64,000 nucleotides of DNA. Source: Bryobacterales bacterium (GTDB lineage: Bacteria; Acidobacteriota; Terriglobia; Bryobacterales; Bryobacteraceae). The stretch spans positions 1 through 64,000 of the forward strand of contig JAOAPR010000012.1 in NCBI GenBank assembly GCA_025463005.1, in the 5' to 3' direction. A program made the position numbers and the translations under genes. Positions 1 to 64,000 of the stretch are shown here, piece by piece. The notes below the pieces were generated by a model. That model worked only from the letters and a program-made list of their open reading frames with translations. It was not told the origin of the DNA and searched no databases. Numbering within the stretch: position 1 is the stretch's first letter; each line of letters opens with the position of its first letter.

Positions 1-765
1 TCCGGCATTTGGGGACCTACGTTTCACGAGGACAACGCGGAACGCGGCCCGGGACCGGAGCTGGTCGATTTTCTCGGCCTGCCGATCAATGCCGCCGCGC
101 GCCAGTGGGCGCTTAGCTGGGACCCGGATCGCTTAGGTCTGCCCGAGCATCAGTGCCAGGTCCACACCGCGGCGTATATTCACCGTGGCCCTCTGCGCTT
201 GCGCATCTGGGAGGAACGCGATCCTCAAACGCAAGACTTGGTCGCAATCCGGCTCTACAGCAGCACCTACGAGCAGAACCGCACGGTGTGGATGGACGGG
301 CGCCCACATCCTCCCGAGTACGCGGCTCATACCTGGATGGGATTTTCGACCGGCAAGTGGGAAGGCAACATCCTCACCATCTACACCACGCACATCAAGC
401 AGGGCTGGACTCGCCGCAACGGCCTGCCCTCCAGCGACAGGATCTCGCTGGTGGATCATTTCATCAGGCACGATAACCATCTGACGCATGTGAGTGTGGT
501 GACCGATCCGGTGTATCTAACCGAGCCGCTCATCAAGAGCGAGGACTACTTGCTCAACGACAACATCGGCGGCAACTGGCTGTGGCCCTGCGAGTATGTG
601 GAGGAGCTGCCCAACCACGACAACAGTCGCGTGCCGAGCTTCATGCCCGGCGAGAATCCGTTCCTGCACGAATTCGCCGACAAGTGGAAAATTCCCGTGG
701 ACGCGGCTCTCGGCGGCGCCGAAACAATGTACCCGGAGTACATGAAGAAGCTCGCCGGGAAGTAG
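1..765 (+). CDS. Hypothetical protein, 5' truncated by window edge
   Basis: The reading frame is open from base 1 to the TAG at 763-765, giving 254 visible codons; the start lies upstream of the window. The motif GFSTGKWEG, followed about 30 residues later by a VDHF-R segment and a TDPVYL-EP segment, resembles a family of exported hypothetical proteins that is abundant in Solibacter-type acidobacteria. That resemblance is from memory. No catalytic motif is recognisable. The signal peptide, if any, would be outside the window. It is followed by a small frame on the same strand after about 50 bases. The coding call is firm because of the long frame and natural composition; the function is unknown. 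Confidence 0.8.
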   Translation, partial: SGIWGPTFHEDNAERGPGPELVDFLGLPINAAARQWALSWDPDRLGLPEHQCQVHTAAYIHRGPLRLRIWEERDPQTQDLVAIRLYSSTYEQNRTVWMDGRPHPPEYAAHTWMGFSTGKWEGNILTIYTTHIKQGWTRRNGLPSSDRISLVDHFIRHDNHLTHVSVVTDPVYLTEPLIKSEDYLLNDNIGGNWLWPCEYVEELPNHDNSRVPSFMPGENPFLHEFADKWKIPVDAALGGAETMYPEYMKKLAGK

Positions 766-815
766 CCGCTCGTTGTCTCCCGCAGTTCAGCGCAAATGCC
801 TAAACTGACTTACGC

Positions 816-1070
816 GTGGTTGACGGGTTGTCGGTGGCAATAGCGATTGTCAGCTTTGCTGCGCCCGCTGTAATAGGGGAGCAAGGATCGGTCAAGTTTT
901 CGTTCCCTTTGGCGCTTCCTTGGATAGTGCTCATTTTGCTAGCGTTTAGGTGGTACCAAAAAAGAGTCTTCTGGCTGTTAATCGGTTTGCCGTTCGCTCT
1001 CTATTGGCCCAGTCAACTCGTGCTCTTAGGTGTGTCCTGCGCGTTCTGGTTCCCCAATGGGTGTCCGTAA
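816..1070 (+). CDS. Small putative membrane protein (84 aa)
   Basis: A GTG-started frame encodes a hydrophobic 84-residue protein with three hydrophobic stretches (about residues 5-20, 30-43 and 50-75), separated by short charged turns such as RWYQKR at about 45-50. It could be a small inner-membrane protein. There is no convincing Shine-Dalgarno sequence, and no family is recognised. It lies between the truncated gene and the convergent formate-THF ligase gene, whose stop is 41 bases away. It could be a chance frame, but hydrophobic patterning of this kind on the sense strand argues mildly for a real gene. Confidence 0.4.
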   Translation: MVDGLSVAIAIVSFAAPAVIGEQGSVKFSFPLALPWIVLILLAFRWYQKRVFWLLIGLPFALYWPSQLVLLGVSCAFWFPNGCP

Positions 1071-1111
1071 TCACCAGAGAACTGCATCTATCAGCTGCCT
1101 GAACGCCGCTT

Positions 1112-3010
1112 CTACGAAAGCCCGATGATCCGGCCCGTCTCGGTATCCAGGTCGATGTCGTAGTATCCCGGCCGCGTGGACAATCCCGGCATCGTCGCCA
1201 TCGTTCCGAGCAATGGATATAGGAATCCCGCACCCACGCTGGCCCGGATATCGCGCACCGGCACAGTGAAACCGCTGGGTGCGCCTTTCAAGTTCGGATC
1301 GTGACTGATCGACAAGTGCGTCTTGGCCATGCAGATGGGAAGCTTATCGAATCCCTGGCGCGTATACACTTCAATCTTTTTCTCCGCCTCGGGCGAGTAC
1401 TCCACCGCCCCCGCGCTGTACATCTCGCGCGCGATGGTCTCGATCTTCTCTTTGATGCTCATCTCCAACGGATAAAGGAATTTGAACTTACGGGGCTTCT
1501 CGCAAGTGGCCACCACGGCCGTCGCCAGCTCCAGGGCCCCAGCGCCGCCCTCCGCCCAATGGTTGCTCACCACGGCATCTTCAGCTCCGGCAGCCTTTGA
1601 GAGCTGCCGGACAAGCTCCATTTCAGCCGGGGTATCGTCCTTGAAGCGATTCACCGCCACCACCACCGGAATGCCGAAATTTCGTGCATTGCCGATGTGG
1701 CGCACCAGGTTCGAGCAGCCCTTTTCCAGCAGATCCAGGTTCTCCTGCGTGTAGGCCTGCGCCAGCGGCTTGCCCGCGACCACCTTTGGCCCGCCGCCAT
1801 GCATTTTCAATGCTCGAATCGTCGCCACCAGCACCACGCAATCCGGCGTGAGCCCGCTGTAACGGCACTTGATGTTGAAAAATTTCTCCATGCCCATGTC
1901 GGCGCCAAACCCCGCCTCAGTGAGCACGTAACCGTCCGCCCCCGCGAGCTTCAGGGCAATCTGATCGGCCACAATCGACGAATTGCCGTGCGCGATGTTG
2001 GCGAACGGTCCGGCGTGCACAAACGCCGGCGTGCCCTCGATCGTCTGCATCAGATTCGGCATGATGGCGTCCTTCATCAGGACCATCAGCGCCCCGGTGA
2101 CCCCGATGTCGTCCGCGGTGACGGGTTCGCCTGCGCGGCTGGATCCGATTACCATGCGGCCGAAGCGTTCCTTCATATCCGCCAGGCTGGTGGTCAGCGC
2201 CAGGATCGCCATAATCTCGCTGGCCACGGCGATATCGAAGCCGGTGACGCGGGTCGCCCCCTTTTCTTCCGGACCCTGACCGATCGTGATTTGGCGCAGC
2301 ATGCGGTCATTTGTATCGACTACCCGTCGCCACGTGATGGTGTCCGGGTCGATATCCAGGCGCGCGAAGCGGCTGCGCTCCGCCGGGGTAAGCTCGTTCG
2401 GGTCGGTCTTGGTGATCCCCAGCTTCTTCACGCGCCGCAGCATGATCGGTGAAAACCGACGGCTTCCGTCCTTGCCGGCGGGCGTGAGCCGGTCGAACAG
2501 CGCCACGTCATCGGTGGTGCTTTCGTGAAACATGCGCGCGTCGATAGCCGCCGCCAGCAAATTATTGGCGGCGATAATCGCGTGGATATCGCCAGTTAGA
2601 TGGAGGTTGAACTCCTCCATGGGGACGATCTGGCTGTAGCCGCCGCCCGCCGCGCCGCCTTTGATCCCGAACGTAGGGCCTTGGCTGGGCTGGCGGATGC
2701 ACGTGAATACTTTCTTGCCCAGGTGCGCGCCCAATGCCTGGCTCAGGCCCACCGTCGTCGTCGTCTTGCCTTCGCCCAGCGGCGTGGGCGTGATCGCGGT
2801 CACCACGATGTACTTGCCGTTAGGCGCGTCCTTCAGCCGGTCGCGAACCGACAAGTGGACCTTGGCCTTGGACTTACCGTACAGCTCCAGTTCGTCGGGA
2901 AGGATTCCCGCCTCGGCCGCAATCTGGCTGATCGGCAGGGGCGCCGCAGCCTGGGCAATGTCGATGTCGCTGGGGACAGGGGTGCGAAGGTTCGATAGCT
3001 TGTGGGGCAT
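1112..3010 (-). CDS. fhs: Formate--tetrahydrofolate ligase, long eukaryote-like form
   Basis: ATP-dependent ligation of formate to tetrahydrofolate, giving 10-formyl-THF; cytosolic one-carbon metabolism. The nucleotide-binding loop [11 protein letters not shown] is at about residues 75-85, followed by the glycine-rich [14 protein letters not shown] stretch. The protein has 632 residues, whereas most bacterial FTHFS are near 556. The extra length includes an insertion at about 185-230 with RRVKKLGI, a KTDP segment and ARLDIDP, a layout I recall from the synthetase domain of eukaryotic C1-THF synthase (MTHFD1). It has no dehydrogenase/cyclohydrolase domain. The ATG at 3010 has no clear ribosome-binding site but sits 18 bases downstream of a perfect TATAAT. 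The gene points the same way as the MetE/MetF genes at 4.8-8.8 kb but is separated from them by an oppositely oriented gene. Confidence 0.97.
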
Positions 3011-3027
3011 GTTTAAGGGAGTTTTCT

Positions 3028-3033
3028 ATTATA
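3028..3033 (-). promoter_or_regulatory. Putative -10 element for fhs
   Basis: A perfect TATAAT on the minus strand lies 17 bases before the fhs ATG. A start site about 7 bases downstream would leave a leader of only about 10 bases, which fits the absence of a Shine-Dalgarno sequence. The hexamer 17 bases further upstream (TTCTCT) is a poor -35, so the call is tentative. Confidence 0.3.
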
Positions 3034-3069
3034 GCGGGCGGGGGACGAGTAGAGAAGGCTTTGGCCTGC

Positions 3070-3095
3070 AACCGGTGCTTCAGCACCCGCCGGTT
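3070..3095. repeat. Nested inverted repeat in intergenic region
   Basis: AACCGG at 3070-3075 is mirrored by CCGGTT at 3090-3095, and inside it GGTGC at 3074-3078 pairs with GCACC at 3083-3087 around TTCA. Two alternative hairpins are therefore possible in the 246-base gap between divergent fhs and the OmpA-like gene. No T tract follows on either strand, so this is not a classical terminator. It may be a REP-like element. Confidence 0.45.
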
Positions 3096-3256
3096 CAATA
3101 GCTTATGCGTCCCGCCTCTTTTCCCGATCAGAAGTTTTTACAGCAGCGCTTTTTCCGGTGCGCGTTCGAAGGCTGGTGCGCTACCGAGCATTTGGTGCGA
3201 GTTGACAGCCATGGAAGGCCAGATGCAACCACACACACTTGCGGGAGGAGAACTGT

Positions 3257-4840
3257 ATGAACCGAGAAGCTGTGATGGGCGCGTTAATGCTCTGCGCCCT
3301 GCCCGTTATCGGGCAAGACGGCGGCCAACACGGGACTCCGGCAGGGTCGCCGGCGCCCATCTACCGGGTGACAATTGTCGAGCGCACGACACCGGCGATC
3401 AACTACCAATACCGCTCTGGTCCCACCATGATCGATTTTCGCGGCACGGTACTCATGCCCCAAGCCAAAGGTTCAGCGATCGTTGAATCGAGGCAGGGTC
3501 GTACTGAAATCGATGCCCGCTTCGATAAGGTGACTGCGCCGGTACGTTTTGGGCGAGAGTACTTAACTTATGTGTTGTGGGCACTGACTCCCGATGGTCG
3601 GCCGCATAACTTGGGCGAAGTAGTGGCGAACGCCTCTGACAAAGCCAAATTGCACGTAACCACCGATCTGCAGGCATTCGCATTAATCGTGACTGCCGAG
3701 CCATACTCGGCAGTGAGGCATCCCACCGATGTCGTGGTGCTTGAGAACGCCGTCCGTGAGGACACGATAGGCAAAATCGAACAGGTCCAGGCGAACTACG
3801 CGTTGCTGCCTCGGGGGCAATATACGTGGAATGTACCCGCCGACTTGGCGTCGTCACCCAAGGGACCTAAAGTGTCCATGGCCCAGTACGAAACGCTGCT
3901 GGAGCTCTATCAGGCCCAGAATGCGGTGGGGATCGCCCGTGCCGCGAATGCCGAACGGTACGCGCCCAACACGATGGCCAAAGCGCAGCAGTTGTTCGAC
4001 GAAGCGCAACGGCTTAACAACTCTCATGGTGACCGGCGACGGGTGATACAAAGCGCGCGTCAAGCAGCCGAAACAGCCGAGGATGCCCGCTTGATTGCCG
4101 AGCGGCAGAAACAGGAAGATACCGTTAACAGTGCGCGCGACGAAGTTGCCCGCGCACAACAGGCGGCCGCGCAAGCTGAGGACGAGGCTCGGCTGGCCAA
4201 GTCCCAGGCACAAACCGCACAGGCGCAAGCGGACGCGGAACGAGCGGCACGCGAGCGCGCTGAGGCGGAGGCTGCAGCCGCCCGGCAACGGGTCGCCCAA
4301 ACCGAGGCGCAAGCGGGAGCCAGCGCACCGGTGAACCAGGCGCCGTCACGTGCGGTGGTGGTGCACCTGACGGAGCAACAAGTCGCTGAACGGAAGTCGG
4401 CATTGCGTGTCAGGTTGCTGGAAGAACTAAACGGCGCGTTCGGGACGCGCGATACGCCCCGCGGCTTGGTGGTGACCATTCCCGACGCGGATTTTCGCGG
4501 GAACTCACTGTCGAGCCAAACGTCGGTGTCTGTGGCGCGCATCAGTGCGGCTCTAGTCCCGCACTGGGGCCTGCGGGTTGAAGTCGAAGGACACGCTGAT
4601 ATCGAAACTGGAGGACCGGTTGCCGCAAGGCGGGCCGAAGAGGTTCGTCAAACGCTTCTCAGTCACGGTTTGGAGGGCACGGTGGTCTCGGCTCATGGAA
4701 TGGGCGCCTCGCATCCTCTGGGCTCGAATACCTCGCCCGGCGGGCGGGAGCAAAATCGGCGGGTTGAGATTGTTATTTCGGGAGAGCCGATCGGCGATCT
4801 GGCATCCTGGGACCGCCCGTACTCGTTGACCTCTCGATAG
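3257..4840 (+). CDS. OmpA-family protein with long coiled coil
   Basis: The start is ATG 3257 because GGAGGA at 3244-3249 sits directly before it; longer in-frame starts overlap that site. An N-terminal signal peptide ends around VIGQDGG. Residues about 25-200 form a globular exported domain. Residues about 215-350 are an Ala/Glu/Arg/Gln-rich helix with NTMAKAQQLFDEAQ, like DUF4398-type envelope proteins. The last ~100 residues are an OmpA-C peptidoglycan-binding domain: VEGHADIETGG, AARRAEEV, and the closing GGREQNRRVEIVI. The likely role is tethering the outer membrane or a periplasmic scaffold to peptidoglycan. It converges with the MetF-MetV gene, 9 bases apart. Lipidation is not evident. 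Confidence 0.88.
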   Translation: MNREAVMGALMLCALPVIGQDGGQHGTPAGSPAPIYRVTIVERTTPAINYQYRSGPTMIDFRGTVLMPQAKGSAIVESRQGRTEIDARFDKVTAPVRFGREYLTYVLWALTPDGRPHNLGEVVANASDKAKLHVTTDLQAFALIVTAEPYSAVRHPTDVVVLENAVREDTIGKIEQVQANYALLPRGQYTWNVPADLASSPKGPKVSMAQYETLLELYQAQNAVGIARAANAERYAPNTMAKAQQLFDEAQRLNNSHGDRRRVIQSARQAAETAEDARLIAERQKQEDTVNSARDEVARAQQAAAQAEDEARLAKSQAQTAQAQADAERAARERAEAEAAAARQRVAQTEAQAGASAPVNQAPSRAVVVHLTEQQVAERKSALRVRLLEELNGAFGTRDTPRGLVVTIPDADFRGNSLSSQTSVSVARISAALVPHWGLRVEVEGHADIETGGPVAARRAEEVRQTLLSHGLEGTVVSAHGMGASHPLGSNTSPGGREQNRRVEIVISGEPIGDLASWDRPYSLTSR

Positions 4841-4849
4841 CCCGCGTCC

Positions 4850-6364
4850 CTACTTGCTCTTGACGAGCTGTTCGTCGGCGTGGGCCGTAGCCTTCACGGG
4901 AGTCGTGGGGCTCACGCCGACGATCTGGATCAGCGGCTGAGGATGTTCCGGCCGGCTATCGCGATCAAGGAAATAATTGATATAAGAGCTAGTCCCTTGC
5001 AGCGACCGGTCCCGCTGTGGGACATACGTCTTGAGCTCGTCTACGCGGTTAGCTGCCTGGGCGCGCTCATACACTTTGACCCAGACACAAGCCTGTTCCG
5101 GAATAACCTCGCACTGGCCGTTCAGCGTGCCGCCGCAAGGCCCGTTGCGCAGATTCTTAGGACACGTCATGGGGCAAACGTATTCCATCAATCCCAGGAC
5201 ACAATTGCCGCATGCCTTACACCCGAATACAGGCTTCTTGAAAGCCAGTTCAGCACGCTCCAGCGCCTGAGCAGCGGCAGGCTGTTTATCGACCCAGCGC
5301 AGCACTGCCGTCAAAATGCTTCGCAACGCGCGCGGCGTGTTGGCCGGCTCGATGATATCGGCAACGCGATTCCAAAAGCTTTGCTTTTGCGGCGCGCGTT
5401 TCGGTGACTCGAAGAAATAGAATCCGGCCTTGGGAGCGTATTCCAGCTCCGCTGCCAGTTCTTCCCACTTGGGCGCCAATGCTTCCGAACGTTTGATGAT
5501 CCAGCGGATGCGATCCGCCTGATGATCGCCGCCAATGTAAGCGCCCGCGTACCCTAACCCCCGAAGGATCGCCACCATGCGCGCGGCACGCTCCAGACGC
5601 GCGACCAATCCCTTATCGGTGGATGCAGCGACTTCCGCGCGGATCTGCTCCACCAGCTCCTTAGATGCCCAGCACCCGGGCGGCTCGCCTTTGGAGAATT
5701 TCTCGGCCGCCTTCAGCGGCAGAATGTACACGTTGCCGAACACGGGGGTGCTCAGCCCGCGCTCATTCAGATATCTCTTCAGCTCGCGAAATTTGCGCGA
5801 ATCATAACCGAGCTGGGTGATCGCGTAATCCGCACCCGCGGCGATTTTCTTTTCCAGTTTCAGATACTGATAGGCGCAATCGGGCTCAGTATATTTGAAA
5901 GGCGAAACGGCCGCGGAAATGTAGAACGGATATCCCTTCTGCTGGCGCATCTCGTTGATGGTTTCCACCAACTGGACCGAATCCAGATCGTACAGCGTCT
6001 CGGCCGATTCTTTGCTGCCCTTGGGATAATCGCCGGTGATCGCGAAAACGTTCTCGATGCCGAGCGCGTTCAGATCTTCCAGCGCGTGGATGATATCCAG
6101 CCGGTCGCGCCCCACGCATGTCAGGTGGATATTGGGCGTCAGACCGCGGGCCCGTGCAGCCGTGCCCACCCGGATCGGATCGTGCCCCAGCGCGCCGCCC
6201 GCATAACTCGTCACGCTGCCCGCCACCAAGCCTGGAACCTGCGCCAGTTGCGACGCCGCGTGGAACAGTTTCGCCTCGCGCGTCAGGCGGCTGGCCACCA
6301 GTTCGACCATGTAACAAAACTGGCGGCTGGTGAGCGCTTCGCGGACTGGGTTCGGCGCGGGCAT
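4850..6364 (-). CDS. metF: Methylenetetrahydrofolate reductase fused to MetV-like zinc domain
   Basis: Residues ~15-295 are a MetF-type TIM barrel (SVTSYAGGALGHDP, HLTCVGRDR at ~80-88, NVFAITGDYPKG at ~105-116) that would reduce 5,10-methylene-THF to 5-methyl-THF with flavin. Residues ~378-450 form a cysteine-rich C-terminal domain with C382, C385, C388, C397, C401, C410, C418 and C426, including CPMTCPKNLRNGPCGG. This is the MTHFR_C / MetV-type metal-binding domain, which acetogens carry as a separate MetV subunit. At 504 residues it is about 200 longer than ordinary MetF. It is the last gene of a minus-strand operon, starting one base after the stop of the MetE-like gene. The CxxCxxC array may hold zinc or Fe-S and receive electrons from a partner other than NADH; that part is inference. 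Confidence 0.9.
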   Translation of the reverse strand: MPAPNPVREALTSRQFCYMVELVASRLTREAKLFHAASQLAQVPGLVAGSVTSYAGGALGHDPIRVGTAARARGLTPNIHLTCVGRDRLDIIHALEDLNALGIENVFAITGDYPKGSKESAETLYDLDSVQLVETINEMRQQKGYPFYISAAVSPFKYTEPDCAYQYLKLEKKIAAGADYAITQLGYDSRKFRELKRYLNERGLSTPVFGNVYILPLKAAEKFSKGEPPGCWASKELVEQIRAEVAASTDKGLVARLERAARMVAILRGLGYAGAYIGGDHQADRIRWIIKRSEALAPKWEELAAELEYAPKAGFYFFESPKRAPQKQSFWNRVADIIEPANTPRALRSILTAVLRWVDKQPAAAQALERAELAFKKPVFGCKACGNCVLGLMEYVCPMTCPKNLRNGPCGGTLNGQCEVIPEQACVWVKVYERAQAANRVDELKTYVPQRDRSLQGTSSYINYFLDRDSRPEHPQPLIQIVGVSPTTPVKATAHADEQLVKSK

Positions 6365-6365
6365 C

Positions 6366-7367
6366 TTACTTTCCGAGTTCTTTGCGAACGATCTTTGTTC
6401 CCTCTACCATTGTCTTCAATTTTGAAAACGCCACGTCGCGCGGAAGGTGAAACAAGCCGCAGTCCGGCAGCACGAAGATTTTCTCCGGAGGCAGGACATC
6501 CAGCGCCTTGCGGATATGCTCCGCCACCATGTCCGGCGTCTCCACATCATGAATTTTGACATCGATGACGCCCACGCCGAGCTCGAACGAAGGCTTAAAC
6601 TCCTTAAACAGATCCAGATCCTCGCCGCCGCGCCGCGCGAACTCCATAGTCAACTGCTGAACGTTCGCTTCCATGATGGTCGGGAACAGGTACTGGTAAC
6701 TGCCCTCCCAGGAGGGCTTGCCGTAGCGGTTGCCGTAGCAGATGTGGACCCCGATCTTCGCATCCACGCCTTCCACCAGAGTGTTCAGCACCTTCACGGC
6801 CCACGGAAGATCTTCCGGAAACCCTGAGTAGTAGGGCTCATCGATCTGAATGAGTTTCGCTCCGGCTTTGGCGAGCGCTTTGAGCTCCATGTTCATCACC
6901 CGCGCGATGTCCATCGCCAGAGCTTCTTCGCTGGGATAAAACTCGTTGCGAATGCGCTTGGTAAGGCAGTGCGGTCCGGTAACGCAGAACTTGGTCTCGC
7001 GTTCCGCGAACGTCTGCAGGAATTTGAAGTCCGGTACCAGGCCCAGCGACGCCATCGGCAGCTTGCCCTTCACTACGCTGTCGTAGAAATCGTAATAGAA
7101 CTTCTTGGAAGTGCGGTCGATCTGCACGCCCGGAAAGCGCTCCAGGAAATAATCGACCATGTTGTCGCGGCGGGGCTCGCCGTCGGTGATGATATCCAGG
7201 CCGGCGACCTCCTGATCCTTGATCGCCGCCTTGACGGCTGTGTCATGGATTTCATCGAGCTCGTGCCGGCTGATCCGCCTGGCGAAATATTCTGTCTTGA
7301 GCCGTTCCAGCCACCCCGGCATCGCGTAGCTGCCGACCATGGTCGTGGGAAGAATGGGAAGAGCCAT
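6366..7367 (-). CDS. MetE catalytic-domain protein (core methionine synthase-like)
   Basis: A 333-residue protein corresponding only to the C-terminal barrel of cobalamin-independent methionine synthase; the N-terminal half that binds folate in full-length MetE (~750 aa) is absent. The zinc/homocysteine site is intact: H208 and C210 in VHICYGN, E242 in QLTMEFARR, C303 in LPDCGLFH. The E-to-C spacing of 61 matches the spacing I recall from E. coli MetE. Known relatives lacking the N-terminal half (core-MetE and the Mes families) take methyl groups from methyl-corrinoid proteins or unknown donors. Here it sits between a methyltransferase-like gene (10-base gap) and MetF-MetV (1-base gap), which points to methyl transfer to homocysteine or another thiol. 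The methyl donor cannot be read from sequence. Confidence 0.85.
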   Translation of the reverse strand: MALPILPTTMVGSYAMPGWLERLKTEYFARRISRHELDEIHDTAVKAAIKDQEVAGLDIITDGEPRRDNMVDYFLERFPGVQIDRTSKKFYYDFYDSVVKGKLPMASLGLVPDFKFLQTFAERETKFCVTGPHCLTKRIRNEFYPSEEALAMDIARVMNMELKALAKAGAKLIQIDEPYYSGFPEDLPWAVKVLNTLVEGVDAKIGVHICYGNRYGKPSWEGSYQYLFPTIMEANVQQLTMEFARRGGEDLDLFKEFKPSFELGVGVIDVKIHDVETPDMVAEHIRKALDVLPPEKIFVLPDCGLFHLPRDVAFSKLKTMVEGTKIVRKELGK

Positions 7368-7377
7368 TTAAAGTTAT

Positions 7378-8829
7378 CTACTCCCGTCGCGTTGTATAGA
7401 GAATCGAAGTCTTCGATCCCTTGCGGTAATGAAACGGCGCGAAGTGCACGTCGTAGCCGGCGCGCTCGGCAACCTCTCGCAGTAAAACGCCGTTGACCCA
7501 GTTCAACAGGGAGCCATCGAGCTTCCCGGGACCGTGGAAACCCATGCGATAGGCGTTGAAATCGGCCACAAAAATGTCCTGCACCTGGAGATAGCCGCGC
7601 GGGTGCAATAACGGAAGCGTGTTGAGGAAGCTTTGGAGCGCTCCCGAGCTGAGATGGAAACGGAAATCGCTGGGCGCATCTTTCAGAATATCCTCGAGCT
7701 TGGCGGCATCCAGGCCCTCGGGAAACGGAAAATCGGGCAGATCCTCCAGCAGGACCAGCCGCTCTTCCAGGCGAATCGCTTTCCACACCTCCTGCCAGAA
7801 CCCCAGGCCGCGGGAACGGTCGCCGAGAGTCTCTGTCCCGCCTTCCAGAAGCCGGAAAATGCCGGACCGGATCTTGTCGACCGGAAGATCGAAGGTCTCG
7901 CTGATCTTCATCACCTCGGCCATCGGAATATAGGCGCGCACCTGGACGAAATAGAGCCGTCCGTCCCGGCGCAGCACCTCTTCGTCAGGCAGGTTGTCGT
8001 ACACGTTGGTAGAGTGAACCTGCATGACTTTGTGACGGAGGAATGAAAGCGTCTTGAGAGGATTCAGCGCATCCAGCACCATGAAGCTGCACAGGTCGGT
8101 GTGTTCCTTCACCGCCGGTTTGGACATATCCAGAGTTTGCAGGGAATAATCGCCCAGCAGAATGCGGAGCTTGGGATAGTAGTTGGTTTGCCGCTGCTGA
8201 TCGAGCTGGCGGAATTTGTCCAGCCACAAACCCATGCGGATTCCGGTTCCAACGCCGATCTCCAGAATGTAGACTTCCGGCGGGAGGTTCTTCTTAGCCT
8301 CCATATCCTTCAGAAGCGTCCAAAAATCGCCGACGCTGTCAGCGATGGCCTGGACCTGGTTCCCATCCGAAACGCCGCCCGGCAGCGATCGTTCGTAGCT
8401 CTTGCCGGTCGCGGCCTCCCACTCCCTTAAACGCATCCAGTAAAGCTTGTTGAACTCCCAGACAATGCTGGTGCGGAGCGACTGGAAGTCCTCGAGCAGC
8501 AGCCGGTCGTGGTCCCTCATCTGCGGCGGCGTTTCCGGATTGGCGCGCGCCATCGCCCTCAGGATGCCTTCCCTCAGGCAGCCCGGCACCACCTGCCGGG
8601 TATCGATGTGCACATCCATGATGGGCCCGCGCTGGTTGCTGCCTTGGGCCACACTGACTACTTCCCGGAAATTTTCCTTGTATTGGATCCAATCGAGCTG
8701 AATGCGCAGACTGGCGAAATCGCTCTGGGCGATCTGACCTTCCTCCACGAGCTTGTAGACGGTCTCAACGACGTCTTCCGCGGTGGCTCCCGCCGACTCT
8801 CCGTGCAGGTGGTTCAGATTCAGGATCAT
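7378..8829 (-). CDS. Class I SAM-methyltransferase-like protein of unknown substrate
   Basis: The ATG at 8829 is chosen because the 60 codons upstream in frame have poor composition and the protein fold seems to begin at MILNLNHLHGE. The 483 residues contain an N-terminal helical region (~1-180) and then motif I LEIGVGTG at 189-196, an acidic post-I segment LLGDYS, and a later VYDNLPDEEV segment that recalls the FFDALPV region of the MidA/NDUFAF7 family. Assignment to MidA is only suggestive. It is the first gene of the operon with the MetE-core and MetF-MetV genes, so it may supply or accept the methyl group, or modify a partner protein. The 217 bases upstream to the next gene hold no other frame I trust. 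Confidence 0.75.
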   Translation of the reverse strand: MILNLNHLHGESAGATAEDVVETVYKLVEEGQIAQSDFASLRIQLDWIQYKENFREVVSVAQGSNQRGPIMDVHIDTRQVVPGCLREGILRAMARANPETPPQMRDHDRLLLEDFQSLRTSIVWEFNKLYWMRLREWEAATGKSYERSLPGGVSDGNQVQAIADSVGDFWTLLKDMEAKKNLPPEVYILEIGVGTGIRMGLWLDKFRQLDQQRQTNYYPKLRILLGDYSLQTLDMSKPAVKEHTDLCSFMVLDALNPLKTLSFLRHKVMQVHSTNVYDNLPDEEVLRRDGRLYFVQVRAYIPMAEVMKISETFDLPVDKIRSGIFRLLEGGTETLGDRSRGLGFWQEVWKAIRLEERLVLLEDLPDFPFPEGLDAAKLEDILKDAPSDFRFHLSSGALQSFLNTLPLLHPRGYLQVQDIFVADFNAYRMGFHGPGKLDGSLLNWVNGVLLREVAERAGYDVHFAPFHYRKGSKTSILYTTRRE

Positions 8830-9046
8830 GGTTTGGCGCGATGTGTTTGACGCGAATGTCCCGGTTTTCTGGTCTGGCCAGGAAAGCTGGGGTTTTCTAG
8901 ACCAGACGGATTTTACAGCATACCGCGTTTCGGGACCAGATCCTATTGTCGGCTGAGCAGGCTGCCAGCGATTGGGCTCATTGTGAAAATTCCGGCGGGC
9001 TTCACGCATTTCGCGGCGAAAATCGCTACGTGCATCGCGTAACGCG

Positions 9047-10378
9047 TTAGTCTCCCACGCTCGCCGGCTCCGTTTTATTCGATCCTTTTTCAGCCCGCTT
9101 GCGGACGACCAGCGAAACCAGCCAGATCAATCCCGTCAACGCGACGATGACCATGGCCCAGCGAACGGCGGCCACCAGGAAGGCAGCGTTCACCACCAGC
9201 AAGTAGAACGGGAACTGGCGTAACTGGTCCCACCGGTCCATCGTCCAGTGCCAGGCCGTGTGGGCCAACAGCGCTGAGAGAATGATTGTCCCCATCCGCT
9301 CGGCCACCACGTAGCGGAACAGCAGATCCAACAGAGGGATAGCGACGGCCAGCACCAGAAGCTGGCCCAGTTCCACGCCGATGTTGAACGAGACCAGTGA
9401 CGTCAACAGATGCGATCCCGCGAACTGCAGAGTCTGACGAAGGGCGAAGGAAAAGCCAAACCCGTGTACCAGGCCGAACGCGAACGTCACTATCCAGCGG
9501 CGGCCGACAGTATTGGCTCCGACGATATTCTCCAGCGCCATGTAGAGGATGGACATAGCAATCAGGGTCTCGATCAACGGCGGAAACCACAGCGCATCCG
9601 GTCCGAGTCCGTACGCCGAGGCGATCAGCGTGAGGGAGTGCGCCACCGTAAACGAAGTCACGATCGCGAGGAGCTGGCGAAATTTCCGGAACGGTATCAC
9701 CAGGCACAGCAAAAAAAGCAGATGATCGGTACCGTCCAGGATATGCAGAAATCCGCCCTGTACGAATCGCAAGGACGCCTGGTACCAGCGCGGGTCGAGC
9801 CTGATCAGTCCTGGATCGCCTTCGAATTCAAATGCGCGAATCGCGCCGTCCGGCGGAAGAAATCGCAGGACCGTTAATACACGGACTCCGAGCCTTTCGA
9901 CGCCTGGACGGATCGAAAACTCGGAACGATCTGATTGAATCGGATACTCGAGCCACGCGTCGAGCATGGTCTGGTCCCAGGCGACCTGGGTGTTCTCGGG
10001 AAGCCGTGAGCCGGTGATATGCGCCAGGGCGGTCTCATAAGAGCCGAACGACTTATCCGATTCAAGCGACGCACGAACGGCCAACAGACGCGGGTTCGGC
10101 AGACGCGTATCGCCGTCGTACATTTCGACGGCACGCACCAGCCACACAGTAGCGGCATCCTGTAAAAATTGATCGGCGCGGGTAAGATCCAGGTAGCCGG
10201 GACCGACCTTCGGGAAGTCGATGTCCCGCATGGACTTGACCGGCACGCGGACCAGCAAATCAAGTTTGTCGCCGGAAGGCCGCAAGAACATCTGCACGGT
10301 CACGTCGTTGGGGATGTCGTGCGCGTCCGCGACCCAAGGCAGAGCGATCAGACCAAAAATGGCGGTTCCAAACCGCAT
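9047..10378 (-). CDS. HupE/UreJ-family membrane protein
   Basis: A signal peptide (~1-19, ending ADA before HDIPND) is followed by a ~170-residue extracytoplasmic domain and then six to seven hydrophobic segments from ~205 to ~425. The signature HILDGTDHLLF (H212, D215, D218, H219) and the later FGLVHGFGFSFAL and FNIGVELGQ blocks are typical of the HupE/UreJ_2 family, proposed metal (nickel or cobalt) permeases or accessory proteins. No hydrogenase or urease genes are nearby, so the ion is unknown. It lies 24 bases downstream of the large unknown gene on the same strand, so the two may be co-transcribed. Confidence 0.85.
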   Translation of the reverse strand: MRFGTAIFGLIALPWVADAHDIPNDVTVQMFLRPSGDKLDLLVRVPVKSMRDIDFPKVGPGYLDLTRADQFLQDAATVWLVRAVEMYDGDTRLPNPRLLAVRASLESDKSFGSYETALAHITGSRLPENTQVAWDQTMLDAWLEYPIQSDRSEFSIRPGVERLGVRVLTVLRFLPPDGAIRAFEFEGDPGLIRLDPRWYQASLRFVQGGFLHILDGTDHLLFLLCLVIPFRKFRQLLAIVTSFTVAHSLTLIASAYGLGPDALWFPPLIETLIAMSILYMALENIVGANTVGRRWIVTFAFGLVHGFGFSFALRQTLQFAGSHLLTSLVSFNIGVELGQLLVLAVAIPLLDLLFRYVVAERMGTIILSALLAHTAWHWTMDRWDQLRQFPFYLLVVNAAFLVAAVRWAMVIVALTGLIWLVSLVVRKRAEKGSNKTEPASVGD

Positions 10379-10402
10379 AGCGTGTCTAGTAGCTTACATC
10401 AC

Positions 10403-12109
10403 CTAATCGATGGCGCTTTCCCACTGCTCGTCGTTGGCTAGAATCGTCGCCAACGAAAACAGCCGCATCTGATTCGGCTGGAACATCCCCTGCGCCAGAT
10501 CCATTGCGTCGATCGCGGGTTGCACCAGTTGAGTGATATAAGGCGGCAGCGCGTCCATGTTGACGCGCACATGGCGGCCGCTGCGACGGGTGATGACGCC
10601 GTCCATCCCGATCCGGTAGTGATCCCGCTCCCCGCGCACAAAGATGTGATCCGGATGAATCTCGATGCGGTCGCCCAGGGGCTGGGATTTCAGCACCTCC
10701 GACAACGCCTTATCCATGGCGGCTTGCGGATCGTAAGTCTTTGGGACCGGCTTGTCTAACGTCAGTACACCTTCGGGATGTGAGGCTGACAAGATGTCAT
10801 TGAGTGGTCCGGAAATTTTCGATAGGCGATCGCGCGATTCCTTGTTCTTCCACTTGGCTTTGCCGATCGACGCGAGGGCTTCGTCGAGCTCAGGATCCGG
10901 CGGGCACAGCGAGCAATCCCAAATCAGGCAGCGAAGCACGTCGCGCCCGGGCGTGCTCAAGCGCAAAGGCTTGTCGGACTTGAATGGCTCCGTCCAACGG
11001 CGAATCTGATTTCGGAAATCTTCCGGGTCGATTTTGCTGAGAGCGCTTTGGGCGATCTTGACCCACTTGGCCGGAGGATTGGTGACCACCGCGAACGTCA
11101 TGTTGCCGATCAGCTCCATCCAGGCTTTCTTGCGAGCTCCAGTGAAATCGCGCAGATCTGCTCGGACGATGCTGCTCCAGCAATCATCGGCCTTGATGGG
11201 CATGACATCCTCAAGCCATAGCCACCATCCGACGTGCTGGCGGCGCGCCTGGTCGGTAACCGATCCGTGGAGCGTGTCGTGATATTGCCGGACCGCTTCG
11301 ACAATCTCCAACTGGTAGCCACGCTGTTTGGTGTACTCTACCGCTTGTTCGAACCCGGCATGGCGCCCTTCTCGCAGGAGCTTAAGAACTTCTTGCGTGC
11401 CATTCGGTAGCTGCGACGTTGGTTGCGGCTGGGGCGACTCCGCCACGCGCCGTACTTCGTCAATCAGCCGGAGCAGAATCTGGCCCTGGCGTTCCAGGGG
11501 TGATGATTCCGGCTGCTGAAGGAGTGCACACCAAGATGCAACCCGGCTTTCCCAGTCTTCGCGCCCGATCCGGTCCAGGGCCTCTCTTATCTTTTGTTCC
11601 GATTTCGCATCCGTCGCCTTCCGTATGGGAGCGAGTTTCAACAGGCGGATCCAAAGTTTCCACCGCTCCGGCTTCATTTCCCCCAAATCTCGGCATATTT
11701 GCGCGCTTCTCGATGTTTCGCCGTCCTCGGGGTATTCAGCTTCGAGGAACAAGCGCCACGCGAGCTCGTGCATGCCGCCGAAGCGATCTTCAGGATAAAG
11801 TGCCTGCAGCATCGCGTGCAGATTTTGGCGCGTTGCGGGGCCAATGCCTTTCTTAGTGAGGTCCAGCAACAGTCGTCCGGTATCGGCGCGAAACATACTG
11901 CCGGCGCCGCTTGCTTCGATGGCTGCCGTCTGCAATGCCAGTTCGGCGAACGTCGGTTCTTCGGCAACGCCGATTTCAAACATCCGGTTTACCAGATGGC
12001 TGATCAGTTGCGCGATCCGGGCATCCAGCTTCTGGTCACTCGCGATAAGCTCGCTGTGCGTCCGCACCAAGCGAATCTGCGAACACATGGACGCAGCCAG
12101 AGCGGCCAT
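10403..12109 (-). CDS. Large hypothetical protein (568 aa)
   Basis: No family recognised. The protein is soluble and predominantly helical, rich in Trp, Arg and Leu, with no signal peptide or membrane segment. Two short Pro/Gln linkers (SPQPQPTSQLPN around 240) suggest at least two domains. A C-terminal block with RIEIHPDHIFVRGERDHYRIGMDG looks like a compact beta domain. The ATG at 12109 is the first possible start: an in-frame TGA lies four codons upstream. However, an overlapping frame (12004-12258) carries a plausible N-terminus, so the true protein may start at 12258 with a frameshift near 12110. Confidence 0.75.
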   Translation of the reverse strand: MAALAASMCSQIRLVRTHSELIASDQKLDARIAQLISHLVNRMFEIGVAEEPTFAELALQTAAIEASGAGSMFRADTGRLLLDLTKKGIGPATRQNLHAMLQALYPEDRFGGMHELAWRLFLEAEYPEDGETSRSAQICRDLGEMKPERWKLWIRLLKLAPIRKATDAKSEQKIREALDRIGREDWESRVASWCALLQQPESSPLERQGQILLRLIDEVRRVAESPQPQPTSQLPNGTQEVLKLLREGRHAGFEQAVEYTKQRGYQLEIVEAVRQYHDTLHGSVTDQARRQHVGWWLWLEDVMPIKADDCWSSIVRADLRDFTGARKKAWMELIGNMTFAVVTNPPAKWVKIAQSALSKIDPEDFRNQIRRWTEPFKSDKPLRLSTPGRDVLRCLIWDCSLCPPDPELDEALASIGKAKWKNKESRDRLSKISGPLNDILSASHPEGVLTLDKPVPKTYDPQAAMDKALSEVLKSQPLGDRIEIHPDHIFVRGERDHYRIGMDGVITRRSGRHVRVNMDALPPYITQLVQPAIDAMDLAQGMFQPNQMRLFSLATILANDEQWESAID

Positions 12110-12258
12110 TCCGAAGGCGGATCAAACCGAAGCGCGGCCGGAACACCTTGTGACTTATCGAGCTCCAGCCAGGCGTTCAGCTCACGGTGGTAGCGAGTGT
12201 CCGGGTCGACGGGATCGAGCGGAAAACCATCAATGCCGAGTTCTACCGTGGGATCCAT
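12004..12258 (-). CDS. Short overlapping frame, possible N-terminus of the next gene
   Basis: ATG 12258 opens an 84-codon frame whose first ~50 codons encode a natural-looking sequence (DPVDPDTRYHRELNAWLELD) and which then overlaps the 568-residue gene by 106 bases in another frame. The downstream part (CVRRFAWCG onward) looks like out-of-frame translation. The simplest reading is one gene split by a single-base frameshift near 12110. The alternative is a small separate gene coupled to its neighbour. It begins 40 bases downstream of the RraA-like gene's stop. Confidence 0.3.
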   Translation of the reverse strand: MDPTVELGIDGFPLDPVDPDTRYHRELNAWLELDKSQGVPAALRFDPPSEWPLWLRPCVRRFAWCGRTASLSRVTRSWMPGSRN

Positions 12259-12298
12259 GGCAGGCCGTTAACCAGATCGGACGGGAGGCAGATTTTGT

Positions 12299-12973
12299 TT
12301 AGCTCTGCTTGCTTTGCAGCTTATGATAGCCGATCTGCTTGCGGGCTTCCGTCAGCGTGTTTCCCTCATTCACCAGCCTGCGGATTTCAGTTTCCGCCGC
12401 ATCAATTTCCTCGGCAGCAGTCAGGATCACGTCTTCAAGGGCCTGAGGAATCGCCACTACGCCGTCCGCATCCCCGCGCAGAATGTCGCCCTGATTCACC
12501 CGTGCGTCGCCGATGTTCACCGCCCCGCCCATAGCCTCCACCTGCACGCGATCCTTCCCGGTACGCATGGAGTAACTGCGGCTGTAGATCGGATACGCAA
12601 GCTCGCGCGCCAGGTGCGTATCGCGGCAGGCGCCATCGATCACGGTCCCCGCCACGCCGCGACGGTTTGCGACCCAGGTCAGAATATCGCCCCACACCGT
12701 CGCATTTTCGCGGCCGCCGTTGTCCAACACCACCACGCCTCCCGGCGGCACGTCTTCGATGTAATCGCCCACCGTGCCGGGAGGGGATCCCGCCGGCCCG
12801 TACAGGATGGTGAACGCGCGGCCCGTCAGGCGAAACCGCGGATCCAGGGGCTTAATGTTTAGGCATTGGCCGGCGATGCCCAGCCGGTCCATCGCGTCGC
12901 TGAGAGCGGTGGTGTCCAGCTTAGCCGCCCGTTCCACGTTCTTGTCGTCGTTTAGTTTTTCTGCGTCTGCCAT
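12299..12973 (-). CDS. RraA-family aldolase (4-carboxy-4-hydroxy-2-oxoadipate aldolase type), intact metal motif
   Basis: 224 residues, matching the usual length of RraA/LigK-type proteins. The aldolase members cleave HMG or 4-carboxy-4-hydroxy-2-oxoadipate to pyruvate plus pyruvate or oxaloacetate, using divalent metal. The D-X20-R-D motif of active type II pyruvate aldolases is exact: D96 in VWGD, then R117-D118 in DGACRD. The glycine-rich RRGVAGTVIDG loop is also present. It is the last gene of the coupled catabolic set and starts 3 bases after a second RraA-like gene. A LigJ-type hydratase upstream makes exactly the substrate such an aldolase would cleave, so the catabolic role is favoured over RNase E inhibition. 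Confidence 0.85.
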   Translation of the reverse strand: MADAEKLNDDKNVERAAKLDTTALSDAMDRLGIAGQCLNIKPLDPRFRLTGRAFTILYGPAGSPPGTVGDYIEDVPPGGVVVLDNGGRENATVWGDILTWVANRRGVAGTVIDGACRDTHLARELAYPIYSRSYSMRTGKDRVQVEAMGGAVNIGDARVNQGDILRGDADGVVAIPQALEDVILTAAEEIDAAETEIRRLVNEGNTLTEARKQIGYHKLQSKQS

Positions 12974-12976
12974 TTT

Positions 12977-13627
12977 CTATTTCTTGAGCATGTTCTCGTA
13001 ATTTCCGGCCATCACCTGGCTGATCGGCGTGCCACCGCGAATCGCCTCCGCGAGGGCTTCCTCGCGCTGCATAATGGCTTCCGCGGCTTCGAGCACGCGC
13101 GCGATTTCGCTTTGCGCGACGAAGACCACGGCGCTCGCGTCTGCTATCACGTAGTCCCCGGGCGAAACGGTGACGTCGCCCACAGTGATCGGTTCATTGG
13201 TGGCGACTTCAACGATACGTCCGCGTGCGGTCCGAGCCGTATGGCTGCGTGCGAAGACCGTGAAATCCAGCTTGCGGCTGTCGTCAATATCGCGGGCGGG
13301 ACCTTCGACGATCACGCCGGCAACTCCGCGCGCCTGCGCGCCGATAGACAGATTCCCGCCCCACGACGCGGCGTCCAGGCCCGTGCGCTGCTCCACCACG
13401 ATGATGTCGCCCGACGAAGCAGCCTCGATCGCCGCCGTGCAGAGATGGCGCGTGTTGGTTCTGCCTTCCGCGCGGTCCAGCTTGACCGTCAGGACGCGGC
13501 CGGTGATGCGCCGGTCCGTCGAAAAGCGCTCGATCCCGGTGACCGACCCCTTGAGTCCGAGCTTATCCAGCGCGTCGGAGACAGCGCAGGAATCCAGGCG
13601 GCTCAGCCGCGAAACCATTTCGTCCAT
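12977..13627 (-). CDS. RraA-family protein, divergent metal-binding site
   Basis: 216 residues with the RraA fold signature (SDALDKLG near the N-terminus, RGVAGVIVEGPARD at ~100-113). The R112-D113 pair is kept, but the position 21 residues earlier that is Asp in active aldolases is Gly91, with Asn92 beside it, and the loop is one residue shorter than in the neighbouring paralogue. It may bind metal differently, pair with the other RraA in a mixed oligomer, or have another substrate. Translation is tightly linked: 6 bases after the permease stop and 3 bases before the next RraA start. Confidence 0.8.
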   Translation of the reverse strand: MDEMVSRLSRLDSCAVSDALDKLGLKGSVTGIERFSTDRRITGRVLTVKLDRAEGRTNTRHLCTAAIEAASSGDIIVVEQRTGLDAASWGGNLSIGAQARGVAGVIVEGPARDIDDSRKLDFTVFARSHTARTARGRIVEVATNEPITVGDVTVSPGDYVIADASAVVFVAQSEIARVLEAAEAIMQREEALAEAIRGGTPISQVMAGNYENMLKK

Positions 13628-13633
13628 TTATCG

Positions 13634-14434
13634 TTAGCGCTCAGGCCGCCACCGCGAGAAGCGCCGTTCCAGCCGCTCGGCGATCCAGGTCAGCAGGATC
13701 CCGGAAAATGCGATGACGATCATGCCCACGAAGAGCGTATCGGTATTGAAGGTTTGTCCACCGTAGGCGACCATGAAGCCAACACCTTGGCTGCTTCCCA
13801 CCATTTCGCCGACCACCACGCCGATCAATCCCAACGCAACGCCCTGCCGGATGCCGGTGAGGATGAACGGCACCGATCCGGGAATCGCAAGCGTCGTGAA
13901 AATCTGCCAGTCGGAAGCGCAGTAGGCCTTCGCCGCGCGCAATAGATCGCGATCCAGCGCCCGCACGCCGCCCACCGTGTTGATCAGGATGGGGAAGAAC
14001 GCCGAGAGGAATACGATAAATACTTTCGACCATATCCCGATTCCGAACCAGATGATGATCAGCGGAACCATCGCGACACGCGGCGTGGCGTAAAGTGCGC
14101 TGAGGAACGGATCGAAGAACAGCCGCAAGCGGCGGTACCAGCCGATCAACACCCCTGCTACCACGCCCGTGATCGCCGCCAGTCCGAAACCGATGGCAAA
14201 GTTGGTGCCGCTGTACTTCATGTCAGCGAGGAGAGTTCCCTCCATCAGCGTGTAACGAAATTGCTTGATGATCGCCGACGGACTGCTGAAGAACAGCGGC
14301 GAGATCAAGCCGGCGGACCAGCACGCCTGCCATACGCCGATCATCAGCACGACCGAAAGACTGCCTAGAATGACGGCCTCGTGCTTGGTATAGAAACTTT
14401 GGTGCGGGCGGCCGGATGGTTCCTTGCGTTTCAT
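13634..14434 (-). CDS. ABC transporter permease (SsuC/TauC type)
   Basis: 266 residues with about six membrane segments (first at ~20-40) and the EAA-like coupling loop around residues 165-185 (LLRAAKAYCASDWQIF followed by LAIPGSVPFIL). This is the inner-membrane subunit of an importer of the nitrate/sulfonate/taurine/aromatic family. It starts immediately after the stop of the ATPase gene with no gap. The partner genes are the NMT1-type binding protein and the ATPase directly upstream. The substrate is probably the acid catabolised by the LigJ and RraA enzymes encoded around it. Confidence 0.93.
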   Translation of the reverse strand: MKRKEPSGRPHQSFYTKHEAVILGSLSVVLMIGVWQACWSAGLISPLFFSSPSAIIKQFRYTLMEGTLLADMKYSGTNFAIGFGLAAITGVVAGVLIGWYRRLRLFFDPFLSALYATPRVAMVPLIIIWFGIGIWSKVFIVFLSAFFPILINTVGGVRALDRDLLRAAKAYCASDWQIFTTLAIPGSVPFILTGIRQGVALGLIGVVVGEMVGSSQGVGFMVAYGGQTFNTDTLFVGMIVIAFSGILLTWIAERLERRFSRWRPER

Positions 14435-15232
14435 CTACTTTTCTGCCAGAACCATATTGAGACGCTGCGATTCCTCTTCGATCAGTTGCCAGATGGCATC
14501 CTCGATCTCGAGGAACCTGGGGTCGCGCTTCAAAGCCAGCGTGCGCGGCCGTCCGAACGGAATCTTGAAGACTTCCTTGAGCCGGCCGGGACGCGCGCTC
14601 ATCACCGCGACACGATCCGCCAGGTACACCGCTTCATTGATCTGGTGAGTGATGAAGAGCACTGTCTTGCGAGCCTGCGACCAGATCTTCAACAGCTCGG
14701 CCTGCATGAACTCGCGCGTCTGCGCGTCCAGAGCCGCGAACGGCTCATCCATCAGCAGGACCTTCGGATCGGCCGCCAGCGCGCGGGCCAGATTTACACG
14801 CTGCTGCATGCCCCCGGACAGCTCGTTGGGATAATGACGCTCGAATCCATTGAGGCCCACCAGTTTCACGAAGTGCTCGGTCCGCTCGCGCATGGTGGCT
14901 TCATCGAAGCGGCGCTGCAGTTCCATCCCGTAACGAACGTTCCCGGCAATGGTCCGCCATGGCAACAGGCTGGACTGCTGAAACACTACGGCGCGGTCGA
15001 CGCCGGGTCCCCGCACCTGTTTGTCGTCGATGCTGACGGTGCCTTCTTCGTAGGGCAGCAGGCCGGCGACGATATTGAGCAGTGTGGTCTTGCCGCACCC
15101 GCTGGGACCCACGATGGCCAGAAATTCGCCGTCGGCGACGGCCAGAGAGACGTCGCTCACCGCAAGCACTTCGCGGTCCTCACGCTCGAACCAGTAGCGC
15201 TTAGACAGATGCTCGATGGACAGCTTAACCAT
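14435..15232 (-). CDS. ABC transporter ATP-binding protein (SsuB/TauB type)
   Basis: 265-residue cytoplasmic ATPase with Walker A GPSGCGKTT (~43-51), signature LSGGMQQRVNLARAL (~138-152) and Walker B VLLMDEPFAALD (~158-169), followed by the switch His in FITHQINEA. Family and context make it the energy subunit of the importer with the adjacent permease and binding protein. It begins 15 bases after the binding-protein stop. Confidence 0.95.
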   Translation of the reverse strand: MVKLSIEHLSKRYWFEREDREVLAVSDVSLAVADGEFLAIVGPSGCGKTTLLNIVAGLLPYEEGTVSIDDKQVRGPGVDRAVVFQQSSLLPWRTIAGNVRYGMELQRRFDEATMRERTEHFVKLVGLNGFERHYPNELSGGMQQRVNLARALAADPKVLLMDEPFAALDAQTREFMQAELLKIWSQARKTVLFITHQINEAVYLADRVAVMSARPGRLKEVFKIPFGRPRTLALKRDPRFLEIEDAIWQLIEEESQRLNMVLAEK

Positions 15233-15247
15233 GTGGTGCCGTGGCCG

Positions 15248-16279
15248 CTACTTAAATGCGAGCTTTGCCTTGCGATCCTCTTCCGCTTTGATGGTTGCGC
15301 CGAAAAGCGTCTCGAAGTACTTTTCCTTTACCAGGCGATCCACCGTGCTGTTATCGATCACCTTGTGGAAGTCGTAGGCCTTCATCTGCGCCGCCGTCTG
15401 CGGATCCGACTGCTGGGCCACAACCGCTTTGACGGCGTCGGCCAGCACGTAGGGTACGCGTTCGAAGGCGTTGGGCTTGGCATAAAGGTCGTAGATCCGC
15501 TCCACATCGGCCTGGGGCTGCTTGTCGTAGACCATGTAGGCTTTCACCGCGAAGGCCTTGTCTTCATAGAAGCGCTTGGTCGCTTCCGCCTGCGCCTTAA
15601 GCAGCAGCTCGGGCAGCTTGGGATTCGCCTGGATCTGGCTCTTCTTCATCAAAAAGCCCGTGGAGGCGAAGATATCGTCATGCTCGGATAGATTCGCCAG
15701 CGTCTTAAACCCGCCTGCCTCCAGCTTGAAAAATGCCGGTGCGGTCAGCATGGTGGCGTCGGCGCGGCCGCTCTCGAGCGCCGCGGCACGACCGCTCACG
15801 TCAGTACCCACCGGCACCCAAGTGACATCCCGCGCGCCCAAACCGGATTTCGAAAGCAGCGCGATCACATATCCGTACGGCGCATCGCCCACCTGGCCCA
15901 CTGCGATGCGTTTGCCCTTAAGGTCCTTGATGCTCGCCACGTCCTTGCGGGCCATCAGCGCAAACATGCCTTTGTTAAGCGAGCTGCCGACCAGAACCAT
16001 CGACCCGTCCTTCGAAGCAGCCTGCATCAGTTGCTCGAGAGACGAATTGACCAGCGCCGCATCACCGCTCACCAGCGCCGCGATGCTCCCCGGATGCACC
16101 ACGAATTTCAAATCCACGTCGAGCCCGTACTTTTGGTAATAGCCGCCTTCCTTCGCCAGGAACAAAGGCCACTGCGAGCCGCTGCGGTTGGGATAGATCA
16201 GAGTGATCTTCTCCGCGAATGCGGCCGGAGTGACCAGAGCCGCGACAATCAAGAATGCCAGCCAGATTCGAGATCTCAT
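15248..16279 (-). CDS. ABC transporter substrate-binding protein (NMT1/THI5-like, SsuA type)
   Basis: 343 residues. A Sec signal peptide (~1-22, ending AAFA-EK) is followed by the NMT1-like core: LIYPNRSGSQWPLFLAKEGG, YYQKYGLDVDL and ALVSGDAALVN. This is the periplasmic capture subunit for a small carboxylate, sulfonate or aromatic acid; the sequence does not show which. Its ATG overlaps the stop of the LigJ-like gene (ATGA at 16276-16279), so uptake and hydratase genes are translationally coupled, which links this importer to that pathway. Confidence 0.93.
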   Translation of the reverse strand: MRSRIWLAFLIVAALVTPAAFAEKITLIYPNRSGSQWPLFLAKEGGYYQKYGLDVDLKFVVHPGSIAALVSGDAALVNSSLEQLMQAASKDGSMVLVGSSLNKGMFALMARKDVASIKDLKGKRIAVGQVGDAPYGYVIALLSKSGLGARDVTWVPVGTDVSGRAAALESGRADATMLTAPAFFKLEAGGFKTLANLSEHDDIFASTGFLMKKSQIQANPKLPELLLKAQAEATKRFYEDKAFAVKAYMVYDKQPQADVERIYDLYAKPNAFERVPYVLADAVKAVVAQQSDPQTAAQMKAYDFHKVIDNSTVDRLVKEKYFETLFGATIKAEEDRKAKLAFK

Positions 16280-17310
16280 GAGCTGACTCCTTTCGCCTGC
16301 GGCTGAGTCGTCACGTCGAGCTTGAAGAGCTTCTTGGCGTTGTCCTCGAAGATCAGTTTCTTGTCCGCCGCGCTCAGCCAGTCGAAGGCTTCGATCAGGA
16401 AGCGGGTCTCATCGAGCCAGCGTCCCGTGCGTGGATCCTTTACCGTGCCGACCCCGGGCCGTTCCGTACCGAACAGGCATCGATCCGCGCCAACGGTCTT
16501 GATCAGCAGTTGGAGCGATTCGCTCGAATAGAGCACCGTGTCGTAATACAAATTGCGCATCTTGTCAGAGAAACGTTCGCCGCCCTTGCGGAGCGAGCTG
16601 GCTTCGAAGCGCGCCCAATGGTAGGGAATCGCCCCACCGCCGTGCGACACCAGAATCTTCAGCGCCGGAAAATCTTTGAAGACGTTCGATTCGAGCAGCG
16701 ATACGACACCGATGCTTTCCTCGTTAATGAAGTGCAGAGAGTACGGGAGGCGCGGCGATCGGCAGCCCGCAGAGTGGATGTGGCCAGGAATATCCAGCTC
16801 CACCAGCTTTTCGTACAGGGGATACCAGAAGCGGTCGCCCAGCGGAGGAGTTGTGGTGGACGTCGCCTCGCTCGGATCCGGGTTCAGCAGACATCCGACG
16901 AATCCCATCTCTTTGACGCACTTTTCCAAATACGGCAGCGTTTCCTTGGGGCTTACTCCGGGACTCTGCGGCAACCCGCACACTCCCCGAAACACATTGG
17001 GGTAGAACTTAGTCTGCTTGTGAATGATGTCATTGGTCTCTTCAATAAACCAGCGCACGACCTTGGGGTCCTCGCTATGCATCATCTGGTAGGGACGCGG
17101 CGAGATGAGCTGCATGTCGGTCCCGACTTCTTTGAGCTGCTGGAGATGGGAGGTGCCGCCGAAAACGGGTGAGTTCAGCGCGTCCTTGATCTCCTGGTCG
17201 GAAGCGCCGTGGCTGCCCCGGCCGTGCGCGCCCCGATGGGACAAGATGTTGGCCTTATAAACGTACAGTTTTTCGGGGGCCGTGACGTGGCCGTGTGAAT
17301 CGATAATCAT
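16276..17310 (-). CDS. ligJ: 4-oxalomesaconate hydratase-like amidohydrolase (LigJ type)
   Basis: 344 residues, the usual LigJ length. The MIIDSHGHV start, GTDMQLISPRPYQMMHSE, PPLGDRFWYPLYEKL, PYSLHFINEES, SHGGGAIPY and LIFEDNAKKLF blocks match remembered LigJ of the protocatechuate 4,5-cleavage pathway closely. Probable zinc ligands are H6, H8, H179 and E283 (in FGTERPG). LigJ hydrates the 4-oxalomesaconate tautomer 2-keto-4-carboxy-3-hexenedioate to 4-carboxy-4-hydroxy-2-oxoadipate, the substrate of RraA-type aldolases, two of which lie downstream. No ring-cleavage dioxygenase, dehydrogenase or lactonase of that pathway is in the window. The amidohydrolase family also contains decarboxylases, but the block matches favour the hydratase. 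An 89-base gap upstream holds a TATGAT that may give it its own promoter. Confidence 0.85.
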   Translation of the reverse strand: MIIDSHGHVTAPEKLYVYKANILSHRGAHGRGSHGASDQEIKDALNSPVFGGTSHLQQLKEVGTDMQLISPRPYQMMHSEDPKVVRWFIEETNDIIHKQTKFYPNVFRGVCGLPQSPGVSPKETLPYLEKCVKEMGFVGCLLNPDPSEATSTTTPPLGDRFWYPLYEKLVELDIPGHIHSAGCRSPRLPYSLHFINEESIGVVSLLESNVFKDFPALKILVSHGGGAIPYHWARFEASSLRKGGERFSDKMRNLYYDTVLYSSESLQLLIKTVGADRCLFGTERPGVGTVKDPRTGRWLDETRFLIEAFDWLSAADKKLIFEDNAKKLFKLDVTTQPQAKGVSS

Positions 17311-17399
17311 CCCACTCTCCGTTTCAGCTTCGCCATTTCAGCCTCACTTGAGGCCGCTCGTACATCATACCGAACCGCCGCTCGCACTTCACGTGTTCT

Positions 17400-18662
17400 T
17401 CAGAATTTCTCGCGTGGGTCGGTGATTCGGCCCGCCAGCGCGGAGGCGGCGACCGTGGCCGCGGAACCCAGATAGTGCCGAGCCTTGGGGTGTCCGTTAC
17501 GGCCGGGGAAATTGCGCGCCTGGGTGGAGATCATCGCCTCCTGTTCGCTCATCGCGCCCATGTTGACCGCCTGGTTGGAGCCCGCGCTGGGCGGGAAAAT
17601 GATTCCGCCCGCTTCGACGATGGTTTCGAGCAGTCCTTCACGCAGCGCCGCCAGATAGACCCCCCGGGTGACCGGCACCACTTGGAGCCGCACATGCCGG
17701 TGAACCTTTCGCCCCTGAAGGGCGCGCGCCAGAACGCGCATATCGCCCAGACGTCCTCCCGTGCTGCCGCCGATTTCGGCCAACTGGATCTCAATTCCCG
17801 TAACATCCCCAATCGGTTTAACGTTGCCGACCGTGGGGGGACAGGCAACCTGCGGGTCAAGCTTCGCTACGTCCACCTGGATGACCTTGGAATACTGGAC
17901 GTCAGGATCGTTCTTGAACAGCTCGAAATCTTTACGGCCTGAGTACCTGTGCGCGAAGGCGGCAGTCTTCTCGTCCGGATTGATGTAACCGGCCTTGGCG
18001 CCTAGATCGATCGCCATCAGGGGAAACAACATCCGGTCTTCGATCGACAGGCTTTCGATAAATGGACCGGCATACTCGACGGCGCGGTAGACTGCGCTGT
18101 CCTCGCCCAGAAAGCCTTCCAGATACTGCGCCACGTCGCGCGGGCTCACGCCGCTTTGCAGAGAACCGTGAAGAACCACCTGAATGGTCTCGGGAACGCG
18201 GAACCAGGCTTTGCCGTGCGCATAGCCCAGCGCGGCCATGGAATTATTCCCAACACCGGTGGAGAAAACGCCCAGCGCACCGTAAACGGTGGTGTGGGAA
18301 TCGCAGCCGATGATCACGTTCCCGGGCGCCCACAAGCCATTTTCGACGATCACGTAATGGATGCTGCCCGAGCCGGAATCGAAAACATTTCGGATTCCGT
18401 ATTTTGCCGCGAACCGGCGCGCTTCCGTAAGGACGTCGGCATCGGCCTGGCTGGGCGGCGAGAACGTATGGTCGAAAACAAACGCGATCCGGTCGGGATC
18501 GAAAATCGTGCCGCCTCCCATCTCGTTTTCGAAAACCTTCGAGACCAGGTTTGAGCTGAGATCATGCAGGACCATGCGGTCCACGTTGGCGACTACGATA
18601 TCGCCGGGCGTGACCTCCTTCTTGCCGCTCGCTCTGGCAAGAATTTTTTCGATCATGTTCAT
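17400..18662 (-). CDS. Aconitase/isopropylmalate-dehydratase-type large subunit lacking Fe-S cysteines
   Basis: The start is ATG 18662, which overlaps the upstream stop as ATGA. The 420 residues align without gaps at key sites to the other large subunit in this window (23525-24784). DHT at 64-66, the GCDSHTTVYGALG block (120-132) and the C-terminal ARHYLGSAAT block are kept. The three [4Fe-4S] ligands C300, C360 and C363 of the paralogue are S300, A360 and N363 here. Only two cysteines remain (C120, C274), neither at a cluster position. Loss of the ligands with retention of other active-site blocks suggests a functional, cluster-free enzyme or regulatory subunit rather than decay. The probable small-subunit partner is the gene at 21728-22243 in the same coupled set. 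The reaction is unknown. Confidence 0.9.
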   Translation of the reverse strand: MNMIEKILARASGKKEVTPGDIVVANVDRMVLHDLSSNLVSKVFENEMGGGTIFDPDRIAFVFDHTFSPPSQADADVLTEARRFAAKYGIRNVFDSGSGSIHYVIVENGLWAPGNVIIGCDSHTTVYGALGVFSTGVGNNSMAALGYAHGKAWFRVPETIQVVLHGSLQSGVSPRDVAQYLEGFLGEDSAVYRAVEYAGPFIESLSIEDRMLFPLMAIDLGAKAGYINPDEKTAAFAHRYSGRKDFELFKNDPDVQYSKVIQVDVAKLDPQVACPPTVGNVKPIGDVTGIEIQLAEIGGSTGGRLGDMRVLARALQGRKVHRHVRLQVVPVTRGVYLAALREGLLETIVEAGGIIFPPSAGSNQAVNMGAMSEQEAMISTQARNFPGRNGHPKARHYLGSAATVAASALAGRITDPREKF

Positions 18663-19591
18663 AGCAGGGCGGCTCCGAGTTCGTCGCGCAGGCAAGTATC
18701 ACCGTAAAACAAGCGCGCGTCGTCAGTGGCGGATTCTACCTGGAGCGCAAATATCGGCCCCGGTCCCATCTCCGAGGGGTACGGGCCGGCAAGATTCTCA
18801 GTGTGACCGATACCGGCACGCAGAGTGGCGATGAATCGATCCTCCAGCGCCTTGCGGGCGGCTTCCGACGTCCATGCGCGCGTGACCTTGACCCAGTGCC
18901 CTCGATATTCGAGTGCGACGGCGACTGAAAACTCTTCCGCAAGTTTTTCGCCTCGGGCCGGAGCGGGAGCGGATTCACCCGTACTGAAAAGCAGCCGTAG
19001 GTCTTCGGCGCCGGCTCTGCGAAATGCTCGCTCGAGCAGCCCCGAGAATTGGTAGTCGGTCAAGCCGGAGCCATTTCGCAGTTCCCGGCTGAGAACGTCG
19101 CGGGCCAGGCGCGCGGCACGCCGCCGCATATCGAGTTCGGCATCGTCGACAAAGCTCAGCGGCACATCCTCGGTCGCGACGCTGCTCTTCTTCAGCGGCG
19201 CGTACACTTCATGAGGAACGCGCGGGCGATCCAGAACACCGAGTTTCGTCCACCCGCGCTCGGCGCAAACTTGGAGCAGCGCCGGCACGAGTTTCCCGGC
19301 CGGCCGGATATCTTCGAACATCGTGACGGAGCGGATCCACGGATACACGCGTGGCGAGAGTGCACACAGCAGAATAGGGCGGTCGCCTCGCGGGATCACG
19401 ACCAGCGACCGGTTCCAATACGGCATGAAGTTTGTAAAAAAGCGCGCCTGGTTGGATCGCAACACATCGCTGTAGATCATCAGCGCGGGGAGCTGCCGAT
19501 CTTCGAGCGCCCCATGGACCACCGCAAGCCGTTTCTCGAACACCGATGGGGCGAGCTCGACTTGATCCCAGGTAATGAGTCCGCGTTTCAT
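18659..19591 (-). CDS. M24-fold (creatinase/aminopeptidase P-like) protein, all metal ligands lost
   Basis: 310 residues. The N-terminal creatinase-type domain (~1-140, with ARFFTNFMPYW and VVIPRGDRP) is followed by a shortened pita-bread domain. The strand that normally carries two Asp metal ligands reads SVAVALEYRGHWVKVTRAW, and the final strands read FALQVE and YGDTCL where Glu ligands are expected. None of the five canonical ligands is present, and the His-bearing middle segment is missing. A peptidase is therefore unlikely; known metal-free members of this fold hydrolyse C-N bonds (creatinase). It overlaps both neighbours by ATGA junctions and sits beside a second degenerate M24 gene, so the two may form a heteromer. 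Confidence 0.7.
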   Translation of the reverse strand: MKRGLITWDQVELAPSVFEKRLAVVHGALEDRQLPALMIYSDVLRSNQARFFTNFMPYWNRSLVVIPRGDRPILLCALSPRVYPWIRSVTMFEDIRPAGKLVPALLQVCAERGWTKLGVLDRPRVPHEVYAPLKKSSVATEDVPLSFVDDAELDMRRRAARLARDVLSRELRNGSGLTDYQFSGLLERAFRRAGAEDLRLLFSTGESAPAPARGEKLAEEFSVAVALEYRGHWVKVTRAWTSEAARKALEDRFIATLRAGIGHTENLAGPYPSEMGPGPIFALQVESATDDARLFYGDTCLRDELGAALL

Positions 19592-20658
19592 TTGGAAAAC
19601 AACTTCTTCTCGGTCTTATTGAGCGGCGTGTTACCGGATTCGGTCACCAGCAGCGTATCGCCAAACACCATGTAGCCGGAAAGCGGCAGATACGTGTTGG
19701 GGTGCGCGATCAGCACCATATCCTGCTTGAGAACGTAATCGACGTCTTCCAGGATGTGCGGCGTTTCGTCCGGATAAAGACCCAGGCAGTGCCCGCGCAC
19801 ACGCGTGTACTTCGCTCCGGTGTACTCTCCATATCCGTATTTACGAAACACGTCGTTTTGCGCGCGCGCTGCGTCGGCAGCGGTAATGCCGGGCTTGATC
19901 AGGTCCTGCGCGGCGCGCTGGGCTTCAGAGAATATCTCGAAAGCTTCGATCTGTTCCGGCGACGGATCGCCCAGCACGAGCGTCCGGCAGATCTGAGCGT
20001 AATAGCCGTTGACCTGAGGCGTCAGTTCGGTGGTGACGGAATCGCCCTTCTGAAATTTGCGATTGGTGGGCGGCTTCATGCCGACGACTTCGGTGCCGCC
20101 CGAAGCGATCAGCATGAAATTGTCCGCTGCGCCGTTCGTCTTGAGAAACGCCTCGACCTCCGCCACCAGCTCGAACTCGCGCATACCAGGCTCGATCACT
20201 TCGGCGAAATGCTGGTAGCCCCGATCCGCAAGATCGGCGGCCTGCTTCAGATAATCGATCTCTTCGGCAGTCTTGACGCGGCGCAGTTCTTCGACATCGG
20301 CTGTCGCGGAAACCGGCAGCTTCCCGCACGCGTCGACGAACCGCTCTTCCATAAACTCCAACCCGGCAATTGCGGATGCCCCCCCCACAAACGCCTGGGC
20401 GAATTCGGGCTCCAGCACTGCCGAACTTCCCAGAGCATCGGCCAGGTTCTCGTAGTCCCAGGGATCGCTCACACTTGCGGTGAGGTCGCCTGATCGGGAC
20501 AAACGCGCAAGCGCATGGGGACCGGCGAAGTTGAAGTTCACCAGGCTGCGAAACGGATCTGTGCGCCAATTATTGCCGTAAAGCATCAGATGGTCCCAGC
20601 TGCGCTCGGCCATCAGATCCAGCAACTGCCGGCGGCGATGTTCGTTTATCGCGCTCAC
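19588..20658 (-). CDS. M24-fold hydrolase (creatinase/ectoine-hydrolase-like), degenerate metal site
   Basis: GTG 20658 is preferred because it forms a GTGA overlap with the upstream stop; a longer ATG start at 20682 is possible. The 356 residues show an N-terminal creatinase domain, RRVKTAEEIDYLKQA at the domain boundary, then the pita-bread domain. At the five M24 metal positions it has E211, Q222, H290 (RGHCLGL), H319 (IAHPNTY) and G333 (VFGDTLLVTE), against the canonical D, D, H, E, E. The retained His and DT-LLVTE scaffold but lost carboxylates resemble metal-independent creatinase-type enzymes. Together with the adjacent cyclodeaminase-like gene it recalls the EutD/EutC pair of ectoine catabolism, but the deacetylase and EutB partners are absent. 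Confidence 0.8.
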   Translation of the reverse strand: MSAINEHRRRQLLDLMAERSWDHLMLYGNNWRTDPFRSLVNFNFAGPHALARLSRSGDLTASVSDPWDYENLADALGSSAVLEPEFAQAFVGGASAIAGLEFMEERFVDACGKLPVSATADVEELRRVKTAEEIDYLKQAADLADRGYQHFAEVIEPGMREFELVAEVEAFLKTNGAADNFMLIASGGTEVVGMKPPTNRKFQKGDSVTTELTPQVNGYYAQICRTLVLGDPSPEQIEAFEIFSEAQRAAQDLIKPGITAADAARAQNDVFRKYGYGEYTGAKYTRVRGHCLGLYPDETPHILEDVDYVLKQDMVLIAHPNTYLPLSGYMVFGDTLLVTESGNTPLNKTEKKLFSK

Positions 20659-21731
20659 GGCGAGACGCTCTCCAGAAACCATTCTGTGGGAAGTTCTTTA
20701 CCCAAGCCCATCGCCCGCGCGCGCTTCACCACTGCTGAACCTACTGCCGCAAACTGCGTTCCCGCGCCGGTATTATTGTTGAACAGCGTGATCTGATCGG
20801 GACCGGTTCGGCCCGGGAGCTTGCCGGCGACGAGATCCTGAAGCTCGCCGATGTCTTCCCAGCGGACAATGCCCTTCTGGGCGGCTTCCCACACGTCGGG
20901 CGACTGATCGTTGCGAGCGACTTCCTTCGAGTGAACGAAATATACGTCGGCGCGCCGGATGGTCTCGTCGTCGATCTCGCGGCGCTTGTTGCTGGCATCC
21001 GAGCCGCCGATAGACGCCACGTACATGCCTTTTTCTACCCAATTACCGTCGAACACTGGGTCCCACGCAGCGGTCGCAGCTTGCACGAAATCGCTGCCCT
21101 CGACTGCATCATGGGCCGTGCTTACCGCTCGGACTTCGCGGCCGAGTTTTTCCGACATGCTGCGGCAGAACTCGCGGCAGTGTTCCTGATTCGGGCTGAA
21201 CACCTTAATCTGATCGAAGTTGTACTGCGCTGCCAGGAATTCGAGATGCGCGCCGGCTTGCCAACCGCTGCCGAATAATCCGAGCACTCCAGGCTTCTCG
21301 GGCGCCAGATAGCGCGCGCCTACCGCGCTCATCGCGGCGACCCGTACCTTCTGAATCACGCCGTCGGGCATGATCGCTACGGGTTCAATTCGTTCGACGT
21401 CAAAGAGTATCACCAGTCCGCAATACTTGTTTCCGGTAGCAACTGGCAGAATGCGCCTCCGTTTGACGCCCGCGGTGTAAGAAAACCCGGCCATGTCGGA
21501 AGTGATGCGCAGCGCCCACACTCCGCAATCCAGGCTCCCGCCCTCTTGTGTTTTCATCCGGTACTGAAAGCCCGGATTCTCGCGCGATTCGGCCGGCAGG
21601 TACACCTGCGACCGCGCGCGGTTGAGCGCCTTGCCTTCGGCCAGCTCCCGATAGATGCTTTCAGTCGCGGCGATCGCGTCCTGAGGTGTCAGCGCCTGCT
21701 CCACCTCTTCATTGGTCAATAACAGGGTCAT
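20655..21731 (-). CDS. Ornithine cyclodeaminase / mu-crystallin family protein
   Basis: 358 residues. The N-terminal catalytic domain contains LTPQDAIAATESIYRELAEG and GLVILFD; the Rossmann domain carries VLGLFGSGWQAGAHLEFL (~148-165), the dinucleotide-binding loop of this family. Members are NAD(H)-dependent and act on imines or cyclic amino acids (ornithine cyclodeaminase, ketimine reductase, alanine dehydrogenase, EutC). It is coupled to the M24-like gene (GTGA overlap) and to the small aconitase-type subunit upstream (4-base overlap). Context suggests a step on a nitrogen-containing precursor before the polycarboxylate steps. Confidence 0.88.
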   Translation of the reverse strand: MTLLLTNEEVEQALTPQDAIAATESIYRELAEGKALNRARSQVYLPAESRENPGFQYRMKTQEGGSLDCGVWALRITSDMAGFSYTAGVKRRRILPVATGNKYCGLVILFDVERIEPVAIMPDGVIQKVRVAAMSAVGARYLAPEKPGVLGLFGSGWQAGAHLEFLAAQYNFDQIKVFSPNQEHCREFCRSMSEKLGREVRAVSTAHDAVEGSDFVQAATAAWDPVFDGNWVEKGMYVASIGGSDASNKRREIDDETIRRADVYFVHSKEVARNDQSPDVWEAAQKGIVRWEDIGELQDLVAGKLPGRTGPDQITLFNNNTGAGTQFAAVGSAVVKRARAMGLGKELPTEWFLESVSP

Positions 21732-22243
21732 GATTCGAGCAGGGTTCTCCCGGCGTCTGATTTCAGCAGCGGGATCAGGCCGCCCGCGCGCAGCATGTCG
21801 AGCAGCAGGCCCGACGGCGCTCGTCCCTGGATGGATTTACCGGTGGTCAAATTCTCCACGATACCTTGTTCGATGTTCACCCGGATGCGATGGCCGGTTT
21901 CCACCAGATCGTGCAGTCCCGGCGCTTCCAGAAGCGCCAGACCGATCTCCGGGCCATTGCGATAAAACGTGCGCGAGAAGAATTCGGCGATTACCGCGCC
22001 GACTCCGGTGGCCTTAATCGCTTTGGGCGCAATGGCGCGGCCCGACGAGCAGCCGAAATTCCGCCCGGCGACGATAATGTCGCCCTTCTGCACGTTCTTC
22101 GGAAAGTCGGTGTTGGCGTTTTCGAGAACGTGCTTGACCATTTCGCCCATGCCGCGCATCACGTACGCCGTTGGCGTGATCATGTCGGTGGGAATGTTGT
22201 GGCCGAACTTCCAGCAGTTGCCTTCCATAATTAACGGGGTCAT
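21728..22243 (-). CDS. Aconitase/isopropylmalate-dehydratase-type small subunit
   Basis: 171 residues, the usual length of LeuD-type swivelling-domain subunits. The NCWKFGHNIPTDMITPT start and GRNFGCSSGRAIAPKA loop (60-74) place S67 and R69 at the catalytic Ser and substrate-binding Arg, but the following Glu/His of the usual SSREH motif are replaced by Ala and Ile. FFSRTFYRNGPEIGLALLE follows. It is 3 bases after the MFS stop and overlaps the cyclodeaminase start. It probably pairs with the Fe-S-free large subunit five genes downstream, not with the divergent Fe-S pair, which has its own small subunit. Confidence 0.87.
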   Translation of the reverse strand: MTPLIMEGNCWKFGHNIPTDMITPTAYVMRGMGEMVKHVLENANTDFPKNVQKGDIIVAGRNFGCSSGRAIAPKAIKATGVGAVIAEFFSRTFYRNGPEIGLALLEAPGLHDLVETGHRIRVNIEQGIVENLTTGKSIQGRAPSGLLLDMLRAGGLIPLLKSDAGRTLLES

Positions 22244-22246
22244 TTT

Positions 22247-23479
22247 CTAAGCTTGGACGGGAACCGGCGCGGGACGCGGCGCTCGCAATCGTCCGGCGGC
22301 GAACAGCAGCAGGAACGCCACGCTCGAGGACATCAGAGACACCGTGAAAGACGATGCATAGTTGTGCGTCTGATCGAAAATCATCCCGGCGACCAGACCG
22401 CCGGAAGAGGTTCCGACGCCGAAGAACATCATGAATAGCCCGAGAATCGTGCCGACCCGTTCGGTCCCGAAGTGTTCGAAGGCAATGAGCGGCGGAGCGT
22501 TGAACACTCCGCCATAGCCGAGTCCGAACATCGCCGCCGACCAGTAGACTACGGGCGAGCCCGGCCCGACCGCCAGAAGGCCGCCGATTCCCGCCGCGAG
22601 GCACACGATGCTCCACAGCAGCGACACGCGGGCCGAATACTTATCGGCAATCGCTCCACCGCCGATCTTGCCGACGGCGCTCGCGCCTAACAGCATGCTC
22701 AAGGCGAACGCCGCGTTGGTTGGGGTGACGCCGTGCCCAGTCAAATACAGCGCCAGGTGCTGCTGGATGCCGGTCAGCGTATGGGCGGCGAAAAACAGGC
22801 TGAATCCGAAGATCCAGAACATCGGGGTCTTGATGACGTCGCCGGCTTTGCTGAGGCTGTGCCGCCGCGCGGCGGCCGGTGCCTTCGGCGACACATTCGA
22901 ACCGCGCACCAGGACCAGCGTCACGATGAACGGAATCGCCATCAACGCCGCGAGGGCAACAAACGCGTACGACATACTAAACGTCTCGATCAGTTTCCTG
23001 GTCAGGTTCGGCGCGATGAAGCCAGCGACGCCGACTCCGGCGTTGATGACGCCTACCGCAAGGCCGCGCTTGGTCGAAAACCATGGCGCGATCAGCATCG
23101 AGGTCGGCACCAGAGATACCGCGGCAGTGCCAATGCCGAACAAAACACAGTACGTATAGTATTGCGGCAGCCCTGCGATGGTCGAAAGCAGCGCCAACGA
23201 TAGCGCGCCGATGCACATGCCCGTCAGCAGGACTTTCTTCGGTGTGAAGCGGTCTGTCAGGCGTCCTATGACCGGACCTAGCACTCCGATCAATAACAGG
23301 ACAATCGAGCCGCCTGCCGAGGCCTGGGCCGCGTTCCAGCCATACATTTTCCGCAAAAACGGATAGAAAATCGGGAGTGAAAATAACGCGAAGGAAAACG
23401 CCACCATCAGGATGGTGAACGATGCCAGCAGCACCTGCCAGCCCGCCACAGGTTGACGGTGATTGGAAACGCTAGGCAA
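22247..23479 (-). CDS. MFS transporter (OFA / monocarboxylate-type)
   Basis: 410 residues with about twelve membrane segments. The major-facilitator loop GPVIGRLTDRFTPKK lies between helices 2 and 3, and GKIGGGAIADKYSARV is the mirror loop between helices 8 and 9. The overall pattern resembles oxalate/formate or monocarboxylate carriers. The annotated start is a TTG at 23479 with AGGAG too close to it, so the exact start is uncertain; GTG 23449 is another candidate. It heads the minus-strand catabolic set, giving the pathway a second uptake route beside the ABC importer. Only 45 bases separate it from the divergent aconitase-type gene, so the promoters must be packed into that gap or into coding sequence. 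Confidence 0.9.
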   Translation of the reverse strand: MPSVSNHRQPVAGWQVLLASFTILMVAFSFALFSLPIFYPFLRKMYGWNAAQASAGGSIVLLLIGVLGPVIGRLTDRFTPKKVLLTGMCIGALSLALLSTIAGLPQYYTYCVLFGIGTAAVSLVPTSMLIAPWFSTKRGLAVGVINAGVGVAGFIAPNLTRKLIETFSMSYAFVALAALMAIPFIVTLVLVRGSNVSPKAPAAARRHSLSKAGDVIKTPMFWIFGFSLFFAAHTLTGIQQHLALYLTGHGVTPTNAAFALSMLLGASAVGKIGGGAIADKYSARVSLLWSIVCLAAGIGGLLAVGPGSPVVYWSAAMFGLGYGGVFNAPPLIAFEHFGTERVGTILGLFMMFFGVGTSSGGLVAGMIFDQTHNYASSFTVSLMSSSVAFLLLFAAGRLRAPRPAPVPVQA

Positions 23480-23524
23480 ACTCCTATCCCTTTCGCGACT
23501 GCTATGTTAGCAGAAGGGCCCCAA

Positions 23525-24784
23525 ATGGGATATACGATTGCCGAAAAAATTCTCGCCGCGAAGTCCGGGAAAACGTCCGTGCGACCGGGCGAGATCGTCG
23601 ACGCTTATCCCGATCTGGTGATGAGCCACACGGCGACGTGGCGATCGGTCAGCGTGATGCAGAAGGTGGGGGCTTCCAAGCTCTACGATCCGGACCGGCT
23701 GGCGGTGGTTCTGGACCACATTGCTCCCGCGAAAACCGAGAAGAACGCGACCGATCAACAGGTGAGTCGCAATTTCGCGCGCACCAATGGCATCAACAAG
23801 TTTTACGACGTGGACGCAGGCATCGCGCACCTGGTTCTGATGGAAGCGGGACACGTCGCGCCGGGCGATCTGATCGTCGGCACCGATTCCCACTGCACCA
23901 TCTATGGCAGCCTGGGCGCGCTCGGAACTGGCATCGGCTATACCGAAGTCGCATCGGTGTGGATCACCGGCAAGTTGTGGATGAAGGTGCCTGAGACGTT
24001 CAAGATCAGCCTCAGCGGAAAGCTCGCGCCGGGCGTTTATTCGAAGGACCTGATGCTCTATCTGATCGGGACCCTCGGCGCTGATGGCTGCGGATACAAA
24101 GCGGTTGAGTTTCATGGCGACGCCGTCACAGGCCTCAGCGTTTCGGAACGCATGACCATGACCAACCTGGCCATGGAAATGGGCGTGAAGTGCGCGTTCG
24201 TGCCGCCGGATGCGAAGACCGAAGAGTATCTCCGGGGACGGCTGGATGAATCCAAGCGCTATCAGCCTGTGTACGCCGACGCGGACGCCGCGTATGAAAA
24301 AGAACTCTCAGTGGACTTAGGCAAGCTCGAACCAATGGTCGCCTGCCCGCACGAAGTCCAGAACACCAAACCGATTCAAGCAGTCGAGGGAACGCGCATC
24401 GACCAGGCGTTCCTGGGATCGTGCGCCAACGCCAAGTACGAAGATCTGGAAGTCGCGGCGCGCATTCTGAAGGGCCGACGAATTCATCCGAATGTCCGGC
24501 TGATCATTACTCCGGGGTCAAAAGAGATTCTGCTGGAAGCTTCCAAGACCGGGGTTTTCCAGACGCTGCTCGAAAGCGGCGGAATGTTCACCAATCCGGG
24601 CTGCGGCGCCTGCGCGGGCGACGGCGGGATTATGGCCGATGGCGAAGTCTGCCTCTCTACGGCGAATCGAAATTTCATCGGACGCATGGGAAGCAGCAAG
24701 GCCGAGATTTATCTATCGAGCCCAGCCACGCTGGCCGCTTCGGCGATCAAAGGCGTGATTTCCGATCCGCGGGAGTTTTTCTGA
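23525..24784 (+). CDS. leuC: 3-isopropylmalate dehydratase / aconitase-type large subunit, Fe-S intact
   Basis: ATG 23525 is preferred: AGAAGGG precedes it and the family start GYTIAEKILAAKSG follows. The 419 residues fit the short archaeal-type LeuC/homoaconitase class. All three [4Fe-4S] ligands are present: C300 in FLGSCANAKYEDL, and C360 and C363 in NPGCGACAGDGG. The DSHCTIYGSLG block is at 121-131. It would hydrate and dehydrate an unsaturated di- or tricarboxylate. The small subunit follows with a 1-base TGATG overlap. Leucine biosynthesis is possible, but leuA and leuB are not nearby, and divergence from the catabolic set suggests a catabolic (aconitate- or oxalomesaconate-like) substrate. 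The gene symbol denotes family only. Confidence 0.9.
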   Translation: MGYTIAEKILAAKSGKTSVRPGEIVDAYPDLVMSHTATWRSVSVMQKVGASKLYDPDRLAVVLDHIAPAKTEKNATDQQVSRNFARTNGINKFYDVDAGIAHLVLMEAGHVAPGDLIVGTDSHCTIYGSLGALGTGIGYTEVASVWITGKLWMKVPETFKISLSGKLAPGVYSKDLMLYLIGTLGADGCGYKAVEFHGDAVTGLSVSERMTMTNLAMEMGVKCAFVPPDAKTEEYLRGRLDESKRYQPVYADADAAYEKELSVDLGKLEPMVACPHEVQNTKPIQAVEGTRIDQAFLGSCANAKYEDLEVAARILKGRRIHPNVRLIITPGSKEILLEASKTGVFQTLLESGGMFTNPGCGACAGDGGIMADGEVCLSTANRNFIGRMGSSKAEIYLSSPATLAASAIKGVISDPREFF

Positions 24785-25281
24785 TGGAGCAAACCATTCA
24801 AGGCCGCGCCTACAAGTTCGGCGACAACGTCAATTCCGACATCATCATTCCAGGACGTTATCTGATCTACATCGATCGCGAACGGCTGGCCCAGCATGCG
24901 TTCGAAGTATTGGGCGAAGGATTTCCGGCCAAGCTGCGCGAGTTTCAGATCCTGGTCGCGGGCCGCAACTTCGGCTGCGGCAGTGCGCGCGAGCAGGCCG
25001 CAACTGCCATCCAGGGGCTCGGGATCCAAGCCGTGGTGGCGTGCTCCTTCGCGCGAACGTTCTATCGCAACGCAATCAACGATGGGCTGCCGATTTTCGA
25101 ATGCCCCGAATTGTATCCGGATGTGCAGGAAGGCGATTCGCTGCGGATCGATCTGGCGGCCAGCAAGATCCACCTTCGTGAAAAAGAATACGCGTTTCCC
25201 CAACTGCCCGACTCGGTCAAAAAGATCCTGGAGCTGGGCGGTCTGGCGGCCTATCTCAAGACCCAGCTGCACGGGACGTAG
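24784..25281 (+). CDS. leuD: 3-isopropylmalate dehydratase / aconitase-type small subunit
   Basis: The start ATG 24784 overlaps the large-subunit stop (TGATG), so the two are translationally coupled. 165 residues, family length. KFGDNVNSDIIIPGRYL matches the conserved N-terminus. In GRNFGCGSAREQA the catalytic-type S67 and R69 are present, but the second Ser of the usual SSRE is Ala68. SFARTFYRNAINDGLPIFECPEL follows. It forms the swivelling half of the dehydratase with the Fe-S subunit. The symbol denotes family only; the substrate is uncertain. Confidence 0.9.
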   Translation: MEQTIQGRAYKFGDNVNSDIIIPGRYLIYIDRERLAQHAFEVLGEGFPAKLREFQILVAGRNFGCGSAREQAATAIQGLGIQAVVACSFARTFYRNAINDGLPIFECPELYPDVQEGDSLRIDLAASKIHLREKEYAFPQLPDSVKKILELGGLAAYLKTQLHGT

Positions 25282-25309
25282 TCGCAAACGGGCACTGCCT
25301 CCGAATTTC

Positions 25310-25326
25310 CGCGGCCGCAAGCCGCG
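25310..25326. repeat. GC-rich hairpin downstream of the dehydratase genes
   Basis: CGCGGC (25310-25315) and GCCGCG (25321-25326) pair around CGCAA. On the plus strand the stem is followed by A residues rather than T, so it is not a standard intrinsic terminator, though it sits where transcription of the dehydratase pair should end. Confidence 0.35.
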
Positions 25327-25413
25327 AAAAAGACATCGCTACGTCAAACGCGGAATTTCGCGGGCTGTCCCAGTTTGATTAGAGAACGGGCAAGTTGAGA
25401 TAAAGTAAGTCCC

Positions 25414-26958
25414 ATGCGCCTGTTTCTCCTCGCCGCCCTCGCGGCGTCGCTCTATGCCCAAGCCCCCGATTCGGCAAAATGCTCCGGCACACCCAAGCCT
25501 TTTTCTCCTGGCTCAGGCGATTGGAACGGATGGGGCGTGGACGCAACCGGCTCGCGCTTTCAGCCGACACCCGGTCTGACCGCGGCGGATGTGCCCAACC
25601 TCAAACTCAAATGGGCATTCGCGTTTCCGGGCGTTGTCAATCAGCGAAATCAAGCGCAGCCTGTCATCGTCAGTGGCCGCGTATTTGTCGGGAGCGCGGC
25701 GGGCACTGTCTTTTCGCTCGATGCCACTACCGGCTGTACCTACTGGACCTACGATGCCGGAAACATCACTCGCACCGCGATTCAAATCGTAAAACCAGTA
25801 GGTGACACCCGCTGGATCGCGTACTTCGGCGATAGCGGCGGAACCGCTCACGCAGTGGACGCGCAAACCGGCCAGCTCGTTTGGAAAACGAAGGTCGACG
25901 ATTTCCCGCTGGCCCGCGTCACCGGCTCCCCGGTGTATTACAACGGCCGATTATATGTTCCAATGTCCTCCGGCGAGGAGATCGGATCGGGAGCCGCCAA
26001 GTATGAATGCTGCAAGTTCCGCGGCAGCCTGTCAGCGCTCGACGCGCGCACCGGCAGCATCATTTGGAAGACTTACACCATCCCCGATCCGGCCAAGCAG
26101 TACAAGACTGGGGCTGACGGCACTAAGCTTTTCGGACCAGCGGGCGCAAGCCTTTGGTCAGCGCCTGTCATTGACGAAAAGCGCAAGAGGATCTATATCG
26201 GCAGCGGCAATTCGTACACCGGAATTGAACTGCCCACCACTGATGCAATTCTGGCCTTCGATCTGGAGACCGGCAGCCTGCTCTGGTCGAACCAGGTGAC
26301 GCCTGGCGACAACTGGGTTCCGGGTTGCCCCCGCAGCGCTCTGTGCCCGGAGAATCCCGGCGACGATTACGATTTTGGAAGCTCGACCGTGTTGCGCACC
26401 GTGGGCGGGCGCGACGTGATTCTCGCGAGTCAGAAATCGGGCGTGGTCTACGCCCTGGATCCGGAACAGCGCGGCAGGGTTCTCTGGAAGACTCGTTTGG
26501 GCGTGGGGAACGGCTTGATGGGCGGCATCGGCTGGGGCATGGCCGCGGAAGGGCAGATCGTGTACGCCGCGATCGCCGATATCAACAAGCCCGACGGGAC
26601 TCCCGGACTCTACGCCCTGCGCGTCGATACAGGTGAAAAGGTCTGGAGCACGCCGGCTCCGCAGGGCGCAGGCAATCGGGCGCAGGCCGCGGCGGTTTCC
26701 GCTATGCCTGGGATCGCTTTTTCCGCGTCCTTTGGAGGACACCTCCGGGCATATTCTACGAAGAACGGCGAGATCGTGTGGGATTTCGACGCCGCTCAGA
26801 CGTTCCCCGCAGTCAACGGCATCCCAGCTCAGGGTGGAGCGTTTAACGGCGGCGGCCCGGCCATCGCCAACGGCATGGTGGTCGCAACATCTGGGTACGC
26901 ATTTGCGGGCGGACAGGGCGGCAATGTACTGCTGGCGTTTTCGGTGGACGGGAAATAA
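25414..26958 (+). CDS. Secreted PQQ-type beta-propeller protein (polyvinyl-alcohol-dehydrogenase-like)
   Basis: 514 residues with a Sec signal peptide (~1-16, ending LYAQ). Repeated propeller blades carry the tryptophan-docking pattern (YWTYDAGN, LDARTGSIIWKT, VDTGEKVWS, KNGEIVWDFD). A vicinal disulfide candidate C199-C200 (YECCKFRG) matches the paired cysteines that sit over PQQ in quinoprotein dehydrogenases. The propeller and GCTYW context resemble polyvinyl alcohol dehydrogenase, but no heme CxxCH is present, so an external electron acceptor is needed. The substrate is unknown; it is probably an alcohol oxidised in the periplasm. Its stop abuts the convergent stop of the next gene with no spacer. 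Confidence 0.87.
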   Translation: MRLFLLAALAASLYAQAPDSAKCSGTPKPFSPGSGDWNGWGVDATGSRFQPTPGLTAADVPNLKLKWAFAFPGVVNQRNQAQPVIVSGRVFVGSAAGTVFSLDATTGCTYWTYDAGNITRTAIQIVKPVGDTRWIAYFGDSGGTAHAVDAQTGQLVWKTKVDDFPLARVTGSPVYYNGRLYVPMSSGEEIGSGAAKYECCKFRGSLSALDARTGSIIWKTYTIPDPAKQYKTGADGTKLFGPAGASLWSAPVIDEKRKRIYIGSGNSYTGIELPTTDAILAFDLETGSLLWSNQVTPGDNWVPGCPRSALCPENPGDDYDFGSSTVLRTVGGRDVILASQKSGVVYALDPEQRGRVLWKTRLGVGNGLMGGIGWGMAAEGQIVYAAIADINKPDGTPGLYALRVDTGEKVWSTPAPQGAGNRAQAAAVSAMPGIAFSASFGGHLRAYSTKNGEIVWDFDAAQTFPAVNGIPAQGGAFNGGGPAIANGMVVATSGYAFAGGQGGNVLLAFSVDGK

Positions 26959-27612
26959 CTATCGCTTAATTGGGGGCAGCTCGCTAGTTGCGTTCGGAAC
27001 GTGCTGGTCGACCGCGCGCAGCATGATGGCGGCCATTGCGTAGTCACCCATGATCGCCGTGAGCTCGAACATCCCCTGCTTGCCGAATGTGTCGACTACC
27101 TTGGCGTACAACTCGGGGCTGACGTTACGATCGTGGAAAATCGCGCGGCCGAATCGAATCACCAGCGCGTCTTTCTCCGGCAGACCGTCCAGAGGCCGGT
27201 TGAATTTGATCGCGTCGATGGTCTTCTGGTCCACATTGGCGCGCTTGGCGCCGGCCTCGTGCGAGGTCCACTCGTAATTCTCATCGAACTCGCGCGCGGC
27301 GATCAGCGTGCAGATCTGGAACACCGCGGGTCCGACGACGGTGTTGCGCAGATACTGGTTGAGCTGGTTCATGGGAAGCGCGACCCCCGGACTATAGAGG
27401 GACGTCGCCGCCGGCCCCAAGGGCGGAGTGGCCCGCTCCTTACCGTTCGCATCCTTGCCGACGACAGCGTCATAAACGCGCAGTGCATCGCCACTAAGCT
27501 GCTCGCGCTTCATCAAGGGCAGACGGGAGAAAGACTGCGGATCGATCTCGGCAGGAAGCTTCTGAGCCTGTACTGCCAACGCGAAAATGCAGACAACCAG
27601 AACAGTTCGCAT
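26959..27612 (-). CDS. Exported carboxymuconolactone decarboxylase-family protein
   Basis: 217 residues with a signal peptide (~1-16, AVQA-QK). The core block EWTSHEAGAKRANV (~115-128) carries the E-W-H pattern of the gamma-carboxymuconolactone decarboxylase subfamily. The paired cysteines of AhpD peroxidases are missing, so peroxidase activity is unlikely. Acidobacterial genomes hold many exported members of unknown function. It is tail-to-tail with the propeller gene and 9 bases downstream of the isomerase gene, with which it is probably co-transcribed. Confidence 0.85.
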   Translation of the reverse strand: MRTVLVVCIFALAVQAQKLPAEIDPQSFSRLPLMKREQLSGDALRVYDAVVGKDANGKERATPPLGPAATSLYSPGVALPMNQLNQYLRNTVVGPAVFQICTLIAAREFDENYEWTSHEAGAKRANVDQKTIDAIKFNRPLDGLPEKDALVIRFGRAIFHDRNVSPELYAKVVDTFGKQGMFELTAIMGDYAMAAIMLRAVDQHVPNATSELPPIKR

Positions 27613-27621
27613 AGCTCCCTG

Positions 27622-28494
27622 TTAGACGTCCATGATCTCGATCGCCCGCTTCAGGCTCTGCACCGGATCGTGGCCCATCGCGGGACGGTACTCGTGCGAA
27701 ACATAGCCGGTGAATCCTGAATCCACGATTGCCTGCGCGATGAAGCGGTAATTGAGCTCCTGCGTCTCGTCGATCTCATGCCGGTCCGGAACGCCACCAG
27801 TGTGAAAGTGCGAAATATACTGGATGTTTTCGCGGATGTTGTGCACCACGTCGCCGTCCATGATTTGCACGTGGTAAATATCGAACAGCATCTTGACGCG
27901 CGGCGAGTTCACGCGCTTGACGACGCCCACTCCCCAGGCCAAGTGATCGCAAATCTGGTCCCAGCGTCCGATGCTGCTGTCCATGAACTTGCTGTTCATG
28001 ATTTCCATGCAAACAGTCACCTGTTTGTCCTCGGCGTGGGCCTTTATCCGATTGAAGAATGCCACGGCGTTATCGGCGCCTTCTTCGTAAGACATGCCCC
28101 TGCGCTGGCCGCCGACCGTGATCATGTTCGGGCAGCCCCCCGCGGCGCACTGGTCGATGTTCGCGCTCACGGATTTCTCCAGGTCGTTGTGAAATTCCTT
28201 GCGGATGATGCCGTTCTCGAAGCTCACGCCGCCGGTGGCTCCCATCAGCGGCTTCAGGCCGTATTTCTTGAGGGTGGGCCAGTCATTGGGACCGATCAGA
28301 TCGAATCCGTGAATGCCCTGTTCCGCCGCGATGCGGCACATGTCGTCGAAAGGCATGCTGGCGGGAAAATTGGTGCGCATGCAACCTTGCTTAATGCGGT
28401 TTTTGCGCTTGACCGCGGTCGGAGCCTGGGCCGCGACACCGCCTGTGGCGGCCAGACCGGCGGCCACGGTGCTTACGAAGTCTCTACGTTTCAT
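27622..28494 (-). CDS. Tat-exported sugar isomerase / hydroxypyruvate isomerase-like protein
   Basis: 290 residues. A twin-arginine leader (KRRDFVSTVAAGLAATGGVAAQ) precedes a xylose-isomerase-like TIM barrel. Metal-site segments typical of the family are visible: CMEIMNS (Glu), FDIYHVQIMDGD (Asp/His), HFHTGGVPDRHEIDE (His/Asp) and SHEYRPA (Glu). That pattern is shared by hydroxypyruvate isomerase, tagatose epimerase and inosose-processing enzymes; the substrate cannot be chosen from sequence. It probably acts in the periplasm. It may form an operon with the CMD-family gene downstream. Confidence 0.87.
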   Translation of the reverse strand: MKRRDFVSTVAAGLAATGGVAAQAPTAVKRKNRIKQGCMRTNFPASMPFDDMCRIAAEQGIHGFDLIGPNDWPTLKKYGLKPLMGATGGVSFENGIIRKEFHNDLEKSVSANIDQCAAGGCPNMITVGGQRRGMSYEEGADNAVAFFNRIKAHAEDKQVTVCMEIMNSKFMDSSIGRWDQICDHLAWGVGVVKRVNSPRVKMLFDIYHVQIMDGDVVHNIRENIQYISHFHTGGVPDRHEIDETQELNYRFIAQAIVDSGFTGYVSHEYRPAMGHDPVQSLKRAIEIMDV

Positions 28495-28517
28495 CGTTAT
28501 AACTATACCCCCGCTGC

Positions 28518-28523
28518 ATTATA
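28518..28523 (-). promoter_or_regulatory. Putative -10 element for the Tat-exported isomerase
   Basis: A perfect TATAAT on the minus strand lies 23 bases before the isomerase ATG, predicting a leader of about 17 bases. The -35 region is weak (CTCCCA). Confidence 0.3.
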
Positions 28524-28601
28524 CTCACTAAGTCGTGATCTGGGAGCATCGTTGTGGTCCAGAGTCAGGCTAACCGGCGCCCACATTGGTTATCGTTGTA
28601 G

Positions 28602-28621
28602 GGGCGAGGCATGCCTCGCCC
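28602..28621. repeat. Perfect 20-bp palindrome at the acyl-CoA ligase start
   Basis: The ten bases GGGCGAGGCA at 28602-28611 are followed at once by their exact reverse complement (28612-28621), preceded by TTGTAG. It ends four bases before the preferred ATG of the ligase gene, and an alternative ATG (28611) lies at its centre. Palindromes of this GC-rich kind are common as dispersed REP-like elements; it could also bind a dimeric regulator. Confidence 0.7.
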
Positions 28622-28625
28622 TCCC

Positions 28626-30059
28626 ATGAATCTTCGCAACTGGTTCGACACCTCATTTCGTCTGCGCCGGTCTGAACCGGCGCTCGAATGGAAGGACGCG
28701 ACTTACACCTTCGGCGATATCGACGCGCGCAGCAATCGCATGGCCCGTGCCCTGGCGGCTCGCGGGCTTGAGCGCGGCGACCGGCTCGGCGTGTACCTGG
28801 CCAACTCGCTCGATTTCGTCGACCTCTATCTCGCCTGCGTCAAGCTGGGCGTCATCTTTGTCCCGGTGAACATTCTTTATCGCGAGCGCGAGCTTTCGCA
28901 CATACTGGGCGACGCCGAGCCCAAGCTGTTCGTCACTGAAAAAGAGCTTCCTGCTTTGCGCGCGGAAGCTGCCGGACAACCTGCCGAACTGCCGGAAACC
29001 CTACTGGATGGCGAATCACCAGCCGCCCTGGTCTATACGTCCGGAACCACAGGCGTTTCGAAAGGTGCGATCCTTACGCACAACAACTTCGCGGTGAACG
29101 CCGCGAGTCTTCTGCAGGCCTGGCGAATCTCGTCTACCGATCGTTTTTTGCTGGCTCTGCCGTTGTTTCACGTCCACGCGCTCGGCAATGGGCTGCACTG
29201 CTGGCTATTTTCGGGATGCCGCATGCGCCTGTTGGAGCGTTTCGAGCACGAAAAGGCGGCGGCCGAGTTTCTGGATTTTCGTCCGACGCTGTTTTTCGGC
29301 GTGCCCACAGTTTACGTGCGGCTGCTGGATATGCCTCCGCAGACCGCGCGCGAAATTGGCCAAGGCATGCGCCTGTTCGTATCCGGCTCGGCGCCCCTGC
29401 CGGCACAGGTGCTTGAAGACTTCCGCACATTGTTCGGGCACACAATTCTCGAGCGCTACGGCATGACTGAAACGCTCATGAATATGTCCAATCCTTACGA
29501 TGGGGAGCGGCGTCCGGGAAGCGTCGGATTTCCGCTCCCGGGAGTGGAGGCGCGCATCGTTGCTCAGGGCGGCGATCACGATGGTCGCGACGTGCCCGAT
29601 GGGGAAACCGGCGAGCTGTATCTCAAAGGTCCGAACGTGTTCCCCGGATACTGGCGGCGGGACGATGCCACCCGCGCCGCGTTCGTCGACGGCTGGTTCA
29701 AGACCGGCGATCTGGCACAGCGAGCGCCCGACCGCTACTACACGTTGTGTGGACGCCGCAGCGATCTGATCATTTCCGGCGGGTTCAACATTTATCCGCG
29801 CGAAATCGAGGAGTTCCTCATGGAACAGCCTGAAGTCGCCGAAGCCGCGGTGGCGGCTGAACCCGATCGCGTGCGGGGCGAAGTGCCCGTGGCGTATGTA
29901 GTCCCGCACGACGACTGCGACACCTCCGTGCTTGAAGCCCGCTGCCGCGAAAATTTCGCCTCCTTCAAGTGCCCGCGGCGCTTCGTAGTGGTCGATAAGC
30001 TTCCCCGCAACGCCCTGGGCAAAGTGCAAAAACATCTCCTGGGAGCCGCCGCGCGGTGA
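28626..30059 (+). CDS. AMP-forming acyl-CoA synthetase (malonyl-CoA-synthetase-like)
   Basis: ATG 28626 is preferred over ATG 28611, which lies inside a palindrome. The 477 residues carry the adenylate-forming signature YTSGTTGVSKGA (P-loop), the A5-type ERYGMTET, the A7/A8 hinge KTGDLA and GRRSDLIISGGFNIYP, and the C-terminal catalytic Lys in PRNALGKVQK. RYGMTET and the compact length resemble MatB-type malonyl or other short dicarboxylate-CoA ligases, but specificity is not provable here. Its TGA overlaps the GTG of glycogen synthase, so the two are co-translated, an unusual pairing. Confidence 0.9.
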   Translation: MNLRNWFDTSFRLRRSEPALEWKDATYTFGDIDARSNRMARALAARGLERGDRLGVYLANSLDFVDLYLACVKLGVIFVPVNILYRERELSHILGDAEPKLFVTEKELPALRAEAAGQPAELPETLLDGESPAALVYTSGTTGVSKGAILTHNNFAVNAASLLQAWRISSTDRFLLALPLFHVHALGNGLHCWLFSGCRMRLLERFEHEKAAAEFLDFRPTLFFGVPTVYVRLLDMPPQTAREIGQGMRLFVSGSAPLPAQVLEDFRTLFGHTILERYGMTETLMNMSNPYDGERRPGSVGFPLPGVEARIVAQGGDHDGRDVPDGETGELYLKGPNVFPGYWRRDDATRAAFVDGWFKTGDLAQRAPDRYYTLCGRRSDLIISGGFNIYPREIEEFLMEQPEVAEAAVAAEPDRVRGEVPVAYVVPHDDCDTSVLEARCRENFASFKCPRRFVVVDKLPRNALGKVQKHLLGAAAR

Positions 30060-31477
30060 AGATCCTGATGGTGGCCTCAGAGGCCACTCCTTTCGCCAAG
30101 ACGGGCGGGCTGGCGGACGTCCTGGGATCGCTGCCGCCGGCCTTGGTTCGCTTAGGCGACGAGGTCGGCGTGGTCCTGCCCAAATACCGCATCGCCGAAA
30201 CTTCCGGAGCAGAGCCGGTGTGGCTGGCGATGCCGCTGTGGGTGGGCCCGCACGCTTATTCGGCCGATATTCATCGCCTGATCCACCGCGGCGTACATTA
30301 TTTTTTCTTGGATTGCCCGCCGCTCTATGATCGTCCGGAGATTTACGGGACCTACCCCGACAATCACATCCGGTTTGCGCTGTTGAGCCAGGCCGCGCTG
30401 GGGATCGCTCGCGACATTTTCCGGCCAGCCGTGCTGCACGCGCATGACTGGCAGGCTGGCCTGCTGGCGCTATACCTGCGGACCACGTTCGCGGGCGATC
30501 CTACGTTTTTCGGCCTGCGCTCTCTGCTGACCATCCACAATCTGGGCTATCAGGGAAATTTTCCGGGTACCGCGTTTGCGGATCTTGGCCTGGATCCGGG
30601 AATGTACAATCCGGGCGGCGTGGAATTTTGGGGTTACGTCAGCTTTCTTAAGGCCGGGATTATTTGGTCGGACGGCATTAACACGGTCAGCCCCACCTAC
30701 GCGCGCGAGATTCAAACTCCGGAATATGGGTTCGGCATGGATGGCCTGTTGCGCGATCACGCGAGCAAGTTGAGCGGGATTCTCAACGGGGTCGATTACG
30801 AAGAGTGGAATCCCGAAACCGGGCCGCATCAAGTCGCGCACTATTCCGCGAGCGATCTTTCCGGCAAGCTTGTATCGAAAAAAGCCCTGCTCGCAGAGGT
30901 GGGTTTGCCAGCGAATGCCAAGCGGCCGCTGATTGGAATCGTGTCGCGCTTGGCCGATCAAAAAGGATTCGACCTGGTGGAAGAAATCGCTGACTGGCTG
31001 GCAGATCAGGATCTGGCGATAGTAGTGCTCGGCTCCGGTCAAAAGAAATACGAGGATATGTTTCGCCAGCTCGCCACCGTGCGGCCGGAGAAGTTAGCGG
31101 TGCGAATCGGCTACGACGACGCACTGGCGCATCGTATCGAAGCCGGGGCAGACATGTTCCTGATGCCGTCGAAATATGAACCGTGCGGCCTTAGCCAGAT
31201 GTACAGCCTGCGTTACGGAACGGTGCCGATTGTTCGGGCCACTGGCGGCTTGGAGGACACAGTCGATGAGGACACCGGCTTCAAGTTCATCGAATATGCC
31301 CCGGAGGCGCTGAGGGACGCGATCGATCAGGCCTTGCAAGCGTTCGCAAATCGCGAATCGTGGACGGTGCGGATGCGCCGGGGAATGGCGAAGGACTTTT
31401 CATGGAACACGTCCGCGGCGGAATATCAACGTTTGTACCGCTCCCTCTGGGAGCTTCAAAGCCGCGTGCAGTTATAA
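30056..31477 (+). CDS. glgA: Glycogen (starch) synthase
   Basis: 473 residues, the usual GlgA length. The N-terminal KTGGLADV (K15) binds ADP-glucose. HAHDWQAGLLALYL, TIHNLGYQG, VSRLADQKGFDLV and the C-terminal MPSKYEPCGLSQMYSLRYGTVPIVRATGGLEDTVDE (quoted in part from ~380) are all canonical GT5 blocks. It transfers glucose from ADP-glucose to a growing alpha-1,4-glucan. It starts with GTG in a 4-base overlap with the upstream ligase and converges with the DUF4337 gene with a 6-base tail overlap. Confidence 0.97.
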   Translation: MKILMVASEATPFAKTGGLADVLGSLPPALVRLGDEVGVVLPKYRIAETSGAEPVWLAMPLWVGPHAYSADIHRLIHRGVHYFFLDCPPLYDRPEIYGTYPDNHIRFALLSQAALGIARDIFRPAVLHAHDWQAGLLALYLRTTFAGDPTFFGLRSLLTIHNLGYQGNFPGTAFADLGLDPGMYNPGGVEFWGYVSFLKAGIIWSDGINTVSPTYAREIQTPEYGFGMDGLLRDHASKLSGILNGVDYEEWNPETGPHQVAHYSASDLSGKLVSKKALLAEVGLPANAKRPLIGIVSRLADQKGFDLVEEIADWLADQDLAIVVLGSGQKKYEDMFRQLATVRPEKLAVRIGYDDALAHRIEAGADMFLMPSKYEPCGLSQMYSLRYGTVPIVRATGGLEDTVDEDTGFKFIEYAPEALRDAIDQALQAFANRESWTVRMRRGMAKDFSWNTSAAEYQRLYRSLWELQSRVQL

Positions 31478-31996
31478 GAACACGCCTGACACGGCCACCC
31501 CGCAGCCCAGAACCCCAAACACCACGCTGAGACCAGGAAACAGTTTCTTGCGCGAAATGAAGTACAAGGACGCCATCACTACGCCGATTTCAAGCATCCC
31601 CTCGCCTATGTCGTAGCGGAGCGCTCGGGCTTCGGTGTGAAGCGTCTCTTCCTCCTTTTTCTTGGCTTCTTCTTCGATGTCCTTGCTTTCCTTCGCGTAC
31701 CGCTTTTCCTCCGTCTCGTAGCGAGACAGGACCTGCTCCGCGCCCGTCTTATCGCGGCCCAGCAGGCTCACCAGATCGACGCCCAGTTCCAGGCTGTGAA
31801 ACTTGATGCGTTTGGATTGATAAAATGACCATTGATCGTTGGCTTCGGTTTTCTCGACGACGGCCATCGTATGGGCGCGGTGAGACGCGATTGAGACCAC
31901 GGCCAGAGCCACGGCCAGGACCGCGGCCAGCACGCCTACCTTTTGTCCCACCGGGTCGGATGCGGCGCCTTCGGCTTTAAATTCGATTTCAGGCAT
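31472..31996 (-). CDS. DUF4337 domain protein
   Basis: 174 residues. A membrane segment at ~20-38 (VGVLAAVLAVALAVVSIA) is followed by the family block EKTEANDQWSFYQSKRIKFH, then a charged coiled coil (~85-125: KRYAKESKDIEEEAKKKEE), then two C-terminal membrane segments (~130-174). Function of the family is unknown. It is monocistronic; its 3' end overlaps glgA by 6 bases on the other strand. Confidence 0.85.
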   Translation of the reverse strand: MPEIEFKAEGAASDPVGQKVGVLAAVLAVALAVVSIASHRAHTMAVVEKTEANDQWSFYQSKRIKFHSLELGVDLVSLLGRDKTGAEQVLSRYETEEKRYAKESKDIEEEAKKKEEETLHTEARALRYDIGEGMLEIGVVMASLYFISRKKLFPGLSVVFGVLGCGVAVSGVFL

Positions 31997-32118
31997 ATCT
32001 GTATTCAGGATAGCGGTGGCCCGCCAGCGTTGCCCGGGCCGGTTCCGCCCAGAGTTGCATCTTGCGGGCCTGATCCAGCATCATAACTAATGGACCTCAA
32101 GGGAGATACGAAAGAAAC

Positions 32119-32463
32119 ATGGCTGCTGAAAACACCCTGATTTTTACTGACATTGCTTTTGACCAGGAAGTACTGAGCTCTGAGACACCCGTGTTGGTGG
32201 ACTTTTGGGCGCCCTGGTGTGGCCCCTGTAAAGCTATGGCCCCCACTGTAGATGCCATTGCCACAGAGTTCGTCGGCAAGATTAAGGTAGGAAAGATGAA
32301 TACGGACGACAATCCCGGTACGGCGATGCGCTACGGGATCCGCGGCATCCCCACGTTGCTGCTGTTCAAAGGCGGCCAAGTGGTGGACCAGAGGGTCGGC
32401 GCAATGCCCAAGCCCGAAGTCCTCAAGATGATCGAGCCGCATCTGGCTAAAGTAAGCAGCTAA
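32119..32463 (+). CDS. trxA: Thioredoxin
   Basis: 114 residues with the active site WCGPC (C34, C37), the buried D28-type Asp region VDFWAPW, and cis-Pro in [15 protein letters not shown] general cytoplasmic disulfide reductase. It stands alone, converging with ilvD 7 bases away. An A-rich leader with AGGGAG 13 bases upstream supports the ATG at 32119. Confidence 0.97.
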
Positions 32464-32470
32464 GACAGCC

Positions 32471-34123
32471 CTAGCTCGTCACAGCGCCCTGCGCGGCCGA
32501 GCCGACCGAGTTGACGTACTTCCGAAACACGCCCGTAGCATACTTCAGCTCGGGAGCCTTCCAGGCGTTGAACCGGCTCTTCATTTCCTCCGGCGAAACT
32601 TCCAGATCGATGGTTCGTTTCTCCAGGTCGATCGTGATGATGTCGCCTTCGCGCACTGCCGCGATCGGACCTCCCACGAAAGCCTCCGGAGCGATGTGGC
32701 CGATCATGAAACCGCGGGTGGCTCCGCTGAATCGGCCGTCGGTCAGCAGGGCAGTGGTGTCGGCCAAGCCGGCGCCCACGATCGCACTGGTCACTCCCAG
32801 CATTTCGCGCATTCCGGGACCCCCCCGCGGACCTTCGTAACGCACCACAACCACGTCGCCGGCCTTGATCTGCCCGCTGGTAACGGCCTGCATGGCGTCC
32901 TCTTCGCGAGCGAAAATACGAGCTGGTCCGCGATGCGACTTCTTGTCGATCCCGGTCACCTTGATCACGCCACCTTCCGGCGCGAGATTCCCTTTCAGGA
33001 TCACTAGGCCGCCGCTGGCCTTGATCGGGTTGGCGAGCGGACGAATCACTTCCTGACCAGGCGTCTCCTTGGCATCGGCAGCTTCTTCGGCGAAGGTTCG
33101 GCCGGTGACCGTAACCGCATCGCCATGGGCATAGCCGCCATCGCTCAAACGCTTGGCGACCACGGCCCAGCCGCCGGCCTGGTCGACGTCATACGCCACA
33201 AAGCGGCCGGCCGGTTTCAGGTCGAGCATCAGAGGCGTCCGCGCGCTGATCGTCTGGAAATCGTCCATGGTCAGGGGAACGCCGGCCTCGTGGGCCATCG
33301 CCAGCAGGTGCAGCACCGCATTGGTCGATCCGCCGGTCGCGGCCACCGAAGCAATAGCGTTCTCGAAAGCTTGTCGAGTCACGAAATCGCGCGGGCGGCG
33401 CTCGGCGCGCACCGCATCCATTACCACCTGGCCGCATCGGAACGCCACCTGCTGCTTGCGCGGATCCACCTGCGGGACCGATGCAGTGCTCATCGGCGAA
33501 AGACCGATCATTTCCATGACGGTTGCCATGGTGTTGGCGGTGTATTGTCCGCCGCACGCGCCGGCGCCGGGACACGCCGTATTCTCTATGTCCAGAAGTT
33601 CCTTATCGGTGATCAAGTGCGCCGCGTGCTTGCCGACCGCTTCAAACACAGTCTGCACAGTGGAATTATTGGGTCCGGGCATGATCGTGCCGCCGTACAT
33701 CACCACGCCCGGCACATTCAAGCGCAGCAGAGCCATCGCCGCCCCCGGGATGGTTTTGTCGCAGGCGACCAGCGCGACGATGCCATCGAACATGTGGCCG
33801 CGGCCGACCAATTCAATCGAATCGGCAATTAGATCCCGGCTGACAAGCGATGCTTTCATGCCCTCCGTGCCCATGGTCACGCCGTCGCTGATGGCCACGG
33901 TGTTGAATTCCATGGGTGTGCCACCCGCGGCGCGGATACCGGCCTTAACGTGGGTGGCAAGCTCGCGCAGGTTGTAATTGCACGGCATGGTTTCGATCCA
34001 GGTGTTGGCGACTCCGATGATGGGCTTTTTCAGGTCTTCATCGGTGAAGCCGATGGCCTTGAGCATAGCGCGTGCCGGGGCGCGGTCCCGTCCTTGGGTA
34101 ATGGTGTAACTCTGAAGTTTCAT
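32471..34123 (-). CDS. ilvD: Dihydroxy-acid dehydratase
   Basis: ATG 34123 is chosen because GGAAG lies at the right distance and the family start (KLQSYTITQGRDRAPARAML) follows; longer in-frame extensions lack support. 550 residues, normal for IlvD. Fe-S ligand cysteines are C48, C121 (VACDKTIPGAAMA) and C190 (CPGAGACGGQYTANTM). It converts dihydroxyisovalerate and dihydroxymethylvalerate to the 2-keto acids of valine and isoleucine synthesis. No other ilv genes are adjacent. Confidence 0.96.
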   Translation of the reverse strand: MKLQSYTITQGRDRAPARAMLKAIGFTDEDLKKPIIGVANTWIETMPCNYNLRELATHVKAGIRAAGGTPMEFNTVAISDGVTMGTEGMKASLVSRDLIADSIELVGRGHMFDGIVALVACDKTIPGAAMALLRLNVPGVVMYGGTIMPGPNNSTVQTVFEAVGKHAAHLITDKELLDIENTACPGAGACGGQYTANTMATVMEMIGLSPMSTASVPQVDPRKQQVAFRCGQVVMDAVRAERRPRDFVTRQAFENAIASVAATGGSTNAVLHLLAMAHEAGVPLTMDDFQTISARTPLMLDLKPAGRFVAYDVDQAGGWAVVAKRLSDGGYAHGDAVTVTGRTFAEEAADAKETPGQEVIRPLANPIKASGGLVILKGNLAPEGGVIKVTGIDKKSHRGPARIFAREEDAMQAVTSGQIKAGDVVVVRYEGPRGGPGMREMLGVTSAIVGAGLADTTALLTDGRFSGATRGFMIGHIAPEAFVGGPIAAVREGDIITIDLEKRTIDLEVSPEEMKSRFNAWKAPELKYATGVFRKYVNSVGSAAQGAVTS

Positions 34124-34293
34124 GGAAACTTCCATCGTACCGCGGTGTAAACCGAAAAAAATTCTGCAACTGCCAGTAAGATTAGGCCGGGTCGGTTCGT
34201 CTAAACTAGATAAGTAGCCGGGTCGCCGAGGAACTTTCCCTCCCAGGAACTCGTCTTTACAACTTAAAGATCGGCTGTGGAGACCCCAACATC

Positions 34294-35727
34294 GTGAAAA
34301 CAAAGTGGAAGGTCGTTATCGGGTTAGTCGGATCGGTGGTGGCCGCAGGCGGTGTGCTGGCTAGTGTCCGATGGAGCCGCAGCGCCCAGGTGACGGTCCA
34401 GACCGCGACCGTTGTGCGCGGAGACCTGACCTCGATCGTGACCGCTTCGGGGGAAATTAAGCCTCGTACCTACACCAATTTAGGAGCAAATGCGCAGGGC
34501 CGCATCACGGACCTTTTAGTCAAAGAAGGGGACCACGTTCGTCGCGGCGAGGTGGTCGCTCGCATTGAGAGCATCCAGGCCACCGCTGACGTCCAGGCGC
34601 AGCGCGCCAGCGTGGCGTCGGCCGAAGCGGACTCGACCGCCTCGGAAGCCGGCATCAAGGTGCTGGACGATAGCATTCGAACCCAGCAAGCCACCATCGA
34701 TCGGACCAAGTCGGATCTGGAGCTGGCCCGGATCACTTTCGACCGCTACGATCAGCTCTTTAAGGGAGGTGTAGCTCCGAGACAGGATTTCGATCAGCGC
34801 AAAGCCGCGTACGACTCCCAGGTGGCCGCTCTGCGGGAAGCTGAGTTGCGGCTGGAGCAGTTAAAATCGCAACGGGCCCAGACGTTAGCCCAGATCACGT
34901 CGTCGCAGCGGCGCGTGGCGCAAATGCAAGCAGGACTGACCCGCGTGTCCGACATTCTGGCAAAGCACGACGTGGTCGCTCCACTGGACGGGATCGTCAC
35001 TAATCTGCCGGTTCAGGTCGGCGAGACCGTGGTACCGGGAATCCAGAACTCGGCCGCGTCGAGCGTGATGACCGTTGCGGACATGTCGCTGATTACGGCG
35101 GAAGTGAAAGTGGATGAGACCGACATTGTTAATCTGCAAATCGGCCAGAAGGCGAATGTCACCATCGACGCCATTCCCGACCGTACGTTTTCCGGTCACG
35201 TAAGCGAGATCGGGAATACGGCCATTCTGCGTTCCACTGGACAGGTCGCCTCCAACAGCGCGACGTCCTCCACGGAAGCCAAAGATTTCAAGGTTGTGAT
35301 TGCGCTCGATAACCCGCCCCAGGAGGTCCGCCCCGGCCTTTCCTGTACCGCTAAGATTGTTACGGCCACACGCAAGGATGTCCTCGCCATTCCGATTCAG
35401 GCGCTCACGGTTCGGCAAAAGGGCGATCTGGAGGATGCTGCAGCGCCCAAGCAGAAGCAGAAGGACAATGGTCAGGCGCCCATCAACCTGGCTGCCGAAA
35501 AACAGCGCCGCGAAGAAATCACCGGCGTGTTTGTCATCGCCAATCAAAAGGCTGAGTTTCATAAAGTGGAAACCGGGATCACAGGCTCAACCGATATCGA
35601 GGTTCTGAGCGGCGTCCAGCCAGGCGATCAGATCGTGATCGGCAGCTACCAGGCCATTCGAACTATGCGTCCGGGATCGCGGATCAAGATCGACAACCGG
35701 AATGTAGTGGTGGGAGCCGGAGGCTAG
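34294..35727 (+). CDS. Periplasmic adaptor (HlyD/MacA-type membrane fusion protein)
   Basis: 477 residues starting with GTG. The N-terminal membrane anchor is at ~6-24 (VVIGLVGSVVAAGGVLASV). The lipoyl/barrel-sandwich halves are VTASGEIKPRTYTNLGANAQGRI and DVVAPLDGIVTNLPVQVGETV. Between them (~100-230) runs a long helical hairpin. The C-terminal beta-barrel and membrane-proximal domain carry VRPGLSCTAKIVT. It links an inner-membrane pump to an outer-membrane channel. The ATPase gene follows after 6 bases, as in MacAB, but no FtsX-type permease gene follows. Confidence 0.92.
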   Translation: MKTKWKVVIGLVGSVVAAGGVLASVRWSRSAQVTVQTATVVRGDLTSIVTASGEIKPRTYTNLGANAQGRITDLLVKEGDHVRRGEVVARIESIQATADVQAQRASVASAEADSTASEAGIKVLDDSIRTQQATIDRTKSDLELARITFDRYDQLFKGGVAPRQDFDQRKAAYDSQVAALREAELRLEQLKSQRAQTLAQITSSQRRVAQMQAGLTRVSDILAKHDVVAPLDGIVTNLPVQVGETVVPGIQNSAASSVMTVADMSLITAEVKVDETDIVNLQIGQKANVTIDAIPDRTFSGHVSEIGNTAILRSTGQVASNSATSSTEAKDFKVVIALDNPPQEVRPGLSCTAKIVTATRKDVLAIPIQALTVRQKGDLEDAAAPKQKQKDNGQAPINLAAEKQRREEITGVFVIANQKAEFHKVETGITGSTDIEVLSGVQPGDQIVIGSYQAIRTMRPGSRIKIDNRNVVVGAGG

Positions 35728-35733
35728 GGGGCT

Positions 35734-36474
35734 ATGGCACAGGCCGCGGTGATGGATAAGATCGAACGGGGAGAGCAGCTCCGGCGCGACGGAATCATCA
35801 TTCGCACCTGGGACCTGATGAAGACGTACGTCATGGGCGACCAGACCATCCATGCCGTGGCGGGCATCGATCTCGAGATCAAGAAGGGCGAATACGTCGC
35901 GATCATGGGTCCTTCCGGCTCCGGAAAATCAACCCTGATGAACTTGATCGGTTGTCTGGATAGTCCATCCTCAGGACTGTACTACCTGAATGGCAACCTG
36001 GTCAGCGACATGGACGATGACGAACTGGCGCGCATCCGCAACCAGGAAATCGGCTTCGTGTTTCAGACCTTCAATCTGCTGGCGCGCGCCTCGGCGTTGC
36101 ACAACGTCGAGCTGCCGCTGATCTATGCCGGCGTTTCCTCCGCAAAGCGTGCAGAGCAGGCCAAAGCGTCGTTGAAAGCGGTGGACCTGACAGACCGCAT
36201 GATGCACAAGCCCAGCGAGCTATCGGGCGGGCAGCGCCAGCGCGTGGCGATCGCCCGGGCGCTGGTGAACAATCCGTCGATTCTGCTGGCTGACGAGCCC
36301 ACCGGCGCGCTTGATACGGCCACCGGCAACGACATCATGGCGCTATTCGCGAGATTGCACGAGCAGGGCAATACCATCGTGCTGGTGACGCATGAGCACG
36401 ATATCGCCATGCACGCGCATCGCGTGATCCACATCCGGGACGGAAAAGTCGAGAAGGATGAAGTCGTCCGTTAG
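35734..36474 (+). CDS. ABC transporter ATP-binding protein (MacB/LolD type)
   Basis: 246 residues. Walker [10 protein letters not shown] (~55-63), the Q-loop [21 protein letters not shown], signature [15 protein letters not shown], Walker [13 protein letters not shown] and the switch His in VTHEHD are all present. The LolD/MacB subfamily couples to FtsX-like permeases. AGGGGG lies before the ATG. The permease expected next is missing; the following gene is an M16 protease on the other strand, ending 10 bases away. The permease must be encoded elsewhere. Confidence 0.95.
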
Positions 36475-36484
36475 CGGCCGATCT

Positions 36485-39238
36485 TTACTTCCCCGCGGCG
36501 GCCGAACCTGCCTTCTTGAAATCGCCGGCCTTGAAGTAAGAAATCGACGCTGGATCCACCCACTTCTTGAACGCCGCGGCAAGCTGATCGGGCGTTATTA
36601 ACGTGATTTTCCGTTCCAGATCCAACTCCCTCTGCATCGTCCGGCCGAGCTCGGCCTGGGTCACGAAGAGTCCCGCCAGCGATCCATCCTGAGAGCGGCT
36701 GAGCTGCCTCTCCTGCAGCATCGCAGTCTTGGCCGAGGACACTTCGTCCACGGTGAACCCGTTACTTATGATTTTGGCGATCTCTTCCTTGTACGCGTTC
36801 TCAACCTTGGCGACGTTCTCAGGCTTGGCTGACGCGCCCGCCGCGAAAGAGCCGTACTTTTCTTGCGGGCCGGCGCGGAAGGCGCTGTTTACGCCGTAGC
36901 TTAGACCATCCCGCTCGCGGATTCGAACCCACAGCCGGCTCTTCTCATCGCCGCCGAGGATGCGGTCGGCCAGAACCATGGCCGGGTAATCCGGATCCTG
37001 CTGGTCCATACTCACCGTGGTCACCGCGTAGAAATTGGCGTTGGCTTTGTCGGGCGCCTCCAGTGTGTTGTCTACCGCGTCGAGCTTTTTCCATTCCCGC
37101 TTGATCACGGAATAGGGTTTGGGACTCTTCCAGGGCGCAAACAGATCGTCAGCCAATTTCCGAACTTCGGCGGGATCGAAATCCCCGACCACCGCGAGTT
37201 CGGCGTTCGATGCGCCATAGAAATCCGCGTAGAATTTCTTGGCGTCTTCGAGCGTGACTTTCTTCAACTGATCGATGCTTTCCTCAATGGTCGGCACGTA
37301 GCGCGGATCGCCCGGCGGGTAGGAGGCATTCAGATATCGGTTCATGGCGATATTGGCCATGGTTTGCGGCTCGCTGCGCCCCGCCTCGATACCGGCGATG
37401 GCCGACTGCCGAATTTGCTCGAAATCAGACTCCGGGAAGGAAGGTTGACGCAGGATCTCCGCGGCTAACCGAAGCGCCGGAATCAGCCCGGCCCGGACCG
37501 TGTCGATAGACGCGCTGGCGCCGGCGAGCGAACCGTTCACGTTGACGCGTGCCTTGATCTTGTCGAACTCGTCCTGCAACTGCTGGCGGTTATGTTTCTG
37601 CGTCCCGCGCATCAGCAGGCTGCCGGCCATGCGGGGGGCTGCGCCCTTACCCGCGAGACTCTTCTCGTCGCCGAAATGGAGCTGAAGGTTCGCGACTACG
37701 GTGCCTCCGCGAGTCTTTTTCGGCAGCAACACCAGCTTCAGACCGCTGGGGAGCGTTACGCGCGTGGTTCGCGCTTCGATATTGGCGGGGGAGGGATCGA
37801 ACACCTCTCCTTCCTCAATCGCTGCCTTGCCTTTGTAGTCTTTAAGCTCGGCTAGGATATCCGGGTTGGCCGGAATCAAGGAGCGGTCCGGCTGGTCGGT
37901 CGGAAGATAACGCCCGATGGTGCGATTGGCGGGCTTCAGATAGAGTTTCGCCACCCGCGCGACGTCTTCGGGCGTCACTTTTTCAACCCGATCGCGGTTC
38001 AGGAAGAGGAGGCGCCAATCGCCCATGGAGCCCCACTCGCTGAGGACCAGTCCCACACGACCGGAATTGTTCAATTCCAGCTCGATGTTCTTCAACAGGC
38101 GTGTGCGGGCCCGATCCACTTCTTCTTTGTTGGGTGGTTCTTTGATCAGGCCGTCGATCACGCTGAGCATGGTTTTTTCCGCGTCATCGAGGGATTTGTC
38201 CTTGGCGACCTGCGCGCTGAACATCTCGACGCCGGCATCGTGCAGCGAGTAATTCTCGGCGCTGGCGGAAACGGCCTTTTTGCTATCTACCAGGGCTTTG
38301 TAGAGACGCCCCGAAGGCGCTTCCGACAGGATGCCCGAGAGCACATCCAATGCCGCTGAATCGGGGTGCGAGCCTGCGGGGACGTGATACGCCATCATCA
38401 CCGTCTGATGATCGCCCACGCGCCGCAGAACCACTTCGCGTTCCCCATCCTGGGTGGGCTCTTCGGTATAGGTGGGCAGCAGCTTGCGGGTGGGCTTGGG
38501 AATGGCCCCGAACAGTTCCGTGATCATGGCCAGCGTTTTCGCGGAATCGAATCGCCCGGCCACCAGCAGCATGGCATTATCCGGCTGGTAGTAATTGCGA
38601 TAGAAGGCCTGCAGCCTCTCGATGGGCACCTTTTCGATATCGCTGAGTGTCCCGATGGGGCTGCGTCCATAGGCGTGCCACAGATAGGCTGTCGAGAGAA
38701 CGCGTTCCTCCAGGACGCCGTTGGGATTGTTCTCGCCCCGTTCGAATTCGTTGCGGACCACGGTCATCTCGCTATCCAGATCGCTCTTCGCGACCCTCGA
38801 ATTGACCATGCGGTCCGACTCCATTTCGAGGGCCCAGCGCAGATCGGCGTCGCTGGCGGGCACGGTCTCGAAATAGTTGGTGCGGTCCCAGGAAGTGGTC
38901 CCATTGAAGTTGTTGCCGTGGGCGCTGAGCTCGCCCATGATTTCCTTATGCTTCTGGGTGCCCTTGAACAGCATGTGCTCGAGCAGGTGGGCCATACCGG
39001 TTTCCCCGGCGCCTTCGTGCCGCGATCCCACCATATAAGTCACATTGACGGTGACGGTCTGCTTGGAGTTATCGGGGAACAGCAGCACCTGGAGTCCATT
39101 GTCCAGGCGATACTCGGTGATGCCCTCGACGGAGGTGACCTTCGTAGGCGTTGACGCGGGTGCGGAGGGGGTTTGGGCGGGAGCCGTGGGGGCCAGGACA
39201 AGGCCCAGAATTAGAGCGAGGGACGCCGGAATTCTCAT
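36485..39238 (-). CDS. Exported M16-family zinc metallopeptidase, two-domain
   Basis: 917 residues with a signal peptide (~1-21, TAPAQ). The N-terminal M16 unit has the inverted zinc motif HLLEH at 84-88 and the distal Glu in VVRNEFERGENN. A second, inactive M16 unit follows from ~470 (LPSGLKLVLLPKKTRGGTV onward), giving the clamp architecture of pitrilysin-type proteases. It probably degrades peptides in the periplasm. It is monocistronic, divergent from the anti-sigma kinase gene with about 110 bases between. Confidence 0.95.
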   Translation of the reverse strand: MRIPASLALILGLVLAPTAPAQTPSAPASTPTKVTSVEGITEYRLDNGLQVLLFPDNSKQTVTVNVTYMVGSRHEGAGETGMAHLLEHMLFKGTQKHKEIMGELSAHGNNFNGTTSWDRTNYFETVPASDADLRWALEMESDRMVNSRVAKSDLDSEMTVVRNEFERGENNPNGVLEERVLSTAYLWHAYGRSPIGTLSDIEKVPIERLQAFYRNYYQPDNAMLLVAGRFDSAKTLAMITELFGAIPKPTRKLLPTYTEEPTQDGEREVVLRRVGDHQTVMMAYHVPAGSHPDSAALDVLSGILSEAPSGRLYKALVDSKKAVSASAENYSLHDAGVEMFSAQVAKDKSLDDAEKTMLSVIDGLIKEPPNKEEVDRARTRLLKNIELELNNSGRVGLVLSEWGSMGDWRLLFLNRDRVEKVTPEDVARVAKLYLKPANRTIGRYLPTDQPDRSLIPANPDILAELKDYKGKAAIEEGEVFDPSPANIEARTTRVTLPSGLKLVLLPKKTRGGTVVANLQLHFGDEKSLAGKGAAPRMAGSLLMRGTQKHNRQQLQDEFDKIKARVNVNGSLAGASASIDTVRAGLIPALRLAAEILRQPSFPESDFEQIRQSAIAGIEAGRSEPQTMANIAMNRYLNASYPPGDPRYVPTIEESIDQLKKVTLEDAKKFYADFYGASNAELAVVGDFDPAEVRKLADDLFAPWKSPKPYSVIKREWKKLDAVDNTLEAPDKANANFYAVTTVSMDQQDPDYPAMVLADRILGGDEKSRLWVRIRERDGLSYGVNSAFRAGPQEKYGSFAAGASAKPENVAKVENAYKEEIAKIISNGFTVDEVSSAKTAMLQERQLSRSQDGSLAGLFVTQAELGRTMQRELDLERKITLITPDQLAAAFKKWVDPASISYFKAGDFKKAGSAAAGK

Positions 39239-39280
39239 GGCTACTAGCCTATCACTCCAAAAAACGCAAGACGGATCTGC

Positions 39281-39309
39281 TTGACTTTACTGGTGTCACT
39301 AGATTAACT
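39281..39309 (+). promoter_or_regulatory. Putative sigma-70-like promoter for the anti-sigma/STAS genes
   Basis: TTGACT (39281-39286, five of six consensus bases) is followed after 17 bases by TTAACT (39304-39309), a weak -10. Position and direction suit the kinase-STAS gene pair. Confidence 0.35.
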
Positions 39310-39323
39310 TAACGATTCGACTT

Positions 39324-39348
39324 GGCCGCTCATCCGGCCGCTTTTTTT
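39324..39348 (+). terminator. Terminator-shaped hairpin just before the anti-sigma kinase start
   Basis: GGCCG (39324-39328) pairs with CGGCC (39335-39339) around CTCATC, followed by GC and seven T residues (39342-39348) that abut ATG 39349. The stem is short, so termination would be partial. Given the promoter-like sequence upstream it could act as an attenuator of the downstream gene. Confidence 0.35.
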
Positions 39349-39792
39349 ATGGCGGAACACGACCGCGTGGCGGCGCAAACCGTCGAGGAGCTGCTTGAAT
39401 CCACCCTGGAAAGCGTGGATCAGGCGGAGGACACCGTCCTGCGGCTCGCCACGGCAATGGGCTTCGATGAGGACGACCGGCATAGAATTGGCATAGCCGT
39501 CCGGGAATGCATGGTCAATGCCGTGGTGCATGGTAATCGCTACCACTCGCGCAAGAAGGTGCACCTGACTGTTTCGCGCCTGCCGGAAAGGCTGGAGATC
39601 GTGGTGGCGGATGAAGGCGGAAGCTTCGACGTATCAAAATTACCCGATCCGCTGGCCGATGAAAATCTCCTGCGCCAGTCCGGCCGGGGACTGTTGATGA
39701 TGCGAGCGTTTATGGACGAGTTTCAGGTGCGCCAACGGGAGCCGCTGGGCACTGAAGTCAGAATGGTGAAGTACCTGGCGAAAGCCGGGTAG
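39349..39792 (+). CDS. Anti-sigma factor kinase-type ATP-binding protein (RsbW/SpoIIAB-like)
   Basis: 147 residues from ATG 39349; a TTG at 39322 would add nine residues, and neither has a clear ribosome-binding site. GHKL ATPase motifs are visible: N box in RECMVNAVVHGN, G1 in VVADEGGSFDVSKLPDP, and G2 in SGRGLLMMRAFMD. Such proteins phosphorylate an STAS antagonist and sequester a sigma factor or other target. The STAS gene follows 28 bases later and a NarL-type regulator after that, so this is a partner-switching module, though no sigma factor gene is adjacent. Confidence 0.9.
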   Translation: MAEHDRVAAQTVEELLESTLESVDQAEDTVLRLATAMGFDEDDRHRIGIAVRECMVNAVVHGNRYHSRKKVHLTVSRLPERLEIVVADEGGSFDVSKLPDPLADENLLRQSGRGLLMMRAFMDEFQVRQREPLGTEVRMVKYLAKAG

Positions 39793-39820
39793 TTATCCGC
39801 CAGCCAAAAGGAGGCAAGAC

Positions 39821-40165
39821 GTGAGTGTGAAAATGACCACCCGACAGGTGGGTGACGTGACAGTAGTAGACGCAGTGGGCCGGATCACGCTGGGCGACGG
39901 CGCCAGCACCTTCCGGGATACCATTCGGGATTTGGCCGCGGGCGGCAAGAAAAAGCTCCTGCTCAACTTGGCCGAGGTGTCCTATATCGACAGTTCAGGA
40001 ATCGGCGAAATGGTCTCTGGCTTTACCACTGTGACCAATCAGGGCGGACAAGTGAAGCTGCTGAACCTGACAAAGCGTGTGAAGGACCTCCTGCAGATCA
40101 CCAAGCTATACACGGTTTTCGAGGTGTTTGAGGATGAGGCTGCGGCGGTTCGCAGCTATTCCTAA
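39821..40165 (+). CDS. STAS-domain anti-sigma factor antagonist (RsbV/SpoIIAA-like)
   Basis: 114 residues, GTG start with AAGGAGG seven bases upstream. The phospho-acceptor loop YIDSSGIGEM places S58-S59 where SpoIIAA is phosphorylated; LLLNLAEVSYID is the preceding strand. It should bind the neighbouring kinase when unphosphorylated and free its target. Confidence 0.94.
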   Translation: MSVKMTTRQVGDVTVVDAVGRITLGDGASTFRDTIRDLAAGGKKKLLLNLAEVSYIDSSGIGEMVSGFTTVTNQGGQVKLLNLTKRVKDLLQITKLYTVFEVFEDEAAAVRSYS

Positions 40166-40278
40166 GCCGGCACAGCACCAAATCACATCGGCCGTAAAGA
40201 AACGGGGAGAATTACGGCGGCGCAGACTCACTGATTAGTGAATGCTTCCCCGGCGTGGTTGCCTTAGGAACATTTCTT

Positions 40279-40941
40279 ATGGTCCCCATCCGCGAACGCA
40301 AGACGTATTCGGTACTCCTGGCCGACGACCTTACGCTGGTCAGAGAGGGTCTGGCAGCTTTGTGCGCCACGCATTCCCAGTACAAAGTTATCGGACAGTG
40401 CGCGGAAGGGGCTTCGGCGCTGCGCATGATCGAAAGAGATCGGCCGGACTTGGCCGTGCTGGACCTGAACCTGCCGGATCTGTTCACGATGGAGATCGTC
40501 AGGCGGGTCCGCGAAGCTAACCTGCCTACTAAGATTGTTGTCCTATCCATGCGGCGGGACCGCAAGACCGTAGTGGAAGCCCTGCGCTGCGGTGTGAACG
40601 GGTTCCTACTGAAATCGGCTCCTTCGAGCGAGCTGCTGGAGGCGTTAGAGCAGGTTCTGGAAGGCAGTATTTATGTTTCCCCGCAGTTGGAGCTGAACAA
40701 GATTTTCAGCACCAGTCATAAAAACATGCCGGACGATCCGCTGGATCTGCTGAGCGCCCGTGAGTATCAGGTGTTTTCACTGTTGATCGAGGGCGTGCGG
40801 GCCAAGGAGATCGCAGCGCGTTTGGAATTGAGCCCAAAAACGATCGATACCTATCGCGCCAGCCTCATGCGCAAGCTGGATATCCACGATGTGGCCGGCC
40901 TGGTGAAATTCGCGATCAACCGCGATCTGACCTCCTGTTAG
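40279..40941 (+). CDS. NarL/FixJ-type response regulator
   Basis: ATG 40279 is preferred since AGGAA lies eight bases upstream. The 220 residues show a receiver domain with acidic D16-D17 (LLADD), phospho-acceptor D62 (LAVLDLNLPD), the switch Ser in VVLSMRRD and Lys in GFLLKSAP. A GerE/LuxR helix-turn-helix follows (LSAREYQVFSLLIEGVRAKEIA, then LSPKTIDTYRASLMRKLDI). No sensor kinase is adjacent. Its target genes are unknown; it follows the kinase/STAS pair by about 110 bases. Confidence 0.94.
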   Translation: MVPIRERKTYSVLLADDLTLVREGLAALCATHSQYKVIGQCAEGASALRMIERDRPDLAVLDLNLPDLFTMEIVRRVREANLPTKIVVLSMRRDRKTVVEALRCGVNGFLLKSAPSSELLEALEQVLEGSIYVSPQLELNKIFSTSHKNMPDDPLDLLSAREYQVFSLLIEGVRAKEIAARLELSPKTIDTYRASLMRKLDIHDVAGLVKFAINRDLTSC

Positions 40942-40996
40942 AACCTGATAGACTGGGACTTAAGCCGGAAGTTTTCGCAAAGTAAGGGGTTCTTCA

Positions 40997-41719
40997 ATGG
41001 ATCGTCATACCCGCAAAGAATTGAAAACCGACAAGTTCGCCCAAGGAGTCGGATCCGGGGTCGAATTCCTTTCTCACCACCGCGGCCAAGCCATGCGCTG
41101 GAGCCTTATCGGACTGGCGGTGGTCGTAATCGTGGGAGGTATCTGGCTGTATCGCGGCCATCAGGCCACGCTACGTGCGGAACTGCTCGGCAAAGCGATG
41201 CAGGTCGACGATGCGACTGTCGGCGCACCCCAGCCGCCGCGCTTGAATTTCACGACCCCCGAGGATAAAGAAAAAGCCCGCCTCGCCGCTTTCAGCGACG
41301 TCGCCGTTAAATATCCCGGCAGCCAGGAGGGTGCGATTGCCCAGCTCGCCGTCGCCGCTGCACAGGCGGACAAAGGCCAGATTGACGAGGCGCTCAAGAC
41401 CTTCAAAGATATCTCCGATAACGCACCGGATCCGTATGACTCGGTGGCGAAATTGTCGTTGGCGCAGATCTACGAATCACAGGGCAAGACCCCTGATGCC
41501 GAAAAGTTACTCCGGCAACTGATCGATAAGCCCACGGTGTTCGTTTCCAAGGAGCAGGCTACGCTGGAGCTCGCGAAAGCCATGGCCAAGAGTAATCCAG
41601 TCGAAGCGCGCAAGCTGGTGGAGCCGCTGAGCGCCAATCCGCGCACCGCGGTGAGTCGCGCCGCAGTCGCCGTAATGGGCTCGATCTCGGCCAGCTCGGC
41701 TCCCCCGAAGTCCAACTGA
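40997..41719 (+). CDS. Membrane-anchored tetratricopeptide-like protein (YfgM/PF09976-like)
   Basis: 240 residues with AAGGGG before the ATG. A cytoplasmic N-terminus (KELKTDKFAQGV) is followed by a membrane segment at ~34-52 and then an extracytoplasmic helical repeat domain (KYPGSQEGAIAQLAVAAAQADKG, LAQIYESQGKTPDAEKLLRQL). The layout matches YfgM, an ancillary protein of the Sec translocon and envelope chaperone network. It may share a transcript with the dGTPase gene directly downstream (1-base gap). Confidence 0.85.
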   Translation: MDRHTRKELKTDKFAQGVGSGVEFLSHHRGQAMRWSLIGLAVVVIVGGIWLYRGHQATLRAELLGKAMQVDDATVGAPQPPRLNFTTPEDKEKARLAAFSDVAVKYPGSQEGAIAQLAVAAAQADKGQIDEALKTFKDISDNAPDPYDSVAKLSLAQIYESQGKTPDAEKLLRQLIDKPTVFVSKEQATLELAKAMAKSNPVEARKLVEPLSANPRTAVSRAAVAVMGSISASSAPPKSN

Positions 41720-41720
41720 C

Positions 41721-42854
41721 TTGCTCGCCGTGTGGCAGGAAAGTGCGCTCGCGCGATTGCGCTTTCCGGTGGAGCGCTCCCGCGGCCGCCGCTATCCTGA
41801 GCTTGCCCACTCCTATCGCAATGAATTTCGCCGCGACCGCGATCGCGTAGTTCACGCGAGGGCTTTCAGGCGCTTGGAAAACAAGACCCAGGTCTTCACT
41901 CCAGGGCTCTCCGACCACTTCCGGAACCGCCTGACCCACACCATCGAGGTATCGCAAATCGCGCGGACCGTGGCATCGGTCCTGGGCCTGAGCGAGGATC
42001 TGACGGAAGCATTGGCCTTGGCGCACGATATCGGTCATCCGCCGTTCGGACACGCCGGCGAAGCCGAGCTCGATTCCATGATGCAGCGCTTCGGCGAGCG
42101 GTTCGATCACAACCTGCATGCCTTGCGGATCATCGAATCGTTTGAAAATCCGTATCCGCGATTTTCCGGGCTGAATCTGACTTTTGAAGTGCGCGAAGGG
42201 ATCGTGAAGCATTCCCGAGATTTCGCGCCTGGTGAGATTCCGGAGCTGGACGAGTATCTGGCCGGCTTACGTCCACCGCTCGAAGCTCAGTTGATCGATT
42301 TGTGCGACGAGATTGCCTACAACACCGCGGATCTCGATGACGGGTACAGCGCAGGCCTGGTAAATATCGCGGAAGCCCGAGCGGCCGTAGATGAATTCGC
42401 GGAGCTGTATGAAACCACCGAGTATCAATTTCCGGGACTGGCGGAGCGCGTACGCCTGAAAGAGATCGTCCGGGGGCTGATCGATTATCTGGTTTCCGGA
42501 TTGATGGAAGGCACCCTGGCGGCTTGCGAGGGCCTTCCCGACGTGGACGCTGTGCGGGCGAATCCCGAGCGCGTCGCCAGATTCACGCAGGAGACTGCAA
42601 GCACGAGCGCTCAGCTCAAGCGGTTCCTGCGCGACAGCGTGTACGAGTCTCCCGCGCTGGTGCGGGCGCGAAGCGATTCGGTCGCGCAGATCGCCGGCAT
42701 GTTTGAGTTTTTAATGGCGCATCCGGACCGGTTGCCCGCCGCCTACAGGGATGAATCGGCCGGGGAACCGCTGCACCGCCAGGTCTGCGACTACATCGCG
42801 GGGATGACGGACGGGTTCTTCCTGCGCACGGCCACCCAACTGGGCATTTCCTAG
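41721..42854 (+). CDS. dgt: Deoxyguanosinetriphosphate triphosphohydrolase-like protein
   Basis: 377 residues from a TTG at 41721 (GTG 41730 is an alternative). The HD metal site is H73 (LTHTIEVSQIAR), H102-D103 (ALAHDIGHPPFGHAGE) and a distal Asp in LCDEIAYNTADLDDG. RRDRDRVVHARAFRRLENKTQV is the typical dGTPase N-terminal block. It hydrolyses dNTPs to nucleosides and triphosphate. The length fits the short type 2 group. Confidence 0.93.
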   Translation: MLAVWQESALARLRFPVERSRGRRYPELAHSYRNEFRRDRDRVVHARAFRRLENKTQVFTPGLSDHFRNRLTHTIEVSQIARTVASVLGLSEDLTEALALAHDIGHPPFGHAGEAELDSMMQRFGERFDHNLHALRIIESFENPYPRFSGLNLTFEVREGIVKHSRDFAPGEIPELDEYLAGLRPPLEAQLIDLCDEIAYNTADLDDGYSAGLVNIAEARAAVDEFAELYETTEYQFPGLAERVRLKEIVRGLIDYLVSGLMEGTLAACEGLPDVDAVRANPERVARFTQETASTSAQLKRFLRDSVYESPALVRARSDSVAQIAGMFEFLMAHPDRLPAAYRDESAGEPLHRQVCDYIAGMTDGFFLRTATQLGIS

Positions 42855-42917
42855 ACTCCCGCCAGCGGCCTGTACAACTTTTGCTTGTTTTGAGCGTTAG
42901 TAATAGTAGAGGCAACG

Positions 42918-44633
<1,716 letters not shown>

Positions 44634-44637
44634 TTTC

Positions 44638-45876
44638 ATGACCTCCCGCCGATTGTTTCTAAAAAGTTCCGCGGTGGCGATGTTCGGCGTGGGCTCCGCG
44701 CCCGCGTGGTTGTCGCGAGCATTGTATGCTGCCGATTCGCCTAGTCCTCGAAAGAAGATTCTGGTGGCGATTTTCCAGCGCGGCGCTGTTGACGGGCTGA
44801 ATATGGTGGTCCCGTTCGGCGAAAAACGCTACTACAGTCTGCGGCCGAATCTGGCAATTCCGCGGCCCGACGGCACGGAGAACTCCGCCATCGATCTTGA
44901 CGGCTTCTTCGGATTACATCCCGCGCTGGCGCCACTTAAGCCCATCTACGATGCCGGTCACATGGCCATCGTGCACGCCGTGGGTTCGCCCGATCCGACC
45001 CGCTCGCACTTCGATGCGCAGGATTATATGGAATCCGGCACACCGGGCCGCAAGGCGACCTCCGACGGCTGGCTCAATCGGGCTTTGGCACCCCAAGAGA
45101 GTCCGTCGCCGGTCCGTGCGGTCAGCTTAGGTACGGCGCTGCCGCGTTCGATGCGCGGCCAGAACGAGGCTGTGGCGATCGCGAATCTGAACGATTTCCA
45201 GATCAAGGACACGCGCGGTGCGGGCACCTTCGAGAGCATGTACGAAAACTCTCTGGACCAAGTGCTGAACGGCGCCGGGCGCGAGACATTCGAGGCCGTC
45301 AAGCTGATGCAGTCGATTCAGGGACAGCCTTACACTCCAGCCGGAGACGTGCAATATCCCAACTCCCCGCTGGGCCAAAGTCTGATGCAGATCGCGCGGC
45401 TGATCAAGTCCAATGTGGGACTGGAAGTTGCGTTCGCCGAGATGGGCGGCTGGGACACGCACTTCAACGAAGTGGGCGCGCGCCCGACCGTCGGGCAACT
45501 CGCCAATCTGTTGGGGCAGTTCGGGAGCGCTCTGGCGGCTTTTTATCAGGACCTCGGTGATCGGATGGCCGACGTCAGCGTGATCACCATGAGCGAGTTC
45601 GGGCGTACTGCGCGCGAGAATGGCTCGCGCGGCACGGATCACGGCCACGCCAATGTCATGTTCGCATTCGGCGGCGGTATTCGCGGCGGCAAAGTGCACG
45701 GCCAGTGGCCCGGCCTCGAGCAGGAGCAGCTCTATGAACAACGGGATCTCCAGCTCACAACCGATTTTCGCGATGTGCTCGGGGAGCTGGTGGTGCGTCA
45801 CTTAGGGAATTCACAGGTGGCGAGCGTTTTTCCAGGTTACGAACTGCCCAAGTTCCGCGGGATTGTCGCTGGCTGA
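44638..45876 (+). CDS. DUF1501 family protein, Tat-exported
   Basis: 412 residues. A twin-arginine leader (SRRLFLKSSAVAMFGVG) is followed by the sulfatase-like DUF1501 core: FQRGAVDGLNMVVPFGE, HAVGSPDPTRSHFDAQDYME, MGGWDTHFN and VITMSEFGRTARENGSRGTDHGHANVMF (from ~315, quoted in part). His/Asp clusters suggest a metal site like alkaline phosphatases. Its Shine-Dalgarno GAGGAG lies within the end of the DUF1800 gene, showing coupled translation. Confidence 0.94.
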   Translation: MTSRRLFLKSSAVAMFGVGSAPAWLSRALYAADSPSPRKKILVAIFQRGAVDGLNMVVPFGEKRYYSLRPNLAIPRPDGTENSAIDLDGFFGLHPALAPLKPIYDAGHMAIVHAVGSPDPTRSHFDAQDYMESGTPGRKATSDGWLNRALAPQESPSPVRAVSLGTALPRSMRGQNEAVAIANLNDFQIKDTRGAGTFESMYENSLDQVLNGAGRETFEAVKLMQSIQGQPYTPAGDVQYPNSPLGQSLMQIARLIKSNVGLEVAFAEMGGWDTHFNEVGARPTVGQLANLLGQFGSALAAFYQDLGDRMADVSVITMSEFGRTARENGSRGTDHGHANVMFAFGGGIRGGKVHGQWPGLEQEQLYEQRDLQLTTDFRDVLGELVVRHLGNSQVASVFPGYELPKFRGIVAG

Positions 45877-45917
45877 GAATTGACGGGCGACAGGATCGCC
45901 TCGTCCCCAACATCCGT

Positions 45918-46259
45918 TTAACGCCGGGACACTCTTTCGAGAATGCGTTCGGCCATGCGGTCGATCACCTGCTTCTCGAACGCCTCGAAGGCGCGGCGGT
46001 CACCCCGATCCCACCTTTCGAGGATGCGATCGGCCACCAGGTTGATCACGCGATCGCGAATCCCGTCCATCATTCCGTTATCCGAGGATTTTCCGGACTC
46101 GCCCACAAAATATTCCCGAAGCTGCTGGTCCAGATCTTCCGGAGTTTCCTCGCGTGAGCCCTCCTCGCGATTCAGGCGCGACTGGAGGCCCTGAAGCAGT
46201 GCCGCGGTTTTGTCGGCGGCTTCGGTGAGCCGCGACTCGGATTTCGCTTGACGGGCCAT
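45918..46259 (-). CDS. Small helical hypothetical protein (113 aa)
   Basis: No family recognised. The sequence is strongly charged and helical, with two similar C-terminal helices (VINLVADRILERWDRGD and VIDRMAERILERVSRR) that look like an internal duplication. No signal or membrane segment. It converges with the DUF1501 gene (41 bases) and is divergent from the next gene. Confidence 0.7.
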   Translation of the reverse strand: MARQAKSESRLTEAADKTAALLQGLQSRLNREEGSREETPEDLDQQLREYFVGESGKSSDNGMMDGIRDRVINLVADRILERWDRGDRRAFEAFEKQVIDRMAERILERVSRR

Positions 46260-46280
46260 AAATTTGATGCCCGGAACGTA

Positions 46281-46286
46281 TTATAA
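46281..46286 (-). promoter_or_regulatory. Putative -10 element for the 113-residue protein gene
   Basis: A perfect TATAAT on the minus strand lies 21 bases before the ATG at 46259. The -35 region is weak. This gives a leader of about 15 bases. Confidence 0.3.
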
Positions 46287-46367
46287 CCCTTGTCAGCGTC
46301 GCGGGTGATACGATATCATGTAGTTCAATTCTAGCTAACCCCACATATTGGGTGTTACAAGAGGGAC

Positions 46368-47519
46368 GTGGAGAATTTGTCCAGCCCGGCGTTGCGAACG
46401 GTCACCTTCGATTCCAGCGTGGAGCATGGGGCGACGTTTCGATTCCCGGTCACCTGGTCGTACCTGACGGCCACACCCGATCAACCCCGCTCGAATCCGA
46501 ATCAAAATACGACCCCGGCGCGCACTCCGCAGGTCGTGAATCCTCCGACGGTGGCAGCCCCAGCGCCAGCGCCAATACCGGCCAAAGCGAAAGTAGAACC
46601 GTCGCCCATTCCGACACCCGCCGCCGAGCCCGTGGCAGCACCGATCGAAATTGTGGACGCGCCTGTGGCCAGCGCAGTGGCCCTAATCCCTACGCAGAAA
46701 CAAGCCCCGCCGGGCGCGCCCAGAATCGAGACGAAGTGGGAGATGGTGATTCCCAAGATGGCGCGGCCTCTAGGGGCCCGCGCGCCGCGGGCGTTGCCGC
46801 AACGGGCGCGGCAACCGGCCCAGGCACCGGCGCCCGCTGCCGAGGAGCCCACCGAAGTTTCCTTTTACGCCGGCAGCGAGGCATCGTTCCTGCCGCAGCG
46901 CTGGAAGGTTCTCGGCATCACCGCTGCCATAGTGGTTGTGGGGTGCGTCATCGCGTGGGTGCGTCCCGGTACCCGCTCAGCGTCGAGCGGCGAGTCCACC
47001 GAATCCGCTGCGGGAAGCTGGAGCCGCCGGACCGCGTACGTGGTGGGCGCTGCCAAGGGTCCGCGCGAGATTCTGGTGTACAGCGGCTCCCAGGACGTGA
47101 AGAACTACCGCATCGAGTTTGCCTGGGTCCCAGATCCCCGCGGAGTGGGCTGGATCTTTCGAGCGACTGATTCGGCTAACTACTACGGCGCCAAGCTTCG
47201 CCTCATGCAAGCCGGAGCGACCCCTACGCTTTCGGTGGAACATTTCGCAGTGATCAAGGGTGTGGAGGGCGCGCATTCCCGGAAAGTCATCACCATCGGC
47301 CGAACCAAGAACCAGGTGCTGGTGCGCATGGACGCGAACGGTCCCGCCTTTACTCTCTTTCTGCAAGGAAGCCCGGCGGACTACTGGACCGACGAGCGGT
47401 TCGAAGCAGGGAGTTTAGGCTTTTACGAGGAGCGTGGCGAACGGCCCATGCTAGAGGCGCTTCGGTTCACGTTGTTCAAAAAGAGCGGTCTTCAGACCGT
47501 GGTGACTTCACTACAGTGA
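46368..47519 (+). CDS. Single-pass membrane protein with Pro/Ala linker and lectin-like C-terminus
   Basis: 383 residues, GTG start with GAGG upstream. The N-terminus (1-35) looks like part of a beta domain, residues ~36-165 are a Pro/Ala/Thr-rich disordered linker, and ~181-199 is a membrane segment. The C-terminal ~180 residues (NYRIEFAWVPDPRGVGWIFRA, TDSANYYGAKLRL, GSLGFYEERGERP) have the strand pattern of a concanavalin/LamG-like fold, presumably outside the cell. Function unknown. It leads a same-strand set with two further genes whose products are a TPR protein and another linker-plus-membrane protein. Confidence 0.78.
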   Translation: MENLSSPALRTVTFDSSVEHGATFRFPVTWSYLTATPDQPRSNPNQNTTPARTPQVVNPPTVAAPAPAPIPAKAKVEPSPIPTPAAEPVAAPIEIVDAPVASAVALIPTQKQAPPGAPRIETKWEMVIPKMARPLGARAPRALPQRARQPAQAPAPAAEEPTEVSFYAGSEASFLPQRWKVLGITAAIVVVGCVIAWVRPGTRSASSGESTESAAGSWSRRTAYVVGAAKGPREILVYSGSQDVKNYRIEFAWVPDPRGVGWIFRATDSANYYGAKLRLMQAGATPTLSVEHFAVIKGVEGAHSRKVITIGRTKNQVLVRMDANGPAFTLFLQGSPADYWTDERFEAGSLGFYEERGERPMLEALRFTLFKKSGLQTVVTSLQ

Positions 47520-47532
47520 TCGTTTCGAAAGC

Positions 47533-48438
47533 ATGACGGCTCCCAAGGGATTTCGATCCTCTTCCTACGGCTCCGGGCCATATGGCTCAACTCCGGCTGC
47601 GGCTCGTGTGGGTGACGATTCGCTGCAGGCCGCGCTCGCGCTGCGTTCGCAGGGCCGGTTCCAGGAAGCGCTCGATCTCCTATCCGGGCCGGGCGAATTT
47701 TCAGCCGACGTCTACACACTGCGTGGGGATCTTCTGGCCGACCTGGGGCAATTCACGGAGGCCGCGGGCAGTTACTATACCGCCACTGTGTCGGCGCCGG
47801 CCAATCTTTACGCGCGCCGTCATCTGGCTTCCTGCCTGCGCCGTCTAGGTCGGTGGCAAGACGCCGTTGATGCCTTCCAAGTGGTATTGAATGCCGATCC
47901 TCACCGCGACCCGATCCGCCTGGAGTTGGGAGACTGTCTGTTGCGGTTGAACCGGCTGGAAGAAGCCCTGAGCTGCTTTGACCAATGCTGGTCGGACGCC
48001 GCACAGCGGCACGCGCTGTTCGGAAAAGGCGTCGCGCTGCAACTGCTGCGTCGTTTCGATGAGGCGGAAATCGCCTACGAGCGCGTGCTGTCGCTGGACG
48101 GCAAGGCGGAAGAAGCGCTGGCCAATCTGATCGCCATGAGCATGGAAGTCTTCGACCTGGAGCGGGTGCAGCGCTACTCGCGCCGGTTGGTGGAAATCAA
48201 CCCGCGATCCGTGCCAGGCTTACAGGGCCTCACTCTGGTGGCGGTGGAGCGGGGCCAGATGGAAGCCGCCGCACGTCATTTTTTTACGCTTGCGGAACAG
48301 GCGCCCGAGTCTGTTGGTCCCCCGCGGGACGCGTCCGACGACGACGTGATCGAGTATCGCGTCAGCCGCAAAGCCATCGATCGTCTTAAAGACTATAAGC
48401 GCGCTCCGGCGGCAGAGCCGGCACCGCGCCGCTATTGA
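47533..48438 (+). CDS. Tetratricopeptide repeat protein
   Basis: 301 residues without signal or membrane segment. At least four TPR-like pairs are visible: ALRSQGRFQEALDLL, LADLGQFTEAAGSYYTA, CLRRLGRWQDAVDAFQ, CLLRLNRLEEALSCFD and LLRRFDEAEIAYERV. A protein-interaction scaffold, probably cytoplasmic. It lies 13 bases after the preceding membrane protein gene and 9 bases before the next, so the three genes probably act together. Confidence 0.85.
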   Translation: MTAPKGFRSSSYGSGPYGSTPAAARVGDDSLQAALALRSQGRFQEALDLLSGPGEFSADVYTLRGDLLADLGQFTEAAGSYYTATVSAPANLYARRHLASCLRRLGRWQDAVDAFQVVLNADPHRDPIRLELGDCLLRLNRLEEALSCFDQCWSDAAQRHALFGKGVALQLLRRFDEAEIAYERVLSLDGKAEEALANLIAMSMEVFDLERVQRYSRRLVEINPRSVPGLQGLTLVAVERGQMEAAARHFFTLAEQAPESVGPPRDASDDDVIEYRVSRKAIDRLKDYKRAPAAEPAPRRY

Positions 48439-48447
48439 GGAGATTAT

Positions 48448-50058
48448 ATGTCGCGTTTGCGTGTTCGTATTGAATTGAATCGCGGAGGAGTGGGAGTGCC
48501 GCTGGATAAGCTCGCCAGCGTGGTCCAGCAGGCACAATCCTTCTTTCGCATGCTGGGAGACGATGTCCACATCGATCAGAGCCAGGGCGAGTGGCTGGGA
48601 TTCGACTTCGACCACGAGTCGCTGAATTTCACGGCTGAATTCGTGGGTCCGGTGACCCAGGATCAGGTCGCCGCGTTCCATTCCGCGTTCGACGGCACCA
48701 CCGGTTTGCGGCGCGCTACCATCGCCCAGTTTGCGCGCATCGCCGACGCGATCGAGGAAGACGAGGTGATCGGCTTCGGTCTGTATCTGAACGAAGGCGA
48801 GGACCCGGGTGAATGGCGGTGTCTATCGCGGCGGGATGCGCTGCGGATCACTGAGGAAATCCGGGTGCTGCTGGGGGCGGGCGAGGGAGGACAGGAGTCG
48901 CATCTTCCTGCTGTGGCGGATTTAAACGCGGGCGGCCGGTATTTGTTCGGCCGGCGAGACCGCGCTGTGGACATGGCCAAGGTGGCGGGCGCCGTTCGCG
49001 AGGTGGAGGCCAACCTTTCCAAACGCATCAGCCGCTTGGAAGGGGACGTAGCCGATCACTCCAGCCATATTCACGATCTGCGTGCCAGATCGATCGAAGC
49101 CGAACAAAGCATGGGCCGGCTGCTTTCCGCCGTGGAAGGTTTCTGCGAACAGGCAGCCAATCGCCTGGAAACCGTAACGGCTCCGGCTCTCTCGGCGGCT
49201 CGGGCACCAATCCAAGCTCTACCCGAGGCCGAGGCTCCGTCCAAAGTAGAAACGCCGTCTTTGACGGCCGCAGCGTCCGTGGGTGCATCGCCGGCAGTAT
49301 CCCCCGTCACCCCGCCATCACCCGTAACACCAACATCTCCCCTGAAGCCAACCTCGCCCGTTACGGCTGCCTCGCCTATCCCAACGACATCGCCTGTCAA
49401 ACCGGCGTCTCCGGTCACGGCGACCCCTCCCTCCAAGCCCGCATCCCCTCTGACGCCCGGAACGCCCATCTGGGCAACTTCGGCGGTCACAACGGCAGCG
49501 CCGTTCACGGAGCGGCCACAATCGACCTGGTGGCGATCGCCGATCGTAATTTTGGTGGGTCTGGGTACGGCAGTGATCCTGCTAGGTATTCTTTTTTGGC
49601 CGAACAGCTCAAGTCCGGGCAGTACGAAGGTGACCTCGGCCTCGGAACCGGTCCGCAGCGCTCCAGCGCCGGTACCTGCACCGGCCGTAACTCCTGTTCC
49701 GACTACGTCGCCGAGCCCGGTATCCCCGGCGGCGAAGCCAGCCGCATCCGATTCAAAACCCGCTGCGAAAGCTTCTGCACCGGCCGTTCTGGGCGCCAGA
49801 CGCATCGAACTGGAGGCGTCCGAGCCGTCCTGGGTCTCGATTCGCAGCCGTGATGGGGCCACCCAGATAGCGCGTTTGATTGAACCGGGGAGCGTCGAGA
49901 GCGTGGACATCAATGAGCCCGCGGTCCTGCGGGCAGGCAATGCGGGTGGTCTGACGGTCCGAACGAATGGGAAGTCCATTGGTCCGCTGGGCCCGCACGG
50001 TGCGATTCGCGAAATAGAGTTCAAGAACGGCGGGTTCAAGCTGGTTCCGGTGAAGTAG
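48448..50058 (+). CDS. Single-pass membrane protein with coiled coil and Pro/Thr/Ser repeat linker
   Basis: 536 residues with GAGGAG just before the ATG. Residues 1-165 form a globular N-terminal domain with no signal ([21 protein letters not shown]), ~175-240 a coiled coil ([22 protein letters not shown]), ~281-341 a degenerate SPVTP/SPVKP-type repeat, ~364-384 a membrane segment ([20 protein letters not shown]), then a second linker and a small C-terminal beta domain ([20 protein letters not shown]) resembling RodZ-type DUF4115. The N-terminus is probably cytoplasmic and the C-terminus outside, as in RodZ. Function unknown. Confidence 0.8.
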
Positions 50059-50105
50059 GCTCCTGTGCTAAGCTCATAAGAGTAATCAGCAGGAGTCCTT
50101 CGTAT

Positions 50106-50297
50106 ATGGCGAAAGTGTGTGAAGTCTGTGGACGCGGCCCGCGGTTCGGAAACCGTGTGAGCCACGCCCATAATCTGACCAAGCGGCGCTGGAATCTGAA
50201 CCTGCAGAGGGTGCACGCGGTGATCGCGGGAGCGCCCAAGCGCGTTCGCGTATGCACGTCGTGCATTAAGAGCGGAAAAGTCCAAAAAGCCGCGTAA
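50106..50297 (+). CDS. rpmB: 50S ribosomal protein L28
   Basis: 63 residues, normal for L28. [19 protein letters not shown] and [14 protein letters not shown] are family blocks. C5, C8, C50 and C53 form an intact zinc ribbon, so this is the zinc-binding (C+) form. AGGAG lies ten bases upstream. Confidence 0.98.
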
Positions 50298-50340
50298 TCC
50301 TTCGCGCTCCCCGCGCAGGCTACTATTCTAGTCGGTACGA

Positions 50341-51066
50341 ATGCCGCATCTGGCGCCGTGGCAATGGCTGCTCGGGATCTTTTGTGCGTTCATGATCGGC
50401 GTGGCCAAGACCGGTGCGCCGGGAGTGGGCACGATGGTCGCTCCCCTCATGGTGCTGACGGTGGGCGATGCACGGCTGGCAGCCGCCTGGACACTCCCGG
50501 TATTATCCACTGCCGATGTTTTCGCTGTCACCTATTGGCGCAGGCACGCCGAGGCTCGGCAGCTCTTTTCACTGATCCCGTGGGTGCTGGCGGGAATCGC
50601 GGGCGGCGCGGTGGCGCTGAGCCTGAACGAACAGGTGATTCGCCGGATTATCGGCGTGATCATCGTCGGGATGGTGGTAGTGTACCTATGGCGGCGGTTT
50701 AGTCCTGCACCTCAGGTGGCCGGAAATCCGGCGTTTTACGGAATCTGCACTGGATTCGCGACTACTGTGGCCAACGCCGCAGGGCCGGTGATGAATCTGT
50801 ACCTTCTCAGCCGAAAGTTGCCAAAGGAGAAATTCGTGGCGACCGGCGCGTGGTTCTTCTTCGTTGTGAACCTGGTAAAGTCCCCCGTGTATGCGTGGTA
50901 TCACCTCTACAGTCAGGCCTCGTTGGTGTTCGACCTGCTGATGGTGCCGGCGGTGCTGGCTGGCGCGCTAGCCGGGCGATGGCTGATCCGGCACATGGCG
51001 CAGAGCGTGTTCGAAGTGCTGGTAATCGCGCTGACTGCTGTTTCCTGCTTATTTCTGTTCCGCTGA
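50341..51066 (+). CDS. Sulfite exporter TauE/SafE family protein
   Basis: 241 residues with seven to eight membrane segments. GVAKTGAPGVGTMVAPLMVL near the N-terminus and the second-half segment GFATTVANAAGPVMNLYLLSRKL are the paired family signatures. Members export organic or inorganic sulfur anions such as sulfite or sulfoacetate. No sulfur gene is adjacent. It ends 19 bases before the tRNA. Confidence 0.92.
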   Translation: MPHLAPWQWLLGIFCAFMIGVAKTGAPGVGTMVAPLMVLTVGDARLAAAWTLPVLSTADVFAVTYWRRHAEARQLFSLIPWVLAGIAGGAVALSLNEQVIRRIIGVIIVGMVVVYLWRRFSPAPQVAGNPAFYGICTGFATTVANAAGPVMNLYLLSRKLPKEKFVATGAWFFFVVNLVKSPVYAWYHLYSQASLVFDLLMVPAVLAGALAGRWLIRHMAQSVFEVLVIALTAVSCLFLFR

Positions 51067-51085
51067 TGTTAAACTTGGAGTTCGT

Positions 51086-51162
51086 CGGGGCGTGGCTCAG
51101 CCTGGTAGAGCGCCTGGTTCGGGACCAGGAGGTCGAAGGTTCGAATCCTTCCGCCCCGACCA
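51086..51162 (+). tRNA. tRNA-Pro (anticodon CGG)
   Basis: 77 bases with encoded CCA. Acceptor stem CGGGGCG (51086-51092) pairs with CGCCCCG (51152-51158), discriminator A then CCA at 51160-51162. The anticodon stem CCTGG/CCAGG closes a seven-base loop TTCGGGA with CGG at the anticodon. The T loop contains TTCGAAT. All four stems can form. Confidence 0.97.
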
Positions 51163-51312
51163 TTTCTCTCAATAGTTTCCACCAGAAAGCCGGACGAAAC
51201 TGCGTACCATGAGTACGAAAGTGGTTGGGCTGATCTGCTGGTCGGTTGCAATCTTTGACCCTAGCTCTATACGAACAGATTCCTGCCACTCCGCCGCACC
51301 CGTGAAAAAGTC

Positions 51313-51341
51313 TTGACGTTACTAAAAAGTCACGTTATTAT
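51313..51341 (+). promoter_or_regulatory. Strong sigma-70-like promoter for the SRPBCC/ArsR genes
   Basis: TTGACG (51313-51318) and TATTAT (51336-51341) are separated by 17 bases; each matches five of six consensus bases. A start near 51348 would leave a ~20-base leader containing GGAGGTG (51355-51361), the ribosome-binding site for ATG 51368. The surrounding sequence is AT-rich in contrast to its neighbourhood. Confidence 0.7.
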
Positions 51342-51348
51342 TAAGTCA
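51317..51348 (+). repeat. Tandem 16-bp direct repeat overlapping the promoter
   Basis: CGTTACTAAAAAGTCA (51317-51332) is followed directly by CGTTATTATTAAGTCA (51333-51348); 13 of 16 positions are identical. The repeat covers the spacer, the -10 and the expected start site, a natural place for the product of the downstream ArsR-type gene to bind and repress. Confidence 0.65.
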
Positions 51349-51367
51349 CCTGATGGAGGTGAAAATA

Positions 51368-51820
51368 ATGAAACTCGATGAGATGACCCTCGACGTTGAA
51401 CAGCACGTCGAGGTCAAGGCCGATATTGGCCACGTCTTTAAGGGTGTGCTGCACCGATTTGGCGAAGGCAGCACCAACCCGAACGGAGAGTCGATGCAGA
51501 TGATCCTGGAGCAGTGGCCAGGCGGGCGATGGTTCCGTGATCGCGGCAATGGCATCGGCCACCTCTGGGGCCATGTACAGGTGATCAAGCCGCCGGTTCT
51601 GCTGGAGCTCAGCGGTCCTATGTTCATGTCGTACCCAGCTTTGAATCATGTGGAGCTGCGTCTGGACCAGATCGCCGGGGGAACCAAGGTCACCTTGCGG
51701 CACCGTGCAATCGGATTGCTCGATGCGGCGCACCGGGAGGGTCTGGGCAAAGGCTGGCAGCATTATCTCGACAGCATTCGCAAAGACTTCGCCGATGGCG
51801 TTGCGGCCCATCGAGCCTGA
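51368..51820 (+). CDS. SRPBCC-domain protein (AHSA1-like)
   Basis: ATG 51368 is chosen because GGAGGTG at 51355-51361 is its ribosome-binding site; the upstream in-frame ATG (51353) lies before that site. 150 residues with the START-like fold pattern (LDVEQHVEVKADIGHVF, LEQWPGGRWFRD, GHVQVIKPPVLLELSG, GGTKVTLRHRAIGL). Such proteins bind hydrophobic ligands, and many acidobacterial copies pair with ArsR regulators. The ArsR gene follows with a 1-base TGATG overlap. Confidence 0.85.
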   Translation: MKLDEMTLDVEQHVEVKADIGHVFKGVLHRFGEGSTNPNGESMQMILEQWPGGRWFRDRGNGIGHLWGHVQVIKPPVLLELSGPMFMSYPALNHVELRLDQIAGGTKVTLRHRAIGLLDAAHREGLGKGWQHYLDSIRKDFADGVAAHRA

Positions 51821-52182
51821 TGGCCGCAGACCTGGACGGCGTCTGGAAAGCACTGTCGGATCCGACCCGGCGGGCGATACTGGATCTGCTGCGTCGAGGT
51901 CCCCGAACGACCACCGCGATCGTCGAAGCGTTTCCTCACTTGACCCGCTTTGGGGTGATGAAGCACATCGACGTGCTGCGTGAAGCCGATTTGATCAATA
52001 CGCGCGAAGAAGGGCGTCAACGAGTGAATTCGTTGAATGCTGTGCCCATCCGGCAGATCTACGAACGATGGGTCAGCCGCTACGAAGAGTTCTGGGCGGA
52101 CAAACTGCTTCGCCTTCAAGAAGATGTTCAGGCGGGTCGTGGTCCGAAACGCGCCCCGCAAAACCCACCCGAAGACAAATAA
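51820..52182 (+). CDS. ArsR-family transcriptional regulator
   Basis: 120 residues with the winged helix of the family: VWKALSDPTRRAILDLLRRGPRTT at the N-terminus, recognition helix LTRFGVMKHIDVLREADLI, and the wing TREEGRQRVNSL. It has no cysteine metal-binding motif, so metal sensing is unlikely; it belongs to the group paired with SRPBCC proteins. The ATG overlaps the SRPBCC stop. It may repress its own promoter through the tandem repeat upstream. Confidence 0.92.
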   Translation: MAADLDGVWKALSDPTRRAILDLLRRGPRTTTAIVEAFPHLTRFGVMKHIDVLREADLINTREEGRQRVNSLNAVPIRQIYERWVSRYEEFWADKLLRLQEDVQAGRGPKRAPQNPPEDK

Positions 52183-52226
52183 ACCCGCGGATTTGTCCGC
52201 GGCCACAAATCTAAAAGGAGAAGACT

Positions 52227-52742
52227 GTGTATACGAAAGATGCAATTCGATTCTCGCTCAATCTTGCCGAGCAAGCCATGTTCACATCCTTGGCAAAGAT
52301 CGACGACATTCCACTGACGTTTCCGACTGAAGAAGGAGGATGCCACCCCCTGTGGGTTTTGGGCCACCTCGCTTTTGTGGAGGGACTTGCTTACGAGATG
52401 CTCGCAGGCGGAGAGAACGCCTGCACGGAGTGGGCTAGCTTGTTCGCTCCAGATTCGATTCCGACAGCCGAGATAGCGAAGTATCCGTCCATCGAGAAGG
52501 TGCGGGCAAGGTATCTTCATCTCCGGCAAATGAATCTGCAATTCCTCGACTCGCTAAGCGATGCCGACCTGGATAAGCCAACCCCCTGGCAGCCTAAGGG
52601 CGTAGAGGAGCATTTCGCGACATACGGGAAGGCCCTGCTTACACTGGCTTTGCATCAAATGGCCCACCGGGGTCAGATTACCGACGCGATCCGCACCGCT
52701 GGGCGAAGCGCACCGATTGCTGTGCGTACTGAAGCCGCCTAG
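52227..52742 (+). CDS. DinB-family protein
   Basis: 171 residues, GTG start with AAAAGGAGAAG upstream. The four-helix-bundle DinB fold is indicated by HPLWVLGHLAFVEG (metal His in helix 2) and LTLALHQMAHRGQI (His pair in helix 4), forming a three-His metal site. Many DinB proteins are thiol transferases or of unknown function. It is probably on the SRPBCC/ArsR transcript, 44 bases after ArsR. Confidence 0.88.
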   Translation: MYTKDAIRFSLNLAEQAMFTSLAKIDDIPLTFPTEEGGCHPLWVLGHLAFVEGLAYEMLAGGENACTEWASLFAPDSIPTAEIAKYPSIEKVRARYLHLRQMNLQFLDSLSDADLDKPTPWQPKGVEEHFATYGKALLTLALHQMAHRGQITDAIRTAGRSAPIAVRTEAA

Positions 52743-52882
52743 CTGCGCTGCCGGGGGGCCGACAGTCGAGCAACCCAACGTCACGGGGCGGCGAATGCGA
52801 CCGCCCCCACTTGAACAGCCGTCCCGTGGCGACCGAGGAGTTTGACGCGGACACCCTCGTTCTCGTCAGAGTGCCCAGTCAT

Positions 52883-53230
52883 TCAGGTCAGGCGAATATT
52901 CAAAGCAGGCATCAGCCGTTGAAGGTTCTTCAAAGAGCGGGCATGCCACGGTACCGTCTCAGAAGCCAGGACCTGAAGGTCGATCCCGACGCGGTCGCGA
53001 GCTTCGATGACAAACCGCGAGAACATCGTGATGCCCGAGCTGTTGAGGAAATCCAGTTCTCTGAGATCGAGCACAATGGACGCGACCGGATGGATCAAGG
53101 TTTCCTTAAGCAGCTCGAGAATGGGCGCGTAATCTTCCATACCGTTCAGGCGCAGCGCGCCTTTGAAAATGACGGCTGAATTATCCTCCTCCAGCCGGAT
53201 TTCAAACGTCTCTCCGTTGATATTTCTCAT
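52883..53230 (-). CDS. STAS-like regulator (slr1659-type)
   Basis: 115 residues. The STAS phospho-loop reads LDFLNSSGITMF (N63, S64, S65): the usual Asp before the Ser pair is Asn. SIVLDLRELDF is the preceding strand. It overlaps the preceding HATPase-like gene by 4 bases and ends the four-gene signalling operon. It is probably the antagonist switched by the neighbouring ATPase and the SpoIIE phosphatase. Confidence 0.8.
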   Translation of the reverse strand: MRNINGETFEIRLEEDNSAVIFKGALRLNGMEDYAPILELLKETLIHPVASIVLDLRELDFLNSSGITMFSRFVIEARDRVGIDLQVLASETVPWHARSLKNLQRLMPALNIRLT

Positions 53231-53832
53231 GCGGACGCTCCCGGGGCATCCTTAAGAGGCAAGACCGCGCTTGTCGTAACCGTCATCACCTCAGATTGCG
53301 CCGGATGGACGTCAAAGCGCCAACCGAGCTGGGCGTCATAGTCGCTGATCACGGTTAACAGGCCCAGACAGGACGTGGCGGACTCGTTGCACCTCGCGCT
53401 TTCTTCCTGTTGCCGCAAGAGCAGATCGCCCGCATCTCCTTCGAGGAGCCGCTCAACGAACGTTTTGTAACGCTGTGCCTGCCCCAGGCTGATGCCGTTG
53501 CTGACGCTGACCGTAATGCGGTCGCTGGTGAGCTCCAGATGGATTCCGATCGGGATATCGACGTCGCGTTCGTGATATTTCATCGCATTCTCCAGCAGCT
53601 CGTTGGCGATGTATGTCACGGCGTGCCGAATCTCCTTCTGCCGGCTCTCGGCAGCCGCCACGCTGCCCTTGGTAGGAAGGAATGTAGTCACGTAATCGCC
53701 GAGAAAATCCGCGGACAAGCCGTTGTTGCGCCAGCGGGTGCGCAACGGGGCACTCAGCGGGGAGAAAGCCAGCGTCAGGTATTCACACTTGCCGGCTCGT
53801 TCTGCGTAGTTGCCCAGGGTCTGGCTGGTCAT
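53227..53832 (-). CDS. HATPase-like regulator (slr1658-type)
   Basis: 201 residues. RHAVTYIANELLENAMKYHE is the N-box helix of a GHKL-type ATPase (E-N pair), and VSVSNGISLGQAQRYK follows where the G1 box would be. The G1 Asp-rich motif is altered (SNG rather than DxGxG), so ATP binding may be weak or absent. This fits a family of cyanobacterial-type regulators named after slr1658, here recognised from memory. It lies 2 bases after the GGDEF gene and is coupled to the STAS gene. Confidence 0.75.
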   Translation of the reverse strand: MTSQTLGNYAERAGKCEYLTLAFSPLSAPLRTRWRNNGLSADFLGDYVTTFLPTKGSVAAAESRQKEIRHAVTYIANELLENAMKYHERDVDIPIGIHLELTSDRITVSVSNGISLGQAQRYKTFVERLLEGDAGDLLLRQQEESARCNESATSCLGLLTVISDYDAQLGWRFDVHPAQSEVMTVTTSAVLPLKDAPGASA

Positions 53833-53834
53833 GA

Positions 53835-54500
53835 CTATCCCGGATTCTCATCGACCAGATGGCTCACCTGGTTTCGCCCGTGATTTTTTGCCGCGTAAAG
53901 ATTTCGGTCCGCCTCCTCAATGAGCGTGCGTGCGTGTGCACCGTCCTTTGTGTGAGGCGTCCTGCAGCCCACGCCGATGCTCAAAGTAACCTGACCGCAA
54001 ACCGGAGACGCCGCGTGGGGAATGGCGGCGGCGGCGACGGCCGCGCGTACTCGTTCAGCCACGATCACAGCTCCTGCGCGATCGGTATGCGGCAGCACAA
54101 TTGCAAACTCTTCGCCTCCGTAGCGGGCGACCAGGTCGGCGGTGCGAAAGCCCTGGCTTATCGCTTTCGCCACACTCTTCAGACACTCATCGCCGGCTTG
54201 ATGACCGAAGGTGTCGTTGTAGAGCTTGAAATGATCCACATCACAAATCAGGAGCGAAAGGGGTTGTTGCAGCCGAAGATGGCGGGCCCACTCATTCAAT
54301 AAATATTCATCGAACCGGCGCCGGTTGGCGATCTGCGTAAGGCCGTCGATGCGGGCTTTTTTGCCTTCCTCGGCCGAGTCGTCGCCCTGATCGATCAGAA
54401 TCTGGACCAGGATTTCGAGGTCGTGCTTCTCGATCTGTAGCCGGCTTAGTTCCGCGCGGAGACGGTCGAGTTCGTTCTGCTCGGCAGTACTGGTGATCAT
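53835..54500 (-). CDS. GGDEF diguanylate cyclase with coiled-coil N-terminus
   Basis: 221 residues, cytoplasmic. An N-terminal coiled coil (~1-45: EQNELDRLRAELSRLQIEKHDLE) precedes a complete GGDEF domain: DGLTQIANRRRFDEYL, CDVDHFKLYNDTFGH, catalytic GGEEF at 128-132, and an inhibitory I-site RTAD (119-122) exactly five residues before it. It should make cyclic di-GMP with product inhibition. Dimerisation through the coiled coil is likely. Encoded 9 bases after the SpoIIE phosphatase and 2 before the HATPase-like gene. Confidence 0.95.
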   Translation of the reverse strand: MITSTAEQNELDRLRAELSRLQIEKHDLEILVQILIDQGDDSAEEGKKARIDGLTQIANRRRFDEYLLNEWARHLRLQQPLSLLICDVDHFKLYNDTFGHQAGDECLKSVAKAISQGFRTADLVARYGGEEFAIVLPHTDRAGAVIVAERVRAAVAAAAIPHAASPVCGQVTLSIGVGCRTPHTKDGAHARTLIEEADRNLYAAKNHGRNQVSHLVDENPG

Positions 54501-54509
54501 TTCCTCACC

Positions 54510-55937
54510 CTAGGCAGGCTTGATAACAAGCAGGCTGATGTCATCGAGTAACTGCTGTCCTCCGACGTACTCGTGAAGGCTGCTCAACACGGCCTCACGG
54601 ATCGCCTCTGCCGGTTGCCGGTGGCTGATTCTCACCGCTTCTGACAGCCGTTCAATCCCAAATGTGACGCCGGCGCAATTCATCGCCTCCGTAATGCCGT
54701 CCGTGTAAGCGACCATCACGTCGCCGGCCCCTAAAGGAACCTGTGCTTCACAAATGAAACCGGAGATATCCTCCACCAACCCCAGTGGAAAACCAAGATT
54801 AAGGGTGTCGTGTCTTTCGAGGACGCCGTTGCCGCGGACCACCAGAACCTCTTCATGCTGCCCGCAGATCGTGACGAGTCTGTCCTGATAATGAAGCAGG
54901 CTGAACGTGAGGTTGCGATCGCAGTTCATGCGACGAGCGTTACTGTAGATCACACGGTTAAGAATGTCCAGGAACTTTCGGCTATCGTAAGGTCCACTCG
55001 CCAACAGGGTTCGTACCGCGGTCTGGACCATCAGGGCGATAACCCCGCTTTCGAGACCGTGGCCGGTAACGTCGCCGATGCCGAAGAAAACTCCTCCGTC
55101 CTGGGAGACGACGTCATAGTAGTCGCCCCCGACCTCAGCCGCCGGTTCCATAACACCGGAGATATCCAGGGTCGCAACCTTGCGCAGATCTTCGTCGCGA
55201 GGCAGCATCATCTGCTGAAGGCGTTGGGTCACCTCGAGTTCAGCGCTCATTCGGGTGTTTTCCCGTTTCAGTTGGTCGTTGAGTCTCTTGATTTCCGCAA
55301 GAAACTCGCTCTTGGCCCGGCTGGCCTCCGCCGTCACGTAGTTGGTTTCGATCGCTTCATGTAAGCAACGCGAAGCGATCTCTTGTGCTTGCTTGCGCTC
55401 TGTGATATCCGTCATCACTCCGATAAGTTCCTTCGTTTCTCTGTTGCCGGCAACTAGACGAACCGAGGTTCTTAACCAGACGACTCTCCCATCGGCTGCG
55501 ATCATCCTATGCTCAAAGCGCTGGGGCCCTTGGTTTTCAGCGGCCGCCTTACAGCATGACGCCGCTAGTTGGCGATCTTCCGGATGAAGATGATCGTTCC
55601 AAAAGGCCGGCGTGCTCATCCATGTCCCGGTCGGATAGCCGAGGAGACCTTCTGCTTCCTGATTGATATAGCTGAATTGAGTGCAATCAATGCCGCCTCG
55701 CCACAAGATGACTTGAACCGATTCCGCCAGTTGCCGGTAGCGTTGCTCACTCAGTTGCAGTTCCAAGGATTGCTCCGAGATTCGGCGGTCGACGACTAAT
55801 ATCACTACAGCTAGAGCGAGAATCACCAACGTGACGCCGCCGATGCCGGTTAGGTCCACTGCCAGCCTCGCAGAGCTGCCTCTAAGAGCATTGTGTTTGC
55901 TATTCCCACTAGCCGCACTAATCGACGTTAAATACAA
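54510..55937 (-). CDS. PAS-sensor SpoIIE/PP2C-type serine phosphatase
   Basis: 475 residues from a TTG at 55937; GTG 55856 with GAGG upstream is an alternative start. A membrane segment (~30-50, GGVTLVILALAVVILVV) is followed by a PAS domain (~60-185, QLAESVQVILWRGG to VMTDITERKQ), a coiled-coil linker and the SpoIIE phosphatase (~240-475) with metal-site residues in GGDYYDVV, FFGIGDVTGHGLESG and VAYTDGITEAMN. It should dephosphorylate an STAS protein, probably the one at the end of this operon, in response to the PAS signal. Confidence 0.93.
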   Translation of the reverse strand: MYLTSISAASGNSKHNALRGSSARLAVDLTGIGGVTLVILALAVVILVVDRRISEQSLELQLSEQRYRQLAESVQVILWRGGIDCTQFSYINQEAEGLLGYPTGTWMSTPAFWNDHLHPEDRQLAASCCKAAAENQGPQRFEHRMIAADGRVVWLRTSVRLVAGNRETKELIGVMTDITERKQAQEIASRCLHEAIETNYVTAEASRAKSEFLAEIKRLNDQLKRENTRMSAELEVTQRLQQMMLPRDEDLRKVATLDISGVMEPAAEVGGDYYDVVSQDGGVFFGIGDVTGHGLESGVIALMVQTAVRTLLASGPYDSRKFLDILNRVIYSNARRMNCDRNLTFSLLHYQDRLVTICGQHEEVLVVRGNGVLERHDTLNLGFPLGLVEDISGFICEAQVPLGAGDVMVAYTDGITEAMNCAGVTFGIERLSEAVRISHRQPAEAIREAVLSSLHEYVGGQQLLDDISLLVIKPA

Positions 55938-56000
55938 ACCGCAACATTGCCCTGCGGTGCGTAATGGGGTAAGACCGTTATGAAAGGTGCGACTGAACGC

Positions 56001-56654
56001 TTAACGCGGCAGGTATTCGCGCAGCATTGGGTAAAGATTACGAGCGAATTCCACGGCGACAGCGGTGGCTGCTTCGTCGCCTCCACTGGCCGGCCATGCA
56101 GTCACGCGAACCAGCGCCGTATCCGTGCGCTTATCCCGCAACGCGTCGGCCGCGAGCCAGAACTTTGCAGCCCACTCGCCCGCGATCACACGCCGGGGCG
56201 TCTGATACCAGTACAGGACTACGGCGCTCTGCAGGTCCTTGTCGACTACATAGCGGTTGACGGTGATGGGGCCTGCCGTGGTGTCGACTGTGATCTCGTC
56301 AATGATCCTGGGCGTCCAGCCCCCGCTCGGTAAGCACACTTTAGGTGAGTGCGGCTGTCGAGCTCCCCCTTGCTGCGTCTGGAACCAGGCCACCAGCAAA
56401 CTCGCGAACGAGAGCTTGGGGATTTCGACATAGGTCTGGCTCACTAAACGGTCGGCGCCGAGTTCCTTTTGAACCTCCGACTCGATCGGATCGCCACGGA
56501 ACAGCCTCCATTGGCCAAAGGCGGCTGGAAAACGGTCGGGAGCGGGAAGCGGCGGGCGATGCTCACCTTGTAAGCCGGCCTGAATCACGAGAACCTGAGC
56601 GCACAGAAAAAGCGGAACCAGAGCGCTACGCCATTTAGGGTCGGTAATAAACAT
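56001..56654 (-). CDS. epsI: Exosortase-associated EpsI-family protein
   Basis: 217 residues. An N-terminal membrane segment (~10-27) precedes the EpsI core, with the family mark HSPKVCLPSGGW (Cys and His) at ~121-132 and LYWYQTPRRVIAGEWAAKFW near the C-terminus. In many exosortase systems this domain is fused to the exosortase; here it is separate and overlaps the exosortase gene by 20 bases. It probably assists substrate processing or polysaccharide export. Confidence 0.9.
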   Translation of the reverse strand: MFITDPKWRSALVPLFLCAQVLVIQAGLQGEHRPPLPAPDRFPAAFGQWRLFRGDPIESEVQKELGADRLVSQTYVEIPKLSFASLLVAWFQTQQGGARQPHSPKVCLPSGGWTPRIIDEITVDTTAGPITVNRYVVDKDLQSAVVLYWYQTPRRVIAGEWAAKFWLAADALRDKRTDTALVRVTAWPASGGDEAATAVAVEFARNLYPMLREYLPR

Positions 56655-57450
56655 ACACCCTGTTGAACAGTCGGCGGAAAAGCATCAAGGTGACCAGGCA
56701 GAGGACAAAAATGAACCAGCCTGCGACGGCGTGAGGAACACCCGCTTCGAGCGAAGGCAGCCAGCCCGCTGCTGCCACTCTTGCGCCGTTCGCAACAATC
56801 GCGATCGGTACGGCCGCGCCCAGCAGCGCCAAGCGCATCCAGGGCTTCGAATCGGACAGGTACGCGAATACCACCGCCATGAAACCGAGCGAAAGCAAGT
56901 AGCGGATGCCGTTACAGGCTTCGACTACGGCGACCCGGTGACCACCGACGTCGAGGATATTCCCTTCGCGGATGACGCCGATCCCCGCGAATGTCAGAAT
57001 GCCCGCGGCGATCCGGCTGGCTAACAGTTGCAGGGGCAGCGTCACCTGGTTGTAGACGACTGCAAGCTTAGGCAGCATAAAGACGGCCAATACGAGTGGA
57101 AAAGCCAGCGCTCGAAGCCACGGAAAACCACCCAGGCAAAGCACGGCGCCGGCGATCGATAGCAGAAATCCGACAGAGCCCGCGAATAGACCTACCCCCA
57201 GCACGCCTGCGAATTGCAGGCCGGCTGCGGATGCCAGAAGCGCAAATCCCCACGCGTTCGGTTCAGGCTGAAGCGTCCGCCAGCGCTCGCGCTCCCTCCA
57301 GACGATCCACAGGATGACGATGGGAACCAAAAAACCATGCGACATGTCCTCGTCGCTTGACCACTGCTCAACCATTCCTCGAAGGGTTGGAGCATAGCAG
57401 GACACCAGTGCGACTGCTGTCAGAACGATAACACCTTGCCGCACGGACAT
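56635..57450 (-). CDS. xrt: Exosortase
   Basis: ATG 57450 (MSVRQGV) is preferred: it leaves a 19-base gap after the DUF3494 gene, whereas the longer start would overlap it. 271 residues with about eight membrane helices. The cysteine transpeptidase triad is visible: C179 in VVEACNGIRYL, R224 in ANGARVAAAG, H240 in GVPHAVAGW. DEDMSHGFLVPIVI is the N-terminal family motif. It cleaves and sorts proteins carrying C-terminal PEP-CTERM-type signals; two candidate substrates are in this window, one in the same operon. Confidence 0.94.
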   Translation of the reverse strand: MSVRQGVIVLTAVALVSCYAPTLRGMVEQWSSDEDMSHGFLVPIVILWIVWRERERWRTLQPEPNAWGFALLASAAGLQFAGVLGVGLFAGSVGFLLSIAGAVLCLGGFPWLRALAFPLVLAVFMLPKLAVVYNQVTLPLQLLASRIAAGILTFAGIGVIREGNILDVGGHRVAVVEACNGIRYLLSLGFMAVVFAYLSDSKPWMRLALLGAAVPIAIVANGARVAAAGWLPSLEAGVPHAVAGWFIFVLCLVTLMLFRRLFNRVYVYYRP

Positions 57451-57469
57451 TTCGAAAAAAATGCGACGC

Positions 57470-58297
57470 TTAATTTGTTCTGAACGGCCGAAATAGCCGT
57501 TTACGCCCCTGGTAAATCCCGAGGCCAAGGAGTGCCGTCGTAACCAAAATCAGCGACGAGGGCGCAGGTGTGACGAGCGGAGGCGGCGGACCGCCGGGGC
57601 CTGCCGGGGTGTTGATTGAATTGCTGAGCAAGGTAACTGCGCCGGTCCTGGCCAAGGCTCTTCCTTGAATGGTTGCGCCGGTGCCGAACGAAATCGACGC
57701 GAGAGCCAGGATGTTGCCGGCAAACGTAGACGTCGTTCCAAGAGTCGCCGAACTTCCGATCTGCCAAAACACGTTCGAAGCCTGGGCGCCGTTTTGGAGC
57801 AAGACCACACTATTGGTTGCGGTAGTGAGCCCGCTGGCGATCTGGAAAATGAATTGGGCATTTGGGTTGCCCTGGGCGTCGAGAATCAGAGTACCTGTTA
57901 TTCCGAGTGTGGAGCTGGAAGTATAGACGCCCGGGAAAAGAGTTTGGCCGCCCAAATCCCCAGCCTTCGTGGCAGTGGACGCTGCCGCAGCAGCAGCGTT
58001 ATACGCCGCCGTCAACTCACTTTGGGCTTGCGCCGCGAACGGACCGGCTGAATATATCGTCCCGCTCACTAATCCAGGCCCGCCAGGCGCAATTGCGGCA
58101 AATCCAGTAATGGCTGTGCCTGGACTTACTCCAAGATTCCCAAGAACCACGGTAGGACCACTGTTAGTAACAGTCGAGCCGGCCAGAACGCCGAAAGTTC
58201 CAACGGTCGGGCCAAGGGCGATTTGAGCGTTCAGGCAAACAGAAAGCGTCGACCACAAGAGGAGCACGGCTATTTTTTTCAAAAGCCCACCTTTCAT
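57470..58297 (-). CDS. DUF3494 ice-binding-like exported protein with PEP-CTERM-like tail
   Basis: 275 residues with a signal peptide (~1-24, CLNAQ). The DUF3494 fold is shown by FGVLAGSTVTNSGPTVVLGNLGVSPGTAITGF (~35-66, quoted in part), FPGVYTSSSTLGITGTLILD and AGNILALASISFGTGATIQGRAL; this family includes ice-binding adhesins. The tail has PAPSS at 244-248, a hydrophobic helix (~249-262) and RKRLFRPFR, the layout of an exosortase sorting signal with PAP in place of PEP. The exosortase gene follows 19 bases after the stop, suggesting a dedicated enzyme-substrate operon. Whether it binds ice or is a general adhesin is unknown. Confidence 0.88.
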   Translation of the reverse strand: MKGGLLKKIAVLLLWSTLSVCLNAQIALGPTVGTFGVLAGSTVTNSGPTVVLGNLGVSPGTAITGFAAIAPGGPGLVSGTIYSAGPFAAQAQSELTAAYNAAAAAASTATKAGDLGGQTLFPGVYTSSSTLGITGTLILDAQGNPNAQFIFQIASGLTTATNSVVLLQNGAQASNVFWQIGSSATLGTTSTFAGNILALASISFGTGATIQGRALARTGAVTLLSNSINTPAGPGGPPPPLVTPAPSSLILVTTALLGLGIYQGRKRLFRPFRTN

Positions 58298-58326
58298 CCG
58301 GAGTTTGTTCAGAACTCGCGGATGAA

Positions 58327-58355
58327 ATTATATAACGATTCCGGATTATTATCTA
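58327..58355 (-). promoter_or_regulatory. Putative promoter of the DUF3494-exosortase-EpsI operon
   Basis: On the minus strand a perfect TATAAT (58332 down to 58327) is preceded, after 17 bases, by TAGATA (58355-58350), four of six consensus -35 bases. The leader would be about 23 bases. An imperfect C4/G6 inverted repeat overlaps the -35 side (58354-58380). Confidence 0.45.
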
Positions 58356-58400
58356 TCCCCTCTTTTTAAATGGGGGGTATATTCGGTTTGTGTGCGAAAT

Positions 58401-58880
58401 TCAGCCGCTGTCTCGGACCGGCTCGGATCCAGCCGGAAAGAACTCCATGGCGGCGGAGTTGAGGCAGTAGCGTTGGCGAGTGGGAGGAGGTCCGTCAGGG
58501 AAAACGTGTCCCAAGTGGGCATCGCAGCGCCGGCAGCGGATCTCGGTGCGGACCATTCCGTGGCCCACGTCCTGTATGGCGCGGATGTGGTCCGGATCGA
58601 ACGCCTCAAAAAAGCTCGGCCATCCCGTGCCGGATTCGAATTTGGCGGTTGATCGAAACAGGGGTAAGCCGCACAGGCGGCAACCGTAAACACCATCCTG
58701 CTTGTTGTCGAGAAGACCTCCGCAAAAGGGCGGCTCCGTGCCGTGATCGAGCAACACCCGCCGTTCTTCGGCGCTCAGTCTCTTGGCCAGGCGATCCCGG
58801 TCGGCGTCGCTGAGCGCGTCCAGTTTGTAGCCTGATTTTGAAAGCGTCGGCGTGGACTTGGTGGTCGGCTCGGTTTCCAT
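58401..58880 (-). CDS. msrB: Peptide-methionine (R)-S-oxide reductase
   Basis: 159 residues. Zinc ligands C67/C70 (GCRLCG) and C116/C119 (RCRRCD), catalytic C139 in [11 protein letters not shown], and the substrate block [15 protein letters not shown] are all present. It reduces methionine R-sulfoxide in proteins. There is no signal peptide, so it is cytoplasmic. A candidate recycling Cys is C53. Confidence 0.97.
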
Positions 58881-58920
58881 GACGTCTTTATTGTCTCACC
58901 GGACTGCGCCCTGAAATTGT

Positions 58921-58951
58921 TTGTTCTAATGTTAACGACTTCGCTTATACT
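58921..58951 (+). promoter_or_regulatory. Possible promoter of the lectin-like PEP-CTERM gene
   Basis: TTGTTC (58921-58926) and TATACT (58946-58951) are spaced by 19 bases, longer than the optimum. They lie 17 bases before ATG 58969 in an AT-rich stretch. Confidence 0.25.
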
Positions 58952-58968
58952 GTTTAACGCAGAAACCT

Positions 58969-59907
58969 ATGAGGCCTCGGAGGGCTCCCATGGTCCCACG
59001 CTGGGTAGTGACAGGACGACTGGTCGTGTGCTTGTTTGCAGCCGCGCCCGCCGTACGTGCAAATCCGATTACGCTTTCGACGCTCGAATTAGTGGGAACA
59101 GCGCAGCTACTGTCTCCGACGGTTTTGCGGCTGACCCCCAACTTTGAGACGAATCCGACGGGTGATCCGCCGGCGGGTGCGGCGTGGACCCATGCTTTGT
59201 TCAATGTCGCCGATCCGTTTGCAGTGAGTTTCGGCTTCCGCATGTCTGATCCCACCGGGCAACCTGATCCTGCCGACGGCAGCGCCGGCGATGGTATCGC
59301 TTTCGTGATTCAAAACGATTTCCGCGGCACCAGCGCCATCGGGCGCGGAGCAGGCGGGATGGGCTTCATGGGGATCTTCGACAGCGTCGCCGTAATGTTC
59401 GACACCTATCAGAACAACTATGCCTACGGCGACCCGAACGGGAACTACATCGCGGTGAACACCCGCGGCACCGATTTCAACGTGCCCCATCATTTCTGTA
59501 CGGATGGGCAATTGACCACTAATCCGCAGCTTCCTCCGGACCTTCCCGGCGTCACCTGCACCAGCAACCCTACTCTGGGTATGACCGGCGTGCTCTCGCC
59601 TCTGCTGGACGACGGGGCCATCCACCACGCACTGATTTTTTACAGCCCGGGAACCCTGACCGTGTACCTGGATTCGGTTCCCGTCCTGACGGTCGCTCTG
59701 AACCTGGCCAATGTGCTTTCTCTCCAAAATGGGACCAGCGCCTACCTGGGCTTCACGGCGGGCACGCGCTTCTCCTATCAAAACCAGGACATCCTGGATT
59801 TCTCGTTTACACCGGTTCCCGAGCCGGCAACCGCCGCGGCATGTGTAGCTGGGCTGGCGATCCTGGCTGTTCTCGGACAGAAGCGTAAGCGTTCCGCAGC
59901 GAATTAG
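58969..59907 (+). CDS. L-type lectin-like PEP-CTERM protein
   Basis: 312 residues (ATG 58990 is a shorter alternative start). A basic N-terminus leads into a signal peptide ending near VRANP. The body has the legume-lectin pattern DGIAFVIQND, GMGFMGIFDSVAVMFDTYQN, GDPNGNYIAVN and SAYLGFTAGT. The C-terminus has PEP at 284-286, a hydrophobic helix and QKRKR, a canonical PEP-CTERM signal, so it is a likely exosortase substrate on the cell surface. It stands alone, between divergent msrB and a convergent barrel gene 6 bases away. Confidence 0.92.
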   Translation: MRPRRAPMVPRWVVTGRLVVCLFAAAPAVRANPITLSTLELVGTAQLLSPTVLRLTPNFETNPTGDPPAGAAWTHALFNVADPFAVSFGFRMSDPTGQPDPADGSAGDGIAFVIQNDFRGTSAIGRGAGGMGFMGIFDSVAVMFDTYQNNYAYGDPNGNYIAVNTRGTDFNVPHHFCTDGQLTTNPQLPPDLPGVTCTSNPTLGMTGVLSPLLDDGAIHHALIFYSPGTLTVYLDSVPVLTVALNLANVLSLQNGTSAYLGFTAGTRFSYQNQDILDFSFTPVPEPATAAACVAGLAILAVLGQKRKRSAAN

Positions 59908-59913
59908 CCCGAT

Positions 59914-60759
59914 TCAGAACTCGAAGAACAGACGCACCGAGCCGCCGCCTCGCCGGTACGCATCCAGTTTGTCCACGTAGTCCCCCGAAAACACCACACC
60001 TGTGTGCTTGGTGAGCCAGCGGCGATAGAAAGTGCTCAAAGAGTAGCTCATGAAGCGGACTTCGAACGGGGTCTGACCTACCAACTGGTAGAGTTCGCGA
60101 CCGCCGCCCGCAGTGACACCGACCCACTGGCGACCCTCCTGCCCATACTGTGCGGATACGAGTCCCGATGCGGAATAAAGGTCGCCAGGCTGGCTGCGGT
60201 TGATGAAAAGGTTCGCGTCGAAGACCCATTTACCGTGGTAGTACAGCGAACCCGCGCTGAAAATCTGTCCGTGCCCGGCCGCCCCCAGGTCAAAGCGCGT
60301 GTATCCGGCGCCGATCAGAAATTTCTGCTCCGGAGGGAGCTTCCAGTACCCCCGGATGTCGTAACGCCGCTGGGGAAAGTAGACGGCATTGGGATCTTTC
60401 TGCGGAGCCCAGCTAAATCCTTGAATAGTGTAAAACGATTTGCTCCAGTTGAGATAAGAGAAAAACGTGTAGTTCCACTGCGTTCCGGCGGGACGGGTCT
60501 GCCGGTCCACGGTAAATGACGGCGTGAAGTAGCGGCTTCGGTACCAGAGTTGAGCTTCTCCGCCGCTCCACGTCCCGAATCCGTTGTTCACGTGGCTGGA
60601 ATAACCGCCGAATTCGACGCGAATTGGAGAAAGGGGGTAGCTTCCCGCGCCGGAATCGGCCGTCGCACTCGAGGTCTGATCAGGTTCCGCGCCGCACGCG
60701 AAGCGAACAAGCGCCGCTCCCAGCAGCATCGGTATCAGCACACTGTGTTGCGCGATCAT
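59914..60759 (-). CDS. YaiO-like outer-membrane beta-barrel protein
   Basis: ATG 60759 forms an ATGA overlap with the preceding gene and opens a signal peptide (~1-23, RFACGAEPD), so it is preferred over a longer frame. 281 residues rich in alternating aromatic strands (YYHGKWVFDANLFINR, FMSYSLSTFYRRWL), ending in LFFEF with terminal Phe, the outer-membrane insertion signal. The pattern fits YaiO-type barrels, which accompany polysaccharide synthases. It is the last gene of the GT2 operon and may export the polymer. Confidence 0.82.
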   Translation of the reverse strand: MIAQHSVLIPMLLGAALVRFACGAEPDQTSSATADSGAGSYPLSPIRVEFGGYSSHVNNGFGTWSGGEAQLWYRSRYFTPSFTVDRQTRPAGTQWNYTFFSYLNWSKSFYTIQGFSWAPQKDPNAVYFPQRRYDIRGYWKLPPEQKFLIGAGYTRFDLGAAGHGQIFSAGSLYYHGKWVFDANLFINRSQPGDLYSASGLVSAQYGQEGRQWVGVTAGGGRELYQLVGQTPFEVRFMSYSLSTFYRRWLTKHTGVVFSGDYVDKLDAYRRGGGSVRLFFEF

Positions 60760-61934
60760 TTGCCTGATTTCCTGCCTGATTCCGCGGGAAGGTGGTGTTT
60801 GCGCCTCCAGACGTGCGCGAAGGACTGCGAGACCACCCGCACTCGCTCTCCGCTCGAAAGCTTTCCTCGCACGGTGACACCTTGCTCGACGTACAGCCAC
60901 GACCCGGCATCGACCGCCACCGGACCATAAGGCGAGGCGCCGTTCACGCCATTGCTCAGCAGAATCTCTCCATCGGCGTGAATCATTCCGGCAAATTGAA
61001 CCCCGGGTCCCACGTGCAGCGATTTTTCGGAGACCAGGTTACCTCCGCATTCAGATCCCGCTCCAATGAACAAACTGCGCGAGGCCTTGAGGTCGCGCTC
61101 GAGCAAGCTGCCCGCTGGAATCGAGCATTCGCCTTTGACCACCAACTGATCGGTCAAGTGCACAGGGGCGATCGGCTGCAGCGAGCCTGCATAAATCCAG
61201 CACTCCGGGCCGAGCGGAATTAGTTTCGCCGGATCGAAACCCATCTGGTTCAGCATTCCTGGATCGGCGTCGGTCGCGGGTGGGATCTGCAAACGCTCCT
61301 GCAGGTCCACCGGCTGCCTGCGGCCCGCGTCCAGGGCCCCCGGAGCGGTGGTGATCACGGCGGCAAAGACCGACCGTGCTTGGGCGCCTGCTTCCAGAAA
61401 GGCGGATTTTCGCGCGGTCGCGCGGGAATGAACCACGCAATTGCGTCCCAGACTTAGGTCCCCCCAACTGTCCACCCAGCGGGCGACTTCGGTTTCGGGC
61501 GCAAGCGTAAGATCCCCATCCGCGGCCACGGCCTGCAAGCGCGATCCCAGCCCGATTTTCACGTTGCCGCCCGCGTGGATTTCCCTCCTCAAATGGCCGG
61601 TGGAGCCGCAACTGAAGTCGCCCTCGATCGCCAGGATGTCATTGGATTGCGCGCGATCGAACAGCCGAAGCGCGGGGCTCACCCGGATTCGTTCGCCGTC
61701 TTTTTGGATCGTTCGCGCTCCGTCCGCCGCGGTGGTCGCGGGCAGTTCCAGCCAGGATTCGAGTTTGGTTCGAAAGGACTGGCCGAAGTAGTCTTCGCGC
61801 CGGACGTAGCTGGGATCGATATCCTCGGTTTCCTGCCCGCGGACGCGACGCCAGCAGCTGTGCGCGAAATAGAAATGGAGATAAATCAAGCCTCCCATCG
61901 CTCCGCTGAACGCCAGGAAGATCCACGGGATCAT
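60756..61934 (-). CDS. Membrane-anchored bactofilin-like (polymer-forming) protein
   Basis: ATG 61934 overlaps the glycosyltransferase stop (ATGA). 392 residues: a membrane segment at ~4-22 (WIFLAFSGAMGGLIYLHF), then repeated short beta-coil units typical of bactofilin-like right-handed beta-helices (IHAGGNVKIGLGSRL, SLFIGAGSECGGN, LHVGPGVQFAGMI, DAGSWLYVEQGVTVRGKL). It could scaffold the synthase at the membrane or form a periplasmic filament. It is coupled on both sides, to the GT2 and the barrel gene. Confidence 0.78.
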   Translation of the reverse strand: MIPWIFLAFSGAMGGLIYLHFYFAHSCWRRVRGQETEDIDPSYVRREDYFGQSFRTKLESWLELPATTAADGARTIQKDGERIRVSPALRLFDRAQSNDILAIEGDFSCGSTGHLRREIHAGGNVKIGLGSRLQAVAADGDLTLAPETEVARWVDSWGDLSLGRNCVVHSRATARKSAFLEAGAQARSVFAAVITTAPGALDAGRRQPVDLQERLQIPPATDADPGMLNQMGFDPAKLIPLGPECWIYAGSLQPIAPVHLTDQLVVKGECSIPAGSLLERDLKASRSLFIGAGSECGGNLVSEKSLHVGPGVQFAGMIHADGEILLSNGVNGASPYGPVAVDAGSWLYVEQGVTVRGKLSSGERVRVVSQSFAHVWRRKHHLPAESGRKSGK

Positions 61935-63319
61935 TCGTGGGGTTCCTCCAATCGGCAACTGTACAGGCCGTTAGCGCCCTGAGTGTAGAGATGAGCTCCG
62001 CCATTTCCATGCCCGTTTCCGTTGCCGTGCCCATTCCCATTGCCATTGCCGTTACGGAATCCGTTTTCCCGGTAGCGTTTGGTTTTGTGCCAGCCCGGTC
62101 CGGGAGACCCGGAAATGCGTCCGGAATAGTAGCGGATCAGAGCTCCGCAGATTGCCCCCGTGCTGGCGAAGAAGTTCACCAGGTTCAGCGGCACCAGATC
62201 CACGGGGCGAGACTTGCCGTCCAGGAGCGCGGCGGCTCCCATCTCAAAGAACGTCGCCTGGCTCCCAAAGAGCTGGTAGCCGACCATCGCCAGGGCCACG
62301 GCGAATATCGGCACCTGGTGCGCTTGCGGGCTGAACAATAGGACCAGCGACGCCAGCCATCCCAACACCAACACGGGGGCTGTCCAGTAGCAGGCCAGCA
62401 CGAAAATAGCATCCAGCTTCTCGAACCGGCTCATGAATCGGCTGGACCACACTTCGCCGCCCAGGCGGTGCAGGCACTCGGTGTGTCCGATGGCCCATCG
62501 AACGATCTGGCGCTTTCGCACCGGCCAGGATTCCGGCGCCTCCTCATAACACTCGGCGCGGTTGACGTACCCGATTTTCCAGCCGCTCGCGGCCATGCGG
62601 AAGGTCAGGTCGGTGTCCTCCGTCAGCGAGTCGGCATTCCAGCCGCCGACGGCCTTGAGCGCGGTCGCGCGCACCCCGCCGACGGTTCCGCCGAACTGGG
62701 GTGTCAGCCCCAGGTTGAAGCGCGCCTGTTGGCTGATCTGGTAACCGGCGGCTCGCTCCAATCCGAGCAGCGCTGAAAGCAGGCTGCTCCCGGTATTGTG
62801 AGGAATCACCCGGCCCATCACGGCGCCGATTTCCGGATCGCAAAACGGCGTCACCAGCATCTTGAGCATGGCGCGGCCGGGAAAATAATCGGCATCGAAC
62901 AACAGCAGAATGTCACCCTGAGCCTGGTTGGTGGCTTCTTTAAGAGCCGCGCCTTTCCCGCCTGCCCCGCGGACCCGATGAATCGGCTTGATGATGGGAT
63001 ATTGAGCCGCGAATTCGTCGATGATCTGGCCTGTCCGGTCGCTGGAGCGGTCGTTGATGGCCAGGATTTCCAGCCGGTCGCGGTCATAATCGCATTCCGC
63101 CAGCGCCTGCAGAATATCGGCCGCCACGCCCTCTTCGTTGTGCATGGGAACCAGCACGGAGATGCGCGGTGTCAGGAAGCCGGCCAGCTCGTTGGTATCG
63201 CGCGGGCGGCGGAGCGAAAGACGGTACAGCGTAAAACCGTAATGCCGCACGGCATAAAGCGTCAACACCACAACGGTAATTCCGAGGCACACCCTCGCCA
63301 CCAGAATCAGAATTGCCAA
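61931..63319 (-). CDS. Processive family-2 glycosyltransferase (cellulose/hyaluronan synthase-like)
   Basis: TTG 63319 is preferred, with GGGGAAGG eight bases upstream; longer frames read through the preceding gene. 462 residues. An N-terminal membrane helix is followed by the GT-A core: VPMHNEEG, INDRSSDRTG, FDADYFPG (DxD), GGTVGGVRATAL, LTEDTDLTFRM (TED) and the QxxRW-type QIVRWAIGH of processive synthases, then several membrane helices. It ends in a low-complexity Asn/Gly/His tail (RNGNGNGNGHGNGNGHG). It should polymerise a beta-glycan at the inner membrane. The PilZ domain of BcsA is absent. Confidence 0.9.
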   Translation of the reverse strand: MAILILVARVCLGITVVVLTLYAVRHYGFTLYRLSLRRPRDTNELAGFLTPRISVLVPMHNEEGVAADILQALAECDYDRDRLEILAINDRSSDRTGQIIDEFAAQYPIIKPIHRVRGAGGKGAALKEATNQAQGDILLLFDADYFPGRAMLKMLVTPFCDPEIGAVMGRVIPHNTGSSLLSALLGLERAAGYQISQQARFNLGLTPQFGGTVGGVRATALKAVGGWNADSLTEDTDLTFRMAASGWKIGYVNRAECYEEAPESWPVRKRQIVRWAIGHTECLHRLGGEVWSSRFMSRFEKLDAIFVLACYWTAPVLVLGWLASLVLLFSPQAHQVPIFAVALAMVGYQLFGSQATFFEMGAAALLDGKSRPVDLVPLNLVNFFASTGAICGALIRYYSGRISGSPGPGWHKTKRYRENGFRNGNGNGNGHGNGNGHGNGGAHLYTQGANGLYSCRLEEPHE

Positions 63320-64000
63320 TAAGTCCGCCTTCCCCACACCCGGAGACCGGCGACATGGGTGGATAAAGAGAAGAACACTACGACATAGAGGACATCGGCC
63401 AGCAACCCCAGAGTGAACCAAAGCAACGGCATAAACAGCAGACCGCTGTAGTGCAGCACGCCCAGGCAGAAAGCCAGCCGGATAGCCGACCATACGAAGC
63501 CGTAGGCTTGCATCAGGACGGCCCACATCAGACCGGGCCAAGCCTCGGGCTGCAGCATCACCAGCAGTCCGGCCGAAAACCACGGCAGCAGGAGCCACAC
63601 CAGAAGCTCCCCGCGCAGCCAGATCTGCGAGAACTCGGCCGAAGTAATCTCGGAGCCTGGCGCGAACACCATGACACCGGCGCCGAGCATCAGCAGTACC
63701 AGCAGGAACACGACAAAATTGCGCGCCAATTCCACACCCCGGTAGACCGCCAGAAGCGCCACCACCGCGCTTACGAACAGGATCGCCACTCGAATCGGCT
63801 GGCGATCCAAACGGAATGCCGTTGTGGTGACCACTTCGGCGGATCCGATGGGCTCAAACACGTCTACTTGCGTGGAACCTTCCAGGGGGATATTACACAG
63901 CCGCAGCAAAGCCGCCGAAATTTGATTGTGCCGGGCTAACAGGGGGGCACGGGCCCAATACACTAACGCCGTCAGAGCAATGGCGAACCCCAGGGCAGCC
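63307..64000 (-). CDS. Polytopic membrane protein, 5' truncated by window edge
   Basis: The frame is open from the stop at 63307 to the right edge; a GTG at 63963 is an internal possibility, but the codons before it (AALGFAIALTAL) continue a membrane helix, so the true start is beyond the window. At least six hydrophobic segments, the first at the window edge, flank a short soluble loop (STQVDVFEPIGSAEVV). No family recognised. It overlaps the GT2 start by 13 bases and so belongs to the polysaccharide operon, perhaps as a channel or accessory subunit. Confidence 0.75.
   Translation of the reverse strand, partial: AALGFAIALTALVYWARAPLLARHNQISAALLRLCNIPLEGSTQVDVFEPIGSAEVVTTTAFRLDRQPIRVAILFVSAVVALLAVYRGVELARNFVVFLLVLLMLGAGVMVFAPGSEITSAEFSQIWLRGELLVWLLLPWFSAGLLVMLQPEAWPGLMWAVLMQAYGFVWSAIRLAFCLGVLHYSGLLFMPLLWFTLGLLADVLYVVVFFSLSTHVAGLRVWGRRTYWQF

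Follow-up and report, generated by a model that had tools for sequence, protein, structure and literature searches.

A clade of LeuC-type proteins lacking the cysteine ligands of the aconitase iron-sulfur cluster: a candidate cluster-free class in the aconitase superfamily

The window (the whole 64,000-nucleotide stretch of DNA analyzed here) encodes, on the minus strand at 17400..18662, a large subunit of the aconitase/IPMI family in which the three cluster cysteines are replaced by S300, A360, and N363. This protein, termed LeuC-nc, belongs to a clade in which those cysteines were absent from all 25 distinct members (the window protein counted). At the level of sequence, the loss of the cluster ligands, the conservation of the protein, its retained residues, the existence of a dedicated small-subunit clade, and the linkage to an Fe-S LeuC are established. 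The leading reading, which is held tentatively, is that LeuC-nc and its small subunit (LeuD-nc) would form a catalytic, cluster-free LeuC-LeuD heterodimer that relies on acid-base chemistry and operates beside an Fe-S LeuCD in the catabolism of a probably nitrogenous di- or tricarboxylate.

The gene for LeuC-nc starts with the ATG at 18662 and terminates with the stop codon at 17400-17402; its 420-aa product is free of internal stops. The original prediction of an intact gene at this position was sound, with the correction that the coding strand is the minus strand (the plus-strand reading of 17400-18662 contains stops). The protein was compared to its paralog in the window, LeuC-c (23525..24784, plus strand, 419 aa), an ordinary, divergently transcribed large subunit that has C300, C360, and C363. 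The small subunit of the latter, LeuD-c (24784..25281, plus strand, motif GCGSARE), was recognized by family match, alignment, and tree. LeuC-nc and LeuC-c were 40% identical over 417 columns that included 5 gap positions; the two had been described as collinear to the residue, which was too strong, but the residue numbers given for them were right. The substitution of S300/A360/N363 for C300/C360/C363 was confirmed in the alignment, and the DSH block (D121-S122-H123) was retained, as had been stated. The gene was also correctly placed, intact, among tightly coupled neighbors: it has a 4-base overlap with the upstream gene, and 89 bases separate it from the downstream one.

In the Pfam scan, PF00330 was the sole family matched by LeuC-nc (232.3 bits; cut-off, 28.7). 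Of the NCBIfam models, the cut-offs of NF001614 (431 bits; cut-off, 385) and TIGR01343 (419.9; 385.7) were exceeded, and that of TIGR02086 (397.8; 410.15) was not. The functional (equivalog) models were not reached: LEU2 (TIGR02083) gave 389.5 bits where 610.65 are needed, and HacA_Meth (NF040615) gave 346.1 where 550 are needed. No match to the AcnX family was found in the Pfam and NCBIfam scans at E <= 0.001. An AlphaFold2 model of LeuC-nc, calculated with 18 sequences, had a mean pLDDT of 85.8 and a pTM of 0.87; its weak regions were pocket loops (block means of 68 for residues 61-70, 64 for 141-150, 63 for 361-370, and 59 for 381-390). The best PDB match of the model was the IPMI large subunit 4kp1 (Z 50.9, rmsd 2.3, 412 aligned), next to which stood 4kp2 (IPMI/homoaconitase large subunit; Z 50.6, rmsd 2.0, 407 aligned) and aconitase 1b0j (Z 37.2, rmsd 2.5, 407 aligned). 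AcnX was matched more weakly, with Z values of 17.8-18.4 (7cnp: Z 18.4, rmsd 4.2, 343 aligned), and Foldseek ranked the structural matches in the same order.

LeuC-nc is thus like LeuC/HacA in its full-length fold, 37-39% identity, separate small subunit, and possession of the DSH block and other catalytic positions. It is unlike them in the missing cluster cysteines, the altered cluster-side shell, and the scores under the LEU2 and HacA_Meth cut-offs. By descent and fold, it is a LeuC-type member of the aconitase superfamily; the cofactor feature is lacking, and the protein is therefore not to be filed as an IPMI or a homoaconitase. A role as a leucine or TCA enzyme was considered and rejected: the functional models were not reached, and the same genome has two further frames, one LeuC-like (contig C308) and one of 922 aa that is aconitase-like (contig C126).

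The loss of the cysteines was uniform. In a first alignment of 110 rows (duplicates kept), the 42 clade rows had none of the three cysteines, the 68 rows outside the clade had all three, and there were no mixed rows; the 68 were LeuC-type rows with the paralog included, and loci were taken for the best matches only, so that they represent part of the matches listed. Among the 25 distinct members, position 300 was Ser in 12, His in 12, and Thr in 1; position 360 was Ala in 16, Thr in 8, and Ser in 1; and position 363 was Asn throughout. The S/A/N triplet proposed for orthologs is accordingly strict at N363 and variable at the other two positions. The original prediction had allowed for a sequencing error or decay as the source of the triplet. 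That outcome was contradicted by the absence of the cysteines from 25 of 25 orthologs in several phyla and by purifying selection; moreover, other cluster-side residues were also lost, the catalytic ones were kept, and the LeuD encoded at 21728-22243 fell in a matching clade.

Nineteen loci with relatives of LeuC-nc, at 53-92% identity, were located in a scan of species-representative genomes. The scan matched exact peptide patterns taken from the window protein (the cysteine positions lay outside the listed patterns) and delivered 72 stretches; all 19 relatives belonged to the LeuC-nc clade, and the census is biased. The source names of these loci were Terriglobia/Bryobacteraceae/Acidobacteria, Deltaproteobacteria, Peptococcaceae, Lachnospiraceae, and Spirochaetales/Treponema/Spirochaetaceae. 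Five further distinct members (L028, L029, L030, L103, and L104) were obtained from whole-genome profile searches, for a total of 25 with the window; clade members scored 632-802 bits in these searches, versus 438 bits for the best other LeuC. Members are found, then, in Acidobacteriota, "Deltaproteobacteria", Lachnospiraceae, Peptococcaceae, and Spirochaetota.

The clade is rare and patchy. Within the window's family, 6 of the 150 genomes searched carried LeuC-nc; the sample of the window's phylum gave 1 of 297 (the window's own genome). The phylum of the Lachnospiraceae genome yielded 2 carriers among 348 genomes, that of two "Deltaproteobacteria" 3 among 345 and 3 among 247 (these two samples overlap), and that of the Spirochaetaceae genome 1 among 247; the center genomes of these other-phylum samples were picked as carriers of the gene and are counted, and the first pass of the genome searches scored few candidates per genome. 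Members from distant phyla had 53-56% identity to the window protein, which suggests horizontal spread of LeuC-nc. In a tblastn search of plasmids, 537 records were matched, each at <60% identity (the best-ranked at 39.1%). Two irregular frames were observed. A Treponema MAG (L022/L063; L022 10001-11248) has an in-frame TAG in LeuC-nc, with the frame ending at 378 aa; the three candidate causes are a pseudogene, an assembly error, or a reassigned codon. A TGA was reported inside the LeuC-nc match of G112/G162, yet the frame in L012 yields 417 aa.

For the six pairs formed by LeuC-nc of the window, L006, L007, and L008, dN was 0.016-0.061 and dS was 0.63-0.91, giving dN/dS values of 0.03-0.08; LeuC-c was much alike (dN 0.027-0.041, dS 0.54-0.79). 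By these codon comparisons, the LeuC-nc lineage is under purifying selection. In a 64-row LeuC tree from which the two cysteine segments were excluded, all 25 members lay on one side of a branch with a length of 0.67 and an SH-aLRT of 100. A recent duplication of LeuC-c as the origin of LeuC-nc was ruled out by the 40% identity and this deep split. The 16 operon Fe-S LeuC rows occupied two positions in the tree, but a single grouping was not rejected (p-AU 0.281), and we do not claim that the partner Fe-S LeuC was recruited twice independently.

Residue equivalences were derived from an alignment to PDB aconitase and a LeuC-internal alignment. D64, H65, H102, D121, S122, and H123 of LeuC-nc were kept in 25 of 25 members, and R383 and R388 were kept in 24 of 24 (L022 ends before both). 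The kept set is equivalent to aconitase D100, H101, H147, D165, S166, H167, R447, and R452; for D64/H65, which lie outside the printed aconitase alignment, the equivalence to D100/H101 is assumed from the aconitase sequence. The changed positions were on the cluster side, i.e. the equivalents of aconitase C358, C421, C424, N258, E262, and N446, of which we take N258 and N446 to border the cluster. The N258 equivalent was Leu in 20 clade members, Met in 3, and His in 2, versus Asn in 39/39 comparison rows; the E262 equivalent was Asp in 25/25, versus Glu in 39/39. At the N446 equivalent, the clade had Ala in 21, Val, Pro, and Thr in one each, and one missing residue, and the 39 comparison rows had Asn in 35, Ser in 3, and Thr in 1. 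Twenty-two clade-signature positions (invariant within the clade, <=5% alike outside) were found, including D219, E296, G299, S362, N363, Q364, and N367; position 219 was Glu in 39/39 other rows. As judged from these alignments, the cluster shell is lost and the substrate shell is retained, a pattern unlike random decay.

The small (swivel-domain) subunit LeuD-nc (21728..22243, minus strand) is the presumed partner of LeuC-nc. It carries the motif GCSSGRA and was assigned by NCBIfam TIGR02087 (148.8 bits; cut-off, 108.95), by alignment, and by membership in a clade of its own. S67 and R69 of LeuD-nc align with S642 and R644 of aconitase. According to PMC8184944, S642 is the general base of aconitase. 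Twenty LeuD proteins from nine loci were compared: SSGR was present in 12/12 of the LeuC-nc type, and [GN]S[AS]RE (GSARE or NSSRE) in 8/8 of the Fe-S type. The LeuC-nc-associated and Fe-S-associated sets were split in the LeuD tree at 99/96 support. LeuD-nc thus appears to be dedicated to LeuC-nc. Two LeuD-nc genes stand behind LeuC-nc in L018 (11264-12275), L019, L022 (11304-12330), and L023 (11308-12299); in L018, L022, and L023, one LeuC-nc may pair with either of two small subunits.

In aconitase, the proton at the alpha carbon is abstracted by a Ser alkoxide, the hydroxyl receives a proton from His101 as it leaves, and the cluster contributes its open iron as the Lewis acid (PMC8184944). 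We infer from the retained residues that LeuC-nc and LeuD-nc constitute a catalytic aconitase/IPMI-type heterodimer in which the [4Fe-4S] cluster has been lost for good; the heterodimer, the absence of any metal, the reaction, the substrate, and the pathway are all deduced, and the residue roles are mostly transferred from aconitase. The dicarboxylate part of the substrate would be held as in aconitase by R383 and R388 of LeuC-nc and R69 of LeuD-nc. Ser67 of LeuD-nc would be the alpha-proton base, and D64-H65, H102, and D121-S122-H123 of LeuC-nc would supply the acid or proton relay. The former cluster cavity would be occupied by the conserved set D219, E296, G299, S362-N363-Q364, and N367. 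Because the Ser base and the His acid are kept and the ligands of the Lewis acid are absent, the pair would be expected to perform an isomerization or a Lewis-acid-free elimination: most likely a proton-shift isomerization, or else a beta-elimination/addition in which the leaving group (e.g. an amine) departs more readily.

Other explanations were weighed against this one. An unlikely one is that the cluster was swapped for a mononuclear metal (Fe, Zn, Mn, or Mg) with D219, E296, and H102/H123 as ligands, joined by H300 in half of the clade; the protein would still be a hydro-lyase with a Lewis-acid ion. D219 and E296 are clade-specific carboxylates, and 12 of 25 members have His at position 300, but the remaining members (Ser 12, Thr 1) leave no common ligand there, and the pocket loops were modeled at low confidence. 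For AcnX, before its [2Fe-2S] structure, an earlier proposal had been a mononuclear Fe(III) center coordinated by one Glu and two Cys, as recounted in PMC8184944. It is more doubtful still that LeuC-nc is a non-catalytic, pseudoenzyme-like protein that pairs with or regulates the Fe-S LeuC-c/LeuD-c. An Fe-S-type LeuC was encoded in the same stretch at 18 of 25 loci (the window, L006-L009, L013, L014, L016-L020, L022-L024, L114, L115, and L117), as such a partnership would have it; it was absent from the fetched stretch at the other seven (L010, L011, L012, L015, L021, L116, and L118), three of which are on contigs of <5.6 kb. Loss of a cofactor site is also typical of pseudoenzymes. The reading is made less likely because the acid-base and carboxylate-binding residues (as aligned to aconitase) are kept and the dedicated LeuD-nc clade retains S67 and R69; nor is LeuC-nc a recent copy of LeuC-c, to which it is 40% identical and from which it is parted by the 0.67-long branch.

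It is improbable that the protein, in the manner of AcnX, retains a [4Fe-4S] or smaller cluster on a different set of ligands (other cysteines, His300, cysteines of LeuD, or Asn/Asp). AcnX does bind its [2Fe-2S] or [3Fe-4S] cluster by three cysteines at positions unlike those of other aconitases, according to PMC8184944, and LeuD-nc of the window has two cysteines, C10 and C65. However, most LeuD-nc rows have Gln in place of C65, and the only cysteines in LeuC-nc of the window are C120 and C274. No Cys column was invariant among the 25 clade members; the best, position 274, was Cys in 19/25 and also in 11/16 of the operon Fe-S LeuC rows. The equivalents of N258 and N446 were altered too. The in-frame stop in L022 could be cited for an artifact or a decaying pseudogene, a negligible prospect for the clade: independent assemblies from several phyla agree, the frame is open, the gene overlaps are tight, and dN/dS is 0.03-0.08. 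Sequencing error and pseudogene were refuted by the conservation across assemblies and the dN/dS values.

LeuC-nc was also compared with known departures from the aconitase pattern. The closest known case of a remodeled cluster site is AcnX: it is a member of the superfamily with an altered site, it superposes on LeuC-nc (at the Z values given above), and type IIa AcnX potentially has just two of the ligand cysteines (PMC8184944). AcnX nevertheless still binds a [2Fe-2S] or [3Fe-4S]/[4Fe-4S] cluster according to PMC8184944 and PMC10040528, and LeuC-nc is far closer to LeuC, with PF00330 as its only Pfam match. A further likeness lies in the neighboring genes, where OCD-family genes also adjoin LeuC-nc. 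The product of AcnX is reduced by an OCD-family enzyme. IRP1/IRP2 combine the aconitase fold with another role that does not involve the cluster; apo-IRP1 binds RNA without it. Each IRP is a single chain of much greater length, and IRP1 retains the cysteines, whereas LeuC-nc is a short LeuC-type subunit encoded together with a LeuD in what looks like a catabolic operon.

The use of an Fe-S cluster as a Lewis acid is classically illustrated by aconitase. The characterized members of the superfamily named in PMC8184944 and PMC10040528, AcnX included, bind an Fe-S cluster. No description of a cysteine-free LeuC-type protein was found in searches of an open-access collection of papers. The clade may represent a natural cluster-free class in the superfamily that is metal-free, acts together with an Fe-S LeuCD, and belongs to an undescribed pathway spread between distant phyla; we regard this as plausible while stopping short of calling it probable. 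The evidence suggests an old enzyme fold rebuilt to work without its classic metal center. If that is true, LeuC-nc offers a natural test of the cluster's purpose, i.e. of which reactions the scaffold alone can perform and by what route a metalloenzyme loses its metal. The clade also suggests that soil Acidobacteriota and anaerobes share a catabolic gene set not yet described, and it warns that the annotation "3-isopropylmalate dehydratase" is functionally wrong for LeuC-nc genes.

In the window, the run is ordered MFS, LeuD-nc, OCD, M24, M24s, LeuC-nc, with gaps of 3, -4, -28, -4, and -4 bases, all on the minus strand. The MFS transporter (22247..23434, with a provisional start codon; PF07690) is the run's first gene and lies 3 bases before LeuD-nc. 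OCD (20655..21731) is of the ornithine cyclodeaminase/mu-crystallin family (PF02423; PDB matches 6t3e, 2e-31, and 6rqa, 6.7e-25); no NCBIfam equivalog was matched at its cut-off, and the protein is a probable imine reductase or amino acid dehydrogenase. M24 (19588..20682; PF00557) is of the creatinase/prolidase type (PDB matches 1pv9, 3.6e-39, and creatinase 1chm, 4.4e-18). In its alignment, 4 of 5 positions differed from what we take to be the five-position metal-ligand pattern of M24 proteins. M24s (18659..19591), which has the 4-base overlap with LeuC-nc, is a short protein of the creatinase/prolidase fold; no Pfam or NCBIfam family was found for it, and it was identified from its model, which matched M24 structures in a fold search (best Foldseek E, 2.3e-14). 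The M24/M24s tandem (18659-20682, minus strand) is found again at loci from Acidobacteriota, Lachnospiraceae, Peptococcaceae, and Spirochaetota. The pair is possibly a metal-free heterodimeric hydrolase or lyase.

Among 20 clustered stretches, OCD was encoded in 13, M24 in 12, M24s in 13, UbiD-type proteins in 3, and a PreA-like dehydrogenase in 5 (those of Lachnospiraceae, Peptococcaceae, and Spirochaetota). Neighbors were partly group-specific, with OCD and UbiD in "Deltaproteobacteria", the PreA-like dehydrogenase and TRAP in Lachnospiraceae/Spirochaetota, and LigY-like and RraA genes in the closest relatives only. L018 has a PreA-like dehydrogenase, an IclR regulator, and a TRAP transporter as neighbors, and L115 has an isochorismatase-type hydrolase. 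The OCD, creatinase-type, PreA-like, and isochorismatase-type neighbors suggest a nitrogen-containing substrate. In this setting, LeuC-nc/LeuD-nc would catalyze one catabolic step for a probably nitrogen-containing di- or tricarboxylate, and the ordinary Fe-S LeuCD would catalyze the neighboring, hydroxy-acid step. No single known pathway fitted the neighbors by family and structure searches, as they vary between groups; orotate- and citrazinate-type routes were considered and found to be unsupported. UbiD decarboxylases were detected in L016, and BLAST connected them to relatives in L114 and L115. Their genes lie by the LeuC pair at 3667-6729 and 12697-14127 in L016 and at 427-1860 and 4007-5551 in L114, which are "Deltaproteobacteria" loci; the window has no such arrangement.

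Beyond LeuC-nc, the order after the 89 bases is LigY-like, SBP, ABC, RraA, RraA. These same-strand genes (12299..17310, minus strand) encode a LigY-like amidohydrolase (16276-17310), an NMT1-type substrate-binding protein (15248-16279), an ABC ATPase, a permease, and two RraA-like aldolases. They adjoin LeuC-nc only in close relatives (all six in L006; the amidohydrolase in L007 and L008) and are therefore probably outside the LeuC-nc core. The LigY-like gene, the NMT1-type ABC importer, and the two RraA-like aldolases suggest, by their family assignments, aromatic acid catabolism. The amidohydrolase is nearest to LigY (PDB 5vn5, E 2e-119), a biphenyl meta-cleavage hydrolase of lignin catabolism, and is farther from 4-oxalomesaconate hydratase (7.2e-67).
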